Shown: piece after piece, positions 1 to 64,000 of the stretch
How the letters are laid out: every line of letters starts with the position of its first letter
Position numbering within the stretch: position 1 is the stretch's first letter
Origin: Gigantopelta aegis
Lineage: Eukaryota; Mollusca; Gastropoda; Neomphalida; Peltospiridae
Direction: 5' to 3'
Length of the DNA: 64,000 nucleotides
Assembly: GCF_016097555.1 (NCBI RefSeq)
Contig: NC_054713.1
Span: 5,973,611-6,037,610, forward strand
Program-made: the position numbers and the translations under genes
The notes under the pieces: model-generated
Told to the model about the DNA's origin: nothing
Databases searched by the model: none
Seen by the model: only the letters and a program-made list of their open reading frames with translations

Positions 1-890
1 CACCGCCGAGACTGGACAGTCTTAAACTGCTGGCTTATTAAAGATTAAAAGAGTCTTTACCGATATTATATAGTTTACTGATTAAGCAATGTGCTGGGGT
101 GTCGTTATATGAGCAAACATTTCTTTCTTGTTTTCAGGGAATATTAGGACTTGGTTTATTGGTACACAGATACATGCACTCAACAACCGATATTCATAAG
201 GAAAATGGATAATGTAAAACTCAACAGACATTCTATTATCGGAGCGATAACGTTTCTTCGACGTCACTAATACATTCATTGTTTAATCATCGGTTACCGA
301 CTGACTTAAGACTCCAACTCTTTTTATTAGCATGGAGAAATAACTTTTATTAATTGAACTAATTCATATGACCAGTATCAATACTATTGCTTCACAACTG
401 GTACACCAAAACGTGTGGTATAATATTCTCTCCTACCCATGGGAATGTGAATATGCCGACACAAACAAATCTTGGTATGTTAAATATACAAAGAAACAAT
501 GCAAGTCTTTATAAGCGTAGGGAAAAAAAGTGCAGTAGCATGGTTAAAAATACCATATTTCTCTATTTTTAGATATTTTTGTGATAAGTATTACAAATCG
601 ATCTGTACAAATAGCTCAGGAATGTAGAAATTTTAATGTCCTTGCACAAGCTGTAGACATAGTCGCATTTAGTACTAGATTCCTCACTTATCAAGTCTTA
701 TGAAATCGGCAAATTCAGAAAATTCGGCAACTTAACTATCGGTAGATAGGGCAGTTAAAGAGTCAAATGGGTTGCACAAAGACAGCAAACTTGTCGCTAC
801 CATCAGCCTGGCATACCTTTATAAAGGGTGTGCTTCAATTGGGCCGGTCTTCTTAGATTCGCCAATAACGACATAAGCGTACGAAACGGT
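1..890. other. no recognisable gene
   Basis: AT-rich sequence with only short, non-conserved reading frames. I see no exon, RNA gene or clear repeat here. Confidence 0.5.
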
Positions 891-900
891 GTGTGTGTGT

Positions 901-925
901 GGGGGGGGGGGGGGGGGGGGGGGGG
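901..925. repeat. poly-G tract (25 G)
   Basis: An uninterrupted run of G preceded by a short (GT)n run. It is one of about a dozen long G or C homopolymers in the window. Confidence 0.95.
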
Positions 926-957
926 ATCAGATGTCTTTCCAACTAGTGCTAGAACAA

Positions 958-1130
958 AACGTCAAATTTAGGGAAACCTGTAGCCCGAGTACTCTGACTG
1001 TAAGATAGCTAGACGGACATTTGGAAGGATTATACGCTGTAATGGGAGCATATAGCCTTACAAATGTCCGTCCAGCTCTCTCATAATCAGAGTACTCGGA
1101 CGACATGTTTCCATGAATTTGACATTTTGC
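958..1130. repeat. foldback (inverted repeat) element
   Basis: The segment GTCAAATTTAGGGAAACCTG near 960 is matched in reverse complement by CATGTTTCCATGAATTTGAC near 1103-1122. GAGTACTCTGA and CGGACATTTGG are mirrored further in. The result is an imperfect hairpin of about 170 bp, typical of a small non-autonomous foldback/MITE. No coding capacity. Confidence 0.75.
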
Positions 1131-1446
1131 CTCGGGCTAGCTAGCAAAAATGATACAGATGTTCGGGCAAAATGTGCTAACGTGAGAGCTAGTCTACCCC
1201 GTAGGAAAATGGGAGCCCATACGCTTATTAATAAGAATACTTTTTCGAATAGTAAATTAAGTATCTGGAGATTTCTGGATGGCCCGAAAGAAAAAGTTAT
1301 CATCTAGTTGATGTACGTTCAGAACGTTTCAACTCAAAGACCCCGGTCCAGGGACTATCAACAAAGACTGCAAATGCAAGCTATTGCAACAAGCTTTCTC
1401 AACAGGTGTGATATTTTAAATTAATATTGTGCTGAATTATTTGTAA

Positions 1447-1728
1447 TGAATGAATGAATGAATGAATGAATGAATGTTTAACGACACCCCAGCACGAAAA
1501 ATACATCGGCTATTGGGTGTCAAACTATGGTAATGCAAATAAAGTGATGATCAACATCAATATAAAAATTCAAGATTTAAACAAAAACACAGTGTAAAGA
1601 ACCGTGCAAAAACACAAAGATCACAGATAGATACTGACTTTTACTCTAAATTTATTTGTGCTGTATTGGCCATTCTCAAAGAAAATGTTACACCCCTGCA
1701 CCACGGTGAGGTTACAGCACGCGCAGGG
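1447..1728 (-). repeat. SINE-like element, type D tail, minus strand
   Basis: Begins with a (GAAT)n run followed by GTTTAACGACACCCCAGCAC, the reverse complement of a tail also seen at 11391, 29245, 32830, 38758 and 47690-48060. Its inner part (CTGTATTGGCCATTCTCAAA through the GC-rich CACGCGCAGGGG end) matches 47760-47860 on the plus strand, so this is the fuller form of the family. Confidence 0.7.
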
Positions 1729-1729
1729 G

Positions 1730-2240
1730 CGAATTATTTGTATTTGTATTAAATATTAATTAAATAGTTGACAGTTGTCCGGGTTGTAACTGCAAGGTAT
1801 TGTCCAAGATGGCAATTGTTTGGGTGCCAGTTGCATGATGACAGTTTTCCGGGTGGCAATTGTCTTGCTCCCAACTGAGTGTGTAGAGCCGAATTTACGA
1901 AGCCTGAATCAAGAGTTTAAGCTGGCAAACCACCAGGGATTTCCAGCAAAAAAAAAACACCCTGTAAACCCTGTATTATATCGTTTTACTTTAAGAACGG
2001 TTATCATACACATTTAAACGATTGTTTTCAATATAACTCTGGTGTAACGTAGACTGATATGTCCTGTGATCAGATTTGTTTCAAAAAGAATTTAGATGCT
2101 TAAGCATTCGAAAATTTCCGTACAATCAATAGGGAAACGTTAAAAGTTAGTCAAAACAAAGGACATTTTCCCCGAAAAAAATTGACGACAATGTTTGTTA
2201 AATTTCTCGATAGTAATAAGCCAATACTATGTATAGTGTG
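1730..2240. other. no recognisable gene
   Basis: Contains a short degenerate repeat of GACAGTTGTCCGGGTTG/GGCAATTGT-like units near 1765-1875. Nothing coding is supported. Confidence 0.4.
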
Positions 2241-2241
2241 T

Positions 2242-2755
2242 AATGCTAGGCTAAGACTACCAACTGACACGACGGAGTTTGCCAACTCGCCGCTCCCACG
2301 ACATCTACGACTGTCCAGTTGCTAGTCAGGGGCCAATTTCACAAACCATCGTGAGTTTACTTCTTCGTCTGGTAGGTAAATCGAGTATACATTTACACGT
2401 GTTTGGCATCTATTTCGCGAAGAAATTTACAATATTGCAGAAGATCGGTGCATTTTAAGGACAAAAGAAAATGAAATATGTATGTTTTTAACTATATTTC
2501 TTGTACAATAATAGTAGTAAAAAGTGTGGTTTAGTCGTAGACTTACGTTTACGTGCAAAACTAGGCTTACGATGTTTTGTGAAACTGGATCCTGAGCGCT
2601 TTTTCAACTCGATTAGTCGTGTACGAGTCCTACAACTGATTAGTTGTTATCTAAGCGCACCCATCGTACGTCGGAAGTTGACAAAAACAACGCAACCACC
2701 GAGTTGGCCAACTTCGTCGTGACAGTTGATAGTGTGAGACTAGCATAATACAAGC
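2242..2755. repeat. MITE-like element with about 70-bp imperfect terminal inverted repeats
   Basis: The left end (CTACCAACTGACACGACGGA, about 2259) is mirrored by TCGTCGTGACAGTTGATAG near 2716-2734. The similarity continues outward (AATGCTAG against CTAGCATAATAC) and inward (GCCAACTCGCC against GAGTTGGCC). There is no transposase, so it is a non-autonomous DNA element. Confidence 0.7.
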
Positions 2756-3407
2756 TAACCTACAATCACGACGATTATGAAATAGCAATTATTATATTTA
2801 TTGATGTATCGCTCAGGTCTCGGATGATGAAATCAACTGAGGCAGATATATATATTATTTTTTTTACCGGGTGAGGGGGGACATAACGTATTATCTTCAG
2901 AATTTGGGAGGGGACAGTGGTCCCTTGCCTCTCACCCGTTACCGATGCTGTAATATTTATCTCTGCACAAGGCTATTTACAAAAAAAAAAGAAAAAAAAA
3001 AAAAAAAAGAAAGAAAGGTAAACGTATTTTCCACTCGGCCACGTCCCGCCCCTCAAGAAGAAGAAACCCGCATGAGTCGTGAGGGTATGCGGCCATGAGT
3101 CATTGTCAGATGCTTTGTCTACAGAGAACAACTGCTTTTGACTACGACATATGGTTGCAAGTTCGTCTGTAGGAGGACTGCCACTTCAGAAAAACCCAGT
3201 ATAGACGCAAACAAAACAAAAACATCCCACTGGTTCCGACAAGACACGACCGCCTGAATGCGAACACGTATGTATATTAGTTCAAGCTAGGAATTTACAA
3301 AAACATATCGGCCATTCCACAATTAAATATAGCTGGTGGGTGGTAGGTAGCCATCGGTTGCGTCATAGTATACGGAACATTGTGGGGAATGGAGAGGATA
3401 TGTACTT

Positions 3408-3555
3408 ATAGGATAGTAAACTAACTTCCATTTCGTATTATGTTTATGTCCTGAGTGAAATAATTTTTAATCGTCACGAACTTTAGCAAGTGGCGATTAA
3501 ATTATTTCACGAGGGACATAAACATGATACGCAATGGTAGCGAGTTTAATATCAT
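3408..3555. repeat. foldback element
   Basis: TATTATGTTTATGTCC followed by TGAGTGAAATAATTTTTAATCG is mirrored by GCGATTAAATTATTTCACGA then GGGACATAAACATGATACG. The arms are about 60 bp with a short loop near 3480. Confidence 0.75.
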
Positions 3556-4120
3556 GTTTATTACCCATAATCAATTTTAATTTATATTACTGATCTTGTT
3601 AAAGATGGAGTGCGCCAATCGATGATGTCATCGTTTGACGTCGAAGTGTTACGTTGTAGTGAGACGTAACACTGATAATAGGAACCAAGACGTTTTTCTA
3701 CCCATTTATGGGCAATGACAAGGGTTGAGCAATGTTTTCAAAACAATGTTTCATTTTTAGTCATAAAAAATTGCAGCATGTTTTGTGTAGTGAACCCGCT
3801 AGAACACATTGATTTATTTATCATCTTACAAGACACTCCCCCCCCCCCCCCCCCCATTGTTTTTCCATTTTCATCTGATATGTCTTGGTACACTGGTTGG
3901 AACGGGGAAAACAAATGAGAGAAAGGATCTACATAGATGGTTTTGAGGACTGTGTCACAATTAGGCCTACCAAATGTTTGACATTCAACAGCGATATTAA
4001 ATAATAAATTTGTTCTCTGGAGGTGTTGTTAAACAGATTTTAAACAAAACCCTACAGCGCGTATATCTGGTTGCTCGTATCTTATTTAATATGTTCCAAA
4101 GGCGTAAAAACCCTCTTAAT

Positions 4121-4495
4121 TAAAGGGACATTCCTGAGTTTGCTGCATTGTAAGATGTTTCCGACTAATAAAATATTTCTACAATTAAAGTTGTATATTA
4201 AATATGTTTTCTTGTTTAGAATATCAGTGTGTGTATATTCAATGTGTTTCTGGTCGTCTTAATATATGTAAGAAGCCCAAACTGGATTTTGTCTTCAAAT
4301 AATTTCGTACGTACGAAAAAACGATATTTTAAGAAATAAGATGAAATTTAACCTAGTACAAATATTACAACTATCAGAAACACGTTTAATATACAGCCAC
4401 TAATATTTTATGCAGAAACATATATTGAATATGTAATTACAATCGTTAAAAAGTCTGTTAGTAAAATTGCAGCAAACTCGGGAATGTCCCTTTAA
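4121..4495. mobile_element. MITE, TIR TAAAGGGACATTCC
   Basis: The left end TAAAGGGACATTCCTGAG and right end GGGAATGTCCCTTTA are inverted repeats extending over TTTGCTGCA/TGCAGCAAA. The interior is AT-rich with a TCGTACGTACGA palindrome. A second copy begins at 18438 and runs into an assembly gap. The interior resembles the 117-bp unit tandemly repeated at 6831-7181. Confidence 0.85.
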
Positions 4496-4734
4496 ATACA
4501 TATTTACTTATTTGTTTCATTTTAAAATAATAATTCATAAGTATTATAGCGTATTTGTAATCCTTTTGTTTATTTTTATTTATTTGTTTAAATGTTATAA
4601 TAGGAATTTTAGACATAACATTTTGAAGTAAAAAAAATATATATTTCTTTTAATGATTTTCCCCTCGTTATAGTAGATGTTAATATAATACTACTAGTAG
4701 ATGTTACATTATTGTAAGTAACGGACCACTAGCA

Positions 4735-4736
<2 letters not shown>

Positions 4737-4795
<59 letters not shown>
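4737..4795. repeat. (TA)n microsatellite
   Basis: Pure alternating TA, roughly 29 units, flanked by AT-rich unique sequence. Confidence 0.95.
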
Positions 4796-4798
<3 letters not shown>

Positions 4799-5010
4799 TA
4801 TTCATGTAATAAAATGTTTTATGTGTCCAATAAGCCTATTTAGGCTAGGTGGCAATCTGTGTTGTCTGTATTGTATAATTATTGTATGTATATTGTCATT
4901 TGACCCGTTAATAAGCAATTAAATTATTTATTGTTTTGCCAGATTAACTCGCAATATTGTAGTAAGTGTTTCTGTGAATACTACCCTTACATGTGACATT
5001 TGTTTTTTAA

Positions 5011-5084
5011 ATACTGTTTACGCCAACACAACCCGACCCCGTACTTTTGGAAATAGCACAAAAAACCAAGGTGGACAGCGACAG
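5011..5084 (+). CDS. probable coding exon of an unrecognised protein (upstream exon)
   Basis: The frame ending TQPDPVLLEIAQKTKVDSD is open from 5011 to a strong donor (CAG|GTAAGT at 5085) and stops in phase 2. The exon after it (5216-5386) continues in the same frame if the acceptor TACAG|TTCACAG is used. No in-frame ATG is seen, and the frame meets a TAA just upstream, so the true 5' boundary is unresolved: either an acceptor I cannot identify or a start elsewhere. Codon use is less AT-rich than the flanks. I do not recognise the family. It could also be a gene fragment. Confidence 0.45.
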
Positions 5085-5215
5085 GTAAGTCAAGTAATTT
5101 TCACGCAGTGACTTCCCTTTGTCGCTTCAACCGAGTAAACACATTATGTCGATATGGCAGACGGTCACAAAATAATTGATTTTGTTTTTTCCTGGAAATT
5201 AACACGTTAATACAG

Positions 5216-5386
5216 TTCACAGAACAATTTTGACCTTGTTGATTTCCTCGTCGGTATCGGAGCTGCACCCGAGGACGCTGTCGTTTACACCGTCAACCAT
5301 TTTGCCAACGAGTTTGCAGCAACACTTGCTGAAAGATCGACACTGCCACGAGTAACAAAACTTCGACTTGACTCGGGCTTTTTCGG
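5216..5386 (+). CDS. coding exon of an unrecognised protein
   Basis: A 171-nt exon between TAATACAG (acceptor) and GG|GTAAGC (donor), phase 2 at both ends. It encodes about 57 residues including NNFDLVDFLVGIGAAPEDAV and then an amphipathic stretch with NEFAATLAERSTLPRVTKLR. GC content is clearly above the flanks, and the reading frame is open throughout with non-repetitive composition, which supports real coding. I do not recognise the family. A following exon in phase 2 was not found before 11,900, so the gene may be partial in this window or a relic. Confidence 0.6.
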
Positions 5387-5389
5387 GTA

Positions 5390-6157
5390 AGCAAGCATAG
5401 TTTAACGGTACTCATTACACAGTAGCGTGGTGGTCTGTTGATGCGTATAAAATTAATAAAGCTGGTCATCCATGAGAAAATATCTAGCCGTCACGTTCAC
5501 GAATTAATTTGTTTTATTTATTTGCGGATTCGTTTGTGCTCCCAGAACCGTGTAGGTTGCACTATACCAATTAATTTCCGGCTGGGTCGAAGTTCGAGGT
5601 ACAGAAGTTAACACCACAAGTCCTGTGATTGGTTATAAATGTGAGTGTGTTGGTTGTAAAAAAAATTAGTTTCATCTGGGCTAAAAATGTATGCAATTTT
5701 ATTTGATGTAGTACCACCGTGTCAAGTAGCCTTGTGCTTGGAACATGTATGGGGTACCTGTAAAAAAAAGTACTAAAATTTTGTGCGAAACTAGGGGTGT
5801 TGCAGAAACATCTGGTTATACCGAAAATGAGCCATGAAAGGTACCATTTTCTGCAGTTAATACTTTGAGGTAGGGGTTGTAGTACTGATATTTATGGGTC
5901 ACAGTTTGGTTGATATATTGCATATAGTGTTTTTAAACACAAACGTTAACATGGTCGCCTATGGGATTTGAATTGGTATAGTCCAACCTGTAGCCTAATC
6001 GACGAAAGGAGGAAATGAAATTGAAAGACCGTGTTTGAGAGAATTACGCAAGCATTGGGAGTGCGCGTATGTGGTTAAGTTTGATTGTGGTTAAGAACTG
6101 CGAAGAGTGTTGACCAGTAATGTGGTGCATCTACTTTGGATACAATAATACTGTGCG

Positions 6158-6191
<34 letters not shown>

Positions 6192-6400
6192 TAATATAAA
6201 AAATAGAGGCTTAACAGTTGTGCCAGAAAGGTCGATATCATTCTATTCACGTTGTTTTGTTGATTTTTTTTGTTTGTTGTATGTGTAACTGCGACAGATG
6301 TTTCATACGATTATACAGCAATTGGATAGATAATACGACTGCGTTGTTGCGACAGCTCGTATACCAATGGACTGTGCTATTCAGTGTGTAGCCATCAACG
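5390..6400. other. intronic or intergenic, no further exon found
   Basis: AT-rich sequence with a (TTA)n microsatellite at about 6164-6191. No phase-2 acceptor exon continuing the 5216-5386 reading could be identified by eye. Confidence 0.4.
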
Positions 6401-6403
6401 TGA

Positions 6404-6665
6404 AGGGGCGAGACGTAGCCCAGTGGTAAAGCGCTCGCTTGATGCGCGGTCGGTTTGGGATAATCCCCGTCGGTGGGCCCATTGGGCTATTTTTCGTTCC
6501 AGCCTGTGCTCCACAACTGGTACATCAAAGGCCGTGGTATGTGCTGTCCTGTATATGGGATGGTGCATATAAAAGATCCCTTGTAGCCAATCGAAAAGAG
6601 TAGCCCATGAAGTGGCGACAGCGGGTTTCCTCCCTGAAAATCATACAGTAATGATAAGTCATTAA
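6404..6665 (+). repeat. SINE, type A head (tRNA-like)
   Basis: Head GACGTAGCCCAGTGGTAAAG (A-box region) then a degraded B-box region, the core GTGGTATGTGCTGTCCTG / CATATAAAAGATCCCTTG and a decayed tail. Related copies appear on both strands across the window. Confidence 0.85.
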
Positions 6666-6830
6666 TGTTGTCAGAAGGTTAACTTAAAAAATAAAATCCC
6701 TGCAAAAAACAAAAATGGGGGCCATATCCGTTTTACCCTCTGGCAGAAACCCCGTAAATACATTTTTCTACGTAGCATATCAGTGGCTGTATATTAAATG
6801 TGTGTCTGATCGTCCTAGTGTTTGTACTAT

Positions 6831-7181
6831 GTCAAATGCATGCTATTCCGTAATATATAAATTGTATTCGTACGTACGAAATCCAGTTTGGGTTACTTTA
6901 AACATGCATACACAACTACAGAACGATCAGAAATACATTGAATATATGTCAAACGCATGTTATTCCGTAATATATAAATTGTATTCGTACGTATGAAATC
7001 CAGTTTGAGTTACTTTAAACTTGCATACACAACTACAGAACGATCAGAAATACATTGAATATATGTCAAAGACATGTTATTCCGTAATATATAAATTGTA
7101 TTCGTACGTACGAAATCCAGTTTGGGTTACTTTAAACTTGCATACACAACTACAGAACGATCAGAAATGCATTGAATATAT
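6831..7181. repeat. tandem triplication, 117-bp unit, of a MITE core
   Basis: Three head-to-tail copies start at 6831, 6948 and 7065 (exact 117-bp spacing). Each contains TTCGTACGTACGAAATCCAG (or a one-base variant), CATACACAACTACAGAACGA and CAGAAATACATTGAATAT. The same words occur in the interior of the MITE at 4121-4495. Confidence 0.9.
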
Positions 7182-7246
7182 ACAAACAAATATATTTTAA
7201 ACAAGAATCAATATTAATTTATATATGTAACAGATGTTAATTAAAA

Positions 7247-7557
7247 AAGTTTGTTTTGTTTAAGGACAACATTAGAGCACATTGGTTTATGAATCGTCGG
7301 ATATTGGATGTCAAACATTTGGTAATTTTGACACAGTCATAGAGAGGAAGCCCGCTACATTGTGTTTCCATTAGTAGCAAGGGATCTTTTATATGCACAT
7401 TCCCACAGACAGGATAGCACATACCACGGCCTTTGACATACCAGTCGTGGTGCACTGGCTGGAACGAGAAATAGCCCAATGGGCCCACCGACAGGGATCG
7501 ATCCCAAACCGACCGCGCATCAAGCGAGTGCTTTACCACTGGTCTACGTCCCGCCCC
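7247..7557 (-). repeat. SINE A-head/tail-2, minus strand
   Basis: Reads in reverse complement from GGGGCGGGACGTAG (7557) through the core to a tail ending AAACAAAACAAACTT (7247). It is followed on the plus strand by a long T run at about 7570-7600. Confidence 0.9.
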
Positions 7558-7559
7558 AA

Positions 7560-7567
7560 AGGTGTTA

Positions 7568-7603
<36 letters not shown>

Positions 7604-7928
7604 TCTTTCAAATGGCCGCAGACTGAGTACGGTAACAGTGCCTTTAAAATAACAGTTCGCTTGTCACTCTGTTCGCACGCAATACATCTACTCTAGCTTT
7701 TCTTCTTCTTTTACCATTTCCTACAAGAATATAAAACCTGGAGTAACCATGAACACGTCATGCTGTCTATGAATATTGCATTTTTGTAAAGTGCTGGTAG
7801 ACGTAGCCAAAGCTTGTTGGCCGATCCGAAAACTGCTTATTTTTAAAGCAAATAAATGTGTTAAGACTGTAATAAAATAAAGACGAAAAACAATATATAT
7901 TACAAAAATAAAATAAAACAGGCACGCG

Positions 7929-7981
<53 letters not shown>

Positions 7982-8560
7982 TTATTACTTAAAACAAAAA
8001 ATCGAAATACATATACATGTATGGTAATATTTATGTCAATACATTCGGATTTCCACTGAATCAGTTATTTTACATTTTATTTGAAGATTTGAAGATCAGA
8101 ATTAAGAAAAACAAATGTCACGTAAGTGATATTTGATTTGTAGGAAAACATGTTAATTGATCTGATTGTATTATGCCGATAGGTTGTAACAACTTAATGC
8201 AATAAAGGATTTGAATTTAAAAAAAAATAGACAAAATTACGGTCGATTCTTAATCTGACGCATCATAAATTAAATAAAAAAAATTGCACGGTGTAAAAAT
8301 ATTAAAAGATCACAGAGAAAATGTACACTTTGTGAACAAAATTAAATAGAAGACCAGTATCGTTTTATCTCCATTGCCCATGATATGATTTAAAAATTAA
8401 ATTTATTAAATAAACTATTATCAGACGTTCAAGCGTGTTCAAACTTACCCAGCTATTAGCGTCGGACAATACTAACTAGCTTAACATCGGAAAATATTTA
8501 TTTAGAGAAAATTTCGTTAGTTGGAGCAAATTGAGTAATATTAACATAACTTCTATTTAT
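7560..8560. other. no gene; low-complexity sequence
   Basis: Contains a T homopolymer (about 7570-7600) and a (CA)n run (about 7935-7978) in AT-rich sequence. The reading frames across them are repeat artefacts. Confidence 0.6.
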
Positions 8561-8562
8561 TG

Positions 8563-8872
8563 AGGGGCTGGACGTAACCCAGTGGTAAAAATCTCGCTTG
8601 ATGCGCGGTCGGTGTAGGATCGATCCCCGTCGGTGGACCCATTGGGCTATTTCTCATTTCAGCTAGTGCTCCACAACTGGTGTAAAAAAGGCTGTGGTAT
8701 GTACTATCCTGTCAGTGGGATGGTATCCCTAGCTGCTAATCGAAAAGAGTAGCCCATAAAGTGGCGACATCGGGTTTCCTCTCTCAATATCTGTATGGTC
8801 CTTAACCTTATGTCCGACGCCATATAACCGTAAATAAAATGTGTTGAGTGCTTCGTTAAATAAAACATTCCC
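8563..8872 (+). repeat. SINE A-head/tail-1
   Basis: A-type head (GGCTGGACGTAACCCAGTGG), shared core, then tail-1 (GACGCCATATAACCGTAAAT, TGTTGAGTGCTTCGTTAAA). It is followed by AATA microsatellite sequence at about 8917-8963. Confidence 0.9.
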
Positions 8873-8918
8873 GCCCCCTTACATGACTGTTCACGATATA
8901 TAATAAACACTAACTAAC

Positions 8919-8949
<31 letters not shown>

Positions 8950-9100
8950 TAATAATAAATATAATAAATAAATTTTGAAATAATAAGAAAATGGGTTACT
9001 TATCTGAATTTATTTTTGAGTAACCCACAATGACGATGTTTTACGAGTCTTCATGCGTCACATGAGTGCGTGTATCACTTGAAGTCACCTAACTGTTGGA

Positions 9101-9232
9101 AAGGAAGGAAATGGTGTATTTAACGACGCACTCAACACATTCCATTTAAGGTTATATGGCGTCGGACATATGGTTAAGGACCACACAGATATTGAGAGAG
9201 GAAACCTGTTGTCGCCACTTCACGGGCTACTT
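9101..9232 (-). repeat. SINE tail-1 fragment, minus strand
   Basis: Reverse complement of the tail-1 module (TTTAACGACGCACTCAACAC, GGTTATATGGCGTCGGACAT). It breaks off before the core. A poly-G run follows at about 9258-9275. Confidence 0.85.
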
Positions 9233-9389
9233 CATGGGGGTAGCGTGAGCTGGACCTGGGGGGGGGGGGGGGGGTGGGTTGGAACATGAACCAAGTGGAC
9301 CCTTTTTCTATTTTGTTTTGCACCACCAGACACGCCATATGTATAAATCTGTATGTTTTAGTTCTGAAAGCGGACCATTTGCTTCAGCA

Positions 9390-9390
<1 letters not shown>

Positions 9391-9430
<40 letters not shown>
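9391..9430. repeat. poly-G tract (about 40 G)
   Basis: The longest G homopolymer in the window, free of interruptions. Reading frames through it are spurious. Confidence 0.95.
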
Positions 9431-9431
<1 letters not shown>

Positions 9432-9539
9432 CCCTCCTAATTGTTGGTGCCATAAGATTGATAGAGGCGCATGCGATCTGATTACGGTTACTGCTGTGAA
9501 AGGAAATGAATTCTTATTTGTATTCGACATGGGATGACA

Positions 9540-9700
9540 TTTCGGTTGAGTGCTCGCCTGAGGTGCTTGCGGTGGCAGGATCAAATCACCTCGGTGGATT
9601 CATTCAACTGATTGGTAGTTTTCTCGTTCCAGCCAGTGCACCACACCTGGTCAAAGGCCGTGATATTTGCATTCCCGTCTGTGGGAAAGTGCATATAAAA
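9540..9700 (+). repeat. SINE, type C head plus core
   Basis: A third head type, with CGGTTGAGTGCTCGCCTGAG, followed by the common core words TTCTCGTTCCAGCCAGTG, GGTCAAAGGCCGTG and GTGCATATAAAA. It abuts an oppositely oriented SINE tail. Confidence 0.75.
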
Positions 9701-9712
9701 ATATAAAAAAGA

Positions 9713-9868
9713 GTTTAGTTTGGTTTTGTTTAACACCACCACTAGAGCATATTGATTTATTAATGATCGGCTATTGGATGTCAAATATTTGGTAATTTTG
9801 ACGCAGTCGAAACCCGCTACACTTTTTTCCATTAGTAGCAAGGGATCTTTTATATGCGCCATTCCATC
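9713..9868 (-). repeat. SINE tail-2 plus core, minus strand
   Basis: Reverse complement of tail-2 (TTTGTTTAACACCACCACTA, GGCTATTGGATGTCAAAT) ending in the core AAGGGATCTTTTATATGC. Together with 9540-9700 it forms a head-to-head composite of two half SINEs. Confidence 0.85.
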
Positions 9869-10306
9869 ATCGGAATCTGTATGCATTGAACATGCCTTAA
9901 TAACTGCTTATGTTCACAAATCAGTTGTAATGAAGCCGAACGTATAGACAATACAGGTCTGGTAACGCATTGAGATAATGTGGGGGGTTTTGTGATAGTT
10001 TCCTTGAATAATTTCAGTTTTTCAATAATGGTTTCTGCTGATAATTCTTTCAAACACTTTTCGAATCAACAGGTCGTTAATTCCCGCAGGAAGTTTCACA
10101 TATAAATGCTGATTAATGGACTGGTAATCATCAATCGTCGCACCATTCTTAATCACAAACTTCAGTGTGAAATCTCTTGGTGACAAATATTGTCTGCGAT
10201 TACCAATATTGTTACCTCTCGAATCGGTCACCAAAACACACAACTTTTCGGCCATGAACTCAAACAACCGTGCCACGCGTGTCAGCATCGAAATGCTACC
10301 CCACAA
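9860..10306 (-). pseudogene. SGNH/GDSL-hydrolase-like fragment, broken
   Basis: Minus-strand frames read LCVLVTDSRGNNIG (block-I-like, with a candidate catalytic Ser in DSRG), then IKNGATIDDY, then VKLPAGINDLLIRK (block-III-like GxND) and a helical KELSAETIIEKLKLFKETIT stretch. This order fits a degenerate SGNH-fold domain. Domains of this kind turn up in invertebrate genomes both as orphan genes and as parts of mobile elements. It is interrupted and lacks the C-terminal catalytic block. The parent element or gene is unknown, so the assignment rests on motif pattern only. Confidence 0.45.
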
Positions 10307-10605
10307 CGACTGCTGACAACAAATTATCCAACCGCTGCCACCAATGTAACATTTGCGATTTACCTGTTCTTAGTTTCGCGTGTATAACCAACCAGCTTTG
10401 TGTTTCTCTGCTCAGTCCTGTCTCCATCTCTCCATGTTCACACCTTGTCAGTATGCCAACCGTAACCAGAATTACGTGCATCCTCACTACGGTACCATGT
10501 GCGATAATTCATACCCTACATATCATATTTTAAGCGCCTGTTACATTAGTATACTAATTCATACCGTATATATAATGATGTATGCGCGTGTTACACTACT
10601 AATGG

Positions 10606-10674
10606 ACAAATGTAGAGGGCTTCCTCTGATGACTGTGAATCAAAATTACTAAATGTTTGACATCCAATAGTCGA
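10606..10674 (+). repeat. SINE tail-2, 5' piece of an interrupted copy
   Basis: CAAAATTACTAAATGTTTGA and CATCCAATAGTCGA are the start of tail-2. The remainder resumes at 11077 after an inserted SINE. Confidence 0.9.
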
Positions 10675-11065
10675 CCGGCCTCGGTGGCGTCGTGGCAGGC
10701 CATCGGTCTACAGGCTGGTAGGTACTGGGTTCGGATCCCAGTCGAAGCATGGGATTTTTAATCCAGATACCGACTCCAAACCCTGAGTGAGTGCTCCGCT
10801 AGGCTCAGTGGGTAGGTGTAAACCACTTGCACCGACCAGTGATTGATAACTGGTTCAACAAAGGCCATGGTTTGTGCTATCCTGCCTGTGGGAAGCGCAA
10901 ATAAAAGATTCCTTGCTGCTAATCGGAAGAGTAGCCCATGTAGTGGCGACAGCGGGTTTCCACTCAAAATCTGTGTGGTTCTTAACCATATGTCTGACGC
11001 CATATAACCGTAAATAAAATGTGTTGAGTGCGTCGTTAAATAAAACACTTTTTTTTTTTTTTTTT
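10675..11065 (+). mobile_element. SINE B-head/tail-1, nested in another SINE with target-site duplication
   Basis: Head CCGGCCTCGGTGGCGTCGTG with B-box GGTTCGGATCC, a second tRNA-like stretch, the shared core (GTTTGTGCTATCCTGCCTG), tail-1 and a T run. The 11-bp sequence CCAATAGTCGA occurs immediately before (10664-10674) and after it (11066-11076), a typical retroposition duplication. Confidence 0.93.
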
Positions 11066-11076
11066 CCAATAGTCGA

Positions 11077-11140
11077 TGATTAATAAATCAATGTGTTCTA
11101 GTGGTGTCGTTAAGCAGAGCAATGTTTAACTTTGTTGACA
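11077..11140 (+). repeat. SINE tail-2, 3' piece of the interrupted copy
   Basis: Continues directly from 10674 once the inserted SINE is removed: TGATTAATAAATCAATGTG then GTGGTGTCGTTAAGC. Confidence 0.9.
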
Positions 11141-11390
11141 ACTCAGCACATTGAACAAAGTATAATGAAACCCCACCTAAGACCACCTCGCAATAAGGAC
11201 CAATATTTTAAAGAAAGGAATGTTCCTTATTAATTTATAGCAAAACTACTTCAGTGTTAAGACCACCCCGGGACTACGGATTACGACCAGTAAAGTCAGA
11301 CCCAATGATCGATTTCGGTACATTTTTACCCTACAAATGCGACCACAAAATTTACCTGTCATGTAACACAAGCGACAGACAATAAAACAG

Positions 11391-11437
11391 AATGAACGAA
11401 TGAATGAATGTTTAACGACACCCCAGCACGAAAAGAC
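11391..11437 (-). repeat. SINE type D tail fragment, minus strand
   Basis: (GAAT)n then GTTTAACGACACCCCAGCAC, matching the terminal piece of the D family. Confidence 0.85.
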
Positions 11438-11608
11438 AATAACTATATGGTAAAATATTGTGTAATTGTCCTTGCCATTGTGTTAAAATTAATGTGTTTC
11501 CCAAACGTAATTAAATAGACTTACGTTTATGTAGCTGAAAATACAAAGGTATTACTTTTGTTCCAGCGCACAACTGGTCTACAAATTAGCACGCCATGTT
11601 TAATTTGT

Positions 11609-11824
<216 letters not shown>

Positions 11825-11920
11825 AGTGTATATGTGTGGGTGTGGGTGGGCAAGACGTAGACAGCAAATTGTTACGAATGTGATTATAGCTAACTCATCG
11901 CCTTTAACACTATTTTGCAG

Positions 11921-12166
11921 ATGAACCACGGACTATGCTCACGTCTGGTAAAGAGAGGCATTAAGGCTCTGGTATGCGTCGACTGGCGCCACTTCTGAGT
12001 AAGCTCAAGACTCGGGCTCTACAGAAGAAGACGATTCACCAAGACGATCACGCCACCGATCTCAGACGATCTCTGACCACGTGTCAGCTGACGTTTATCG
12101 GCGTCGGCTCCACTGTTGGCGTCGGCATTTACCTTCTTGCCGGAGTCGCCGCCAAAGAATATGCAG
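11921..12166 (+). CDS. cationic amino acid transporter (SLC7 CAT family), first coding exon with 5'UTR
   Basis: The exon begins after ACTATTTTGCAG (acceptor ending 11920) and codes from ATG 11974 to 12166, stopping in phase 1 at GCAG|GTGTGT. An in-frame TAA at 11962 sets the start at 11974. The encoded N-terminus is basic, followed by TM1 with GVGSTVGVGIYLLAG, equivalent to the GSTLGAGVYVLAG signature of vertebrate CATs. An overlapping upstream ORF (ATG at 11921, stop at 11996-11998, different frame) occupies the leader and could reduce translation; that is inference. An untranslated upstream exon must exist but is not identified. Confidence 0.85.
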
Positions 12167-12249
12167 GTGTGTGTGTATGTCGTGGTTAATATATCAATAA
12201 CTATACTTCGCCATGCATTCTTTCTTTCTTTTTTAAAGGGTTAATGTGA

Positions 12250-12330
12250 TCTAGCTCAGTCGGTTGAGTGCTCGCTTGAGGTCTCCGAGGATCCATTCTG
12301 AGAAGTAACCGTTATGGAGACGACTTCGTC
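12250..12330 (+). repeat. SINE type C head fragment
   Basis: TAGCTCAGTCGGTTGAGTGC followed by TCGCTTGAGGT resembles a tRNA 5' half and matches 9540 onward. The core is missing. Confidence 0.6.
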
Positions 12331-12935
12331 TACTGTTACGGGTTTTAACATCACATACTCTTATTTCACTCTATTGTGACTTGATCCAGATGTGTTGCAG
12401 GTGATTAGATTAACCAAACTTAGTGTCCATTTTTACGGGTTAAAACTAGGGTCTGCGACTTTTAATTCTTCACTGAAATGTTTTTAAAAATATTTACATT
12501 TCCTACAAATGTCCTTTGTACGCCCACATGTCTGAGCATTCAGGTCTTCCTTTGTTTATGTAGAAATGTTTTTGGCGACTGTACCCGCGCATACGACAAA
12601 GTGGCAGTCCTCCAATAGACGAAGTTGGAACCATATAGTCTGCATCGGTCAATATAAACTCGTTCCTGAATGCAGATTACCTGCTAGTGAGTCATCTTGA
12701 CTGCGTACATTTATGGCCGTAGCATAACTTCATTGTGGGTCTGCATTGTTTAGAAACACGATATTGACCGAAAGAAAGTGAAAATAAAGTATGCACATAT
12801 GACCTCTAGTTTGTGCAATAGAGCAACAAAAGGCAGACGTTTTAAGTAATAAAAGTTGTCTTCAACATTATTTCGGTAATTGGGATGCATGAGGATGGAA
12901 GTTAAGGCTAGATCTCATGTGTTACAATACATACA

Positions 12936-12970
<35 letters not shown>

Positions 12971-12989
12971 TTATCATATAATATCTTAC

Positions 12990-13173
12990 ATTTTCAGTGC
13001 AATCAAAGTATGTGATATTTTTCAGATCACATTCTTTAAGAATTTGATAACTTTGGAAATTAGATCTCGACACTAGGTTTATTGACATTTAAGCAAACGT
13101 ACATGGGTCACACTCAATGATTGACGTATGCATTCATAGTCATCAAATAAAAACATTTCAATGGCAGTTTGAC
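12990..13173 (+). repeat. foldback family F, copy 1, left part
   Basis: CATTTTCAGTGCAATCAAAG, GCAAACGTACATGGGTCACA and ATAAAAACATTTCAATGGCA are shared with copies at 32018, 32408 and 33836. The element is interrupted at 13173 by the 739-bp palindromic element and resumes at 13913. Confidence 0.88.
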
Positions 13174-13912
13174 AATATAAGTTGTAGAAGCATCACGAGG
13201 GGTATATGGCTTTTTATGTACCCTCTGTGTGTTCTTTTACCCCGAGCCGAAGGCGAGGGGGTAAAAGAGCACACAGAGGGTACATAAAAAGCCATATACC
13301 CTGAGAGATGCTTCTACAACGAATTTATCTTGCCGACATGTTAAACCATATAGCCAAATAATTATAATAACGCCAGACAATAATTGTTAACAATTTATTA
13401 ACGGAGGAGCCGTACCACGCGGACGCGAACGAAAGCACTTGCCAGTGACGAAAAATAGTTCCATCGATAAACGAGTTTTTAACTTCAAATGTTTGTAATA
13501 CGAAATTGTCTGAAACAGATATATTAAAAAAAAAAAAAAAAAAAAAACTTTTTTTTATCAGAAATGTATGTAGTAAAAAAAAAAAAAAAAAAAAAAAAAC
13601 CAACTGTTGCTAATCGCGCATTAATACAATAACACCACGACCGTAATTAGGTGGCCGAGTTCAACATTGCAGCTTTTAAAAGTATTGAAATAGTGTATTT
13701 TATAGTAAAAATAAAATTAATTGTGTATACTTGATTGATTATCAATGTTATTTATAATCTAATTATTGCTTTAGCATTAACTGGGGCGGCTGGAAACTTG
13801 GAAATTACAGACGGGGTATAAGAGAATTTGGCTCCGCCCACAGGGGGATAAGGGATTTGTCCAACGGCAAACAACCAATGAGATTAAAGAATATTACATG
13901 AAGGCGAGATAA
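13174..13912 (+). mobile_element. non-autonomous element with 140-bp terminal palindrome, copy 1
   Basis: Starts AATATAAGTTGTAGAAGCAT. A near-perfect palindrome spans 13181-13320 (arms containing GGTATATGGCTTTTTATGTA and its complement). About 590 bp follow, bounded by TTATCTTGCCGACATG and its inverted counterpart CATGAAGGCGAGATAA. It has A-rich runs and no coding capacity. A second copy is at 41064-41807, and the empty target is visible in family F copy 4 near 34039. Confidence 0.88.
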
Positions 13913-14533
<621 letters not shown>

Positions 14534-14625
14534 TCAGTCTCATTATCTGTATGGTACTTAGGATGTTAATTAATATCTATTATGCCCGAAGCGATATGAC
14601 CATAATTAAAATGGGTTGAAGGGCG

Positions 14626-14792
14626 GGACGTAGCCCAGTGGTAAAGCGCTCGCTTGATGCGCGGTCGGTTTGGGATCGATCCTCATCTGACTATAATATG
14701 TCAAAATTACTAAATGTTTTGCATCCAATAACCGATGATTAATAAATCAATGTGCTTTAGTGCTGTCGCTAAATAAAACATTCCTTTCTTCT
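14626..14792 (+). repeat. SINE A-head joined directly to tail-2; ends at a splice acceptor
   Basis: GGGCGGGACGTAGCCCAGTG and GGTTTGGGATCGATCC pass straight into TATGTCAAAATTACTAAATG without the shared core, then GATTAATAAATCAATGTGC and a terminal AAATAAAACATTCC. The CAT exon 2 acceptor (TTTGCCAG) follows at 14803. Confidence 0.88.
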
Positions 14793-14803
14793 TTGTTTGC
14801 CAG

Positions 14804-14974
14804 GTCCAGGCGTGCTTGTGTCGTTCGTGCTGGCTGGTGTCGTCACGATGGTGAACGCAGTCTGTTACGCCGAGTTCGGAGCGAGAGTACCGAAAACCGG
14901 TGCACTCTACACATACGTCTACGAGAGCGCGTGCGAGTTCCTGGCATTCCAGGTTGCCTGGATTAAAATCATCA
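14804..14974 (+). CDS. cationic amino acid transporter, coding exon 2
   Basis: Opens after TTGTTTGCCAG (14803) and closes at ATCA|GTAAGC, phase 1 at both ends, so it joins exon 1 as ...KEYAG-PGVLVSF. It encodes TM2 and the YAEFGARVPKTGALYTYVY segment. The Glu in EFGARVPKTG corresponds to the substrate-transport Glu conserved in CAT proteins. It then enters TM3 (CEFLAFQVAWIKII). No lesion is seen. Confidence 0.92.
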
Positions 14975-15320
14975 GTAAGCGAACTACGTGTTACTGGCAG
15001 TAATTGACTGTCTTATGTTTTACTTTCAATTTATTTGGTATCAGGATAGTTTTAGCTTTGGGGAAGATAAAATGAAATAGCTATTTACGTTATTTTTGTC
15101 AAGTGCGTAATGCACTTGTGGTTCAAGACCTACCCCTGCCGTTCGAGAGCTAGACGGGCAGTTGGATGGTTATGATTGTTCTCACAGTCAGATATTAGTG
15201 TGTAACGAAAAGACGGACTGGCTGACTACCACACGGTAGGCAAACATTGATTATTATCGAATTCGCCGATAACAAATATTTTACATATTCATCAGTGATA
15301 TATATATATATATATATATA

Positions 15321-16811
15321 CTCTTCAAAAAAAGAAACGCAAAAGGGTACAAATGGGTTATAACTCCGATTTTATGTTTCCTACCGGTTCATGCTTTGTG
15401 AATATAAGGTCATTGCATGTCCCAAACACATTCCCACGGTTACATTCGATAAAACGCAGCTACTGTACAATAAAGTTCCAAAATGTGAATATTCGTAAAA
15501 ACGCAGCCACGTGCAAACCATGTCACCACTGCACATGCGTTGTCTGCACGTGCAACATGAACACCGACAGTATAAAAGTGCAGGGTGTTCGCTTGCCTGG
15601 CCTCTGTATCTGGCCGACAGTTGACAATCCAGGACATGCCACGTCTCAGTGAACCGCAGAGAAACAATGCCATCGGCCGACTAGACGCAGGCGAATCCAG
15701 AACGGCCGTTGCCAGGGCATTCCATGTGTCCCCAAGCACCATCTCCAGACTGTGGGACCGTTACCAGCAACATGGATCAACACGTGACCTCCCTAGATCC
15801 GGTCGAGCACGGGTCACTACCCCCGGGCAGGACCGCTACATCCGGGTACGCCACCTTCGGGAACGATTGACTACTGCCACCTCCACAGCCGCAGCAATAC
15901 CAGTTTGCGCAGGATATCCCACCAGACCGTACGGAACCGCCTACGTGAGGTAGGAATTCGTGCCAGACGTCCAGTTCGAGGTCATCTTAACACCACAACA
16001 CCGTCGACTCCGACTGCAGTGGTGCCAGATTCATCGACAATGGCCTCAACTGCGATGGAGACCGGTGTGGTTCAGTGACGAGTCCCGATTTCTTCTCCGA
16101 CGTCATGATGGAAGATGTCGCGTGTATAGGCGTCGTGGTGAACGTTATGCGGCAAACTGCGTGCAGGAAGTGGACAGATTCGGCGGGGGTAGTGTCATGG
16201 TGTGGGCAGCCATCTCACACACTGGCAGAACTGACCTGGTCCACGTGCAGGGCAACCTGAATGCACAGGGCTACATTGACCAGATCCTCCGGCCACACAT
16301 CGTTCCAGTTATGGCCAACGCCAACGCAGTGTTCCAACATGACAACGCCAGGCCTCACACAGCACGTCTCACAACGGCTTTCCTACAGAACAACAACATT
16401 AATGTCCTTCCTTGGCCATCGATATCACCGGATTTGAACCCAATTGAGCATCTATGGGACGAGTTGGACCGACGCCTCCGACAGCGACAACCACAGCCCC
16501 AGACCCTGCCCGAGCTGGCAGCAGCCTTGCAGGCCGAGTGGGCCACCATCCCCCGGGACGTCATCCGTACTCTGGTTGCTTCAATGGGCAGGCGGTGCCA
16601 GGCAGTTGTCAACACACGCAGAGGCCACACCCGGTATTGACTCCAGATGACCTTGACCTTGGTGGTGTGTCCTATCACTTACTCACAATGGACTAGAGTG
16701 AATTGTGAACAATCCTGCAACATTTGGTAATTATCGGACTCACCATTCAATAATTAAATCAATTCTCCAAATGTTACGACAATGTGGTTTTGCGTTTCTT
16801 CTTTTGAAGAG
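15321..16811 (+). mobile_element. Tc1/mariner-type DNA transposon, copy 1
   Basis: Terminal inverted repeats CTCTTCAAAAAAAGAAACGC and its counterpart GCGTTTCTTCTTTTGAAGAG are flanked by TA dinucleotides (15319-15320 and 16812-16813). About 1,491 bp. It inserted into a (TA)n run within CAT intron 2, in the same orientation as the gene. Nearly identical to copy 2 at 21856-23325, so both insertions are recent. Confidence 0.95.
15636..16640 (+). pseudogene. Tc1-type DD34E transposase, frame-disrupted copy
   Basis: N-terminal HTH (AVARAFHVSPSTISRLWDRY), then the DDE domain: FSDESRF (first D), FQHDNARPH (second D) and PDLNPIEHLWDE (E at 16446-16448). There are exactly 34 residues between second D and E. 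Compared with copy 2 there is a 1-bp loss near 15910 (CCAGTTTGC against CCAGGTCTGC) and a 2-bp loss near 15983 (CGAGGTCATC against CGAGGTGTCATC). The pair restores frame, but a stop falls between them (about 15951). The linker GRPR motif reads GRAR. Catalytic residues are intact, but a full-length protein cannot be made. Confidence 0.92.
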
Positions 16812-17027
16812 TATATTTTTTTTTTTTTTTTTTTGGGGGGGGGGGGGGTTCCATACTTTCTTCGGAAACTATGGTCAGAGACTCATTAAAAACCCCAATA
16901 TTTAGTTTTATTTGTTTAATTTTTTATCTTGTTATTTTGTTTGTTTAGGGTTATTTTTTTATTTTTTTATTTTTTTTTAGAATGTTCCTACAATGTTTAA
17001 TAATATCCTAGTGTGATTTGCTTGCAG

Positions 17028-18301
17028 TTACATTGACTGGAGGTGCTATAACCGCACGTGCATGGAGTGGCTACGTAGATTCGCTGTTCGACAACATAAT
17101 ACAAAACAAAACCACGCAGTATCTAGGGAAGGTAACTCTGGGGGAACCATTCAGCGAGAAGCTGGACTTCCTAGCCTTCTCGTTTGAGCTAATCGTTATA
17201 GGAGTTATCTCCCTTTGGGTTCACACGTCTGCCACGCTGACGACAATACTGGCTGTTGTCATCTCTTCGGTATTGGTATTCGTTACGTCGATGGGTTTCG
17301 TGTATGGAGACTTCGCCAACATCGCCAACGTCGATCATGGAGGCTTCTTGCCCTTCGGCTTTGCCGGTGTTCTTGCTGGAACGTCCGCCTGCTTCTACGC
17401 CTATTCTGGATTCGATACCATCTGCATGTCGGCGGAGGAGGCTAAGACTCCATCCAAATCGGTGCCACGTGCCATCTTCCTGGAGATGGTTCTGGTGACT
17501 CTGCTCTATGCTGGGACAGCATGTGCGTTGATCATGCTAGTTCCCTATTGGAAGATCAACACGACTGCTCCGATTCCCATGGCGTTCGATTCACGTGGAA
17601 TACACTGGGCGACCTACATCGTGTCCATAGGACCTGTTCTAGGTTTCAGCAACCTGGTGATGGTGAACTTATTCAACCTGTCTAGACAGATTTACGTATT
17701 GGCAGCAGATGGACTCTTTTTCTCTCCCTTTCTGTACATTAACAAAAGAACGAAAGTGCCTCTTCTTGCCGTCGTCACCCTTGGCTCAATAGTTGCCTTG
17801 AATGCTCTTCTGTTCGAAATCAAACACCTCGTGTCTTTCAATATTATTGGAATGCTCCTCGGGAACATGGTTACCGGGTGCATTGTGATTTTAAAGCGCT
17901 GCGAAGAACGGGAATCCTTGACTACATTATCTTCAGATGATGTAGACGACCTCCAAGAAAGAATCACCGAGGAACACACTTCACTGGACAGCGGTGACAG
18001 AATCGGACTGTTTTTCGAAGCGGAACATAACGGTGACTTGTTAGCATTAAGGAAGCCTAAAGGCAGTCGATTGGAGTCGCTGACAAACACTTTAACCATT
18101 CCAGGAATGTGTATTATTCTTGTCGTCACGTGTTTTGGCCTCGCTTTGCAGGTTGTCAAGGGTTACGACGACGTAGCTAGAGGATCGTGGCTTGCACTGA
18201 CCACGATGGCTGTGACATCTTGTTTGATTATTTTCATTACCATTCTCTTAAAGATGAAATGCCACGAAGCTCAACATACGGGGTTTAAGGTTGGTTTTTA
18301 A
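17028..18301 (+). CDS. cationic amino acid transporter, large coding exon 3 (TM3-TM12)
   Basis: Joins exon 2 in phase 1 after GCTTGCAG. It completes TM3 (ITLTGGAITARAWSG) and encodes about nine more membrane segments. GFLPFGFAGVLAG and CFYAYSGFDTI are the CAT 'GFMPFGFSGVLSG..CFYAFVGFD' block, and EEAKTPSKSVPRAI is the GEEVKNPQKAIP block. A hydrophilic loop of about 60 residues (rich in D, E and S) precedes TM11. The frame reaches a stop at 18299-18301, but HTGFK|GTTGGT near 18289 is a plausible donor, and relatives continue there with FKVP plus two more TMs. The protein visible here is about 542 residues against 620-660 for family members, so TM13-14 are missing from the window (possibly within or beyond the 18598 gap) or lost. 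Predicted function: plasma-membrane uptake of Arg/Lys/ornithine. Confidence 0.93.
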
Positions 18302-18437
18302 AAGATCTGTTTCTAAAATACTAGTATCTGATTTGTTTTAGCTTTTATGTATTTATATTTATTTATTTCCTCTTTATATCCTGACTTGGATGATTTAGAC
18401 ATTGGCTATTAAGTGTTTTTGTTTTTGTAATATCATT
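18302..18437. other. no exon seen after the transporter
   Basis: AT-rich. No reading frame resembling the final two CAT membrane segments. Confidence 0.5.
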
Positions 18438-18597
18438 TAAAGGGACATTCCTGAGTTTGCTGCAATTCTTAAGACGTGATCGACTAACAGAGACTTTTTA
18501 ACAATTGTAATTACATATAAAATATCATTTTCTGCATAAAATATTAATGTCTGTATATTAAACGTGTTTCTGATCATTCTAATATTTGTATTGGTTT
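18438..18597 (+). mobile_element. MITE (TIR TAAAGGGACATTCC), truncated by assembly gap
   Basis: Same left end and interior as the element at 4121-4495 (TAAAGGGACATTCCTGAG, TTGCTGCAATTCTTAAGACG). It runs into N's at 18598. Confidence 0.85.
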
Positions 18598-18797
18598 NNN
18601 NNNNNNNNNNNNNNNNNNNNNNNNNNNNNNNNNNNNNNNNNNNNNNNNNNNNNNNNNNNNNNNNNNNNNNNNNNNNNNNNNNNNNNNNNNNNNNNNNNNN
18701 NNNNNNNNNNNNNNNNNNNNNNNNNNNNNNNNNNNNNNNNNNNNNNNNNNNNNNNNNNNNNNNNNNNNNNNNNNNNNNNNNNNNNNNNNNNNNNNNN
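18598..18797. other. assembly gap (200 N)
   Basis: Exactly 200 undetermined bases. Real length may differ. Confidence 1.
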
Positions 18798-19534
18798 TCA
18801 ATTGGGACGACATATATATGTGTGTGTTAACAGTGCGCACGAGAGAACTGGTACAGTCGTTCATTATAACGTCCTGCACATGAATTAAAGATGTGGTGTC
18901 TGATTCCTCGTAGACACATGGTGGCATTGAAGGAGCACTTGCTTGAAGAATAACTGTGGCACCAAAAGTAATGGTTATATCTTTTCGTGGCAGACTACGG
19001 TGGCAATATTGGTAGTGTGGAATACAAATAGTTCCTCTTTGTTGGTTGGATCACGTACAATGTCAATCCAGTTTCATAGAACCTTATTTTTACCAGTAAT
19101 CTGACATTTCATGTGTATGCTAGCCACGTCAGTTTCTTTCTTTCTTTCTTTCTTTCCTTTTTTTGTTTGTTTGTTTGTTGTTGTTGTTGTTGTTGTTGTT
19201 TTGACATAAACATAATTATATGAATGATGATAAGATGAATGGTTAAACCACAGAACTTCCATTTCGGTATGGGACTATTGACAGAGCAGTGTCCCGTGTT
19301 CTCTGTGAAATGACTTATCTCATTATCGGCCGAACCCGGAATACACGAATCCTACAGTGTTTGTGGAGTAATCATTCCCCATGTCGGGCCACACATTCGG
19401 GGAAAACCCATAATTGCATCCGATCCCGACCTTCTTGCGTTGGTATAGGACGCATACATCATGAACAGTAATCATAGCATCTACGGGAGAAAAGCAAGAA
19501 CATTTGTTCAAGGAAGCAGGCATCAAGACCTGCA
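18798..19534. other. no recognisable gene
   Basis: Contains (TTTC)n and (GTT)n runs at about 19136-19200. No supported exon. Confidence 0.4.
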
Positions 19535-19858
19535 GTAAGTTACGTAGGTGTCATGCTATTACGTCTACGTCTCCATTGCAATTGGTCTTAAAGATAAGAT
19601 CATAGCATTACCTGCACAATAATGGAAAAGTCGGTACAATATTGACTGTGTGTGCTTAATAAATGGATTTGCTTAAAATTAAACGACCGAGCTTCTATTC
19701 GTTTGGATCTGTTAGTAATAATAATACAATTGGTAAAGTGTTTAATTATATTAATATATTAAATGAGATGTCTCTAATTTCTTTTGCATTTGTTTAAAAT
19801 ACCTTGTGACTGATTAATAATGATGTTAAGCAAGGTGTATTCAGGTACTATTTTAGCC
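19535..19858 (+). repeat. dispersed repeat R, plus copy
   Basis: ATTACGTCTACGTCTCCATT, TTGCAATTGGTCTTAAAGAT, AGTCGGTACAATATTGACTG and AATGATGTTAAGCAAGGTGT reappear in reverse complement at 52777-53097, collinear over the full length. Confidence 0.88.
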
Positions 19859-19999
19859 AACATGTTTATCGGGGGGGGGGGGTCAAAATTTTATGTAGAC
19901 GGAAGTCGTCAAACGCGAGCGCCGAAGGCGCGGAGCCGTAGACGTGGAGAGGGTGTCCCTAGGTTTTTCTTAATATATATATGTTACAGTCAATATGTC

Positions 20000-20150
20000 A
20001 AACCAGTCATTTGGCCTAATGCCTGAAATGTTTAGGCATTTAGCCTAACGCCCAAGACAGTCAGGCGTTTGGCCTAATGACTAAAATGTCCAGGAATTAG
20101 GCCAAACGACTGAAATAGACCTCTAGTCATTAGGCAAAATGACTGAATGA
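20000..20150. repeat. degenerate short palindromic repeats around TTTGGCCTAATG/TAGGCCAAACG
   Basis: Several alternating-orientation copies of a unit of about 30 bp (ATTTGGCCTAATGCCTGAAA, CGTTTGGCCTAATGACTAAA, AATTAGGCCAAACGACTGAA). They lie between unique sequence and the 27-bp minisatellite. Confidence 0.7.
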
Positions 20151-20160
20151 AAAATAATGA

Positions 20161-20349
20161 CGGCAGCTGGTCAGGCTCGGAGTTGGGCGGCAGCTGGTCA
20201 GGCTCGGATTTGGGTGGCAGCTGGTCAGGCTCGGAGTTGGGCGGTAGCGGGGCAGGCTCGGAGTTGGGCGGCAGCTGGTCAGGCTCGGATTTGGGCGGCA
20301 GCTGGTCAGGCTCCGAGTTGGGTGGCAACTGGTCAGGCTGCGAGTTGGC
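20161..20349. repeat. 27-bp minisatellite, 7 copies
   Basis: Seven units of the form CGGCAGCTGGTCAGGCTC.GA.TTGGG. Because 27 is a multiple of three, several frames on both strands stay open, giving artefactual repetitive peptides. It directly abuts the integrase fossil. Confidence 0.95.
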
Positions 20350-21300
20350 GGACAAGTGATATCAATCCAACACACGCCTCCATCCCAAAGAGACCTGAAT
20401 ACGGTGATTGCTTGATGCCAGCACTGTAGCTTGAATTCTTCAGTCCAGTCCCTTGTGTCGTTCTCGCTCATCCAGGCTACTAACATGTCTTTAATGTCTG
20501 AGTTTTCCCGCTCTACAGAGCCCTGGCTTTGGGGGTGTCTTGGTTTCCTGTGCACAATCACCAATTCGGTCCACAATTCTATCAATTCGTTGACTACAGC
20601 AGCTGCAAACTCGGATCCGTTGTCACTCTGCAAGACATGGGGAGCTCCAAACATCAGGAAGATATCCGTCAGCTGATAGGCAACGTCCGAGGCACGCTTC
20701 GAAGTAAGAGGCCTGAGAATACAGAACTTGGTCAAATGGTCCTGGTAAACTATGATCCACTTGTACTTTTCACTGGGTAAGGACTGCATGTCTACAAGAT
20801 CCACTTGGCTACGTGACGAAAACTCCTTGGTCAGAAAAGGTTGGACCACCACACCTTTGGTTGTTGGCCTCTTGCGTTTCCATTGACAGTTCATGCATAG
20901 CGACTTGAACAATTCGATAGCTTCACGTGTCGCATTCACATACTTTTTGGATAGTTCTTTCAGCATCCGATCACGTCCACCGTGGCCTGTTGACATGTGT
21001 GCCCGCTTGATGACGTCAAAGGTGTCTTCAATGGAAACGTAGTACAGAGGTGTGTCTTCATCTGTTTGGCTCTTCTTGACCAGTTTCTCCACGTCTCCAC
21101 ACTGAAGGATTTCAAACTTGGACATGAGGTAGTACTCGTGGTGGGTTTTCTTCCTGGGGTCAACAGAGATCTTCTTTAGCTGGTCCATAATCAAGAAGTA
21201 CTCTTCTTTTGGAATGTACACTCTCTTGCACACTTCATACTTCTTAAACAGTTCTCTTAAAGCGACCTTCTACAGGAACCTCCACGATAGACGCATACAG
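20350..21300 (-). mobile_element. integrase fossil, Ginger/Gypsy-integrase (KRBA2/SCAND3-like) family
   Basis: Minus-strand sequence shows a zinc-binding HHCC module (HMSTGHGG, CMNC) followed by an integrase core with SQVDLVDM, QSDNGSEF and SQGSVERENSDIK supplying the D, D and E positions. This integrase lineage is shared by Gypsy-type LTR elements, Ginger DNA transposons and host genes derived from them (KRBA2, SCAND3, GIN families). No reverse transcriptase, LTR or clear TIR is seen near it, which favours a Ginger-type or orphan integrase. It looks broken, with about one visible break. Its C-terminal side abuts the 27-bp minisatellite. Confidence 0.8.
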
Positions 21301-21855
21301 TGATCTGAATGTGATCAGGGGCTACCGTATTTTATACCACCTATCAACATTGACCAATGAAGCCAGTTCTCAACACTAATGAGATGTGTTTTGTAAGGAT
21401 TAAACATTTCCTTGAAATCTGGATCGGTAAGTTATAGACTGTCGGTATTAAAATCATTGGTCTTTGATGTCTCTGAAGTTTTCACTGACGACAGGCGACG
21501 TATACGCGACAAATTCGGTAAACGGTAATTTCCGCCCCCTTACAACACATTTTGAAAGTAAAACTTTTCAGGGGTGCAGAAATGGAAAATATTTCACTAG
21601 CCCGCCGGACACCAACTAAAATGTACTAGCCCGCCAGAATTTCTACTAGTCCGCCAGCTTAGAAAATATACTTTTGTTTAGCAATATTTTAATATATATT
21701 TTTTATATTTAATGACAAAAACATTAAGGACACTTGGTAAGTTGTCAACATCATGTGGCAAAAGAACGACATCAAACATCAAACCTTGATTGACAAATCA
21801 ATACATGTTGAAATATTCTGATCAAGACGTTATTCAAATTTTGTTCATATATATA
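21300..21855. other. no recognisable gene
   Basis: Includes three degenerate CTAGCCCGCC.G / ACTAGTCCGCCAG-like units near 21597-21660. Otherwise featureless. Confidence 0.4.
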
Positions 21856-23325
21856 CTCTTCAAAAAAAGAAACGCAAAAGGGTACAAATGGGTTATAACT
21901 CCGATTTTATGTTTCCTACCGGTTCATGCTTTGTGAATATAAGGTCATTGCATGTCCCAAACACATTCCCACGGTTACATTCGATAAAACGCAGCTACTG
22001 TACAATAAAGTTCCAAAATGTGAATATTCGTAAAAACGCAGCCACGTGCAAACCATGTCACCACTGCGCGTGCGTTGTCTGCACGTGCAACATGAACACC
22101 GACAGTATAAAAGTGCAGGGTGTTCGCTTGCCTGGCCTCTGTATCTGGCCGACAGTTGACAATCCAGGACATGCCACGTCTCAGTGAACCGCAGAGAAAC
22201 AATGCCATCGGCCGACTAGACGCAGGCGAATCCAGAACGGCCGTTGCCAGGGCATTCCATGTGTCCCCAAGCACCATCTCCAGACTGTGGGACCGTTACC
22301 AGCAACATGGATCAACACGTGACCTCCCTAGATCCGGTCGACCACGGGTCACTACCCCCGGGCAGGTCCGCTACATCCGGGTACGCCACCTTCGGGAACG
22401 ATTGACTACTGCCACCTCCACAGCCGCAGCAATACCAGGTCTGCGCAAGATATCCGACCAGACCGTACGGAACCGCCTACGTGAGGTAGGAATTCGTGCC
22501 AGACGTCCAGTTCGAGGTGTCATCTTAACACCACAACACTGTCGACTCCGACTGCAGTGGTGCCAGATTCATCGACAATGGCCTCAACTGCGATGGAGAC
22601 AGGTGTGGTTCAGTGACGAGTCCCGATTTCTGCTCCGACGTCATGATGGAAGATGTCGCGTGTATAGGCGTCGTGGTGAACGTTATGCGGCAAACTGCGT
22701 GCAGGAAGTGGACAGATTCGGCGGGGGTAGTGTCATGGTGTGGGCAGCCATCTCACACACTGGCAGAACTGACCTGGTCCACGTGCAGGGCAACCTGAAT
22801 GCACAGGGCTACATTGACCAGATCCTCCGGCCACACATCGTTCCAGTTATGGCCAACGCCAACGCAGTGTTCCAACATGACAACGCCAGGCCTCACACAG
22901 CACGTCTCACAACGGCTTTCCTACAGAACAACAACATTAATGTCCTTCCTTGGCCATCGATATCACCAGATTTGAACCCAAATCAGCATCTATGGGACGA
23001 GTTGGACCGACGCCTCCGACAGCGACAACCACAGCCCCAGACCCTGCCCGAGCTGGCCACCATCCCCCGGGACGTCATCCGTACTCTGGTTGCTTCAATG
23101 GGCAGGCGGTGCCAGGCAGTTGTCAACACACGCGGAGGCCACACCCGGTATTGACTCCAGATGACCTTGACCTTGGTGGTGTGTCCTATCACTTACTCAC
23201 AATGGACTAGAGTGAATTGTGAACAATCCTGCAACATTTGGTAATTATCGGACTCACCATTCAATAATTAAATCAATTCTCCAAATGTTACGACAATGTG
23301 GTTTTGCGTTTCTTCTTTTGAAGAG
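21856..23325 (+). mobile_element. Tc1/mariner-type DNA transposon, copy 2
   Basis: Same termini as copy 1 (CTCTTCAAAAAAAGAAACGC .. TTTTGAAGAG), flanked by TA at 21854-21855 and 23326-23327. About 1,470 bp. The 21-bp length difference from copy 1 is explained by a 24-bp internal deletion here and 3 bp of deletions there. Confidence 0.96.
22171..23154 (+). CDS. Tc1-type transposase, open frame but probably catalytically dead
   Basis: 327 residues from the ATG at 22171 (MPRLSEPQRNNAIG), close to the usual 340 for Tc1 proteins. HTH domain at about residues 25-45, GRPR linker (RSGRPRVTTP), then FSDESRF, HDNARPH and PDLNPNQHLWDE. The third catalytic residue, Glu in copy 1 (NPIEHLW), is Gln here (CAG at 22984-22986). 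Eight residues (AALQAEWA in copy 1) are also missing after LPEL. The frame is open, but strand transfer should be abolished. Both frame-1 candidate starts upstream are non-ATG, so the MPRL start is preferred. Confidence 0.93.
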   Translation: MPRLSEPQRNNAIGRLDAGESRTAVARAFHVSPSTISRLWDRYQQHGSTRDLPRSGRPRVTTPGQVRYIRVRHLRERLTTATSTAAAIPGLRKISDQTVRNRLREVGIRARRPVRGVILTPQHCRLRLQWCQIHRQWPQLRWRQVWFSDESRFLLRRHDGRCRVYRRRGERYAANCVQEVDRFGGGSVMVWAAISHTGRTDLVHVQGNLNAQGYIDQILRPHIVPVMANANAVFQHDNARPHTARLTTAFLQNNNINVLPWPSISPDLNPNQHLWDELDRRLRQRQPQPQTLPELATIPRDVIRTLVASMGRRCQAVVNTRGGHTRY

Positions 23326-23339
23326 TATATTATTCACGG

Positions 23340-24250
23340 ATATACAACATGACAGTCATAATGTATCAACCTATCTTATAGTTACTTAACAGTGTTTGAT
23401 CCCCAATAGCACCTATACTTATTTATTTGTGTATCAGTACATTACACTAACGAAATAGCAGGCGCGGATCCAGTGTTTTAATAGCAGGGGTCCAAAACCC
23501 GTTGTTGCTTTTGTGATAAGTGTTAATTTTTGTGTATATTCTGTAATATATATTGTTTGACAAAAATAAACGGGGTCGTGTCAACTGGACTCCCCGCCTG
23601 AATTGTTTATTGACTTATCTTTCCAATGGGTTTTTTTAAATGTAGGTCATACTACAATATATTCCGCTAGGAAAGTGGAAAAGAGCATTAGTTTGAAACA
23701 CACTATAGCGATGCTTTTGTTATGCAAATAGCCTTAGTTATTTACACGAGAAAGAACCTACATTCAAAGCATACAGAGATTTTTGTAAAATAGAATTAAG
23801 TCAACTTTATGCATTTTAGATGATAAATTGTATATGTATTGTAAAAGGTATACGTAGATACCAAACAATAGTGAATTATGTTTTCCATCAGCCTGGACCT
23901 TGAAGAAACAAACGTAGCTGATTTGTTTGCGGATGCATCGCAGTGTTCTGTAATAATATCCATCCCAGAAAGCCAGCAAGAAGTGTATATCATTTTTTAA
24001 TACAAAATAAACCACAATTATCAAAGTGCCGGAATAACTGTTTCATGTTTTGTCCATACATTAACCCACGTACTGCAATTAGTTAATTGGTGTTTTCTTT
24101 CCGTGGCCTGTACATGTGATTGCTGATTGGCAGGTGTATATTTGGAATGAACTTGGTCAATGTAATTAATTACCGCTTTCTAGACACAAAAAAATACGGG
24201 CCGGTTTTTATCAAGATCACAGGGTATTGTGGGCTATCCTGCCATCCTTA
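23340..24250. other. no recognisable gene
   Basis: AT-rich, apparently unique sequence with no supported exon or repeat. Confidence 0.4.
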
Positions 24251-24299
24251 AAATGGTAATGGCCATTACCAGCGTCCTGCTTTAGTACTGTAAATGATC

Positions 24300-25075
24300 C
24301 TGAGGTCAGGACAGATCAGGGTGTTCAACGTGCACATTCAGAGCAAGCTGTTGTAGTGCACGCCTGTAAAACCCTTGATTAATAACACTTTCCCATCTAA
24401 AACAACAAAACTCACCAATTACATAGTCCCAAAAGGAAAGAAAATTATCTCTTTGGATCGTGAGTGGTCGTTTTTGCCTAATAATATGCATTTTTTCTTT
24501 GGATTTCTTAACAGAGCAAAATACTATAACCCCATTTCGTTCTATTAATGCAAACTGAAATGTATCTAGTTAAATAGTTTATTATATTATCAAGTCATTT
24601 ATGTTGGTTTACAAATCAGGTTGATGAAAGCGAAGCGCCTTGTCGTAAATGACTGTGTTTGTTTACACTGTGCATACAGGAGTTGGTCGAAGCTGACGTC
24701 ACTTCGCCCAAAGCTAGAATTCCGGACGCAACGAAAATAAAAGAAGATGGCTGCCCCCAGTTATCAAGAATAACCACGTTTTTTATTAACTCTAAAATTA
24801 CGCGTTTTTCATCTCTTAAAGTGTCAGTATGTGTTTGTGGGCCGGGTATGCATCTTTCCAACACACAAGGCTCATGTTTGACTTTACTATCCCTTTAAAA
24901 ACGCATCAGTCAGATATGGAAGAAGGATATGGGAAGAATTAAAAATACAATTAACCAGTTTTGTACAAGTGGATATCAGGTCAGGTTAAAGGGCTTAACG
25001 TTCACATTCAGAGCAAGCTGTTGTAGCGCATGCGTGTCATGGGCGCGGGTGTCGACCAATACCGGCTCCTCCGTC
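24300..25075. repeat. two copies of a repeat with core CATTCAGAGCAAGCTGTTGT
   Basis: The core occurs at about 24330 and 25006, both followed by AGTGCACGCC/AGCGCATGCG and, in the second, CATGGGCGCGGGTGTCGACC. A third, inverted copy lies at about 50566-50650. Between the first two lies a separate GC-richer repeat (about 24600-24897) ending in TTACTATCCCTTTAAA. No gene. Confidence 0.6.
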
Positions 25076-25528
25076 CAAACTGGATACATTCTGGTAAACA
25101 ATAAATAACACAAATATTATATACTATAAGTGTTAGAGTTATTGTGTTTTAAGCCAATCTCACACTTGCGATGACATTAGCAACTGAAAATTGGGTGGTG
25201 CGTTTTCAGTGGATATTAAATCTGAGTCCGTTAGATACTATTTATCTTACCACGATTCGTTAAAAAAAAGAACAGAAAGCAAAATATTAAAGGGTATACA
25301 ACGGCCATTCGTAGTTTCTCTATAAGAGGGACGTTAATATCTTAAAATCGTAGGCCCTAGTTTCAACCCGTTAAAATGGCCACTAAGTTTTAGTTAATCT
25401 ACAAACCTGTAATACATCTCGAAAACGTTAAAATAGCGTGAATCAAGTGTTTGTGACGATGGAACGGAAAAGTGAAAATTCCCTCTAGAAACAGACTCGA
25501 GCTTGTTTCCAACTGTTACTTTTCTGAG

Positions 25529-26693
25529 TGTCACGGGGATCCTATAATACCCGTAACTGAATAAAACACGATTATCCAAATATCTCTCCTAACTGTATAT
25601 CTATTAGATCTCTCTGTATCGGGCAGTGTATACCCGAGTGGCTCGGCTCTAGGTATATCAGAGATACGATCTTATATAAAGTATGTATATATAGCACGTT
25701 TAGTTCACTAGAAAACACAACAAAACACAATACACCTTGGAATCTGTATTAATCTTAAGCTGACAAATATATTTGCAACAACAATAATAATAACAACCCA
25801 GAACTAATCACTTAATTAGTTAATCACTAGGTGTCTAGTTTACACAATATTCTAATCACTTCACCGTGATACAACACGCACACGTGTGATAATTAAGAAA
25901 CGCTGCCCGGGGAACTTAATGAATGAAGGAATTTCAACTCTATTCCTAACTGGTTAATTTTTAATTAACCCTTAACTACTCATTCAGTAACCTTGTAATA
26001 CAGACTTAATACTGGTACCTATCACAATAAAGACAATAACCTCCAGTTTACCTAGGTCCTCTAGGATGACTGGCTAAGCTTTAATAATTTTAGAACAGTG
26101 AAGCCTACAATTTACTTCGTCAGTTTACCAGAAACACTGTCTAAATAATATTGGTATAATACAGTATTAAAATATTTAAAGTCACATCAATCACATCAAG
26201 GTTATACAACAGAGCAGAAATATATATTTACCAAGTCCAAACGGACGCGTTCCTCGGAAGCCTTCCAATATGTTTCTCCCTGATATCTCTAAAATCCTAT
26301 CTGTTTATTAAAAAAATCCTAATATCGCCTGGGGGCACATCGCGGTACTCCCCCTATCATGTGAATTTTCCACAGCGACCAAGACGACATTTTTTCTTAG
26401 ATGGTAAGACTAGCTGTCGCCATTCCGCTCGGAATACAAGGTCGTAAAACAGAACTCGCGGAGGTATTACGTAACTACTGGCCACATGGCCTCCACAGCT
26501 GGTATGGGTGTGTATTAGAGGGTACGGTCGCGCGGAGGTATTACGTAACAAGGTGCCCACCTTGTCTTAAGTGCATATTGGGAACAGCTCGACCACCATC
26601 GTGCAGGGGTATTACGTAACCACGCCGCACTCGGCCCTCTGAAACAATTAACATCGCCACAGGCGAAAAAAAATAACAGCATGTTCCGTCACA
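25529..26693 (-). mobile_element. solo LTR, family L, minus orientation
   Basis: About 1,165 bp starting TGTCACGGGGATCC and ending GTTCCGTCACA (TG..CA ends), flanked by the 5-bp duplication CTGAG at 25524-25528 and 26694-26698. It aligns over its whole length with the oppositely oriented copy at 53462-54617. There is no internal retroelement region beside it, so it is a recombination-derived solo LTR and looks whole at both ends. It contains three TTACGTAA sites (26467, 26541, 26612). The parent family within LTR retroelements is not determined. Confidence 0.92.
26467..26619. promoter_or_regulatory. three TTACGTAA (PAR-bZIP/E4BP4-type) sites in the LTR
   Basis: TTACGTAA at 26467-26474, 26541-26548 and 26612-26619, each within GGAGGTATTACGTAAC-like repeats. 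This octamer is the known optimum for E4BP4/PAR bZIP factors. Function here is inference. Confidence 0.5.
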
Positions 26694-27011
26694 CTGAGGT
26701 TCGTGCATTTTTAGGGATTAGAAAAAATGCATGTATTAGAAACACCAGGATGACCACAGATATTTGAATGTACGAAAATAGATAATCTAAACAATCAAGT
26801 GTTAGTAATGTCTGATATCAATTACCAAAAACGGATTTTATAGTAAAAACAATCTGCTGTAGCGTATTAAAAACCTGGATTTGTCGCTTTAATACTTACA
26901 TACATAGTAGCAATGTTGTCTGGGAAGGTTGTTCCAGCGATTGCTCGACTCCAGGTGAAGAACGCTGAGCAACCTAATGCCTTTATAACCCGCGTTGCAA
27001 CACATAGCACG

Positions 27012-27325
27012 ATGACAGTGTTTCCAGTGGTAAAGCGCTGGTCTGATGCATGATCGGTCTGGGATCGATCCTTTTCGGTAGGCCCACTGAGCTATTTCTC
27101 GTTCCTGCCAGTGCAACACAACTTGCATATCAAATTCCGTGGTACTGTCTGCAGGATGGTGTATATGAAGGATTCCTTGCTACTTATGGAAAGCATGATG
27201 CGGGTTTCCTCTTTAAGACTGTATGTAAAAAAAAACATTGCCCAATGGTCGACATCCAATAGCCGATGATTAATAAATCAAGGTGCACTAGTGGTGTCGT
27301 TAAACAAAACAAACTTTAACTTTTA
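27012..27325 (+). repeat. SINE A-head/tail-2
   Basis: CCAGTGGTAAAGCGCTGG, TCTGGGATCGATCC, the core, then CATCCAATAGCCGATGATTA and a GTCGTTAAACAAAACAAAC end. Confidence 0.9.
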
Positions 27326-27574
27326 ACTCGTACGTGCACATTTTACAGGAATACAAAACTGAACGGCTTAGTCATTAAATATACCGAATCATTGTGTTTC
27401 GAGACAACGTAGGACAATGTTATACTCACAACAAAATAACAAAAAACTAATTATATAAACGGGGTTTATTTTAAATTTGTAGTAGAAAACTTAACATAGG
27501 TGACGATTGCCAACTTATGTTAAATATTATGTCTTTGTATAAGACTGATTCTAATACATGCACGTGTCAAGGCG

Positions 27575-27700
27575 TTTATAAAGGATCCCTTCCCCACTAA
27601 TGGAAAACATGTTGCGGGTTTCCTCTCTTAAGACTATATGTCAAAGATTACCAACTGGTTGACATCCAATAGCCGATGATTAACAAAGCAGTGCATGTTG
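27575..27700 (+). repeat. SINE core/tail-2 fragment
   Basis: TATAAAGGATCCCTTCCCC, GTTGCGGGTTTCCTCTCT, GACATCCAATAGCCGATG. The head is missing. Confidence 0.8.
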
Positions 27701-27717
27701 AGGTACATGTCGTGGGA

Positions 27718-27812
27718 CACTGGTTGGAAGAGGGACACATGGGTACGAGGAGGTTTGGTGTTATGAGCCAAGCACCTCAAGCGAACACTCAACTGTCCGA
27801 GTTACCCTAGAG
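27718..27812 (-). repeat. SINE type C head, minus strand
   Basis: CACCTCAAGCGAACACTCAA then CTGTCCGAGTTA is the reverse complement of the type C head. Confidence 0.7.
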
Positions 27813-27916
27813 GATTTCCACTTTGAAGTATTTTTAGTCCACAGGAGGACTGCCATCAGTCAGGACACTACACAAATAGCTTCATATTGCATGGCATATT
27901 CCAGACAAATAAAGTA

Positions 27917-28388
27917 CATGCACACGCACACACACACACACACACAGACATACACAGACACACACACATACACGCACACAGACACACAAACACACGCACA
28001 GACACACACACACACACAGAGACACACACACATACACACACACACAGACACACACAGGCAAACAGACAAACACACACAAACACACACACGACACACACAC
28101 AGACACAGACACGCACAGACACACACACACACATACACATACACACACACACATACAGACACACACATACAGACACACACACATAGGCACACACACAGAG
28201 ACACACACACACACACATAGAAACACACACACACACACACACAGGCACACACACACAGAGAGAGACACACACACATACGCACACACACAGACACACACAC
28301 AGGCACACGCACACACATACACACACATAGACACACACACAGACACACACAGACATAAGCACACACACACACATACAGACATACACAT

Positions 28389-28419
<31 letters not shown>

Positions 28420-28568
28420 CATACACACAGAGACACACACACATACACACACACACACACATACAAACACACACACACACACATACACGCACAAACACAC
28501 ACAGACACACACATACACACACACACACACACGTACACACAGACACACACACACAAAGACACAAACAC
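27917..28568. repeat. imperfect (CA)n array, about 650 bp
   Basis: CA/ACAC units with sporadic G and T changes (CACACAGACACA, CACATACACACA). Long reading frames on either strand are repeat artefacts. Confidence 0.97.
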
Positions 28569-28618
28569 ATATTATGACATTATACGATTCTAACAAAAGG
28601 CATGCTTTTTAATGGAGA

Positions 28619-28980
28619 ATGTATGTATGTATGCGTATGTGTGTATGTATGTGTGTATGTATTGATGTATGTATGTCTGTATGTATGTATGTGTATGTGT
28701 ATGTATGTGTATGTGTATGTATGTATGTATGTATGTATGTATGTATGTATGTGTATGTATGTATGTATGTGTGTATGTGTATGTATGTATGTATGTATGT
28801 GTGTGTATGTATGTATGTGTGTGTATGTATGTATGTATGTATGTGAGGGGGGTTGTATGTGTGTGTATGGGTGGGTTGTGTGTGTGTGTGCGTGCGTGTG
28901 AGTGTGTGTGTCTGTATGTGTCTGTATGTGCGTGTGTGTGTGTGTGATAGTGCGTGTGCGTGTGTGTGTGTGTGTTTGTG
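28619..28980. repeat. (GTAT)n/(GT)n array, about 360 bp
   Basis: TATG and TG units, complementary in character to the preceding CA array and separated from it by about 50 bp. Confidence 0.97.
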
Positions 28981-29244
28981 TTTAGTCCAGGCACAATAAT
29001 GAAATACCCATCACAGATTGCAAACTTTTTAATTTCAAATTTATTCAGCTCTGTGTGTAGTACAAAATAACATATTAAAAATGTAGAACAAGATAGTTAG
29101 TGGAACAATTTTAAATTCAACGTTCAAACTATGCTAGTTAAAATAAGGTACGTGACACTAACATTTTAATTGTATGCATCCATATTCTACTGCATCTGCA
29201 TGAAACTGTGTTTTAATTGAACTGTTGAATTTTTATATTAATGT

Positions 29245-29345
29245 TGATCATCACATTTTGTTTTGCATTTACCATAGTTTGACACCCAATAGCCGATGTA
29301 TTTTTCGTGCTGGGGTGTCGTTAAACATTCATTCATTCATTTAAA
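29245..29345 (+). repeat. SINE type D tail
   Basis: TTGATCATCACATTTTGTTT, TTGACACCCAATAGCCGATG, GTGCTGGGGTGTCGTTAAAC and a terminal (CATT)n. Confidence 0.88.
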
Positions 29346-29349
29346 ACGT

Positions 29350-31020
29350 AATGTAATACATTATCCACATGTTTTATTTGGTGTTGTTTCAGCTTGTTAT
29401 CCCAAATCTGAAACAGTAGATGAATTCATCCATCCCTGGTGTAGTGTTATACATCTACGTTCCAGATATCAATTATTGATGAACATATGGTGTGCTTTTA
29501 TACATTACCGATCAATATGTTAATGGAAAATGTCATATCATTGCATCTGTAATTAAAAGCAAATGAGATGCAGCATTTTCCTTGTCGCAGTCAACTAAAG
29601 CAATAGCCACACACATCTCCATCCCACAATTATTTAAACAAAATGCCATATCATTACATTGGTCATTTCTATGTCTATGTTAATTTTATGTAAATGTGTC
29701 TGCTTAAAATATTGCAGATTAATTTTAAAAAATCAATAACGTCATATAGAACACATAGGAATAGCCACTAATATCATGAAGGTATTCCAGTTAGAAGCCA
29801 ATATATTCCTATTTCAGTTGGTTCATGGTGGCCATCATGAGTTTCATTATAATAGTTCATAGAACCAGGTTAAATGGTATCTCAATCCAACGAAACAGAG
29901 ATTTATGTATTTATAAATAACAATGTAACTTAGCTAGATGCTGAAATAATAATGTTTTGTATAATTTCTTTACAGTGTGTTGGTTATATTGGCAGCCATA
30001 TTAAATTTGTCTTATATATAAGTATAATATCTAAATAAAACACTTCAAAGATAACATATATCAATTGTAGACATATAAAAATAGGAATATCTATTAATAT
30101 TATGAATCAATGCACCCCAGTTAGAAGCTTGTACATTATATTCCATGTTTTAGTATATAATCTTTACATCAGCATCCTCAAATTGTGTGCGATAATTTCA
30201 GTTGCCAAAATGCCCTGGGATGTTTGTTTTTCAAACATACGAACTAATCTAATATTGATGACGTCAAATTACTACCTGTTCCACTAATGCTATTTTTCTA
30301 TATTTTTTAAAACGTTATTCCTGTCTAAATGCCGAACAAACACTGATAATGTCATTACTTTTCCAATTTGTGATGGGTAAACCATATATTTCGGGATAGA
30401 TTGCCTGGACTAGTTCTGGAACTTGGCATGCAGCCTCACCCAAACAGAATTGTGCAGAAACCAGCTACGAACAGACCGGCAACGTGCATCAACTTTGCAC
30501 CAATGGTTGAGATCTGAAAAAAAAAGTTTGTTGTTTATTATTTTCCTTTTTATTTATTTATTTATTTATTTATTATTGTTGGTTTGTTTGTTATTTGTTG
30601 TTTTATTTGTTATTGTGATGTTAAGAAAACAAAACATGTTAAGAAACAAAATAAAATACCAGGTAAGAAATAGTCTCTATATATTTTGCAAAGTTTGAGA
30701 ACCCTTAGAGCTTGCTTACCTGTAAGCAGATTTTAAAAACAACAGATCTCATTTTGGCACATATGCTATTTACTCGTGGTTATGACGGACGAATGCAAAC
30801 TAAACTGACTTCCAAAATAAACTTTATATTCACAAAAATGTAAAAACAAAAGAGATAAATATCGTTGCTAATCGAAAGAAAGCAGTTTGAAAACCACATT
30901 AGAAACACTTTGCATGTATCACGAGGTGCATTGTAACGTTTCCATATTGAACTAGACGATACTTTCATATCCCTCCGTACCGTTTGTTGGTTTTCTGTGA
31001 TAAACATTCAAGCCTTGTAA
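29350..31020. other. no recognisable gene
   Basis: AT-rich. Short repeated phrases (CCAGTTAGAAGC at about 29789 and 30118) hint at an old duplication. A (TTTA)n run lies at about 30550-30573. Confidence 0.4.
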
Positions 31021-31026
31021 AAACGT

Positions 31027-31418
31027 AAAGTTTGTTTTATTTAACGACGCCACTAGAGCACATTGATTTTTTATCTTATCATCGGCTATTGGACGTCAAA
31101 CATATGGTCATTCTGACACTGGTTTTAGAGGAAACCCGCTGTCGATACATAGGCTACTATTTTACGACAGGCAGCAAGGGATCTTTTATTTGCGCTTCCC
31201 ACAGGCAGGCTAGCACAAACTATGGTCTTTGTTGAACCAGTTATGGATCACTGGTCGGTGCAAGTGGTTACACCTACCCACTGAGCACCGCGTAGCACTC
31301 ACTCAGGGTTTGGAGTCGGTATCTGGATTAAAAATCCCATGTCTCGACTGGGATCCGAACCCAGTACCTACCAGCCTGTAGACCGATGGCCTAACCACGA
31401 TGCCACCGAAGCCGGTTC
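31027..31418 (-). repeat. SINE B-head/tail-2, minus strand
   Basis: Tail-2 (TTTATTTAACGACGCCACTA) at the left, core, then the B head in reverse complement with GGGATCCGAACCCAGTACCT (B-box) and GATGCCACCGAAGCCGG. Confidence 0.92.
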
Positions 31419-31571
31419 AAGCCTTGCAAAGTTTCCTTTGGACGTCAGTATATTTCTCAATGTGAATCTTTAAGGGGCCGGGAGAATATACGAGGCAGTG
31501 TATGGCAACGGGCATTTAGAAACTCGTTTAGTAAGGTTGTCAGAGAAATCAGCCCGAGTAAAGCTTTTAGA

Positions 31572-31800
31572 ATTAATGTTTGCTTTCTTTAACGAGACAT
31601 CTAGAGCACATTGATTAATTAATCATCGGCTATTTGATTTCAAATATTTGATAACTCTGATATTTAGTCTTAGAGAGGAAACCCCCTACATGTTTCCATT
31701 AGTAGCAACGAATCTTTTATATGCACTTTCCCACAGACAGGAAAGCACATACCACGGCATTTGACCAGTTGTGGTGTACTGAATGGAACGAGAAAACAAC
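31572..31800 (-). repeat. SINE core/tail-2, minus strand, head missing
   Basis: TTCTTTAACGAGACATCTAG, TCATCGGCTATTTGATTTC, TCTTTTATATGCACTTTCCC, then GTTGTGGTGTACTGAATGGA. Confidence 0.85.
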
Positions 31801-32017
31801 TCAATCCTGTTCCCAGCTTTTACAGAGTCGATACTATAATTATTGTAAAACTGTTGTTTACCAGAGAACCGAACACCGGCGACGAAATGAAGATTGTAAA
31901 TTCAAAACTGGCAAATATTATTCCAGTAACGATATGAGATGTCCCCTTATTGGCTGCCTGAAAAACAAAGCACGAACAATCTCCAGTACAATCACCACCC
32001 CATCGGACTGAAATATC

Positions 32018-32228
32018 ACATAATATCTTACATTTTCAGTGCAATCAAAGTATGTGATATTTTTAAGATCACATACTTTAAGAATTTGATAACTTTGCAA
32101 ATTAGATGTAAATTAATCGAGGTCACGGTACTAGGTTTATTAACATTTAAGCAAACGTACTTATGTGACACTCCATAATTGACGTATGCATTCACAGTCA
32201 TCAAATAAAAACATTTCAATGGCAATTT
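32018..32228 (+). repeat. foldback family F, copy 2 (5' part only)
   Basis: Shares CATTTTCAGTGCAATCAAAG through ATTTCAATGGCAATTTGA with copies at 12990 and 33836, then diverges. Confidence 0.88.
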
Positions 32229-32407
32229 GATCACCATTTCACGTCTCTGGGACAGGTACCAGCAGTTTCAATCAGCTGAAGTCCATAGGCAGAACATTGT
32301 CACATACTGTCAAGTGTGACTGTGATACGATCATAAATAACAAAATTATCGCCCTTTGTATTAAAGGGATAATTCCATGAACATTTCGCCTATGCGTTTC
32401 TTTTTTG

Positions 32408-32948
32408 ACAGAGTATATACTTTAAGAATTTGTAAAATAATCTAGGTAACTGCACTAGGTTTATTGACACTTAAGCAAACGTACTAGGGTGACACTCCAT
32501 AATTGACGTATGTATTCGTAGTCATCAAATAAAAACATTTCAATAGCAATTTGACAGTGAAAGCGTTCAGCGTTCAGAAAACAACAACGACAACAACAAA
32601 GGACATCCAAAATGACGTCATTCGAATTTGACATCATTTCCATTCAAAAAGATACCGCAGCACATATTCTTACGTCATTTGAATATCTAGTAATGGTGTA
32701 CTGGAATTAACGTTGCGTGTACAGGTTACAAAAACAGGTTAATAAAAATAATGTATTATGATCGCCAGAGGCTCGCATAATACATTTTTCATTCCTAATA
32801 TATGATACAAGAATAATATTTTCATATACTTACCATTTGTGACACCCAATAGCCGATATGTATTTTTGTGCTGGGGTGTCATTAAACAAACATTCATTCA
32901 TACCGAAAAACACTCTGGTAATAACCCATTCGTGCAAATGTTGTAATC
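32408..32948 (+). repeat. foldback family F, copy 3, with SINE D insertion
   Basis: Begins within the family (ACTTTAAGAATTTGTAAAAT), includes GGACATCCAAAATGACGTCA, and ends ACCGAAAAACACTCTGGTAA. A SINE D tail at about 32830-32905 separates TATATGATAC from the closing ATACCGAAAAACACTC. Confidence 0.85.
32830..32905 (+). repeat. SINE type D tail inside foldback copy 3
   Basis: GTGACACCCAATAGCCGATA, GTGCTGGGGTGTCATTAAAC, CATTCATTCA. Confidence 0.85.
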
Positions 32949-33479
32949 GCTCGTCAGAAAATCCAAACAGACGTGCGCTGGCTAATATCATCAATGTTTT
33001 GGACAACGACGTACAGTGGAAAATCCCTGACTTATGAGATGTACGTCATATGTGTTTGATGGTACTGCTCTAACCAGCTTTTCCTCCATCATTGAATGTG
33101 TCTAGCTATTTTCTTCATGACCATCGTCAACTTTCGTTATAAAACTCTACCTATGTTAGCACGCCACTGACATATTTACAATTTAGGAAAGTTTGCTGAG
33201 TTTCTCAAACTTCTGACGTCACGATATTCAGTTTGTAGCACATCAGAGACTTTTTATGGGCAGTTTTATAATATTATATTTTATTACATAATGAAAATAA
33301 ATTAGTCTTCTTATTGGTCGAAAACCAGTCACATGACCTTTCGGAAATAACGGTATTGCCATGAGACGGTCCCACCGGTCCGATCAAATGTAATATTGCT
33401 CTGGGAGATTTAACCAATGAAAATAAAGATGAGCCAAAATTCTATCCAATTAACGAATAGGTAACGTAATGCAACGTCA

Positions 33480-33713
33480 ACAGCTAATTCTAATGTAAAC
33501 AACAACAAGCTTGTGACAAAACGCTTTGCAGTCCTTCAACAAAAAGATAACATCTTTATTCATACTGAGTTTAATTCCGCAAATACAACAGAGACAAGGT
33601 CAGTAATCGCCAAATTGTATAAGGAATATCTCGCAGATTTAGAAAGGTACATGATACATCAAAATGCAGTTGGAATTGGAATCGGAACTCTCCGAACTGT
33701 ATGTCACAAATGA
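33480..33713 (+). pseudogene. possible fragment of a mobile-element or Crypton-like ORF (uncertain)
   Basis: A 66-codon frame with low-repeat composition: KRFAVLQQKDNIFIHTEF, NSANTTETRSVIAKLYKEYL. The RFAVL..NT...A..L..EYL pattern loosely resembles the N-terminal part of ZMYM2/QRICH1/KCTD1-type (Crypton-derived) proteins. There is no adjoining recombinase domain. The resemblance is weak and by eye only. Confidence 0.25.
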
Positions 33714-33776
33714 AAAAGTGTATTTGGAGGTAATCGGTAACTGATCAGTTTAAATGTATGTTCAGATTTATTAGAT

Positions 33777-33779
<3 letters not shown>

Positions 33780-33826
<47 letters not shown>
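33780..33826. repeat. (TA)n microsatellite
   Basis: Pure TA next to the start of foldback family F copy 4. Confidence 0.9.
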
Positions 33827-33829
<3 letters not shown>

Positions 33830-33835
33830 TATATA

Positions 33836-34447
33836 TTACATTTTCAGTGCAATCAAAGTATGTGATATTTTTAAGATCACATACTTTAAGAATTTGATAA
33901 CTTTGCAAATTAGATGTAAAATAATCGAGGTTACGGCACTAGGTTTATTGCCATTTAAGCAAACGTACTTGTGTGACACTCCATAATTGACGTATGCATT
34001 CATAGTCATCGAATAAAAACATTTCAATGGCAATTTGACACTGAAAGCTGTCCAGCGTTCAGACCCCTCCCCCCCCCCCCCCCCCCCACAAACACACACA
34101 CACACACTGTTAAGCGCTAGTTTGTTTTGATGTAAGGACATCCAAAATGACGTCATTCGAGTTTGATGTCATTTCCATTCAGAAATATACCGCGCAACAT
34201 ATTCTTACGTCATTTGAATATCTAGTAATGGCGGACTGGAATTAAAGGTGCGTGTACAGTTTACAAACACACGTTGATTACGCTTGAGATTATATGATAA
34301 AGAGATTATTACCCTCGTGTATTTCGGTATTGTCAATATCATATATTAGGAATAAAAATAATGTATTATGCTCGCCAGAGGCTCGCATAATACAATTGTT
34401 ATTCCTAATATATGATACTGACGATACCGAAAAACACTCTGGTAATA
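33836..34447 (+). repeat. foldback family F, copy 4 (most complete)
   Basis: Runs from ACATTTTCAGTGCAATCAAA to CACTCTGGTAATAATC. At about 34039 it reads TTTGACACTGAAAGC, the undisturbed version of the site where the 739-bp palindromic element sits in copy 1. A poly-C run (about 34069-34087) and short (CA)n lie inside. The end is an inverted repeat (about 34312-34440). Confidence 0.9.
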
Positions 34448-34455
34448 ATCTCTCT

Positions 34456-34484
34456 CTATATATACATATACATACATACATACA

Positions 34485-34558
<74 letters not shown>
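34456..34558. repeat. (CATA)n(TA)n microsatellite
   Basis: Directly follows the foldback end, as at 14290. Confidence 0.95.
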
Positions 34559-34559
<1 letters not shown>

Positions 34560-34560
<1 letters not shown>

Positions 34561-35640
34561 TATGATTTTGACAGTCTTGGTGGTCATAGTGTCTCTAATT
34601 TAATTTTTGTCTTACTAATGTTTCAACTCATACTACGTCATAGATTACGTGACGTCATTAAATCACATCAGAACGCATTTTGCGTGAAAATAGCGTATTT
34701 CAATTGTGATAAATAAAGCAGTAAAGTACGATTTTATGGATTTTATTATGTAATAAAATAATTATTGAACTAATTTCGGGCAATATCAGGTTTTCATACA
34801 ACCTGATATTGCCCTCAATAACGGTCAATAATTGATAAATATACCGATGCAATTTAATGACACTGATGAAAACAAAATATGCTTTAAAAAATAATATACG
34901 GGTACTATGAAAATCTCTCTCACCGCTATTCCAAGCCAATCGGAATTAGTTGGCCGATTACGGATTTTTGCTGAGTTTGACACTTGTACATCTTCTGCAG
35001 CTACCGGTAGACTGATTTAGTTTAAAACCTATGTTGCCCATCACAAGAGCATGTAGATGTATTCCGAACATGCACCACATTGCGCGAGATCTCGTGCGAA
35101 CGTCCCGAGAAAATCGTGTTCTCGTTGCTATGAATAGCATTTTACACAATTTCTAATCTCCAACGAATCGTTAATAAATGTTGGTTAAATTATATCGATG
35201 TTTTAAAATGTTTAACAAATATCATCTACCGATCAATATTACACTAATTTAAGCCTAAATTGAAATTGGTTAATTATTATTATTTTCTTAAATCTTCCCC
35301 AAAAGAGGTCAACATAGATTTTGACACAGATCGATGTCCGTGGGTCGGTCTGGTTAGGACAGACAAACTTAATGTTTTGTTTTCACCTGCCAGCTAGTCC
35401 TAACACACAAATATATATAGCATAGTTTCGTATTTATGATATGAAATGTGATGGAGAAAACCTCATCTTAGATTCTCGTTTGATTATCGTTGTGCATTAA
35501 CTTTTTCATTTGTATCGAACTACTGAAAAAGGTCGTTAGTGTAAACACTACATGAACGACATATCGGTCGTCTGAAAACTTCAAATTTGATGCCCTATAT
35601 ATAGCAATTCCACGGTAACTGACACAACATTCAAATTTTT
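34560..35640. other. no recognisable gene
   Basis: Contains a small hairpin (GCAATATCAGGTT / AACCTGATATTGC, about 34780-34820). No next exon of the MFS gene could be identified on the minus strand. Confidence 0.4.
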
Positions 35641-35673
35641 TTTAACGTATGGATCTTTTTTTTAAAGTATTCA

Positions 35674-35676
<3 letters not shown>

Positions 35677-35768
<92 letters not shown>
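35677..35768. repeat. (GA)n microsatellite
   Basis: On the minus strand this is (TC)n in the intron just downstream of the MFS exon donor. Confidence 0.97.
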
Positions 35769-35770
<2 letters not shown>

Positions 35771-35796
35771 GTTAGTTAATTGATTAAGTACTGTAC

Positions 35797-35997
35797 CACT
35801 TGAGGGAAAAACGATCCTAGCAGGGAAAAGCAAACTTCTGCAAACAAACTGCCCGAACAGAGAATCACTAACAGTAATAGTTTCCATTTCGGTAGTTCCT
35901 TAATGTTGAAAATACTTTCTCCTTCTTTTGCGGCATTTGGCGTTTCATCCCGACAGCGTGTACTTGTGTCTTTGTCTAAACTAGTTTGGGACGTCAT
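35797..35997 (-). CDS. MFS transporter (SLC18B1-like), first coding exon
   Basis: Reads from ATG at 35997 down to 35797, 67 codons, phase 0, with donor GTG|GTACAG. A polar, cytosolic N-terminus (DKDTSTRCRDETPNAAKEGE) leads into KELPKWKLLLLVILC and FAEVCFSLLGSFFPQV. The latter is the first transmembrane helix plus the FFP motif typical of SLC18B1/vesicular amine transporter-like MFS proteins, which carry polyamines or amines across vesicle or plasma membranes. Substrate here is unknown. No following exon is recognised towards lower coordinates, so only the N-terminus is documented. A degenerate homologous copy lies at 54690-54772 on the opposite strand. Confidence 0.75.
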
Positions 35998-36430
35998 TTG
36001 AAAAGCTTGTAAGCAAAACTCAATTGGTGTCAGACACTTCTGAAATGTGTGATTTTATTCGCTTTGATTGCATACGATAAACTAAGCAATGCCAGTCTCG
36101 TCCAATAATATGCCACACTATGTAATATACCCCAATGGCCAATTGTTGATTACAGGCTACAGACCTGATGGTGCGTGTGCACTTATAATATGATATAAAA
36201 ACACATTTTATAGGCATACATACATATTTATGTATACAATAATATAATGTGCACACTGCGGGGAATGGTATGTAGCATCGGGTTACAATCAATAAAATTC
36301 TATAGTAAATGGGTAATGCATGCATAGCAATAATATACAATATAATAACGTAAGTCATGCATTAATGGTGTCTGTTCTATTCGTGATAGCAGTGTTCAAA
36401 TACTTACACAATTTAATTAGCTGTTTTGAG
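35998..36430. other. likely upstream region of the MFS exon
   Basis: AT-rich sequence on the 5' side of the minus-strand exon. No promoter motif is distinctive enough to call. Confidence 0.35.
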
Positions 36431-36700
36431 TTGCGCTGGACAGTAGTTGCGTTAATTTAAATTTTGATGGTTTATTATAATAAAAAGGTTTAATATATTT
36501 ATCTCTTATGTTACTATAGAAAGGACACACTAGAACAAAGTGATATTCGTCTTCAACTACATTCATATTGCACAGACGACAAATTCTATTATTCCTGTCA
36601 ATATTGTGGTATCTGCCCGTTTCTATAAAGACATTATGGGAAGATAATCTATTTACTCAAAATATGTTTGTATTTCAAGGCAATAGGTTTCTGAAGATAC
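36430..36700 (-). mobile_element. LINE 3' fragment (reverse transcriptase C-terminal zinc motif)
   Basis: Minus strand reads ETGRYHNIDRNNRICRLCNM, then EDEYHFVLVCPFYSNIRDKY and IKPFYYNKPSKFKL before a stop. The C..C...H...C array is the C-terminal motif of non-LTR retrotransposon polyproteins. It matches the relic at 56470-56900 (WNNTPEEDRTCTLC, FHYLFTCTYFTNTRKHLVKP), so both come from one LINE family. It is truncated on the 5' side, as LINEs commonly are. Confidence 0.85.
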
Positions 36701-37660
36701 GGTTGTAAGCAATAATTATTAACAACGAATTTGTATAACAGAAATTTTGCAAAACACATATCTGAAAACAGTAAACAAAAGTTACTGCAAGAAGAAGCTA
36801 TATATACCTGTGGTGAATTTTTTTAAACAAAATTCGTTTTAGGTCTCTGAACTGTGTCTTAACCTTTAAGAACAGGTGATGCATATATGTATTAAAATAA
36901 ATAAATTGGGGTGGGGGGGGGGGGGGTGAGGGGGGGGGGTTGTTTGGTGGGATGGGTTGTTCAGTATATTCTTCTTCTTTTTTCAAAATAAATAGAAGCT
37001 ATTTCATGGTGTGTTTTCGAATACGCGTTTTATGTTAACGAGATACCATATTGTCACGAATTACGAAGCTATGAGTGCAAATATAGTTTTCGCATTTCAC
37101 GAATTAGCATACGTAGGTAGGCTATAACTATTTAAGAAAAGAAGAAGATATATATAGTGCACTAACATCGCCCCCTACCAAACAGTTATGCAAATTACCA
37201 ACCTTTGTGTACTTCGACCAAGGAGAAAATAGTTACTTTCTAATTCGTTCCTCAAACGAAAGAAACAATATTTGTTCCTTAATATAACATGTATCAACTG
37301 TTCTCATTGGATGTATGTAAGCGGAAGTCGTACTGTCTATCGGAATGTTCCGATCATTCGGAACACCGCGGCCCATCTCTATTCGTAATCAGTCGAGGTG
37401 TTCTGAATTATCACGAAATTGCAGAACGGGTGGGTGAGGTGTGTTGCTTTTGTAGCCATATCGCAAATTAATTGTAACCAATGTCAAAATAAAACGATAT
37501 TGCTATGTTTATTTACTTGTTTACCTACTAGTAACTCCCTGTTATATTTAATTATCGGTTTTACAGGGGTGCAGAAAATACTTGCCCGCTTGCCAAATGC
37601 GAGTAAAATTCTAACGGACTAGTTAAAAAACTGCAACTATCTTTTTCTGATTGATTGCAT
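36700..37660. other. no recognisable gene; G-rich run
   Basis: Poly-G stretches at about 36908-36950. Otherwise AT-rich with no supported exon. Confidence 0.4.
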
Positions 37661-37663
37661 TAC

Positions 37664-37970
37664 ACCGGCCTCGGTGGCGTCGTGGTTAGGTCATCGGTCT
37701 ACAGGCTGGTAGGTACTGGGTTCGGATCCCAGTCGAGGCATTGAATTTTTAATCCAGATACCGACTCCAAACCCTGAGCGAGTGCTCCGCAACTTTCAAT
37801 GGGTAGGTGTAAAGCACTTGCACCGACCAGTGATCCATAACTGGTTCAACAAAGGCCATGGTTTGTGCTATCCTGCCTGTGGGAAGCGCAAATAAAAGAT
37901 CCCTTGCTGCTTGTCGTAAAAGAGTAGCCTATGTGGCGACAGCGGGTTTCCTCTAAAAACAGTATCAGAA
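37664..37970 (+). repeat. SINE B-head/tail-2, tail truncated
   Basis: CCGGCCTCGGTGGCGTCGTG, GGTTCGGATCCCAGTCGAGG, the core, then GGTTTCCTCTAAAAACAGTA, after which it decays. Confidence 0.9.
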
Positions 37971-37974
37971 TGAT

Positions 37975-38548
37975 TGTATTATAATTTTATTTATGTATTT
38001 ATTTATTTATTTTGTATCAACCATGCAATAATTCCAAACCATTCAAATACACGGTTCAGAAGGATGTCTTACATGCACCGCATTGCCAATAGACGACTTC
38101 GGGGTTCAGAAGTGCGCAAGCGCGACATTCCCGAAACAGGTTGTAGTGAAAACGGAACCATGCCTAAACGGCCCCAAACGAAAATAGAACCAAATTGGAC
38201 AAAATGGAACCTAGCGTTGGCTGAAACGGCATCACAATCTATGGCTATATGGCTAAAACGGAACCTCCACAAATGTATGGCTAAAACAGTATCATTGCAC
38301 GAACGATAATATCTTCAATAAAACAAGAGCTAGATAGAAATATTAGCAGTTAGCTAGAAGTCGGTGAAATGAAATGCTGTTACAGCTTAAAACAAGTACC
38401 ATTCTTACCATTACATTGAGGTGCCATTATAGCCAAAACGTTTTCGTATTCGCCAACAAAATTTTTTCCGTTTTGATGGTGGTTCCAATTTAGCCTAATT
38501 CCCAGGAAACGGGGCCTGTCAAAGGTCAACAGTTCCTTAAAGTAGTTG
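37975..38548. other. no gene; repeated ...AAACGG/AAAACG... words
   Basis: Loose repeats of GGCTAAAACGGAACC and its complement suggest an old palindromic repeat. The 111-codon frame over it has no recognisable domain. Confidence 0.4.
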
Positions 38549-38748
38549 NNNNNNNNNNNNNNNNNNNNNNNNNNNNNNNNNNNNNNNNNNNNNNNNNNNN
38601 NNNNNNNNNNNNNNNNNNNNNNNNNNNNNNNNNNNNNNNNNNNNNNNNNNNNNNNNNNNNNNNNNNNNNNNNNNNNNNNNNNNNNNNNNNNNNNNNNNNN
38701 NNNNNNNNNNNNNNNNNNNNNNNNNNNNNNNNNNNNNNNNNNNNNNNN
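38549..38748. other. assembly gap (200 N)
   Basis: Exactly 200 undetermined bases. Confidence 1.
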
Positions 38749-38757
38749 TGAGCGAAG

Positions 38758-38802
38758 TGAGCGAATGAATGTTTAACGACACCACAACATACAAATACAC
38801 AT
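38758..38802 (-). repeat. SINE type D tail fragment, minus strand
   Basis: GAATGAATGTTTAACGACAC then CACAACATACAAATACACAT, beginning right after the gap. Confidence 0.7.
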
Positions 38803-38817
38803 CAGAAAGAAAGAAAG

Positions 38818-39187
38818 AAATGTGTTATTTAACGACGCACTCAACACATTTTATGTACGGTCATATGGCGTCAGACATATGGTTAAGGACCACACAGATT
38901 TTGAGAGGAAACCCTCTGTCGCCACTTAATGGGCTACTCTTTCCGATTAGCAGCAAGGGATCTTTTATTTGCGCTTCCCACAGGCAGGATAGCACAAACC
39001 ATGGCCTTTGTTGAACCAGTTATGGATCACTGGTCGGTGCAAGTGGTTTACACCTACCCATTGAGCCTTGCGGAGCATTCACTCAAGGTTTGGAGTCGGT
39101 ATCTGGATTAAAAATCACATGCCTCGACTGGGATCCGAACCCAGTACCTACCAGCCTGTTGACCGATGGCCTATCCACGACGCCGGT
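38818..39187 (-). repeat. SINE B-head/tail-1, minus strand
   Basis: TTTAACGACGCACTCAACAC and GGTCATATGGCGTCAGACAT (tail-1), core, then the reverse-complement B head GGGATCCGAACCCAGTACCT ... ACGCCGG. Confidence 0.92.
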
Positions 39188-39254
39188 TAAATACACATCA
39201 GATACTGGGTGGTAAATGAGGGGAATCATTAATTACTCCCCTGACTTCATGTTA

Positions 39255-39390
39255 AAGAGATCTAGGATCGATTCCTGTCGGTGGGCCCATTGGGCTACTT
39301 CTCATTCCAGCCATTGCTCCACAACTGGTTTAACAAAGGACGTGGTATGTACTATCCTGTCTGTGGGATGGTGCATATAAAATATTCATT
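39255..39390 (+). repeat. SINE A head/core fragment
   Basis: GGATCGATTCCTGTCGGTGG, TGGGCTACTTCTCATTCCAG, ACTATCCTGTCTGTGGGATG. Lacks the tail. Confidence 0.85.
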
Positions 39391-39399
39391 TTCCAGTAG

Positions 39400-39780
39400 T
39401 TTACAATCGACGTAGCGTTGATATTGGTAAACGTATGAAGGAGGAATTTTTAATTTGCAAACTGTTATGAAAGCACGTTCGGTTATTGCATACAGAAAAA
39501 AATCCAAGTCTCAAGGATACCTTAGTCTCCACACAACTACCCGCCGCCTAAGCTTGCGTCTAAACCTCTAAACCTCTATTTTTCAGCGGTTGATTCGTGT
39601 TTTTTTTATCCCTTTTCCTAACAATCTTCTAATAACAAATACATCGTATTCGGCTGATAAATAAATAATAGCCCTTGCCAAACAAATTTAAAACAAGACT
39701 GGTCGTGAAACAGTTATATTTTGTATATCACAATGGTCAATTTAAAATCAATTTCGAATCCCTGGGCCAAAATTAAAAAT
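39400..39780. other. no recognisable gene
   Basis: Nothing supportable. Confidence 0.4.
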
Positions 39781-39788
39781 TCTTAAAT

Positions 39789-39912
39789 ACATACATATAT
39801 ATACATACATACATACATACATACATACATACATACATACATGCATGCATACATACACACCTACAATAAATACAATACATACATACATACATACTTACGA
39901 ACGTACATACGA

Positions 39913-40010
<98 letters not shown>

Positions 40011-40045
40011 GTGTGTGTGCGTATGTGTGCGTATGTGTGTGTGTG
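39789..40045. repeat. (CATA)n, (CA)n, (TA)n, (GT)n compound microsatellite
   Basis: Four simple repeats in series. The CA and GT ends are complementary around the TA core and could fold. Reading frames here are spurious. Confidence 0.95.
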
Positions 40046-40309
40046 GAGAGGTTTGTTTGTGTGGGTTTTGTCTTCATATTTTAAGTCGATAAACGATATT
40101 TTTAAAACATATGTGTGTGTTTGTGTGTATGTTTGTATGGGGGGGGGGGGGGGCGAACAGACAGACGTTTGTAAAACTCACTTTGCATTACAGAACAATA
40201 TGGATGAACATTTTGTGTGCGGCTGTTTGTGGTGTTGGCATTGGCTGATTGTACATGTCAAGTTTGGCCTCAATATTGTCTGGAGTCAAGTTAGTATTAT
40301 ATTGTGTAA

Positions 40310-40850
40310 ATATATAGAGGATATTTCGCGTTTATTTTCTCATCGAGTGAAGATTGCAATCACATCTCACGAGTCGCGCTTGGTCGAACAGTGTGATATG
40401 ATTGCAAACTTCACGAGATGAGATATAAATCATATTTCATTTAAAAAAAACATGAAATTTTCTATTTATTATAAAACTTTTGGCAATTTACGTTTATTTT
40501 CAAAATGCCAGCAGCAAGATAGTTTCGGATTTCTTACAGTGAAGATAACACTTTCTACAGTGACGATAACACATTCTATAGTGAAATAGTGAAATTTTCA
40601 CTCTAAAATGTGTTATCGTCACTGAGTGACTGATAACACTTTTATTTTACTGATTTTTTAAGACATTTCACTACGTGTTATATAATAAATAGAGGATTCG
40701 TCACGAGTATTTTTTAATATGGAAAATATCTATGTTAATCGGTATTTGTCGAGGCTCTGCCGAGACAAATACCGATTAACTAAACGATGTTGATATTTTA
40801 CATATTAAAAAACAAGAGTAGTGAATTCTATTTATCCTATAACACTTCTA
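40310..40850. repeat. nested inverted repeats
   Basis: Three hairpins: CTCGTGATTGCAA-like arms at about 40340-40420, GATAACAC..GTGTTATC arms at about 40540-40640, and a larger one at about 40665-40850 centred on AATCGGTATTTGTCGAGGCT / GCCGAGACAAATACCGATT. No coding evidence. Confidence 0.75.
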
Positions 40851-41063
40851 AAAAAACCCATTAAATTGTTTTCGTAAATCACAGTACTAAAGTCGCCACC
40901 ACTTATAATATGACGTCATCACGATTAGCACAGATTAGTTTGACGTCACGCATTTAAAAAAAAATCTTTGAAAACGTTACGCTCAGGTACACGTGTCTTG
41001 TTGGCTTGTAAGCAAATGACCCATCACCTTGCAAATTTGCATACCATTATTAACCGGGTTAAT

Positions 41064-41455
41064 AATATAAGTTGTAGAAGCATCACGAGGGGTATATGGC
41101 TTTTTATGTACCCTCTGTGTGTTCTTTTACCCCGAGCCGAAGGCGAGGGGGTAAAAGAGCACACAGAGGGTACATAAAAAGCCATATACCCCGAGAGATG
41201 CTTCTACAACGAATTTATCTTGCCGACATGTTAAACCATATAGCCAAATAATCAAAATAACGCCAGAAAATAATTGTTAACAATTTATTAACGGAGCCGT
41301 ACCACGCGGACGCGAACGAAACCACTTGCCAGTGACGAAAAATAGTTCCGTCGTTAAACGAGTTTTTAACTTCAAATGTTTGTAATACGAAATTGTCTGA
41401 AACAGATATTAATACAAAAAATAAAAAACACTTTTTTTTAATTAGAAATGTATGT

Positions 41456-41491
<36 letters not shown>

Positions 41492-41807
41492 AACAACTGT
41501 TGCTAATCGCGCATTAATACAATAACACCACGACCGTAATTAGGTGGCCGAGTTCAACGTTGCAGCTTTTAAAAGTATTGAAATAGTGTATTTTATAGTA
41601 AAAATAAAATTAATTATGTATACTTGGTTGATTATCAATGTTATTTATAATCTAATTATTGCTTTAGCATTAACTGGGGCGGCTGGAAACTGTTGGAAAT
41701 TACAGACGGGGTATAAGAGGATTTGGCTCCGCCCACAGGGGAATAAGGGATTTGTCCAACGGCAAACAACCAATGGGATTAAAGAATTTTACATGAAGGC
41801 GAGATAA
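41064..41807 (+). mobile_element. non-autonomous element with 140-bp terminal palindrome, copy 2
   Basis: Collinear with 13174-13912 from AATATAAGTTGTAGAAGCAT to GGCGAGATAA, including the palindrome (41071-41210), a long A run (about 41460-41490) and TTAACTGGGGCGGCTGGAAA. 744 bp. Confidence 0.9.
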
Positions 41808-42452
41808 AGTAAATTATCATATGGGTTTATGACATATCATGGGTAAGTTATAGGATAAATGTTAGTATTATACTGTGTTGAAATGTTTGCTTAATATTGC
41901 TTATTATTTAATATCATAATATATTAAAGACGTTAGTATTATATAATGTGCAGAGAGGTTAGTATTATTGTGCATTATTGTATTATTCGCTGAAATCTTT
42001 CTTATTTTTTAATTCTAATTCAACACATTTGTAAGAACGAATCTGATTGGACCTCTACTAAAAAATTCAGGTGGTAAAATCACCGATATACCAGTCGCAA
42101 ATTTTCTGGCAGAAATACGTCATAAGTTAAGTAAAGAACAGGGTTGTTTTGTAATGACGTCATAAAGACAATTTCTGTAGCGTTCATTTTACATACAGAA
42201 GTCGTTAAATACTGTGATGGTTTTATGTCAGAAATGAACATATTATTCTTTATCAGTCGTTATCTAATCACGAGAGCTGATTAAATATGTCAAATTACAC
42301 ATCTATGTTCGAGTCGCTAACTGTCTAACCACCCATCGTCTGTTAATGGGCAGCCTAATGACGTCACCAGCTGGTGACGTTTATATGCTTATTCTTATTA
42401 CAAATGTGGCAATTTCCTATTTAAAATCAACCAGCAAACAGTTTAATTAGAA

Positions 42453-42604
42453 TAGGGATAACCCTACTGTGTTTTTCGATTTGCGGACGTATATCGGTGG
42501 TTTTACAGTAGCAAATTTACGCGTCGACAATAAAACTTAATTTGCGACAGTAAAACCACCGATATACGTCCGCAAATCGGAAAACACAGTCGGGTTATCC
42601 CCTA
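42453..42604. repeat. 152-bp hairpin element
   Basis: TAGGGATAACCCTACTGTGT, CGATTTGCGGACGTATATCG and GGTGGTTTTAC are mirrored by GTAAAACCACC, CGATATACGTCCGCAAATCG and ACACAGTCGGGTTATCCCCTA. The arms are about 60 bp and nearly perfect. Confidence 0.93.
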
Positions 42605-42851
42605 ATTGCCCAGCATAGCTTTGCTTCCGCGTTGTCATTATTGGCTATTTGTTTTCAGGCCATACATATGCCGTAGGATATAAAAGACCTAATGTTCATG
42701 TCTGTAGTTGAGTTCCCATGTTATTTCTTGGACGAAGTGTCGCTACTCTTAAAATATACAAACTATTTGCCGGATTTTATAATGTTTTCATTGAACTTAT
42801 TTTATAATGTGCTCAATGGCTTTATTTCTAATGTTGTCATTGAACGTATTT

Positions 42852-43430
<579 letters not shown>

Positions 43431-43913
43431 TCTTTTTTTAAAATATATTTTGTACTGTTCTCGTTGGCTTTATTTTTAATGTGGTCATTGAACTTATTTT
43501 ATAATGTTCTCAATGGTCTTATTTTATGAAGTTTTCATTGAACTTATTTTATAATGTTCTCATTAGCCTTATATTATAATGATCTCAATGACCTTATTTT
43601 ATGTTCTCAATGGTCTTATTTTATAAAGTTTTCATTGAACCTATTTTATAATGTTCTCATTAGCCTTATATTATAATGATCTCAATGGCCTTATTTTATA
43701 TTGTTCTCAATGGTCTTATTTTATAGTTTTCATTGAACTTATTTTATAATGTTCTCATTAGCCTTATATTATAATGATCTCAATGGCCTTATTTTATAAT
43801 ATTTTCATTGAACTTATTTTATAATGATCTCAATGGCCTTATTTTATAATGTTTTCATTGGCCTTATTTTATAATGTTTTCATTGGCCTTATTTTTAATG
43901 TTATCGTTGGACT

Positions 43914-44230
43914 TTGGGGTGGGACGTAGCCTAGTGGTACAGCGTTCGCTCGATACGCGGTCGGTCTGGGATCGATCCTCGTTTGTGGGCCCATTGGGCT
44001 ATTTCTCGTTCCAGCCAGTGCACCACGATTGGTATATCAAAGGTCGTGGTATGTACTATCCTGTCTGTGGGATGGTGCATATAAAAGATCCCTTGCTGCT
44101 AATCAAAAAGAGTAGCCCATGAAGTGGAGACAGCGGGTTTCCTCTCTCAATATATGTGTGGTCCTTAACCATATGTCCGACGCCATATTACCGTAAATAA
44201 AATGGATGAGTGCGTCGTTTAATAAAACAT
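43914..44230 (+). repeat. SINE A-head/tail-1
   Basis: GGGTGGGACGTAGCCTAGTGG, CTGGGATCGATCC, core, then GACGCCATATTACCGTAAAT and GTGCGTCGTTTAATAAAAC. Confidence 0.93.
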
Positions 44231-44392
44231 GTCTTGCTTTCTTTCGTTGGACTTACTTTTAATGTTCTCGATGGCCTTATTTTATAGTGTATTCATTGTC
44301 CTTTTTTGTAATGTTCTCATTTGAATTATTTTATAATGTTCTCGTTGCTTGGTAACAAACATCTTTTGCTTTCCTCTTCTTGATCGTTTTAG

Positions 44393-44467
44393 AGATCTCG
44401 GTTATGAAGACAACCTCGATACTCATGGTTTGGTGTCTGGCTGCTATACAAGCATCACTGGCCTTGG
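44393..44467 (+). CDS. signal-peptide exon of an unidentified secreted or membrane protein
   Basis: After an acceptor (TGATCGTTTTAG, ending 44392) comes a short leader and ATG at 44404. It encodes MKTTSILMVWCLAAIQ then ASLALG, with n-, h- and c-regions of a classical signal peptide. The exon ends at TTGG|GTAAGG (44467), phase 1. The last 30 bp of the exon with its donor are repeated four more times downstream (44525-44905). No cognate downstream exon is certain. The phase would fit the IgGFc-binding exon at 59934, so it could be an alternative first exon of that gene or a relic of a tandem paralogue. Confidence 0.6.
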
Positions 44468-44905
44468 GTAAGGTTCAATACCACCATTTATTTCTATTTT
44501 ATTTTATTATTATTTATTATTATTTGCTGCTATACAAGCATCACTAGCCTTGGGTAAGGATCCATACCACCATTTATTTCTACTTTATTTTGTTTTACTA
44601 TATTTTATTATTATTTATTATTATTTGCTGCTATACAAGCATCACTGGCCTTGGGTAAGGTCCCATACCACCATTTATTTGTTTTACTATATTTTATTAT
44701 TATTTATTTTATTTGCTGTTATACAAGCATCACTGGCTTTGGGTAAGGTCCCATACCACCATTTATTTCTATTTTATTTTGTTTTACTATATTTTATTAT
44801 TATTTATTATTATTTGCTGTTATACAAGCTTCCCTTGGTAAGGTCTCACACCATCATTTATTTTAAAATAGTATAATGATGACTTACGCACCTTCCCTTG
44901 GATGA
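44441..44905 (+). repeat. tandem array containing exon end plus 5' splice site, 5 units of about 86-101 bp
   Basis: Unit starts CTGCTATACAAGCATCACTG (or CTGTTATACAAGC) at 44441, 44527, 44628, 44716 and 44817. It includes GCCTTGG|GTAAGG and then CCATACCACCATTTATTT and TTATTATTATTTA spacers. The first unit is the genuine exon end. The fifth is the most diverged. Confidence 0.92.
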
Positions 44906-45195
44906 GGACGGGATGAAGTCCAGTGATTTGAAGTTGGGTCTAGAATTGATCCCCGTAGGTGGGCCTATTTCTTGTTTCAGCCAGTGTATAATGACTGGTA
45001 TATCAAAGGACATGGTATGTGCTATCCTGTCTATGGAATGCTGTATATAGAAAATCCCTTGTTACTACAGAAAATATGTTGCGGGTTACTTCGCTAAGAC
45101 TATATGTCAAAATTACCAAATGTATGACATCCAATATGCGATGATTAATGAATCCATGCGGTCTGGTTGTGTTGTTAAACAAAACTAATGTTAAC
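44905..45195 (+). repeat. SINE A-like/tail-2, diverged
   Basis: GACGGGATGAAGTCCAGTG head, CATGGTATGTGCTATCCTG core, GACATCCAATATGCGATGA tail. Confidence 0.8.
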
Positions 45196-45199
45196 TTTT

Positions 45200-45441
45200 C
45201 ATTGAGCAGCTGACATACACTCACAATCAACTATTCATTACATGGTCCACTGAGCAGCTGACATACACTCACAATCAACTATTAATTACATGGTCCACTG
45301 AGCAGCTGACATACCCTCACAATCAACTATTCATTACATGGTCCACTGAGCAGCTGACATACACTCACAATCAACTATTCATTACATGGTCCACTGAGCA
45401 GCTGACATACACTCACAATCAACTATTCATTACATGGTCCA
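45200..45441. repeat. 48-bp tandem repeat, 5 copies
   Basis: TGAGCAGCTGACATACACTC and ACAATCAACTATTCATTACA recur with exact 48-bp spacing (45204, 45252, 45300, 45348, 45396). Confidence 0.95.
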
Positions 45442-45583
45442 AATGTGATGTCAGACACAGATAGAACATTGTTATTCCGTATAAAGAAACTTAATTGTTT
45501 GAGCTAACGAGGAAAGAGTATATTGTAATTACGCATTATGCTCTACATGAAATAGGTTAAGGAAATGCCTTGCAAAATGTAAA

Positions 45584-45775
45584 GGCGGGACGTAGCCCAG
45601 TGGTAAAGCGCTCGCCTGATGCGCGATCGGTGTAGTATCGATCCTCGTCGGTGAACCCAGTGGGCTGCTCTTCGTCCCAGCCTGTGCACCACGACTGACA
45701 TATCGAAGGTCGTGACTTGCTATCCTGTCTGTCTGAGGGATGGTGCATATAAAAGATCCCTTGCAACACAAGGCA
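45584..45775 (+). repeat. SINE A head/core
   Basis: GGCGGGACGTAGCCCAGTGG, AAAGCGCTCGCCTGATGCGC, core to CATATAAAAGATCCCTTGC. Tail absent. Confidence 0.9.
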
Positions 45776-45779
45776 AACT

Positions 45780-47087
45780 TTAAGGGAAAATTATACTATT
45801 TGGTCAAACTTTAAATGCCATTTCACCTTTTTAAAATGTTCACATATTATAAAGATATGCTTTAATATATTACTGGAATATACATAAACATAAAATCATA
45901 GGCCACCGTATAAAATGTTGATACACGGGCCATAAAGTGAATAGGTGTATGAATCAAGATGACGTTTCCTTTTTTCCGCGCGTAGTCGAATTAATCATGT
46001 TTTATATCCATTGACTATATTTAATTTTAAACGTTTCTGTAATGCAACAAAGCGAACATTATTTGTGTTGCTTAAAATGATATCCAGCAGACACACAAGT
46101 ACATATATTCACTACTGTTTTAAATAGATGGGAACTAAAGGGAAAAGTGACTTTTAAACACATTTACTGACTATTTATTTTACAATTGTATACAGGATCG
46201 AATATCATTACAACTTATAATTTTTGTACAAATAGTAATACAGGGTGAGTAAATCAATATGAGATAATAAAAATGTACTGTCATCGATGAAAGTTGTCTT
46301 ACAGTCAGGGCTTGAAATACCCCATGCATAGAAACAAAATCATTAAATTTCCATCATAAATCTTTTGAGCACTTTTCTTTTAAAAACAGCTTTATTGGAG
46401 TGATCAATTATGTTCTTAAAAACACAAACAGTACAAATAACATTAAAAAAATTCATTGTAGGTGTGGGTGGGACTGGGGTCGGGGTGGAGGATGGGGTGG
46501 GAGTAACGGTGGGGTTGGTCGTGTGGTCATTATTCCCACATATCTGTATGTACTGATAAAATGCTCTACCTGTCAAACGTGACGAACTAGTCAAACAAAT
46601 TACACTAACACATGAGATGTGTTATTGAATACGAAGACAAAATAGCAGTCCTTTGATTGCCGTCCATTGTAGGACTAACATGGAAGTACACTATAGTGCG
46701 TTTAAATCATACAGTTTTTGATAGAATATTATTTAATTTCACATAACATTAACTCTTTTTATCATAACTGTTATCTTTTTTCCCTTCGTTAACATACACA
46801 AACATTATATATGAAAAACAAGTTTTGAAGAACAAAAAGCAGACTATGGCTATAGCCTACATAGACGGACGATATTTTGTTACGTCATTGTGTATGTTTC
46901 AGGGCTAAATCTATCCGTAGTGACGTCACGCCACTGTCGTCCTATTAGTTAACGATTCTACCGCTTTCAAATATAGTGGCGCTGCGTACGATACTATCAT
47001 TTCCTCTTAACTACATTTTGTTGTAATTCTAACGTTTGCTTTGTATATAGATATAATATTGTATATCCTTGTCTTATTTCCTTGCAG
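45780..47087. other. mostly AT-rich, G-rich minisatellite inside
   Basis: A G-rich stretch with several GGGG runs (about 46462-46522) could form quadruplexes. No exon linking 44467 to 47088 was recognised. Confidence 0.4.
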
Positions 47088-47226
47088 GGCTTGTTTTCGA
47101 TTATGCATCTTGTTGTACAGATACGTGAAGAAAAGGACTAGTCAGAGAAACAGGAATAAAGGAAATACGCCAGATATGCCTTTATTGACAAAAGCAAAAC
47201 TGAAGACTCCAAAATCCACAACTTAA
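47088..47226 (+). CDS. probable terminal coding exon, gene unknown
   Basis: After TTATTTCCTTGCAG the frame reads G|ACFRLCILLYRYVKKRTSQR, then a basic and Thr/Pro/Lys-rich tail ending KTPKSTT and TAA. It looks like the end of a membrane helix followed by a cytoplasmic tail. It requires an upstream exon ending in phase 2. The visible upstream exon at 44467 ends in phase 1, so the two do not join directly. A strong acceptor and non-repetitive composition support it, but length is only 45 residues. Confidence 0.4.
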
Positions 47227-47247
47227 GTCATTCCGCAGTGTGTGTGG

Positions 47248-47485
47248 GACCGGATATAGCACGGTGGTAAAGCGCTCACCAGATGCGCGGTCGGTCTAGG
47301 ATCAATCCCCGTTGGTGGACCCATTGGGCTATTTCTCGTTCCAGCCAGACTGGTATATCAAATGCAGTGGGTTTCCTTTCTAAGACTATATGTCAACGTT
47401 AATAAATGTTTGCCATCCAGTAGTCGACGATTAATAAAAAAAAGAAAGAAATGTGCTCTTGTGCTGTTGTTAAAGAAAATAAACT
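47248..47485 (+). repeat. SINE A-head/tail-2, core shortened
   Basis: GGTAAAGCGCTCACCAGATG, GGTCTAGGATCAATCCCC, then AGACTATATGTCAACG and GATTAATAAAAAAAAG. Confidence 0.85.
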
Positions 47486-47589
47486 AAATTTGTGTAGTAT
47501 GTGATTCCATGACGAACATACTGCGGCCTGGTACCAATAGTGTACGCATCACCAATAGTCAAGTGAATTTTTTTTAATTTTTTTTTTTT

Positions 47590-47607
47590 GGGGGGGGGGG
47601 GGGGGGG
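47590..47607. repeat. poly-T/poly-G junction beside a SINE head
   Basis: A T run changes directly to a G run, followed immediately by TACGTGGCCCAGTGGTAAAG. Confidence 0.9.
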
Positions 47608-47608
47608 T

Positions 47609-47680
47609 ACGTGGCCCAGTGGTAAAGCGCTAGCTTGATGCTCGGTCGGTGTGATATCGATCCCCGTTGGTGGCTTATCG
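47609..47680 (+). repeat. SINE A head fragment
   Basis: ACGTGGCCCAGTGGTAAAGC, TCGATCCCCGTTGGTGG, then abrupt change to the D element. Confidence 0.85.
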
Positions 47681-48062
47681 GACCATAGTAAGAAAACGAC
47701 ACTTGCAGGGTTATGGACGCCATTTTGGTTTTATGGTCTGATATTATGATGTAGTCGGAATACCCTGCGCGTGCTGTAACCTCATCGTGGTGCAGGCGTG
47801 TAACATTCTCTTTGAGAATGGCCAATACAGCACAAATCCCCTTGTTTTCTTCGAGATACAATTGAAATTTTGAGTAAAAGTCAGTATCTACTGGATGTTT
47901 TGTATTTTTGCAGTTCTCTAAACTGTGTTTTTATTTAAATCTTAAATTTTTATATTGATGTTGATCATCACTTTATTTGTTTGCATTACCATAGTTTGAC
48001 ACCCAATAGCCGATGTATGTTTCGTGCTGGAATGTCGTTAAACATTCATTCATTCCATTCCA
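47680..48062 (+). repeat. SINE-like type D element, longest copy
   Basis: ATCGGACCATAGTAAGAAAA through GCGCGTGCTGTAACCTCATC, CATTCTCTTTGAGAATGGCC, TTGATGTTGATCATCACTTT, TTGACACCCAATAGCCGATG and terminal (CATT)n. Its 3' half corresponds to 1447-1728 on the minus strand. Confidence 0.8.
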
Positions 48063-48404
48063 TTCATTCCATTCTTGATACGAGATAACTGTATTTGATT
48101 ATTTCATTACAGAGGGAGAAAAAAGAAAATAATCAGTTATGTCATTAAACAAGACCATATCAATCCATAAAACCAAACCGCTGCAAGCGTCGCATTTTTA
48201 CTATGGTATGTATTACAGTTTTATTTATTTCTGAACCGAATTTTTGTTTTTTAATTGCACACAAAAATTGTCGTTTTATATTATTTCCAAAACAGTTTTA
48301 CTCCTTTTTCTTGCGTCCAACCAAATTAAAATTATTTACACCATTTTTTAGAAGACTGGGGCAGACTGTAGGTACAGATTCATGCAGGGGTAGGGGTAAT
48401 ACAG

Positions 48405-48670
48405 GTAGCATGGTGGTAAAGGGCTCGGCTGATGCGCGGTCGGCTTGGCATCGATCCCCGCTGAGCTGTTTCTTGTTCCAGCCAGTGCACCACGACTGGT
48501 GTATCAACAGGCCGTGGTAAGTGCTATCCTGTTTGTGTGATGGTGCCTATAAACGATCCCTTGTTATTAATGACAAAATGTAGAGGGTTTCCTCTATATA
48601 TATGTAAAAATTAGCAAATGGCATTTCACATCCAATAGCCGATGAAACAATGTGCTCAAACATTTTAAAC
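48405..48670 (+). repeat. SINE A-head/tail-2, diverged
   Basis: GGTAAAGGGCTCGGCTGATG, GGCATCGATCCCCGCTGAGC, core, CACATCCAATAGCCGATGA. Confidence 0.88.
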
Positions 48671-48734
48671 TTTCATGAAATCGACCACTATTTTGCCAAT
48701 TTTCCTTTCGACTCTGTGTTGTGCAGATATACTG

Positions 48735-49097
48735 CCTCAATCACGTATGACAGTGTTATCGTTCTAATTGTTTGAAAAAATGTGTCATGTAACACCCAGA
48801 GATACGGCCTCCATCACGTATGACAGTGTTATCGTTCTAATTGTTTGAAAAAATGTGTCATGTAACACCCAGAGATACGGCCTCCATCACGTATGACAGT
48901 GTTATCGTTCTAATTGTTTGAAAAAATGTGTCGTGTAACACCCAGAGATACGGCCTCCATCACGTATGACAGTGTTATCGTTCTAATTGTTTGAAAAAAT
49001 GTGTCATGTAACACCCAGAGATACGGCCTCCATCACGTATGACAGTGTTATCGTTCTAATTGTTTGAAAAAATGTGTCGTGTAATACCCAGAGATAT
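48735..49097. repeat. 73-bp tandem repeat, 5 copies
   Basis: TCACGTATGACAGTGTTATC recurs at 48741, 48814, 48887, 48960 and 49033 (exact 73-bp spacing) with TTTGAAAAAATGTGTC and AACACCCAGAGATACGGCCT. Units are nearly identical. Confidence 0.96.
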
Positions 49098-49151
49098 CAT
49101 CAAACAAGTAACCCAAAACAGATTTCAAGCATAAAATTATTCATAGAATAA

Positions 49152-49545
49152 ACCGGCCTCGGTGGCGTCGTGGCAGGCCATCGGTCTACAGGCTAGTAGG
49201 TACTGGGTTCGGATCCAAGTCGAGGCATGGGATTTTTAATCCAGATACCGACTCCAAACCCTGAGTGAGTGCTCCGCAAGGCTCAATGGGTAGGTGTAGA
49301 CCACTTGCACCGACCAGTGATCCATAACTGGTTCAACAAAGGCCATGGTTTGTGCTATCCTGCCTGTGGGAAACGCACATAAAAGATCCCTTGCTGCTAA
49401 TAGGAAAGAGTAGCCCATGTAGTAGCGACAGCGGGTTTCCTCTCAAAATCTGTGTGGTCCTTAACCATATGTCTGACGCCATATAACCGTAAATAAAATG
49501 TGAAGAGTGCGTTGTTAAATAAAACATTTCTTTCTTTCTTTCATG
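49152..49545 (+). repeat. SINE B-head/tail-1, full length
   Basis: CCGGCCTCGGTGGCGTCGTG to TGCGTTGTTAAATAAAACAT with a TTTC-rich end. Confidence 0.94.
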
Positions 49546-49862
49546 GAATAACGGCCACAAACATTCATGGATGTTTAACAACATGATTCTGCGCATTTGT
49601 CGATTAACAGGTGAAAATACTTGGATACAGAGAGGAGAAAGGATACTAAACCATTTAATTAATTTTGATAATAAAAACATTCCCTTTTTAAAAGGAACTT
49701 TTTAATAAAACAAGAATCACTACGGATATATATTTGTGTTGATCTCTCTTCGAGTTAACTACATACGTGAATACTGAACTATTATTGTCTGTAATAATAT
49801 ATTCGTATATGCAAATACAGAAACAAAAATGAATAATAATAAAATTGAGTTGACGGGAGGGT

Positions 49863-50312
<450 letters not shown>

Positions 50313-50406
50313 TACGTAGGTTTCGTTTCGCATCTTTATACTGGCTCCTCGTATCTATAGTATGTTGAATAAGACCACTACATCGATTTGTTTCTCGCTA
50401 ACGACG

Positions 50407-50790
50407 GGGCGGGACGTAGCCCAGTGGTAAAGTGGTCACTTGATGCTCGATCGGTTTCGGATCGATCCTAGTCGTGCACAACAACTGGTATATCAAAGGA
50501 CGTGGTATGTGCTATCCTGTCCTAGCATATAAAAAATTCCTTGCTACTAATGTAAAACCTGTCCTGAACAGAGGGGCCACAGAAAGTCGATACCTGCGCC
50601 CATGACAGGCGTGTTCTACAACAGCTTGTTCTGAATGTGCACGTTAAAACCTATAAACTGACCTTTTCCTAATGGAAAACAATATAGAGCGTTTCCTTTC
50701 TAAGTCTGTATGTGAAAATTACTAAATGTTTGACATCCAATAGCCGATGGTTAATAAAGCAATGTACGCTATTGGCGTCGTATGATATGG
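50407..50790 (+). repeat. SINE A-head/tail-2 interrupted by another repeat
   Basis: GGGCGGGACGTAGCCCAGTG, core, ...TTGCTACTAATG; then about 50551-50675 is foreign (CATGACAGGCGTGTTCTACA, ACAGCTTGTTCTGAATGTGC, the inverted counterpart of repeats at 24330 and 25006); the SINE resumes at GAAAACAATATAGAGCGTTT. CTAATG borders both sides. Confidence 0.85.
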
Positions 50791-51017
50791 CGATTTTTGA
50801 TGTTCAATATGGATCTGGGCCCATGGTGGAGTTAGCCGGACCTTTCGCAAGGTACATGGGAGCTAAATTTGTTCTAAAGGTCCAAAAGATTTGAAATCCA
50901 CCCTCAAACTTTGGTCCCCGAAAAATGGTCACGTGGCAGCCAAATATGACCTCACTATTTATTTCAAAAAGTATAACTATGTGTATGGGGAGGGGGTAAG
51001 TTTTCTTAATGGCCACA

Positions 51018-51018
51018 G

Positions 51019-51061
<43 letters not shown>

Positions 51062-51090
51062 ACCACCACCACCACCACCACCACCACCAC
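51018..51090. repeat. (CA)n(CCA)n microsatellite
   Basis: CA repeats change to CAC/CCA repeats. A complementary (GT)n run follows at about 51221-51306. Confidence 0.95.
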
Positions 51091-51246
51091 CTTTCAAAAC
51101 CGTTGACAGTTTCATACAGGTCAATTTGTACTGTGTTAGATGATTTGGTAGTGTAAAAAGTAGTCTTAAGACATGGCTGCTTGATACAAGTGGGTGGAGT
51201 AAATGTAGATTTCACTTTAAGTGTGTGTGTGTGTGTGTGTGACTGT

Positions 51247-51288
<42 letters not shown>

Positions 51289-51429
51289 TTGTCTGTGTGT
51301 GTCTGTGTTTGGTGCAATGTTGTCAACAGGGTTTCCTTTGTGTTATGCACTTTGACATTCTAAAAAATATATTATATACTTTTGCATAAGGCAATCATAA
51401 ATATAAACACAACATAAAAAGAAAAAAGA

Positions 51430-52000
51430 TCTGCTGAAGGAGTTAGCAGTGGTTTATCAAGGATTAGCCTAGCCGCTCTTTTTGTAGCTTTATTAATCTG
51501 ACAACGTATGATTTATTGCAGCTATCCCATGTTACTGACCCGTAATAAAATATGGCAAGAATATATGCATTATAGAATAGAGATTGTGATTCTGGGGTGA
51601 GAAATTTGCTAATTCGTCTCAAAAGAGCCAGTTTAGCTGAAACTTGTGAACAAATGCGATCAACTTGTGTGTTCTAGCTAAGATTTTGATCAACACAGAG
51701 TCCTAAATGTTTCTGGCAATGAGCAGGTGATATAGGGTTATTATTGATACTGAGTTGCAACTGATCAGTTCGGCCCAATTTTTGCAGTGTACTAATTAAC
51801 ATACATGTAGTTTTAAATGAGTTTACAAACATATTATTTTCGATGCGCTAAGAGTTTACAGCATCTAAATTTGTTTGTAACGTGGTCTCTATTACAGACA
51901 AATGTCTGCCTATTAGTACCAATATCTCAGCACCTATGTCACCTAGGATCGCAATTCTTTGGTCTAAACTAACATTTTTAGGGGCAAGGAATGCAATGAT
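51430..52000 (-). mobile_element. LINE reverse-transcriptase fragment
   Basis: Minus strand reads RICSQVSAKLALLRRISKFL, TPESQSLFYNAYILAIFYYG, SVTWDSCNKSYVVRLIKLQK, the thumb/connection region that follows the RT palm in non-LTR retrotransposons of the Jockey/I-like group. The upstream part (about 51720-51990) carries the preceding residues in degraded form. Truncated at both ends. Confidence 0.8.
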
Positions 52001-52162
52001 AGAATTACAAATATTACTGGCTAGATTTGTATAAAAGGAACGAAATATAGAGAAATATTATTGAGGAAAACAAACGTCTATTGTGCATCACCAGCTTCTT
52101 GCTGTATTATTATCGTTATGTTTTAGAAAAAATCTTTAAGAAGAAACTGTACAAAGAAAACA

Positions 52163-52275
52163 AGAAATGTTTTATTTAACGACGCACAAAACATTATGGC
52201 TTCGAAAATATGGTTAACGACCACGGAGATAATTAAAGAGGAAACCCGCTGCCGGCTCTCCATGGATTACCCTTT
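52163..52275 (-). repeat. SINE tail-1 fragment, minus strand
   Basis: TTTTATTTAACGACGCACAA, ATATGGTTAACGACCACGGA, AGAGGAAACCCGCTGCC. Confidence 0.75.
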
Positions 52276-52776
52276 TTGATATGCAGTCAAATAATTCACG
52301 AGAATGTACTTGAAGATCGATACGGTAACATATTGTAGTCACGGCATAGATTAACACAATAATTGTAATATGCAGAGGTATTGTGTTTTTTTAATTAAAG
52401 CTATACTTATCACAGTAGCAAATACAGTTCAATACACTCCAGTGCAGCACATCTTTTACCGTATCACCTCAGACTTGAAACTACACTTAACGCTTCACTT
52501 CCATTCCGTTAAAATGCCATTTAGTCGAATAATAAAATAAATTATAAAAAATAGCGAGTGAAATGCTAATCATCTAACGGGTACATCCATTTGAACCAGT
52601 CAACATTTCTTTAACAGAATAACAAGAAAGATATGACAATAACATGTTATAAAACTATTAGAAAATACAACATTTTAATGAACATTTTAGTGAATAATAC
52701 TTGAGGAATAGTTTGAAAGTTTGAAAGTCATTTAGTGATTAATGCCAATGCTATCCGAGTTCAATATTAATACGAC

Positions 52777-53097
52777 TTAAAATAGTACCGGAATACACCT
52801 TGCTTAACATCATTATTAATCAGTCACAAGGTATTTTAAACAAATGCAACACAAATTAGAGACATCTCAGTTAATATATTAGTTAATATAATTAAACACT
52901 TTACCTATTTTATTATTATTACTAACAAACCCAAACGAGTAGAAGCTTGATCGTGTAAGTTTACGCAAATCCATTTATTAAACACCCAAACGTCCCAAGT
53001 AAAGATTGTACCGACTTTTCCATCATTGTGCAGGTAAGGCTATGGTCTTATCTTTTAGACCAATTGCAGTGGAGACGTAGACGTAATGGGATGACGC
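52777..53097 (-). repeat. dispersed repeat R, minus copy
   Basis: Inverted counterpart of 19535-19858, e.g. ACACCTTGCTTAACATCATT, ACCTATTTTATTATTATTAC, CCGACTTTTCCATCATTGTG. Confidence 0.88.
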
Positions 53098-53382
53098 CCA
53101 CATATTTTATTTCAGGTCTTGGATGCTATAAGTAGAAAGGCTGTCTTTATCAAAAGTCCATCCCCACTCCTCCACCGAGTGGGTAACTGTTCATTGATAA
53201 GACATAATTCATCTTGGTAGGCAACCTGTTTTGACTGCTGCAGTCGGGCATCCTGGTGTAAACGAAATGGTTTCTATTATCTTCCCCTTGATTCATTGAC
53301 AATTGTCAGGTCACTGAATTTATCATACAAGATAACTATAATGCATTTCAGTAGCTTGGGGATATTTCCAGGTGGTAAATGT

Positions 53383-53416
53383 TGCTCTAGAGGTGTCGTT
53401 AAACAAAACAAACTTT
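53383..53416 (+). repeat. SINE tail-2 terminal fragment
   Basis: CTCTAGAGGTGTCGTTAAAC and AAAACAAACTTTCA only. Confidence 0.75.
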
Positions 53417-53461
53417 CATTGTGAATGTCGAATCACACAAGTTTAGAAATTTCAGACTTCA

Positions 53462-54617
53462 TGTGACGGAACATGCTCTTAATTTGTTTTCGCCTGTGGC
53501 GATATTAATTGTTTTAGAGGTCCGTGTGCAGCCCCAATATGCACTTAAGCCCATGTGGGCACTTTGTTACGTAATACCTCTGCGCGACGGTGGTCGAGCT
53601 GTTTTCAATACACACTCAGAACAGGTTCGGAGGCCATGTGGCCAGTAGTTACGTAATACCTCCGCTAGTTCGGTACGATCGGGGTATTGCTGGCGCGAAC
53701 TAGGCGACGACCAGTCTAGGCTTCTAAGAAAGAGATGCCGTCTTGGTCGCTGTCGAAATATCACTTGTAGGTATTCGGTGCCGCCTTGTACCCCCAGGCG
53801 ATATTCGGATTTTTATTATAAATAGCTAGGGTTTTAGAGATATCAGGGAGAAACATAGGAAGGCTCCCAGGGAACGTTGTCCGTCCGGACTGGTAATTAT
53901 CTTATTTCTGCTCTGTTGTATAACCTTGATGTGATTGATGTGACTTTAAATATTTTAATACTGTATTATACCAATATTATTTAGACGGTGTTTCCGGTAA
54001 TCTGACGAAGTAAACTGAAGGATTCATTGTTCTAAAAATTATTAAAGCTTAACCAGTCATCCTAGAGGACCTAGGTAAACTGTAGGTTATTGTCTTTATT
54101 GTGATAGGTACCAGTATTAAGTCTGTACTACAAGGTTACTGAATGAGTAGTTACAGGTTAATTAAAAATTAACCAGTTAGGAACAGAGTTGTAATTCCTT
54201 TATTAATTAAGTTCCCCTGGAAGCGTTTCTCAATTATGACACGTGTGGGTGTTGTGTCACGGTGAAGTGATTAGAATATTGTGTAAACTAGACACCTAGA
54301 GATTGATTAACTAATTAAGTGATCAGTTCTGGGTTGTTATTATTTGTTGTTGTTAATTAACTACTGCGGCAGTACATTTGTCAGCGTAGTATTAATACAG
54401 ATTCCAAAGTGTATTGTGTTTTTGTTGTGTTTTCTAGTGAACTAAACGTGCTATATTACATATACTTTATATAAGATCTTATGACTGATCATACCTAGAC
54501 GAGCCACGCGGGTTTTGAACTGCCCGTTACAGAGAGATCTAATAGATATACAGTTAGGAGAGAGATTTGGATAATCGTGTTTCATTCAGTTACGGGTATT
54601 GTAGGATCCCCGTGACA
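53462..54617 (+). mobile_element. solo LTR, family L, plus orientation
   Basis: About 1,156 bp from TGTGACGGAACATGC to GATCCCCGTGACA, flanked by the 5-bp duplication CTTCA (53457-53461 and 54618-54622). It is the inverted counterpart of 25529-26693, and the two align end to end with many substitutions and small indels, so the insertions are not recent. It looks whole at its ends, and no internal region is attached. It contains TTACGTAA at 53567 and 53649. Confidence 0.93.
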
Positions 54618-54689
54618 CTTCATGTGTAAATGATACAGTCGCCATAGTTTCAAATGGCGAATGAAAGTAGCGCAGAGAAACAAATGGTT

Positions 54690-54772
54690 ACATGTTTTCA
54701 AGATATACAGCTGGAGAAAAGACTTTCAGAATTAAGGAATTACCAAAATGGAAACTATTACTGTGATTCTCT
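54690..54772 (+). pseudogene. relic of the SLC18B1-like MFS first exon
   Basis: GGAGAAAAGACTTTCAGAAT, TAAGGAATTACCAAAATGGA and AACTATTACTG align with the minus-strand exon at 35797-35997 (the KELPKWKLLLL coding stretch). Shortly after CTATTACTG the frame is lost (a TGA follows, four bases are missing relative to the intact exon) and the sequence dissolves into (TCTC)n. The upstream ATG at 54654 is in another frame and does not match the intact exon's start. Confidence 0.75.
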
Positions 54773-54795
54773 CTGTCTCTCTCTCTGTCTCTCTG

Positions 54796-54878
<83 letters not shown>
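54772..54878. repeat. (CT)n(TA)n microsatellite replacing exon sequence
   Basis: Starts where the MFS exon relic loses similarity. Followed by CGGTTTCGCCAGTATCATAT, faintly like the foldback family F end. Confidence 0.93.
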
Positions 54879-54959
54879 GATAAGAGTAATATCTCCTTGC
54901 GTTTCGGTTTCGCCAGTATCATATACCAGGGACAAAATTAATTAACTATATATATATTT

Positions 54960-55910
54960 GTATTCTTAATGTGTACTAGTAATAGTTACGTTAATGGAAC
55001 ACAGTCTGGTAATATATTTCTGTGAATTGGCATGATATTATTGGCAAGACAAGACAAGACTGTATTACACTCAGGCCGTATTCTACGGCATATGAGGACA
55101 TGTGTTCAATGGTAGGACATGGTTTAGAGGAGAAAAAATTGTATAATTATAATATTGGTAGTAGTACAGATATAATAGAATTGCGAAAATGAGTAAATAT
55201 GATATTTCGTCAATAGTATATAAATATAGCTAATGATGTAGTACACAAATACGTTATATGTTTGCTACATATAGAGTTTGGGGTGGGCGTGTACGAAACA
55301 TAGCATCCATGAAACCACATCGAGATCTTAATTATACACGATAATGGAAGTGATAAATATACGATGTTCAAAACTATGTATCTTTTTTCTGTAATTTTGT
55401 TGTTGATGATATTTGGCTATGGATGATTTAAACATAAGAGTTGGACTGAATGTTTGTGTTTGCGTTTTAAACATGCCAGCAAGTTGGATGTACTACTGCT
55501 TGTCATTTTAACAGGATGCCCAGACCGTGCTTATGGTAGTATTTATATTGTTGGTAGGGACTTACGGCTTCGTAAATTTATTCATGATTATGTTTTGTTA
55601 GGCGACACATACATACACGCACACACACATGCACGCACACACAGAAATAACGCACACGCAGACATCACACACAGACACATACGCACGCACACATACAGAC
55701 ATTACAAATATCCACACAGAGATACATATACAGACATAAACAGACACGTGACCACACAACAATTATATTTAAAGAACAAGCAAAACCTCTTATAAAAGTT
55801 TGGTTCAATTATATCCTTGTCATCGGTATGTTTGATTGCGTGTTCGATTAATGCCGACAGAACAGAGCAGAACAGAACAGAACTTGATTACGCTCAGGCC
55901 GTTACACAAC
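54960..55910. other. no convincing gene
   Basis: AT-rich, with degenerate (CA)n at about 55607-55740. A short hydrophobic frame after TTTTAACAG (about 55516) lacks a donor and support. Confidence 0.4.
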
Positions 55911-55914
55911 AGAA

Positions 55915-56100
55915 GGAAGGAAAGAAGGAAATGTTTTATTTAACGACGCACGCAACACATTTTATTTACGGTTATATGGCGTCAGACATATGGTTAAGGA
56001 CCACACAGGTATTGAGAAAGGAAACCCGCTGTCGCCACTTCATGGGCTACTCTTTTCGATTAGCAGCAAGGGATCTTTTATATGCACCATCCCACAGTTA
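55915..56100 (-). repeat. SINE core/tail-1, minus strand
   Basis: TTTAACGACGCACGCAACAC, GGTTATATGGCGTCAGACAT, GGGATCTTTTATATGCACCA. Confidence 0.92.
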
Positions 56101-56469
56101 CACAACGGCATATGATATATAAACTGTAGCGACAAGATAGGGTTTACAGGATACAGTAGAACAATGGTATTAATACAAATGCAATACAGTAAAAGAGACA
56201 ATAGTATACTACAAATACAATAGAATAATAAAGACAGTAATATAATACAATTAGAATAAAGTAATGTAATGCCACATTGTTGTAATTACTACCAAATGTA
56301 TTAATCAGACGTGCGAATGCGCGCACACATATGTATACTTGGGTAGTGATAGACATTGTAAATAATTCATATATACATAGGCCAGTGTTTGGTTTTGGGG
56401 GTTTACTGTATTTATCGATAATTGTTTTTATTAATTTACATACTTTTTTTTAGAACACTTATTTTGCTA

Positions 56470-56900
56470 TTCGTCATTAGTTATTTAAATTTCAGCGTAC
56501 TTGGTTTATTATAATAATATGGCTTAACCAAATGTTTACGGGTGTTAGTGAAATAAGTACATGTGAATAAATAGTGAAAATCGTCTCCAATGTCATTATT
56601 GCTACATAACGTGCACGTTCGATCTTCTTCTGGGGTGTTGTTCCAGCGTCCTATTTCGACTGGTAAGTAGTGGTTAGATGTTCTAAATTTGAGTAATATA
56701 GCCCAGGATGTTTGTGGTAATATAATAAGATAGTTTTCTAATCTAAGGTTTTCTTTAAATAGAGTGTACGCTTTACATCTTGATGATAAAGCTATGTTAC
56801 TATCCCATTGTTGTAAATACTGATCGTTATGTCTTAATTTTACTTGATTAAGAAGTATTTTTATGGATGAAAAGTTCCGTGACATCCAAACATTTGTCAT
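56470..56900 (-). mobile_element. LINE 3' fragment (RT C-terminal region)
   Basis: About 139 open codons on the minus strand: KLRHNDQYLQQWDSNIALSS, then LLKFRTSNHYLPVEIGRWNN, then RTCTLC..DDFHYLFTCTYF and KPYYYNKPSTLKFK. The C-x2-C...H...C motif and the LPVEIGRW block are those of the C-terminal end of non-LTR retrotransposon ORF2. Same family as 36430-36700. 5'-truncated. Confidence 0.85.
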
Positions 56901-57224
56901 GCCTAGCTGGTTAAATGTATCTCCGACAAGACGGTGGAATCCGTGTTAATCGACTAGTGTGAGCCAAGCTTTAATCTACATTCCATTATGAAAGAGAAAT
57001 AACTGTTGACATATTCAGTCAAGTGTATGGCGCGGAACACAAAGACTGCATACCTGATTAGTTAACCTCAAATATACTGCCGTCCATTGAACACGCACCT
57101 GTTAGATTTGAAAGGATATGAAAAGGTAAAACTAGTATATTAATCTTTTAATTTTGTTTTATATAACAACTGAATGTATTCTGATAGACAATAATTGCTA
57201 CGTGTCTCCCCTGGGTTGTCATGC

Positions 57225-57345
57225 CACGATCTGAACAGATCAGGCCCTTTTAGGGGCCCCTATGGGCAACCTAGCGAGACATGTCAACACCAACTAGGTC
57301 TACTTAGCGAGCTACTCTCGGCATACTAATCTTCCAAAACTATAT
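57225..57345 (+). repeat. dispersed repeat S, copy 1
   Basis: CTGAACAGATCAGGCCCTTT, GGGGCCCCTATGGGCAACC and TAGCGAGCTACTCT recur at 62468-62565. Confidence 0.8.
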
Positions 57346-57559
57346 GTAGCTCCCTATTTTTACTTTTTGGCGGACCGTTAAAAATTGCGCCTAATTTCCT
57401 TCATAAATTTGCGCACCCTTTCTCTTTGGCTTAATCCTACGGTAGCATAACACCATGCTACCCTCCGCCTGTTACTGGCCACGGCCAGACTGCTGGTGCT
57501 CCTTTGCACATGCCAGTGAAGGCGCATCGATGGTATCATCGTTATGCCATCAGAAATAA

Positions 57560-57790
57560 GGCCGGTAGGTACTGGGTTCGCAGCCCGGTACCGGTTCCCA
57601 CCCAGAACGAATTTTAACTACTCAATGGGTAGGTGTAAGATCACTACACCGACTTCTGTCTCACTAATCACTAACCGACCGTCCATGGCAGACAGCCCAG
57701 ATAGCTGAGGTGTGTACCCAGGACAGCGTGCTTGAACTTTAACTGAATATAAGCACGAAAATACGTTGAAATGAAAACATTTAATGTGTT
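57560..57790 (+). repeat. possible SINE-like repeat (type E)
   Basis: GGCCGGTAGGTACTGGGTTC with CAGCCCGGTACC, and AATGGGTAGGTGTAAGATCA, share words with the B head but in a different context. No shared core follows. Single copy in the window. Confidence 0.45.
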
Positions 57791-58094
57791 TATAGCAACC
57801 TCGCTTACACGTTGCGATAGCAACAACAACGGAAAATTGGCTGTTGCATTTTCAATGGCGTTCAGTATATTTGCTAAAATGTGTTACGAAAATATTTTGA
57901 CAAAATTCGAAATCGAAAATATTTGTCGATGCTAAGCTTCTGAGCATGGTTTATTTTCATAATCTTACTGTATAACAGGGACGGACTGAGCTTGGTTGTT
58001 ATTTGAAACGAAACGAACATCGCCCATTTAACAGAACAGATCTACTGCAAAAAATAACGTGTACAGGGATACATGGTGGAAAACGAATTTCATC

Positions 58095-58140
58095 ATGAAC
58101 ATGTTTTTCACACTGTTGACGGTTGTCGCGTGTCATGCAG
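58095..58140 (+). CDS. secreted IgGFc-binding/TSP1 protein, exon 1 (signal peptide)
   Basis: ATG at 58095 encodes MNMFFTLLTVVACHA, a typical signal peptide, and the exon ends in phase 1 at GCAG|GTAAAA. It joins the exon at 59934 in phase, giving ...CHAG-RDNQGREF. This is the first coding exon, because the mature domain begins directly afterwards. The 5' flank (about 57800-58094) shows no clear TATA motif at a fixed distance. Confidence 0.75.
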
Positions 58141-58164
58141 GTAAAAGTAGTTTTATTTATGTGT

Positions 58165-58493
58165 TAAAAGTTTGTTTTGTTGAACGGCACCACTAGAGCA
58201 CATTTGTTTATTAATCATCGTCTATTCGATGTCAAACATTTGGTAATTTTTGACACATAGTCATGGAGAGAAAACCTGCTACATTTTTCCATTAGTAACA
58301 AGGGATCTTTTATATGCACCATCCCACAGACAGGATAGCAAATACCACGTCTTTTGATATACCAGTCGTAGTGCGCTGGCTGGAACGAGAAATATCCCAA
58401 TAGGCCTACCAACGGGGATCTATCCCAAACCGACCGCGCATCAAGTGAGCGCTTTACCACTGGGGTAAATCCCGCCCCCTTATTTATGTTTCT
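58165..58493 (-). repeat. SINE A-head/tail-2, minus strand
   Basis: AAAGTTTGTTTTGTTGAACG tail, core, then CATCAAGTGAGCGCTTTACC and AAATCCCGCCCC. Confidence 0.93.
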
Positions 58494-58734
58494 ATGTGCG
58501 TGGCAGGCTCGTAGGAAGGATGTCTGGAGTTGGGGGGGGGGGGGGGGGGGGGGGGCACAATCTCTAGTTAGTGGGTCACAGTCTCTAGTGGGGGCACAAA
58601 CCATATTTATTTTTATATATATAGAATAGGACAAAAAAATTCAATTTTTGTTTTCATTGAGGTGGGGAGCTGTAACACTACCTAACTCCGGTTTCTACGG
58701 GTCTGCGTGGAGCGAGATGATGCTCTGTGCTAGA

Positions 58735-58850
58735 GTGTTAGCCTGAGAAGTGATGGCTCGCAGGATCAATCGCCCTCAATGGAATCTGGGGTTTTCCCTC
58801 CCAACCAGTGCCCCACGACTGGTACACCAAAAACCGTGGCATGTATTTGA
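58735..58850 (+). repeat. SINE type C head, diverged
   Basis: GCTAGAGTGTTAGCCTGAGA, CGCAGGATCAATCGCCCTCA, CCCACGACTGGTACACC. Confidence 0.6.
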
Positions 58851-58855
58851 ATTCC

Positions 58856-59160
58856 TATAGGGCAGTGGTAAAGCATTCGCTTAATGTGCGGTCGTTCTAG
58901 GATCGATAACCCGTTGGTCAGCCCTTTGGGCTATTTCTCGTTCCAACAAGTGCACCACGACTGGCATATTAATGGCCGTGGCATGTGCTATTCTGTCTGT
59001 GGGATGGCACATATAAAATATCCCTTGCTACTAATGGAAAAATGTAGCGGGTTTCCTCTCTAAGTCTAAATGTCAGAATTAACAAATGTCCGACATCCAC
59101 TATCCGATGATTAAATGAATATGCTCTAGTCGTGTCCTTAAACAAAACAACTTTAACTTT
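58856..59160 (+). repeat. SINE A-head/tail-2
   Basis: GGCAGTGGTAAAGCATTCGC, core, CGACATCCACTATCCGATGA, CTTAAACAAAACAACTTTAA. Confidence 0.9.
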
Positions 59161-59459
59161 TCCTATTGGGAAAGTGCATACAACATATATCTTGCTACTC
59201 GATAGTAGTAGCCCCCTCCCCCAATCACACCCCTCTTTCCCCCATCACATTTTATACTAGCCCGTCGTAGCAATAACACGTGTGAAAGACATCCACCCCC
59301 CCCCCCCCCCCGACTCAATATAAAATACTGCCTACACCAATGCACTCGATGTAAATTTAAAGCGGCTTAATCTGTGCGACTAGACTTTACTGGCAACTCA
59401 CACCCCACCCCCACCCTCACACAATTCACGTCTTCACGTTTGATTTTGGAATTCATTTT

Positions 59460-59583
<124 letters not shown>

Positions 59584-59933
59584 TTCCCGCCTTCATATTT
59601 GATTTTAGAATTCATTTTGCTGTCTTTCTAAATTGGGGTAGGCCGTTATTAAGATATGTTTCAGTTTGTTTATTACCTTCTGCTAGATTTGTATGCACTA
59701 AATGAAAAAAATTGATATTGACACATACGTAATCCGAACAGCAAAACAGAAAAGACGAAGGGGTGCTTTGACATGGTCATGGTTCCTTATTTTATTTATT
59801 TTTTCATTTTGTTTCATTATCATTTTATTTTATATATTAGTATTCTATTATATTGTTCTGTTCTTGTAATATTCCATGTCATTACGTTGCATTCCATTAT
59901 TTTCATACCACTCCATTCTGTTTTAACTCTCAG

Positions 59934-61209
59934 GCAGAGACAACCAAGGGAGAGAATTCATTATCGGTTTCATTGACAACAAACCGACCGGAAATCCTCT
60001 TGACTTGGAAATTTCATTACAACCATATCCAACTTACCGTGCATTGTCAACGTCACGACGCCCGGATACAACGATTCGTTCTTCGTACATCTCGAAGTCG
60101 CTCGGCGCACCATTCAAAAGATAACTCTTCCCAGTGGCATGCGAGGCACGGGAACCTCTAAAGAACGGAAGGCTATCTGGATTCGTGCCACAGGGGAGAT
60201 AACTGTGTACGCCGATAATAAACAGACGTACTCCACCGACGCTTTTGTAGCTCTGCCAGTCGATATCCTGGGAAGGGAATATTACGCAATCACGTACAAG
60301 ACTCACCCCGAAATAATGATCGTTGGGATTGAAGATGAAACAAATGTTATCATTACCTTTCCCATCGGGGCTACGTTACCCATTTCTGTGTTCTATAAGG
60401 GAATAACATATGGAGACGGCGAAACGATGACCATATCTCTAAACCGTTTCGACACGTTTCACATAAACCAGGTTTCAACGAACGCCGATTTCACCGGCAG
60501 CCATATTGTTTCCAATAAACCAATCGCTGTCTTCTGCGGGAACTACAAAATCACAGTCCCGCTCAGCTCGGGGAGTTCAGACCATCTCGCCGCGCAAATG
60601 ACGTCACTTGACACGTGGGGGATGACCTTCTCTTTCGTCAGTACACCGTCGAGAGGCGTCGGAGACTTGTGTCGGGTGCTGGCTTCCGAAGACAACACGA
60701 CGGTAACAGTTAGCGGGATGTCTCCTCAAATGATCGCTCTCGCTGGGGATTTCCTGGAACTGGACTTTGCCACCGACGACTTTAAGACGATAGCCGCAGA
60801 CAAACCGGTTTTGGTGGCAGCATTTTCTAAGACCTACCAAAACGATGGATTCCAGTTAGGCGGAGATCCGTCGATGTCTCTCGTCGTTCCTAACAGACAG
60901 TTTGGTTCGGATTACACGTTCAGCACCGTGGAGACTCCTTCCGGGGAGTTCTACAACTACCTCACCGTCACCATTGAGGACGTCCGCAAATCTGGTCTCA
61001 GGATTGATGACGCCGAACTGGGCGCGATCGCATGGAAGGGTATCCCGGATTCCGGTGGTATGGTGGCAGGAACTCTGACCTTTGAACCCGGCGCTCATAA
61101 CATCTATCATGTTGACCCTACAGTTGTGTTTATGGCGATGGCATCAGGAGTCGCGCAGCTGAACTCGTACAAGTATGCGGCTGGGATGCGTTTGGCGCAT
61201 ATTAATACG
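59934..61209 (+). CDS. IgGFc-binding domain exon of a secreted protein (one apparent frame break)
   Basis: After CTCTCAG the frame reads RDNQGREFIIGFIDNKPTGN and PLDLE. From about 60004 the homologous reading continues in a second frame: FITTISNLPCIVNVTTPGYN, IQKITLPSGMRGTGTSKERK, STDAFVALPVDILGREYYAI and on to GMRLAHINT, with donor ACG|GTACGA at 61210. Order and motifs (N-terminal GREFIIGF, STDAF..LP..LG.EYY, SNKPIAVFCGN, YAAGMRL) are those of the IgGFc-binding domain found in FCGBP-like mucus proteins. The two frames meet at GAAATTTC (60009-60015). One extra T would restore the frame, so this is either a homopolymer assembly error or a real inactivating deletion. All downstream exons look intact, favouring the error. 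Predicted role: extracellular mucus or surface glycoprotein. Confidence 0.85.
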
Positions 61210-61500
61210 GTACGAATGTCAGTCTAAGGTTATATTTGAGCGAGTGTTCTAGAGTATACTATACAAATCGTGTTCAGTATAAAACTCGAGTTATAAATAC
61301 AGAATTAGTGTTGGTCTCTCGAAGATTAGAATGAAAATCATGTTCATATCCTTTCAGGAATGCATTTAAATTGTTAATAATAATAATAACAGAGTAAACT
61401 AACGTTAAGCAAATAAATAAGTAAATAAATAAATAAACATTCCACTGCGATCTCTTTCCACATCATGTGGCATCCAGGGCCGTACCCTGATCAAAATCCT

Positions 61501-61531
<31 letters not shown>

Positions 61532-61807
61532 AATTAAACCCTGAGATGTGTATCCTATTTGTTTGGTGTAAAAAAAAAAGAAAAAAAAAAGAAGAGATTA
61601 ACAGGGGGGCAACTGCCCCCCACCCCCTTGCCCCCCGTAGAGTACGGCCCTGACATTACGTAGCCTACTCGTTACCTTTGGTATACGCTACAAGTGGTGT
61701 TTTCCCGTTATTCTTGTAGCCAATCCACTTTTCACAAGCAGTATATTATACTCTAAACTGATGTCTGTACTTTTTTTTTAATCTGTTTATTTTTCACCAT
61801 TGTCCAG
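61210..61807 (+). other. intron 2 of the IgGFc-binding gene
   Basis: Holds (AATA)n, a poly-G run (61501-61527), an A-rich run, and a short palindrome made by GGGGGGCAACTGCCCCCC. Confidence 0.85.
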
Positions 61808-61895
61808 GTTTGTTCAACGACAACGCCTGTTGCTGGTGATATCATTGACAACGACTGCGACGGCAAAATAGACGAAGAAACAAACAACGGCATTG
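61808..61895 (+). CDS. acidic DxDxDG linker exon (MopE-like motif)
   Basis: 88 nt from ATTGTCCAG|GTTTGT to ATTG|GTGTGT, entering in phase 0 and leaving in phase 1. It encodes VCSTTTPVAGDIIDNDCDGK and IDEETNNGI. DNDCDGKIDEE is the putative calcium-binding DxDxDGxxDE motif often found as spacers in metazoan extracellular proteins. Confidence 0.88.
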
Positions 61896-62336
61896 GTGTG
61901 TATACAATATAGCAACAGGACATAATTTCGGAATTATCTTTTCTTTCAACTCACCGCGGAGAATCATTTCGCGTACAATAATGACTTTCCGACGACAAGA
62001 GCTAACAATTCATGGCAACGTTGACCTATTTATGAAATAAAAATTTAAATAATAAAACCCCCATTAAATCGGTATATTATATGATAGCATAAGCAGCTGC
62101 CACTATATGTGTTTTGTAGTGGTAATTATAACTGATGGTTGTAAATATGCCCACTCCTAATCAACAAATGTGCGATGGAGGTGGGGTTAGGGTGATCCTG
62201 TTACATTAACTAGTCTAGGTAGCACTTTATCTACTCGTGTCCATTCTAACACCGGGCAGCCTAATAACATAATCTGTTAACGTCAATAGTGTTACCAAGC
62301 GTGTGGACCCCACTACGTTTTGAGTGTATATTTCAG

Positions 62337-62387
62337 ATGATGACGGAGATGGGCTAATTGATGAAGACTTGGCAATGCCACCACGAA
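62337..62387 (+). CDS. second acidic DxDGDGLIDED linker exon
   Basis: 51 nt from GTATATTTCAG to CGAA|GTGAGT, phase 1 at both ends. Reads DDDGDGLIDEDLAMPPR. It repeats the motif of the previous exon and is a symmetrical cassette that could be skipped without frame loss. Confidence 0.88.
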
Positions 62388-62467
62388 GTGAGTGGGGTTT
62401 TTTTTATATATATCCTACAATCATTATATATATTGACGAGATACGATCACTAGATACATTTCTGATG

Positions 62468-62565
62468 AGATCTGAACAGATCAGGCCCTTTTAAGGGCCC
62501 CTGTGGACAATGGAGACACCTCAACACCTACTAGGTCCCCTTAACGAGCTACTCTAGATATACTA
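62468..62565 (+). repeat. dispersed repeat S, copy 2
   Basis: CTGAACAGATCAGGCCCTTT, AAGGGCCCCTGTGGACAATG, AACGAGCTACTCTAGATATA. Confidence 0.8.
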
Positions 62566-62706
62566 AATTCAAATGGTTATCGAATAAAATGGTTAATTTC
62601 GTTAATTTGGAATATCATCGTAATGTAGGATTGCAGGATAAAAACAAAAATAGTTGGTTACTGACTTAAGAGATCAGATTTATCCTGCTCTGATCACTGA
62701 TTGAAA

Positions 62707-63035
62707 GTTAAAGTTTGTTTTGTTTAACGACACCACCAGAGCACATCGATTGATTTATCATCAACTATTGGATGTCAACTATTTGGTACTTCTTCCATAT
62801 AGTCTTAGATAAGAAACCAGTTACATTATATTTGTTTGCATTAATAATAAGGTATAACTTATATGCACCATCTCACAGACAGAATAACACATACCACGGC
62901 CTTTGATATAGCAGTCGCGGTGCACTGGCTGGAACTAGAAATATTGCAATGGGTCACCGACGGGCATCGATTCTAGACCAAACTGCGCACCAGGCGAGCG
63001 TTTTTACCACTGGGTTGCATTCCTTCCCCTTTATG
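62707..63035 (-). repeat. SINE A-head/tail-2, minus strand, ending at a splice acceptor
   Basis: AAAGTTTGTTTTGTTTAACG tail to ACCACTGGGTTGCATTCCTT, the reverse-complement head. The C/T-rich head end is followed within about 20 bp by the TSP1 exon acceptor. Confidence 0.92.
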
Positions 63036-63041
63036 TTTTAG

Positions 63042-63224
63042 GTGACGGTAGCTGGGGTGAGTGGCAGTCGTGGGGAACTTGTTCTTTGACGTGTGGCATT
63101 ATTTCCGGTCTGAGCACGCGAATAAGAAATTGTGACAACCCGGCACCTGTCAATAATGGACTCTATTGCGCCGGAAACGGAACTGAAAACCAAACATGTG
63201 TGCCATCTACAGCGAACTGTCCAA
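63042..63224 (+). CDS. thrombospondin type 1 repeat exon
   Basis: 183 nt from ATGTTTTAG to CCAA|GTTAGT, phase 1 at both ends, the classic TSP1 cassette. It reads SWGEWQSWGTCSLTCG, then STRIRNCDNPAPVNNG, YCAGNGTENQTCVPS and TANC. It has the WxxWxxW core, CSxTCG and all six cysteines. The gene continues beyond the window, probably with further TSP1 repeats. Confidence 0.95.
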
Positions 63225-64000
63225 GTTAGTATCTGTCTGTAATATATTTCTTCAACTGGAGCAGTCATTTGAAGTATAAGAATAGCTTATAACTATATAT
63301 GGCTATAGTAGTGTTCTATCATTTTGAACCAGTAAAATATATTTAACCTTTAGAAGACAATAAAGGATATATAGCAATTACACGATGCGTGAGCCGAAAT
63401 GATGTGAGAAATTTTTTATATTTACCCCCCCCCCCCCCAAAAAAAAAAAGAAAAAAAAAAGGAGTGAAACAGCACGTAACCCGGCGTTTATATTTCTTTC
63501 CATGTCTTTTATTTATTTTTATTTCATTTTGTTCACTCTTCCCCCCCCCCCCCCCCACCCCTCCTACGCAAAATTTAAGAAACTGATATCATACCGAATT
63601 CAAACTGATAAACATTAGATAAAACATATTTTCTTTGTTCGAGGTCAAGGTCAAAATGTCTCTTCTTTCAAACGCCATATGTCTTCTCTAATTAGCTTTG
63701 TATATGAATTCTTTATCTAACTACCTGTCCTGGGTTTTTAATTTTTTTACCTAACTACCTTGCTACCTGACCTACCTATCCACCTATTTACTTATCTATT
63801 TAGTCATCCACCAATCTGACCATCCATCTATTTATTCACCCGTCCACCCTGATATCCATATATCTTTTCCATCCATTCATTTTACTTATTTAGGCACATT
63901 CCTTCACACAGTGTGTGTGTGTGTTTGTATGCCCACGCATGACTGTCAGGTCAGATGTCGGGGAAATACCGTATTTATATCAATTTAATGTTTAAGCACG
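63225..64000 (+). other. intron after the TSP1 exon; low-complexity runs
   Basis: Poly-C/poly-A (about 63426-63461), poly-C (63541-63556) and a degenerate CTAC/CTAT stretch (63718-63860). No further exon is recognised before the window ends. Confidence 0.6.

Follow-up and report, generated by a model that had tools for sequence, protein, structure and literature searches.

A minisatellite across a predicted 5′ splice site in Gigantopelta aegis, and arrays at other exon ends of the same genome

A tandem array at positions 44440-44863, on the plus strand of the 64,000-nucleotide stretch of DNA analysed here (the window; G000:C15:5973611-6037610 of an assembly of 1.149 Gb), is a minisatellite that lies across a 5′ splice site of a predicted exon. 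In the reading that we favour, with a probability of about 0.6, it arose by tandem duplication across the exon/intron junction, the first of its five donors is used and donors 2-5 are decoys. Three unrelated arrays of this genome, that of the window among them, start inside an exon, predicted or recognized by homology, and multiply its predicted donor.

The window array comprises four full units of 86, 101, 88 and 101 bp (44440-44525, 44526-44626, 44627-44714 and 44715-44815) and a partial fifth (44816-44863). Unit 1 consists of the last 28 nt of the predicted exon and the first 58 nt of its intron, beginning with the donor GT at 44468; the corresponding GTs of units 2-5 are at 44554, 44655, 44743 and 44838. 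The initial annotation had described a repeated exon end of 30 bp with its donor. Its five copies are confirmed, but instead of 30-bp elements set between spacers, the entire period of 86-101 bp is repeated, with 28 nt exonic or exon-like and 58-73 nt intronic. A repeat search found the junction core five times, at spacings of 86, 101, 88 and 95, and TRF called an array at 44440-44829 with periods of 86, 101 and 189 (best score 669). The top-scoring period, 189, sets units 1 and 2 against units 3 and 4, which suggests a pattern as after duplication of a dimer. The 30-mer at donor 1 (44444-44473) has copies at 44631 (no mismatches), 44530 (one) and 44719 (two), a count that is ungapped and so misses unit 5, in which 6 nt are absent just before the donor. 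Throughout the rest of the window, on either strand, no site came within 10 mismatches of this 30-mer. Units 1-4 differ pairwise at 0 to 3 of the 28 exon-like positions, and unit 5 is more diverged. The recurrence of the junction in five copies is far beyond chance. Neither Rfam nor a tRNA scan gave any match in the window.

GTAAGG is present in all five units, preceded by last exon-like bases at 44467, 44553, 44654, 44742 and 44837; the first four were placed correctly from the outset, and the fifth had been put at about 44840. Units 1-4 read TGG/GTAAGG and unit 5 reads TTG/GTAAGG, with near-equal scores of 3.85 and 3.96, respectively. Under a donor matrix, on which the rankings depend as they do below on an acceptor matrix, each donor falls within the best 1.0% of the 8,214 GT sites of the two strands. 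The five donors are good, as had been proposed for every copy, and not optimal.

Spliced in silico to an acceptor at 59934, donors 2-5 would extend the exon by 86, 187, 275 and 370 nt, to 161, 262, 350 or 445 nt, and none of the four extensions is a multiple of three. A TAG in frame with the exon (44545-44547, plus strand) lies inside unit 2 and would be carried by any transcript spliced from donors 2-5, such that all four products would end there at 47 residues. Because donors 2-5 break the frame and include this TAG, the array offers no longer secreted proteins. We therefore reject the idea that distal donors would insert intron sequence of use to the protein behind the signal peptide.

The exon is predicted at 44393-44467 (75 nt, plus strand). 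Its coding part, 44404-44467 (64 nt), encodes MKTTSILMVWCLAAIQASLAL plus one base and ends in phase 1. By the acceptor matrix, its acceptor ranks among the best 1.07% of 6,236 AG sites. Among 10 candidates in 40001-59933 that run from an ATG to a phase-1 donor, the exon ranks second in hydrophobicity, after a much longer candidate from the ATG at 43874 and before one at 58095. The hydrophobic, signal-like peptide, the ATG, the strong acceptor and the phase-1 donor agree with its earlier description as a signal-peptide exon, and it probably encodes a secretion signal.

The full exon was located once in the single assembly searched. At least two relatives lie elsewhere on the contig: L002 (C15:6226044-6226097, minus strand; 84% over 57 nt) and L024 (C15, about 5968797; 80% over 60 nt), which a first genome search missed. 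Although the local matches span only 56-60 nt of the exon, both relatives keep the acceptor, the ATG, a gap-free 64-nt coding part, phase 1 and a GTAAG donor, and no array was found in either neighbourhood. Because these features are kept without the array, the relatives favour a real exon that would have acquired its array later. The L002 intron has little likeness to that of the window, and the L002 peptide is poorly hydrophobic, with 12 of 13 codon changes relative to the window exon altering the residue. A search for a downstream exon common to the three gave matches that resembled dispersed repeats by eye.

The same comparison bears on an alternative that we consider unlikely, in which the exon at 44393 is not in use, being a relic or pseudo-exon beside a minisatellite, and hence there is no competition among donors. 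The loss of hydrophobicity in L002 is consistent with disuse; the retention of acceptor, ATG, 64-nt length, phase and donor in both relatives argues against it, as do the strong acceptor and hydrophobic peptide of the window exon itself. Further points in its favour come from the possible partner gene. The first domain found downstream of the exon on the plus strand is IgGFc_binding (PF17517, E 5e-57), in an exon at 59934-61227 (plus strand) with a phase-1 acceptor that the exon at 44393 fits; a Pfam search of 44468-59934, translated in the three plus frames with X for each stop, found nothing above the cut-off and one match below it. The IgGFc-binding exon begins GRDNQGREFIIGFIDN, and the joined protein would read ...ASLALGRDNQGREFIIGF. 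A rival signal-peptide exon candidate at 58095-58140 (plus strand, phase 1), 1.8 kb before the IgGFc-binding exon, fits equally well in phase and is nearer. In the paralogues L031, L032, L034 and L036 the distance from the signal exon to the IgGFc motif downstream is 0.5-1.3 kb, compared with 15.5 kb for the exon at 44393. Because of this nearer candidate and the spacing in the paralogues, the exon at 44393 may be an alternative first exon of the IgGFc-binding gene or part of another gene; the same two points would suit an unused exon.

The reading frame of the IgGFc-binding exon changes near its start (59934-60122): reading from 59936 stops after the junction, and the domain lies in another frame, open from 60004. 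Either the assembly is at fault here or the lesion is real. A PDB sequence search with the open frame gave 0 matches. The family has at least 69 matches in the genome. Thrombospondin type 1 matches occur downstream of the IgGFc-binding exon at 62939-63226 and, past the window, at L008:223-1011.

If the array did arise by tandem duplication over the exon/intron junction, as we favour, it would then have grown on the intron side, with unit 1 remaining the exon end and the coding exon intact. The spliceosome would pair the single acceptor with the first donor across a 75-nt exon by exon definition, leaving donors 2-5 as decoys, and leakage to them would yield the truncated 47-residue product, a probable NMD target. 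Added copies in this register would be cheap as long as splicing stays with donor 1, which would explain why the array persists. Within this reading we infer the transcription of the exon, the dominance of donor 1, NMD and the argument from selection. The five donors score alike, and dominance of donor 1 would follow from the general principles of exon definition. The near-equal scores, the poorly hydrophobic L002 peptide and the reported use of downstream donors in human IFI6 count against the reading as a whole.

It is improbable, in our judgement, that splicing draws on several of the donors, in the manner of IFI6, and that these fix what fraction of the mRNA is productive, with distal use giving truncated, decaying transcripts and output tuned by copy number. 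The five donors are intact and near-equal, as such a role would have it, and downstream repeat units of IFI6 serve as donors in the excerpt of that report available (PMC4526556), but every distal product here is truncated and the invariance of the 7-nt donor core across units is not significant (shuffle P 0.06). Competition among the five donors is itself something that we infer from their sequences. Scarcely credible is a reading of the later units as tiny in-phase cassette exons (15, 15, 15 and 9 nt), each bounded by an ACAAG and the donor of its unit, which would add ASLAL steps to the signal peptide: lengths and phases fit, but the AGs are weak (top 25%, 25%, 11% and 21% of AG sites) and exons of 9-15 nt are poorly recognized by splicing.

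Arrays at other predicted exon ends have the same arrangement. In the IgGFc-binding paralogue L032, an array of 15 units of 44 bp (L032:1374-2029; G000:C6, about 74.26 Mb) starts in the predicted signal-peptide exon (MAVAYLIFFLCTLEISLLS plus one base), spans the donor CTG/GTATGT and runs into the intron. It has 14 listed donor-like sites, of which 12 score at least 3.4, and the fourth donor would add 43 codons in frame. The neighbouring L033 carries about 28 copies of a unit of about 44 bp (L033:264-1487; G000:C6, about 74.26 Mb), and its signal exon has CTG where ATG is expected; the two arrays probably have one origin. L034, in the same cluster, has no such array. Of the stretches upstream of ten IgGFc-binding exons (the window and L031-L039), six contained a recognizable signal exon: by script in L031, L032, L034, L036 and the window (58095), and by likeness to L032 in L033, which the script did not list, its ATG being gone. 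In the corresponding stretches of L035, L037, L038 and L039 none was recognized. L032 and L033 are the two of the six with a donor array; the exon at 44393, as the starting point of the study, is left out of the six.

The third array, 40 units of 42 bp (L025:222-1927, plus strand; G000:C15:5953832-5955537), belongs to an SLC18B1-like exon. It begins 17 nt before the donor of the exon and repeats that GTAAGT junction, with 31 donor-like sites; the 42-bp unit amounts to 14 codons, and 11 further units stay in the frame of the exon before a slip in the twelfth. The 49 residues of the exon match SLC18B1 (PDB 9d7u, E 2.1e-5), and a Pfam search with them returned 0 matches. Words of 7-10 nt are all that the units of the three arrays (window, L032 and L025) share. 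A 36-bp array in L015 (2035-2273, reverse strand) carries a GTAAGT-type donor in most units; no exon was evident at this array by eye.

We surveyed 35 loci (340,156 bases) on both strands for arrays with a period of 30-150 and at least 2.8 copies; L001, L002 and L003 were left out owing to their overlap with other stretches, and the survey predates L038 and L039, such that an array of four 42-bp units in L038 is not in the count. There were 66 strand-arrays, 32 read on the plus and 34 on the minus strand, and minisatellites are common and dense in the surveyed loci. In 4 of the 66, no fewer than 60% of the units hold a strong donor: the window array, L032, L025 (plus) and L015 (minus). Enrichment of donors in array units is not borne out, as 4 of 66 were seen by a stricter count compared with about 3.0 of 64 by random placement. 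The window array was the starting point and L032 came from a gene-family search; only L025 is from an unselected neighbourhood. At this density some minisatellites must presumably lie over the ends of exons, and those in this register would be spared by selection. We regard as doubtful the broader proposition that 5′ splice junctions of exons are recurrent birthplaces of minisatellites here, with many exons bearing five to forty interchangeable donors and fidelity set by position rather than sequence.

Further minisatellites of the window lie at 6828-7181 (117-bp units), 45203-45441 (48 bp) and 48724-49096 (73 bp), with 95-97% matches. The 3′ part of an integrase-like open frame at 20130-21269 (minus strand; rve falls just short of the Pfam cut-off and Integrase_H2C2 just passes it) crosses a 27-bp tandem array at 20161-20348. 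A long open frame at 17012-18301 matches amino acid permease families (PF13520). The open frames at 15576-16640 and 22111-23154 form two sets that closely resemble each other; by eye they have the appearance of Tc1/mariner-type transposases.

A series of near-identical donors that follows a single acceptor amounts to a natural competition experiment on 5′ splice-site choice. The three unrelated cases in one genome offer 5 donors (window), 12 strong donors among 14 (L032) and 31 (L025) at near-regular spacing, and such arrays could show whether, among equal sites, exon definition selects the first. If they are common, they would be a little-noticed route from tandem repeats to splice-site variation, one that is tolerated for as long as the first copy keeps its register, and they would mislead gene finders.

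Like the window array, those of L032 and L033 start in the exon, include its phase-1 donor and enter the intron, but they are built of an unrelated unit of about 44 bp with GTATGT or GTGTGT donors, in 15 and about 28 copies. The L025 array also starts in its exon and repeats the junction; it differs in its 42-bp unit, its 40 copies and its 11 in-frame units. The window array is not a tandemly duplicated exon, as 28 of the 75 nt are in the unit and the native acceptor is not copied. In a report on intron gain by tandem genomic duplication (PMC4974935), duplication likewise makes extra splice sites, but there an intron is gained; here, if the exon is correctly predicted, units 2-5 follow the first donor and lie inside an existing intron. 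Earthworm metallothionein genes contain intronic minisatellites, with no donor multiplication noted in the excerpt of that report (PMC12783039). The literature searched, mostly without subscription papers and in part as extracts, contained no other donor-multiplying array that we recognized, and we do not claim absence from print. The unit of the human IFI6 minisatellite is 12 bp long and keeps the frame, whereas the 86-101 bp of the window unit shift the frame and introduce a stop. Several donors are reportedly provided by the minisatellite of this gene (6-16, G1P3; Turri, Cuin and Porter 1995, NAR 23:1854). In the excerpt available, two of its downstream repeat units act as donors and give three mRNA species (PMC4526556). 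The window array resembles IFI6/6-16 in that a tandem repeat at an exon end provides several donors to one transcript, here a predicted one, with a donor in each of its five units; it differs in that its donors are predicted, whereas use of the downstream units of IFI6 is reported in that excerpt. A donor-multiplying minisatellite is already known from IFI6, and the recurrence of such arrays within one genome is the interesting part.
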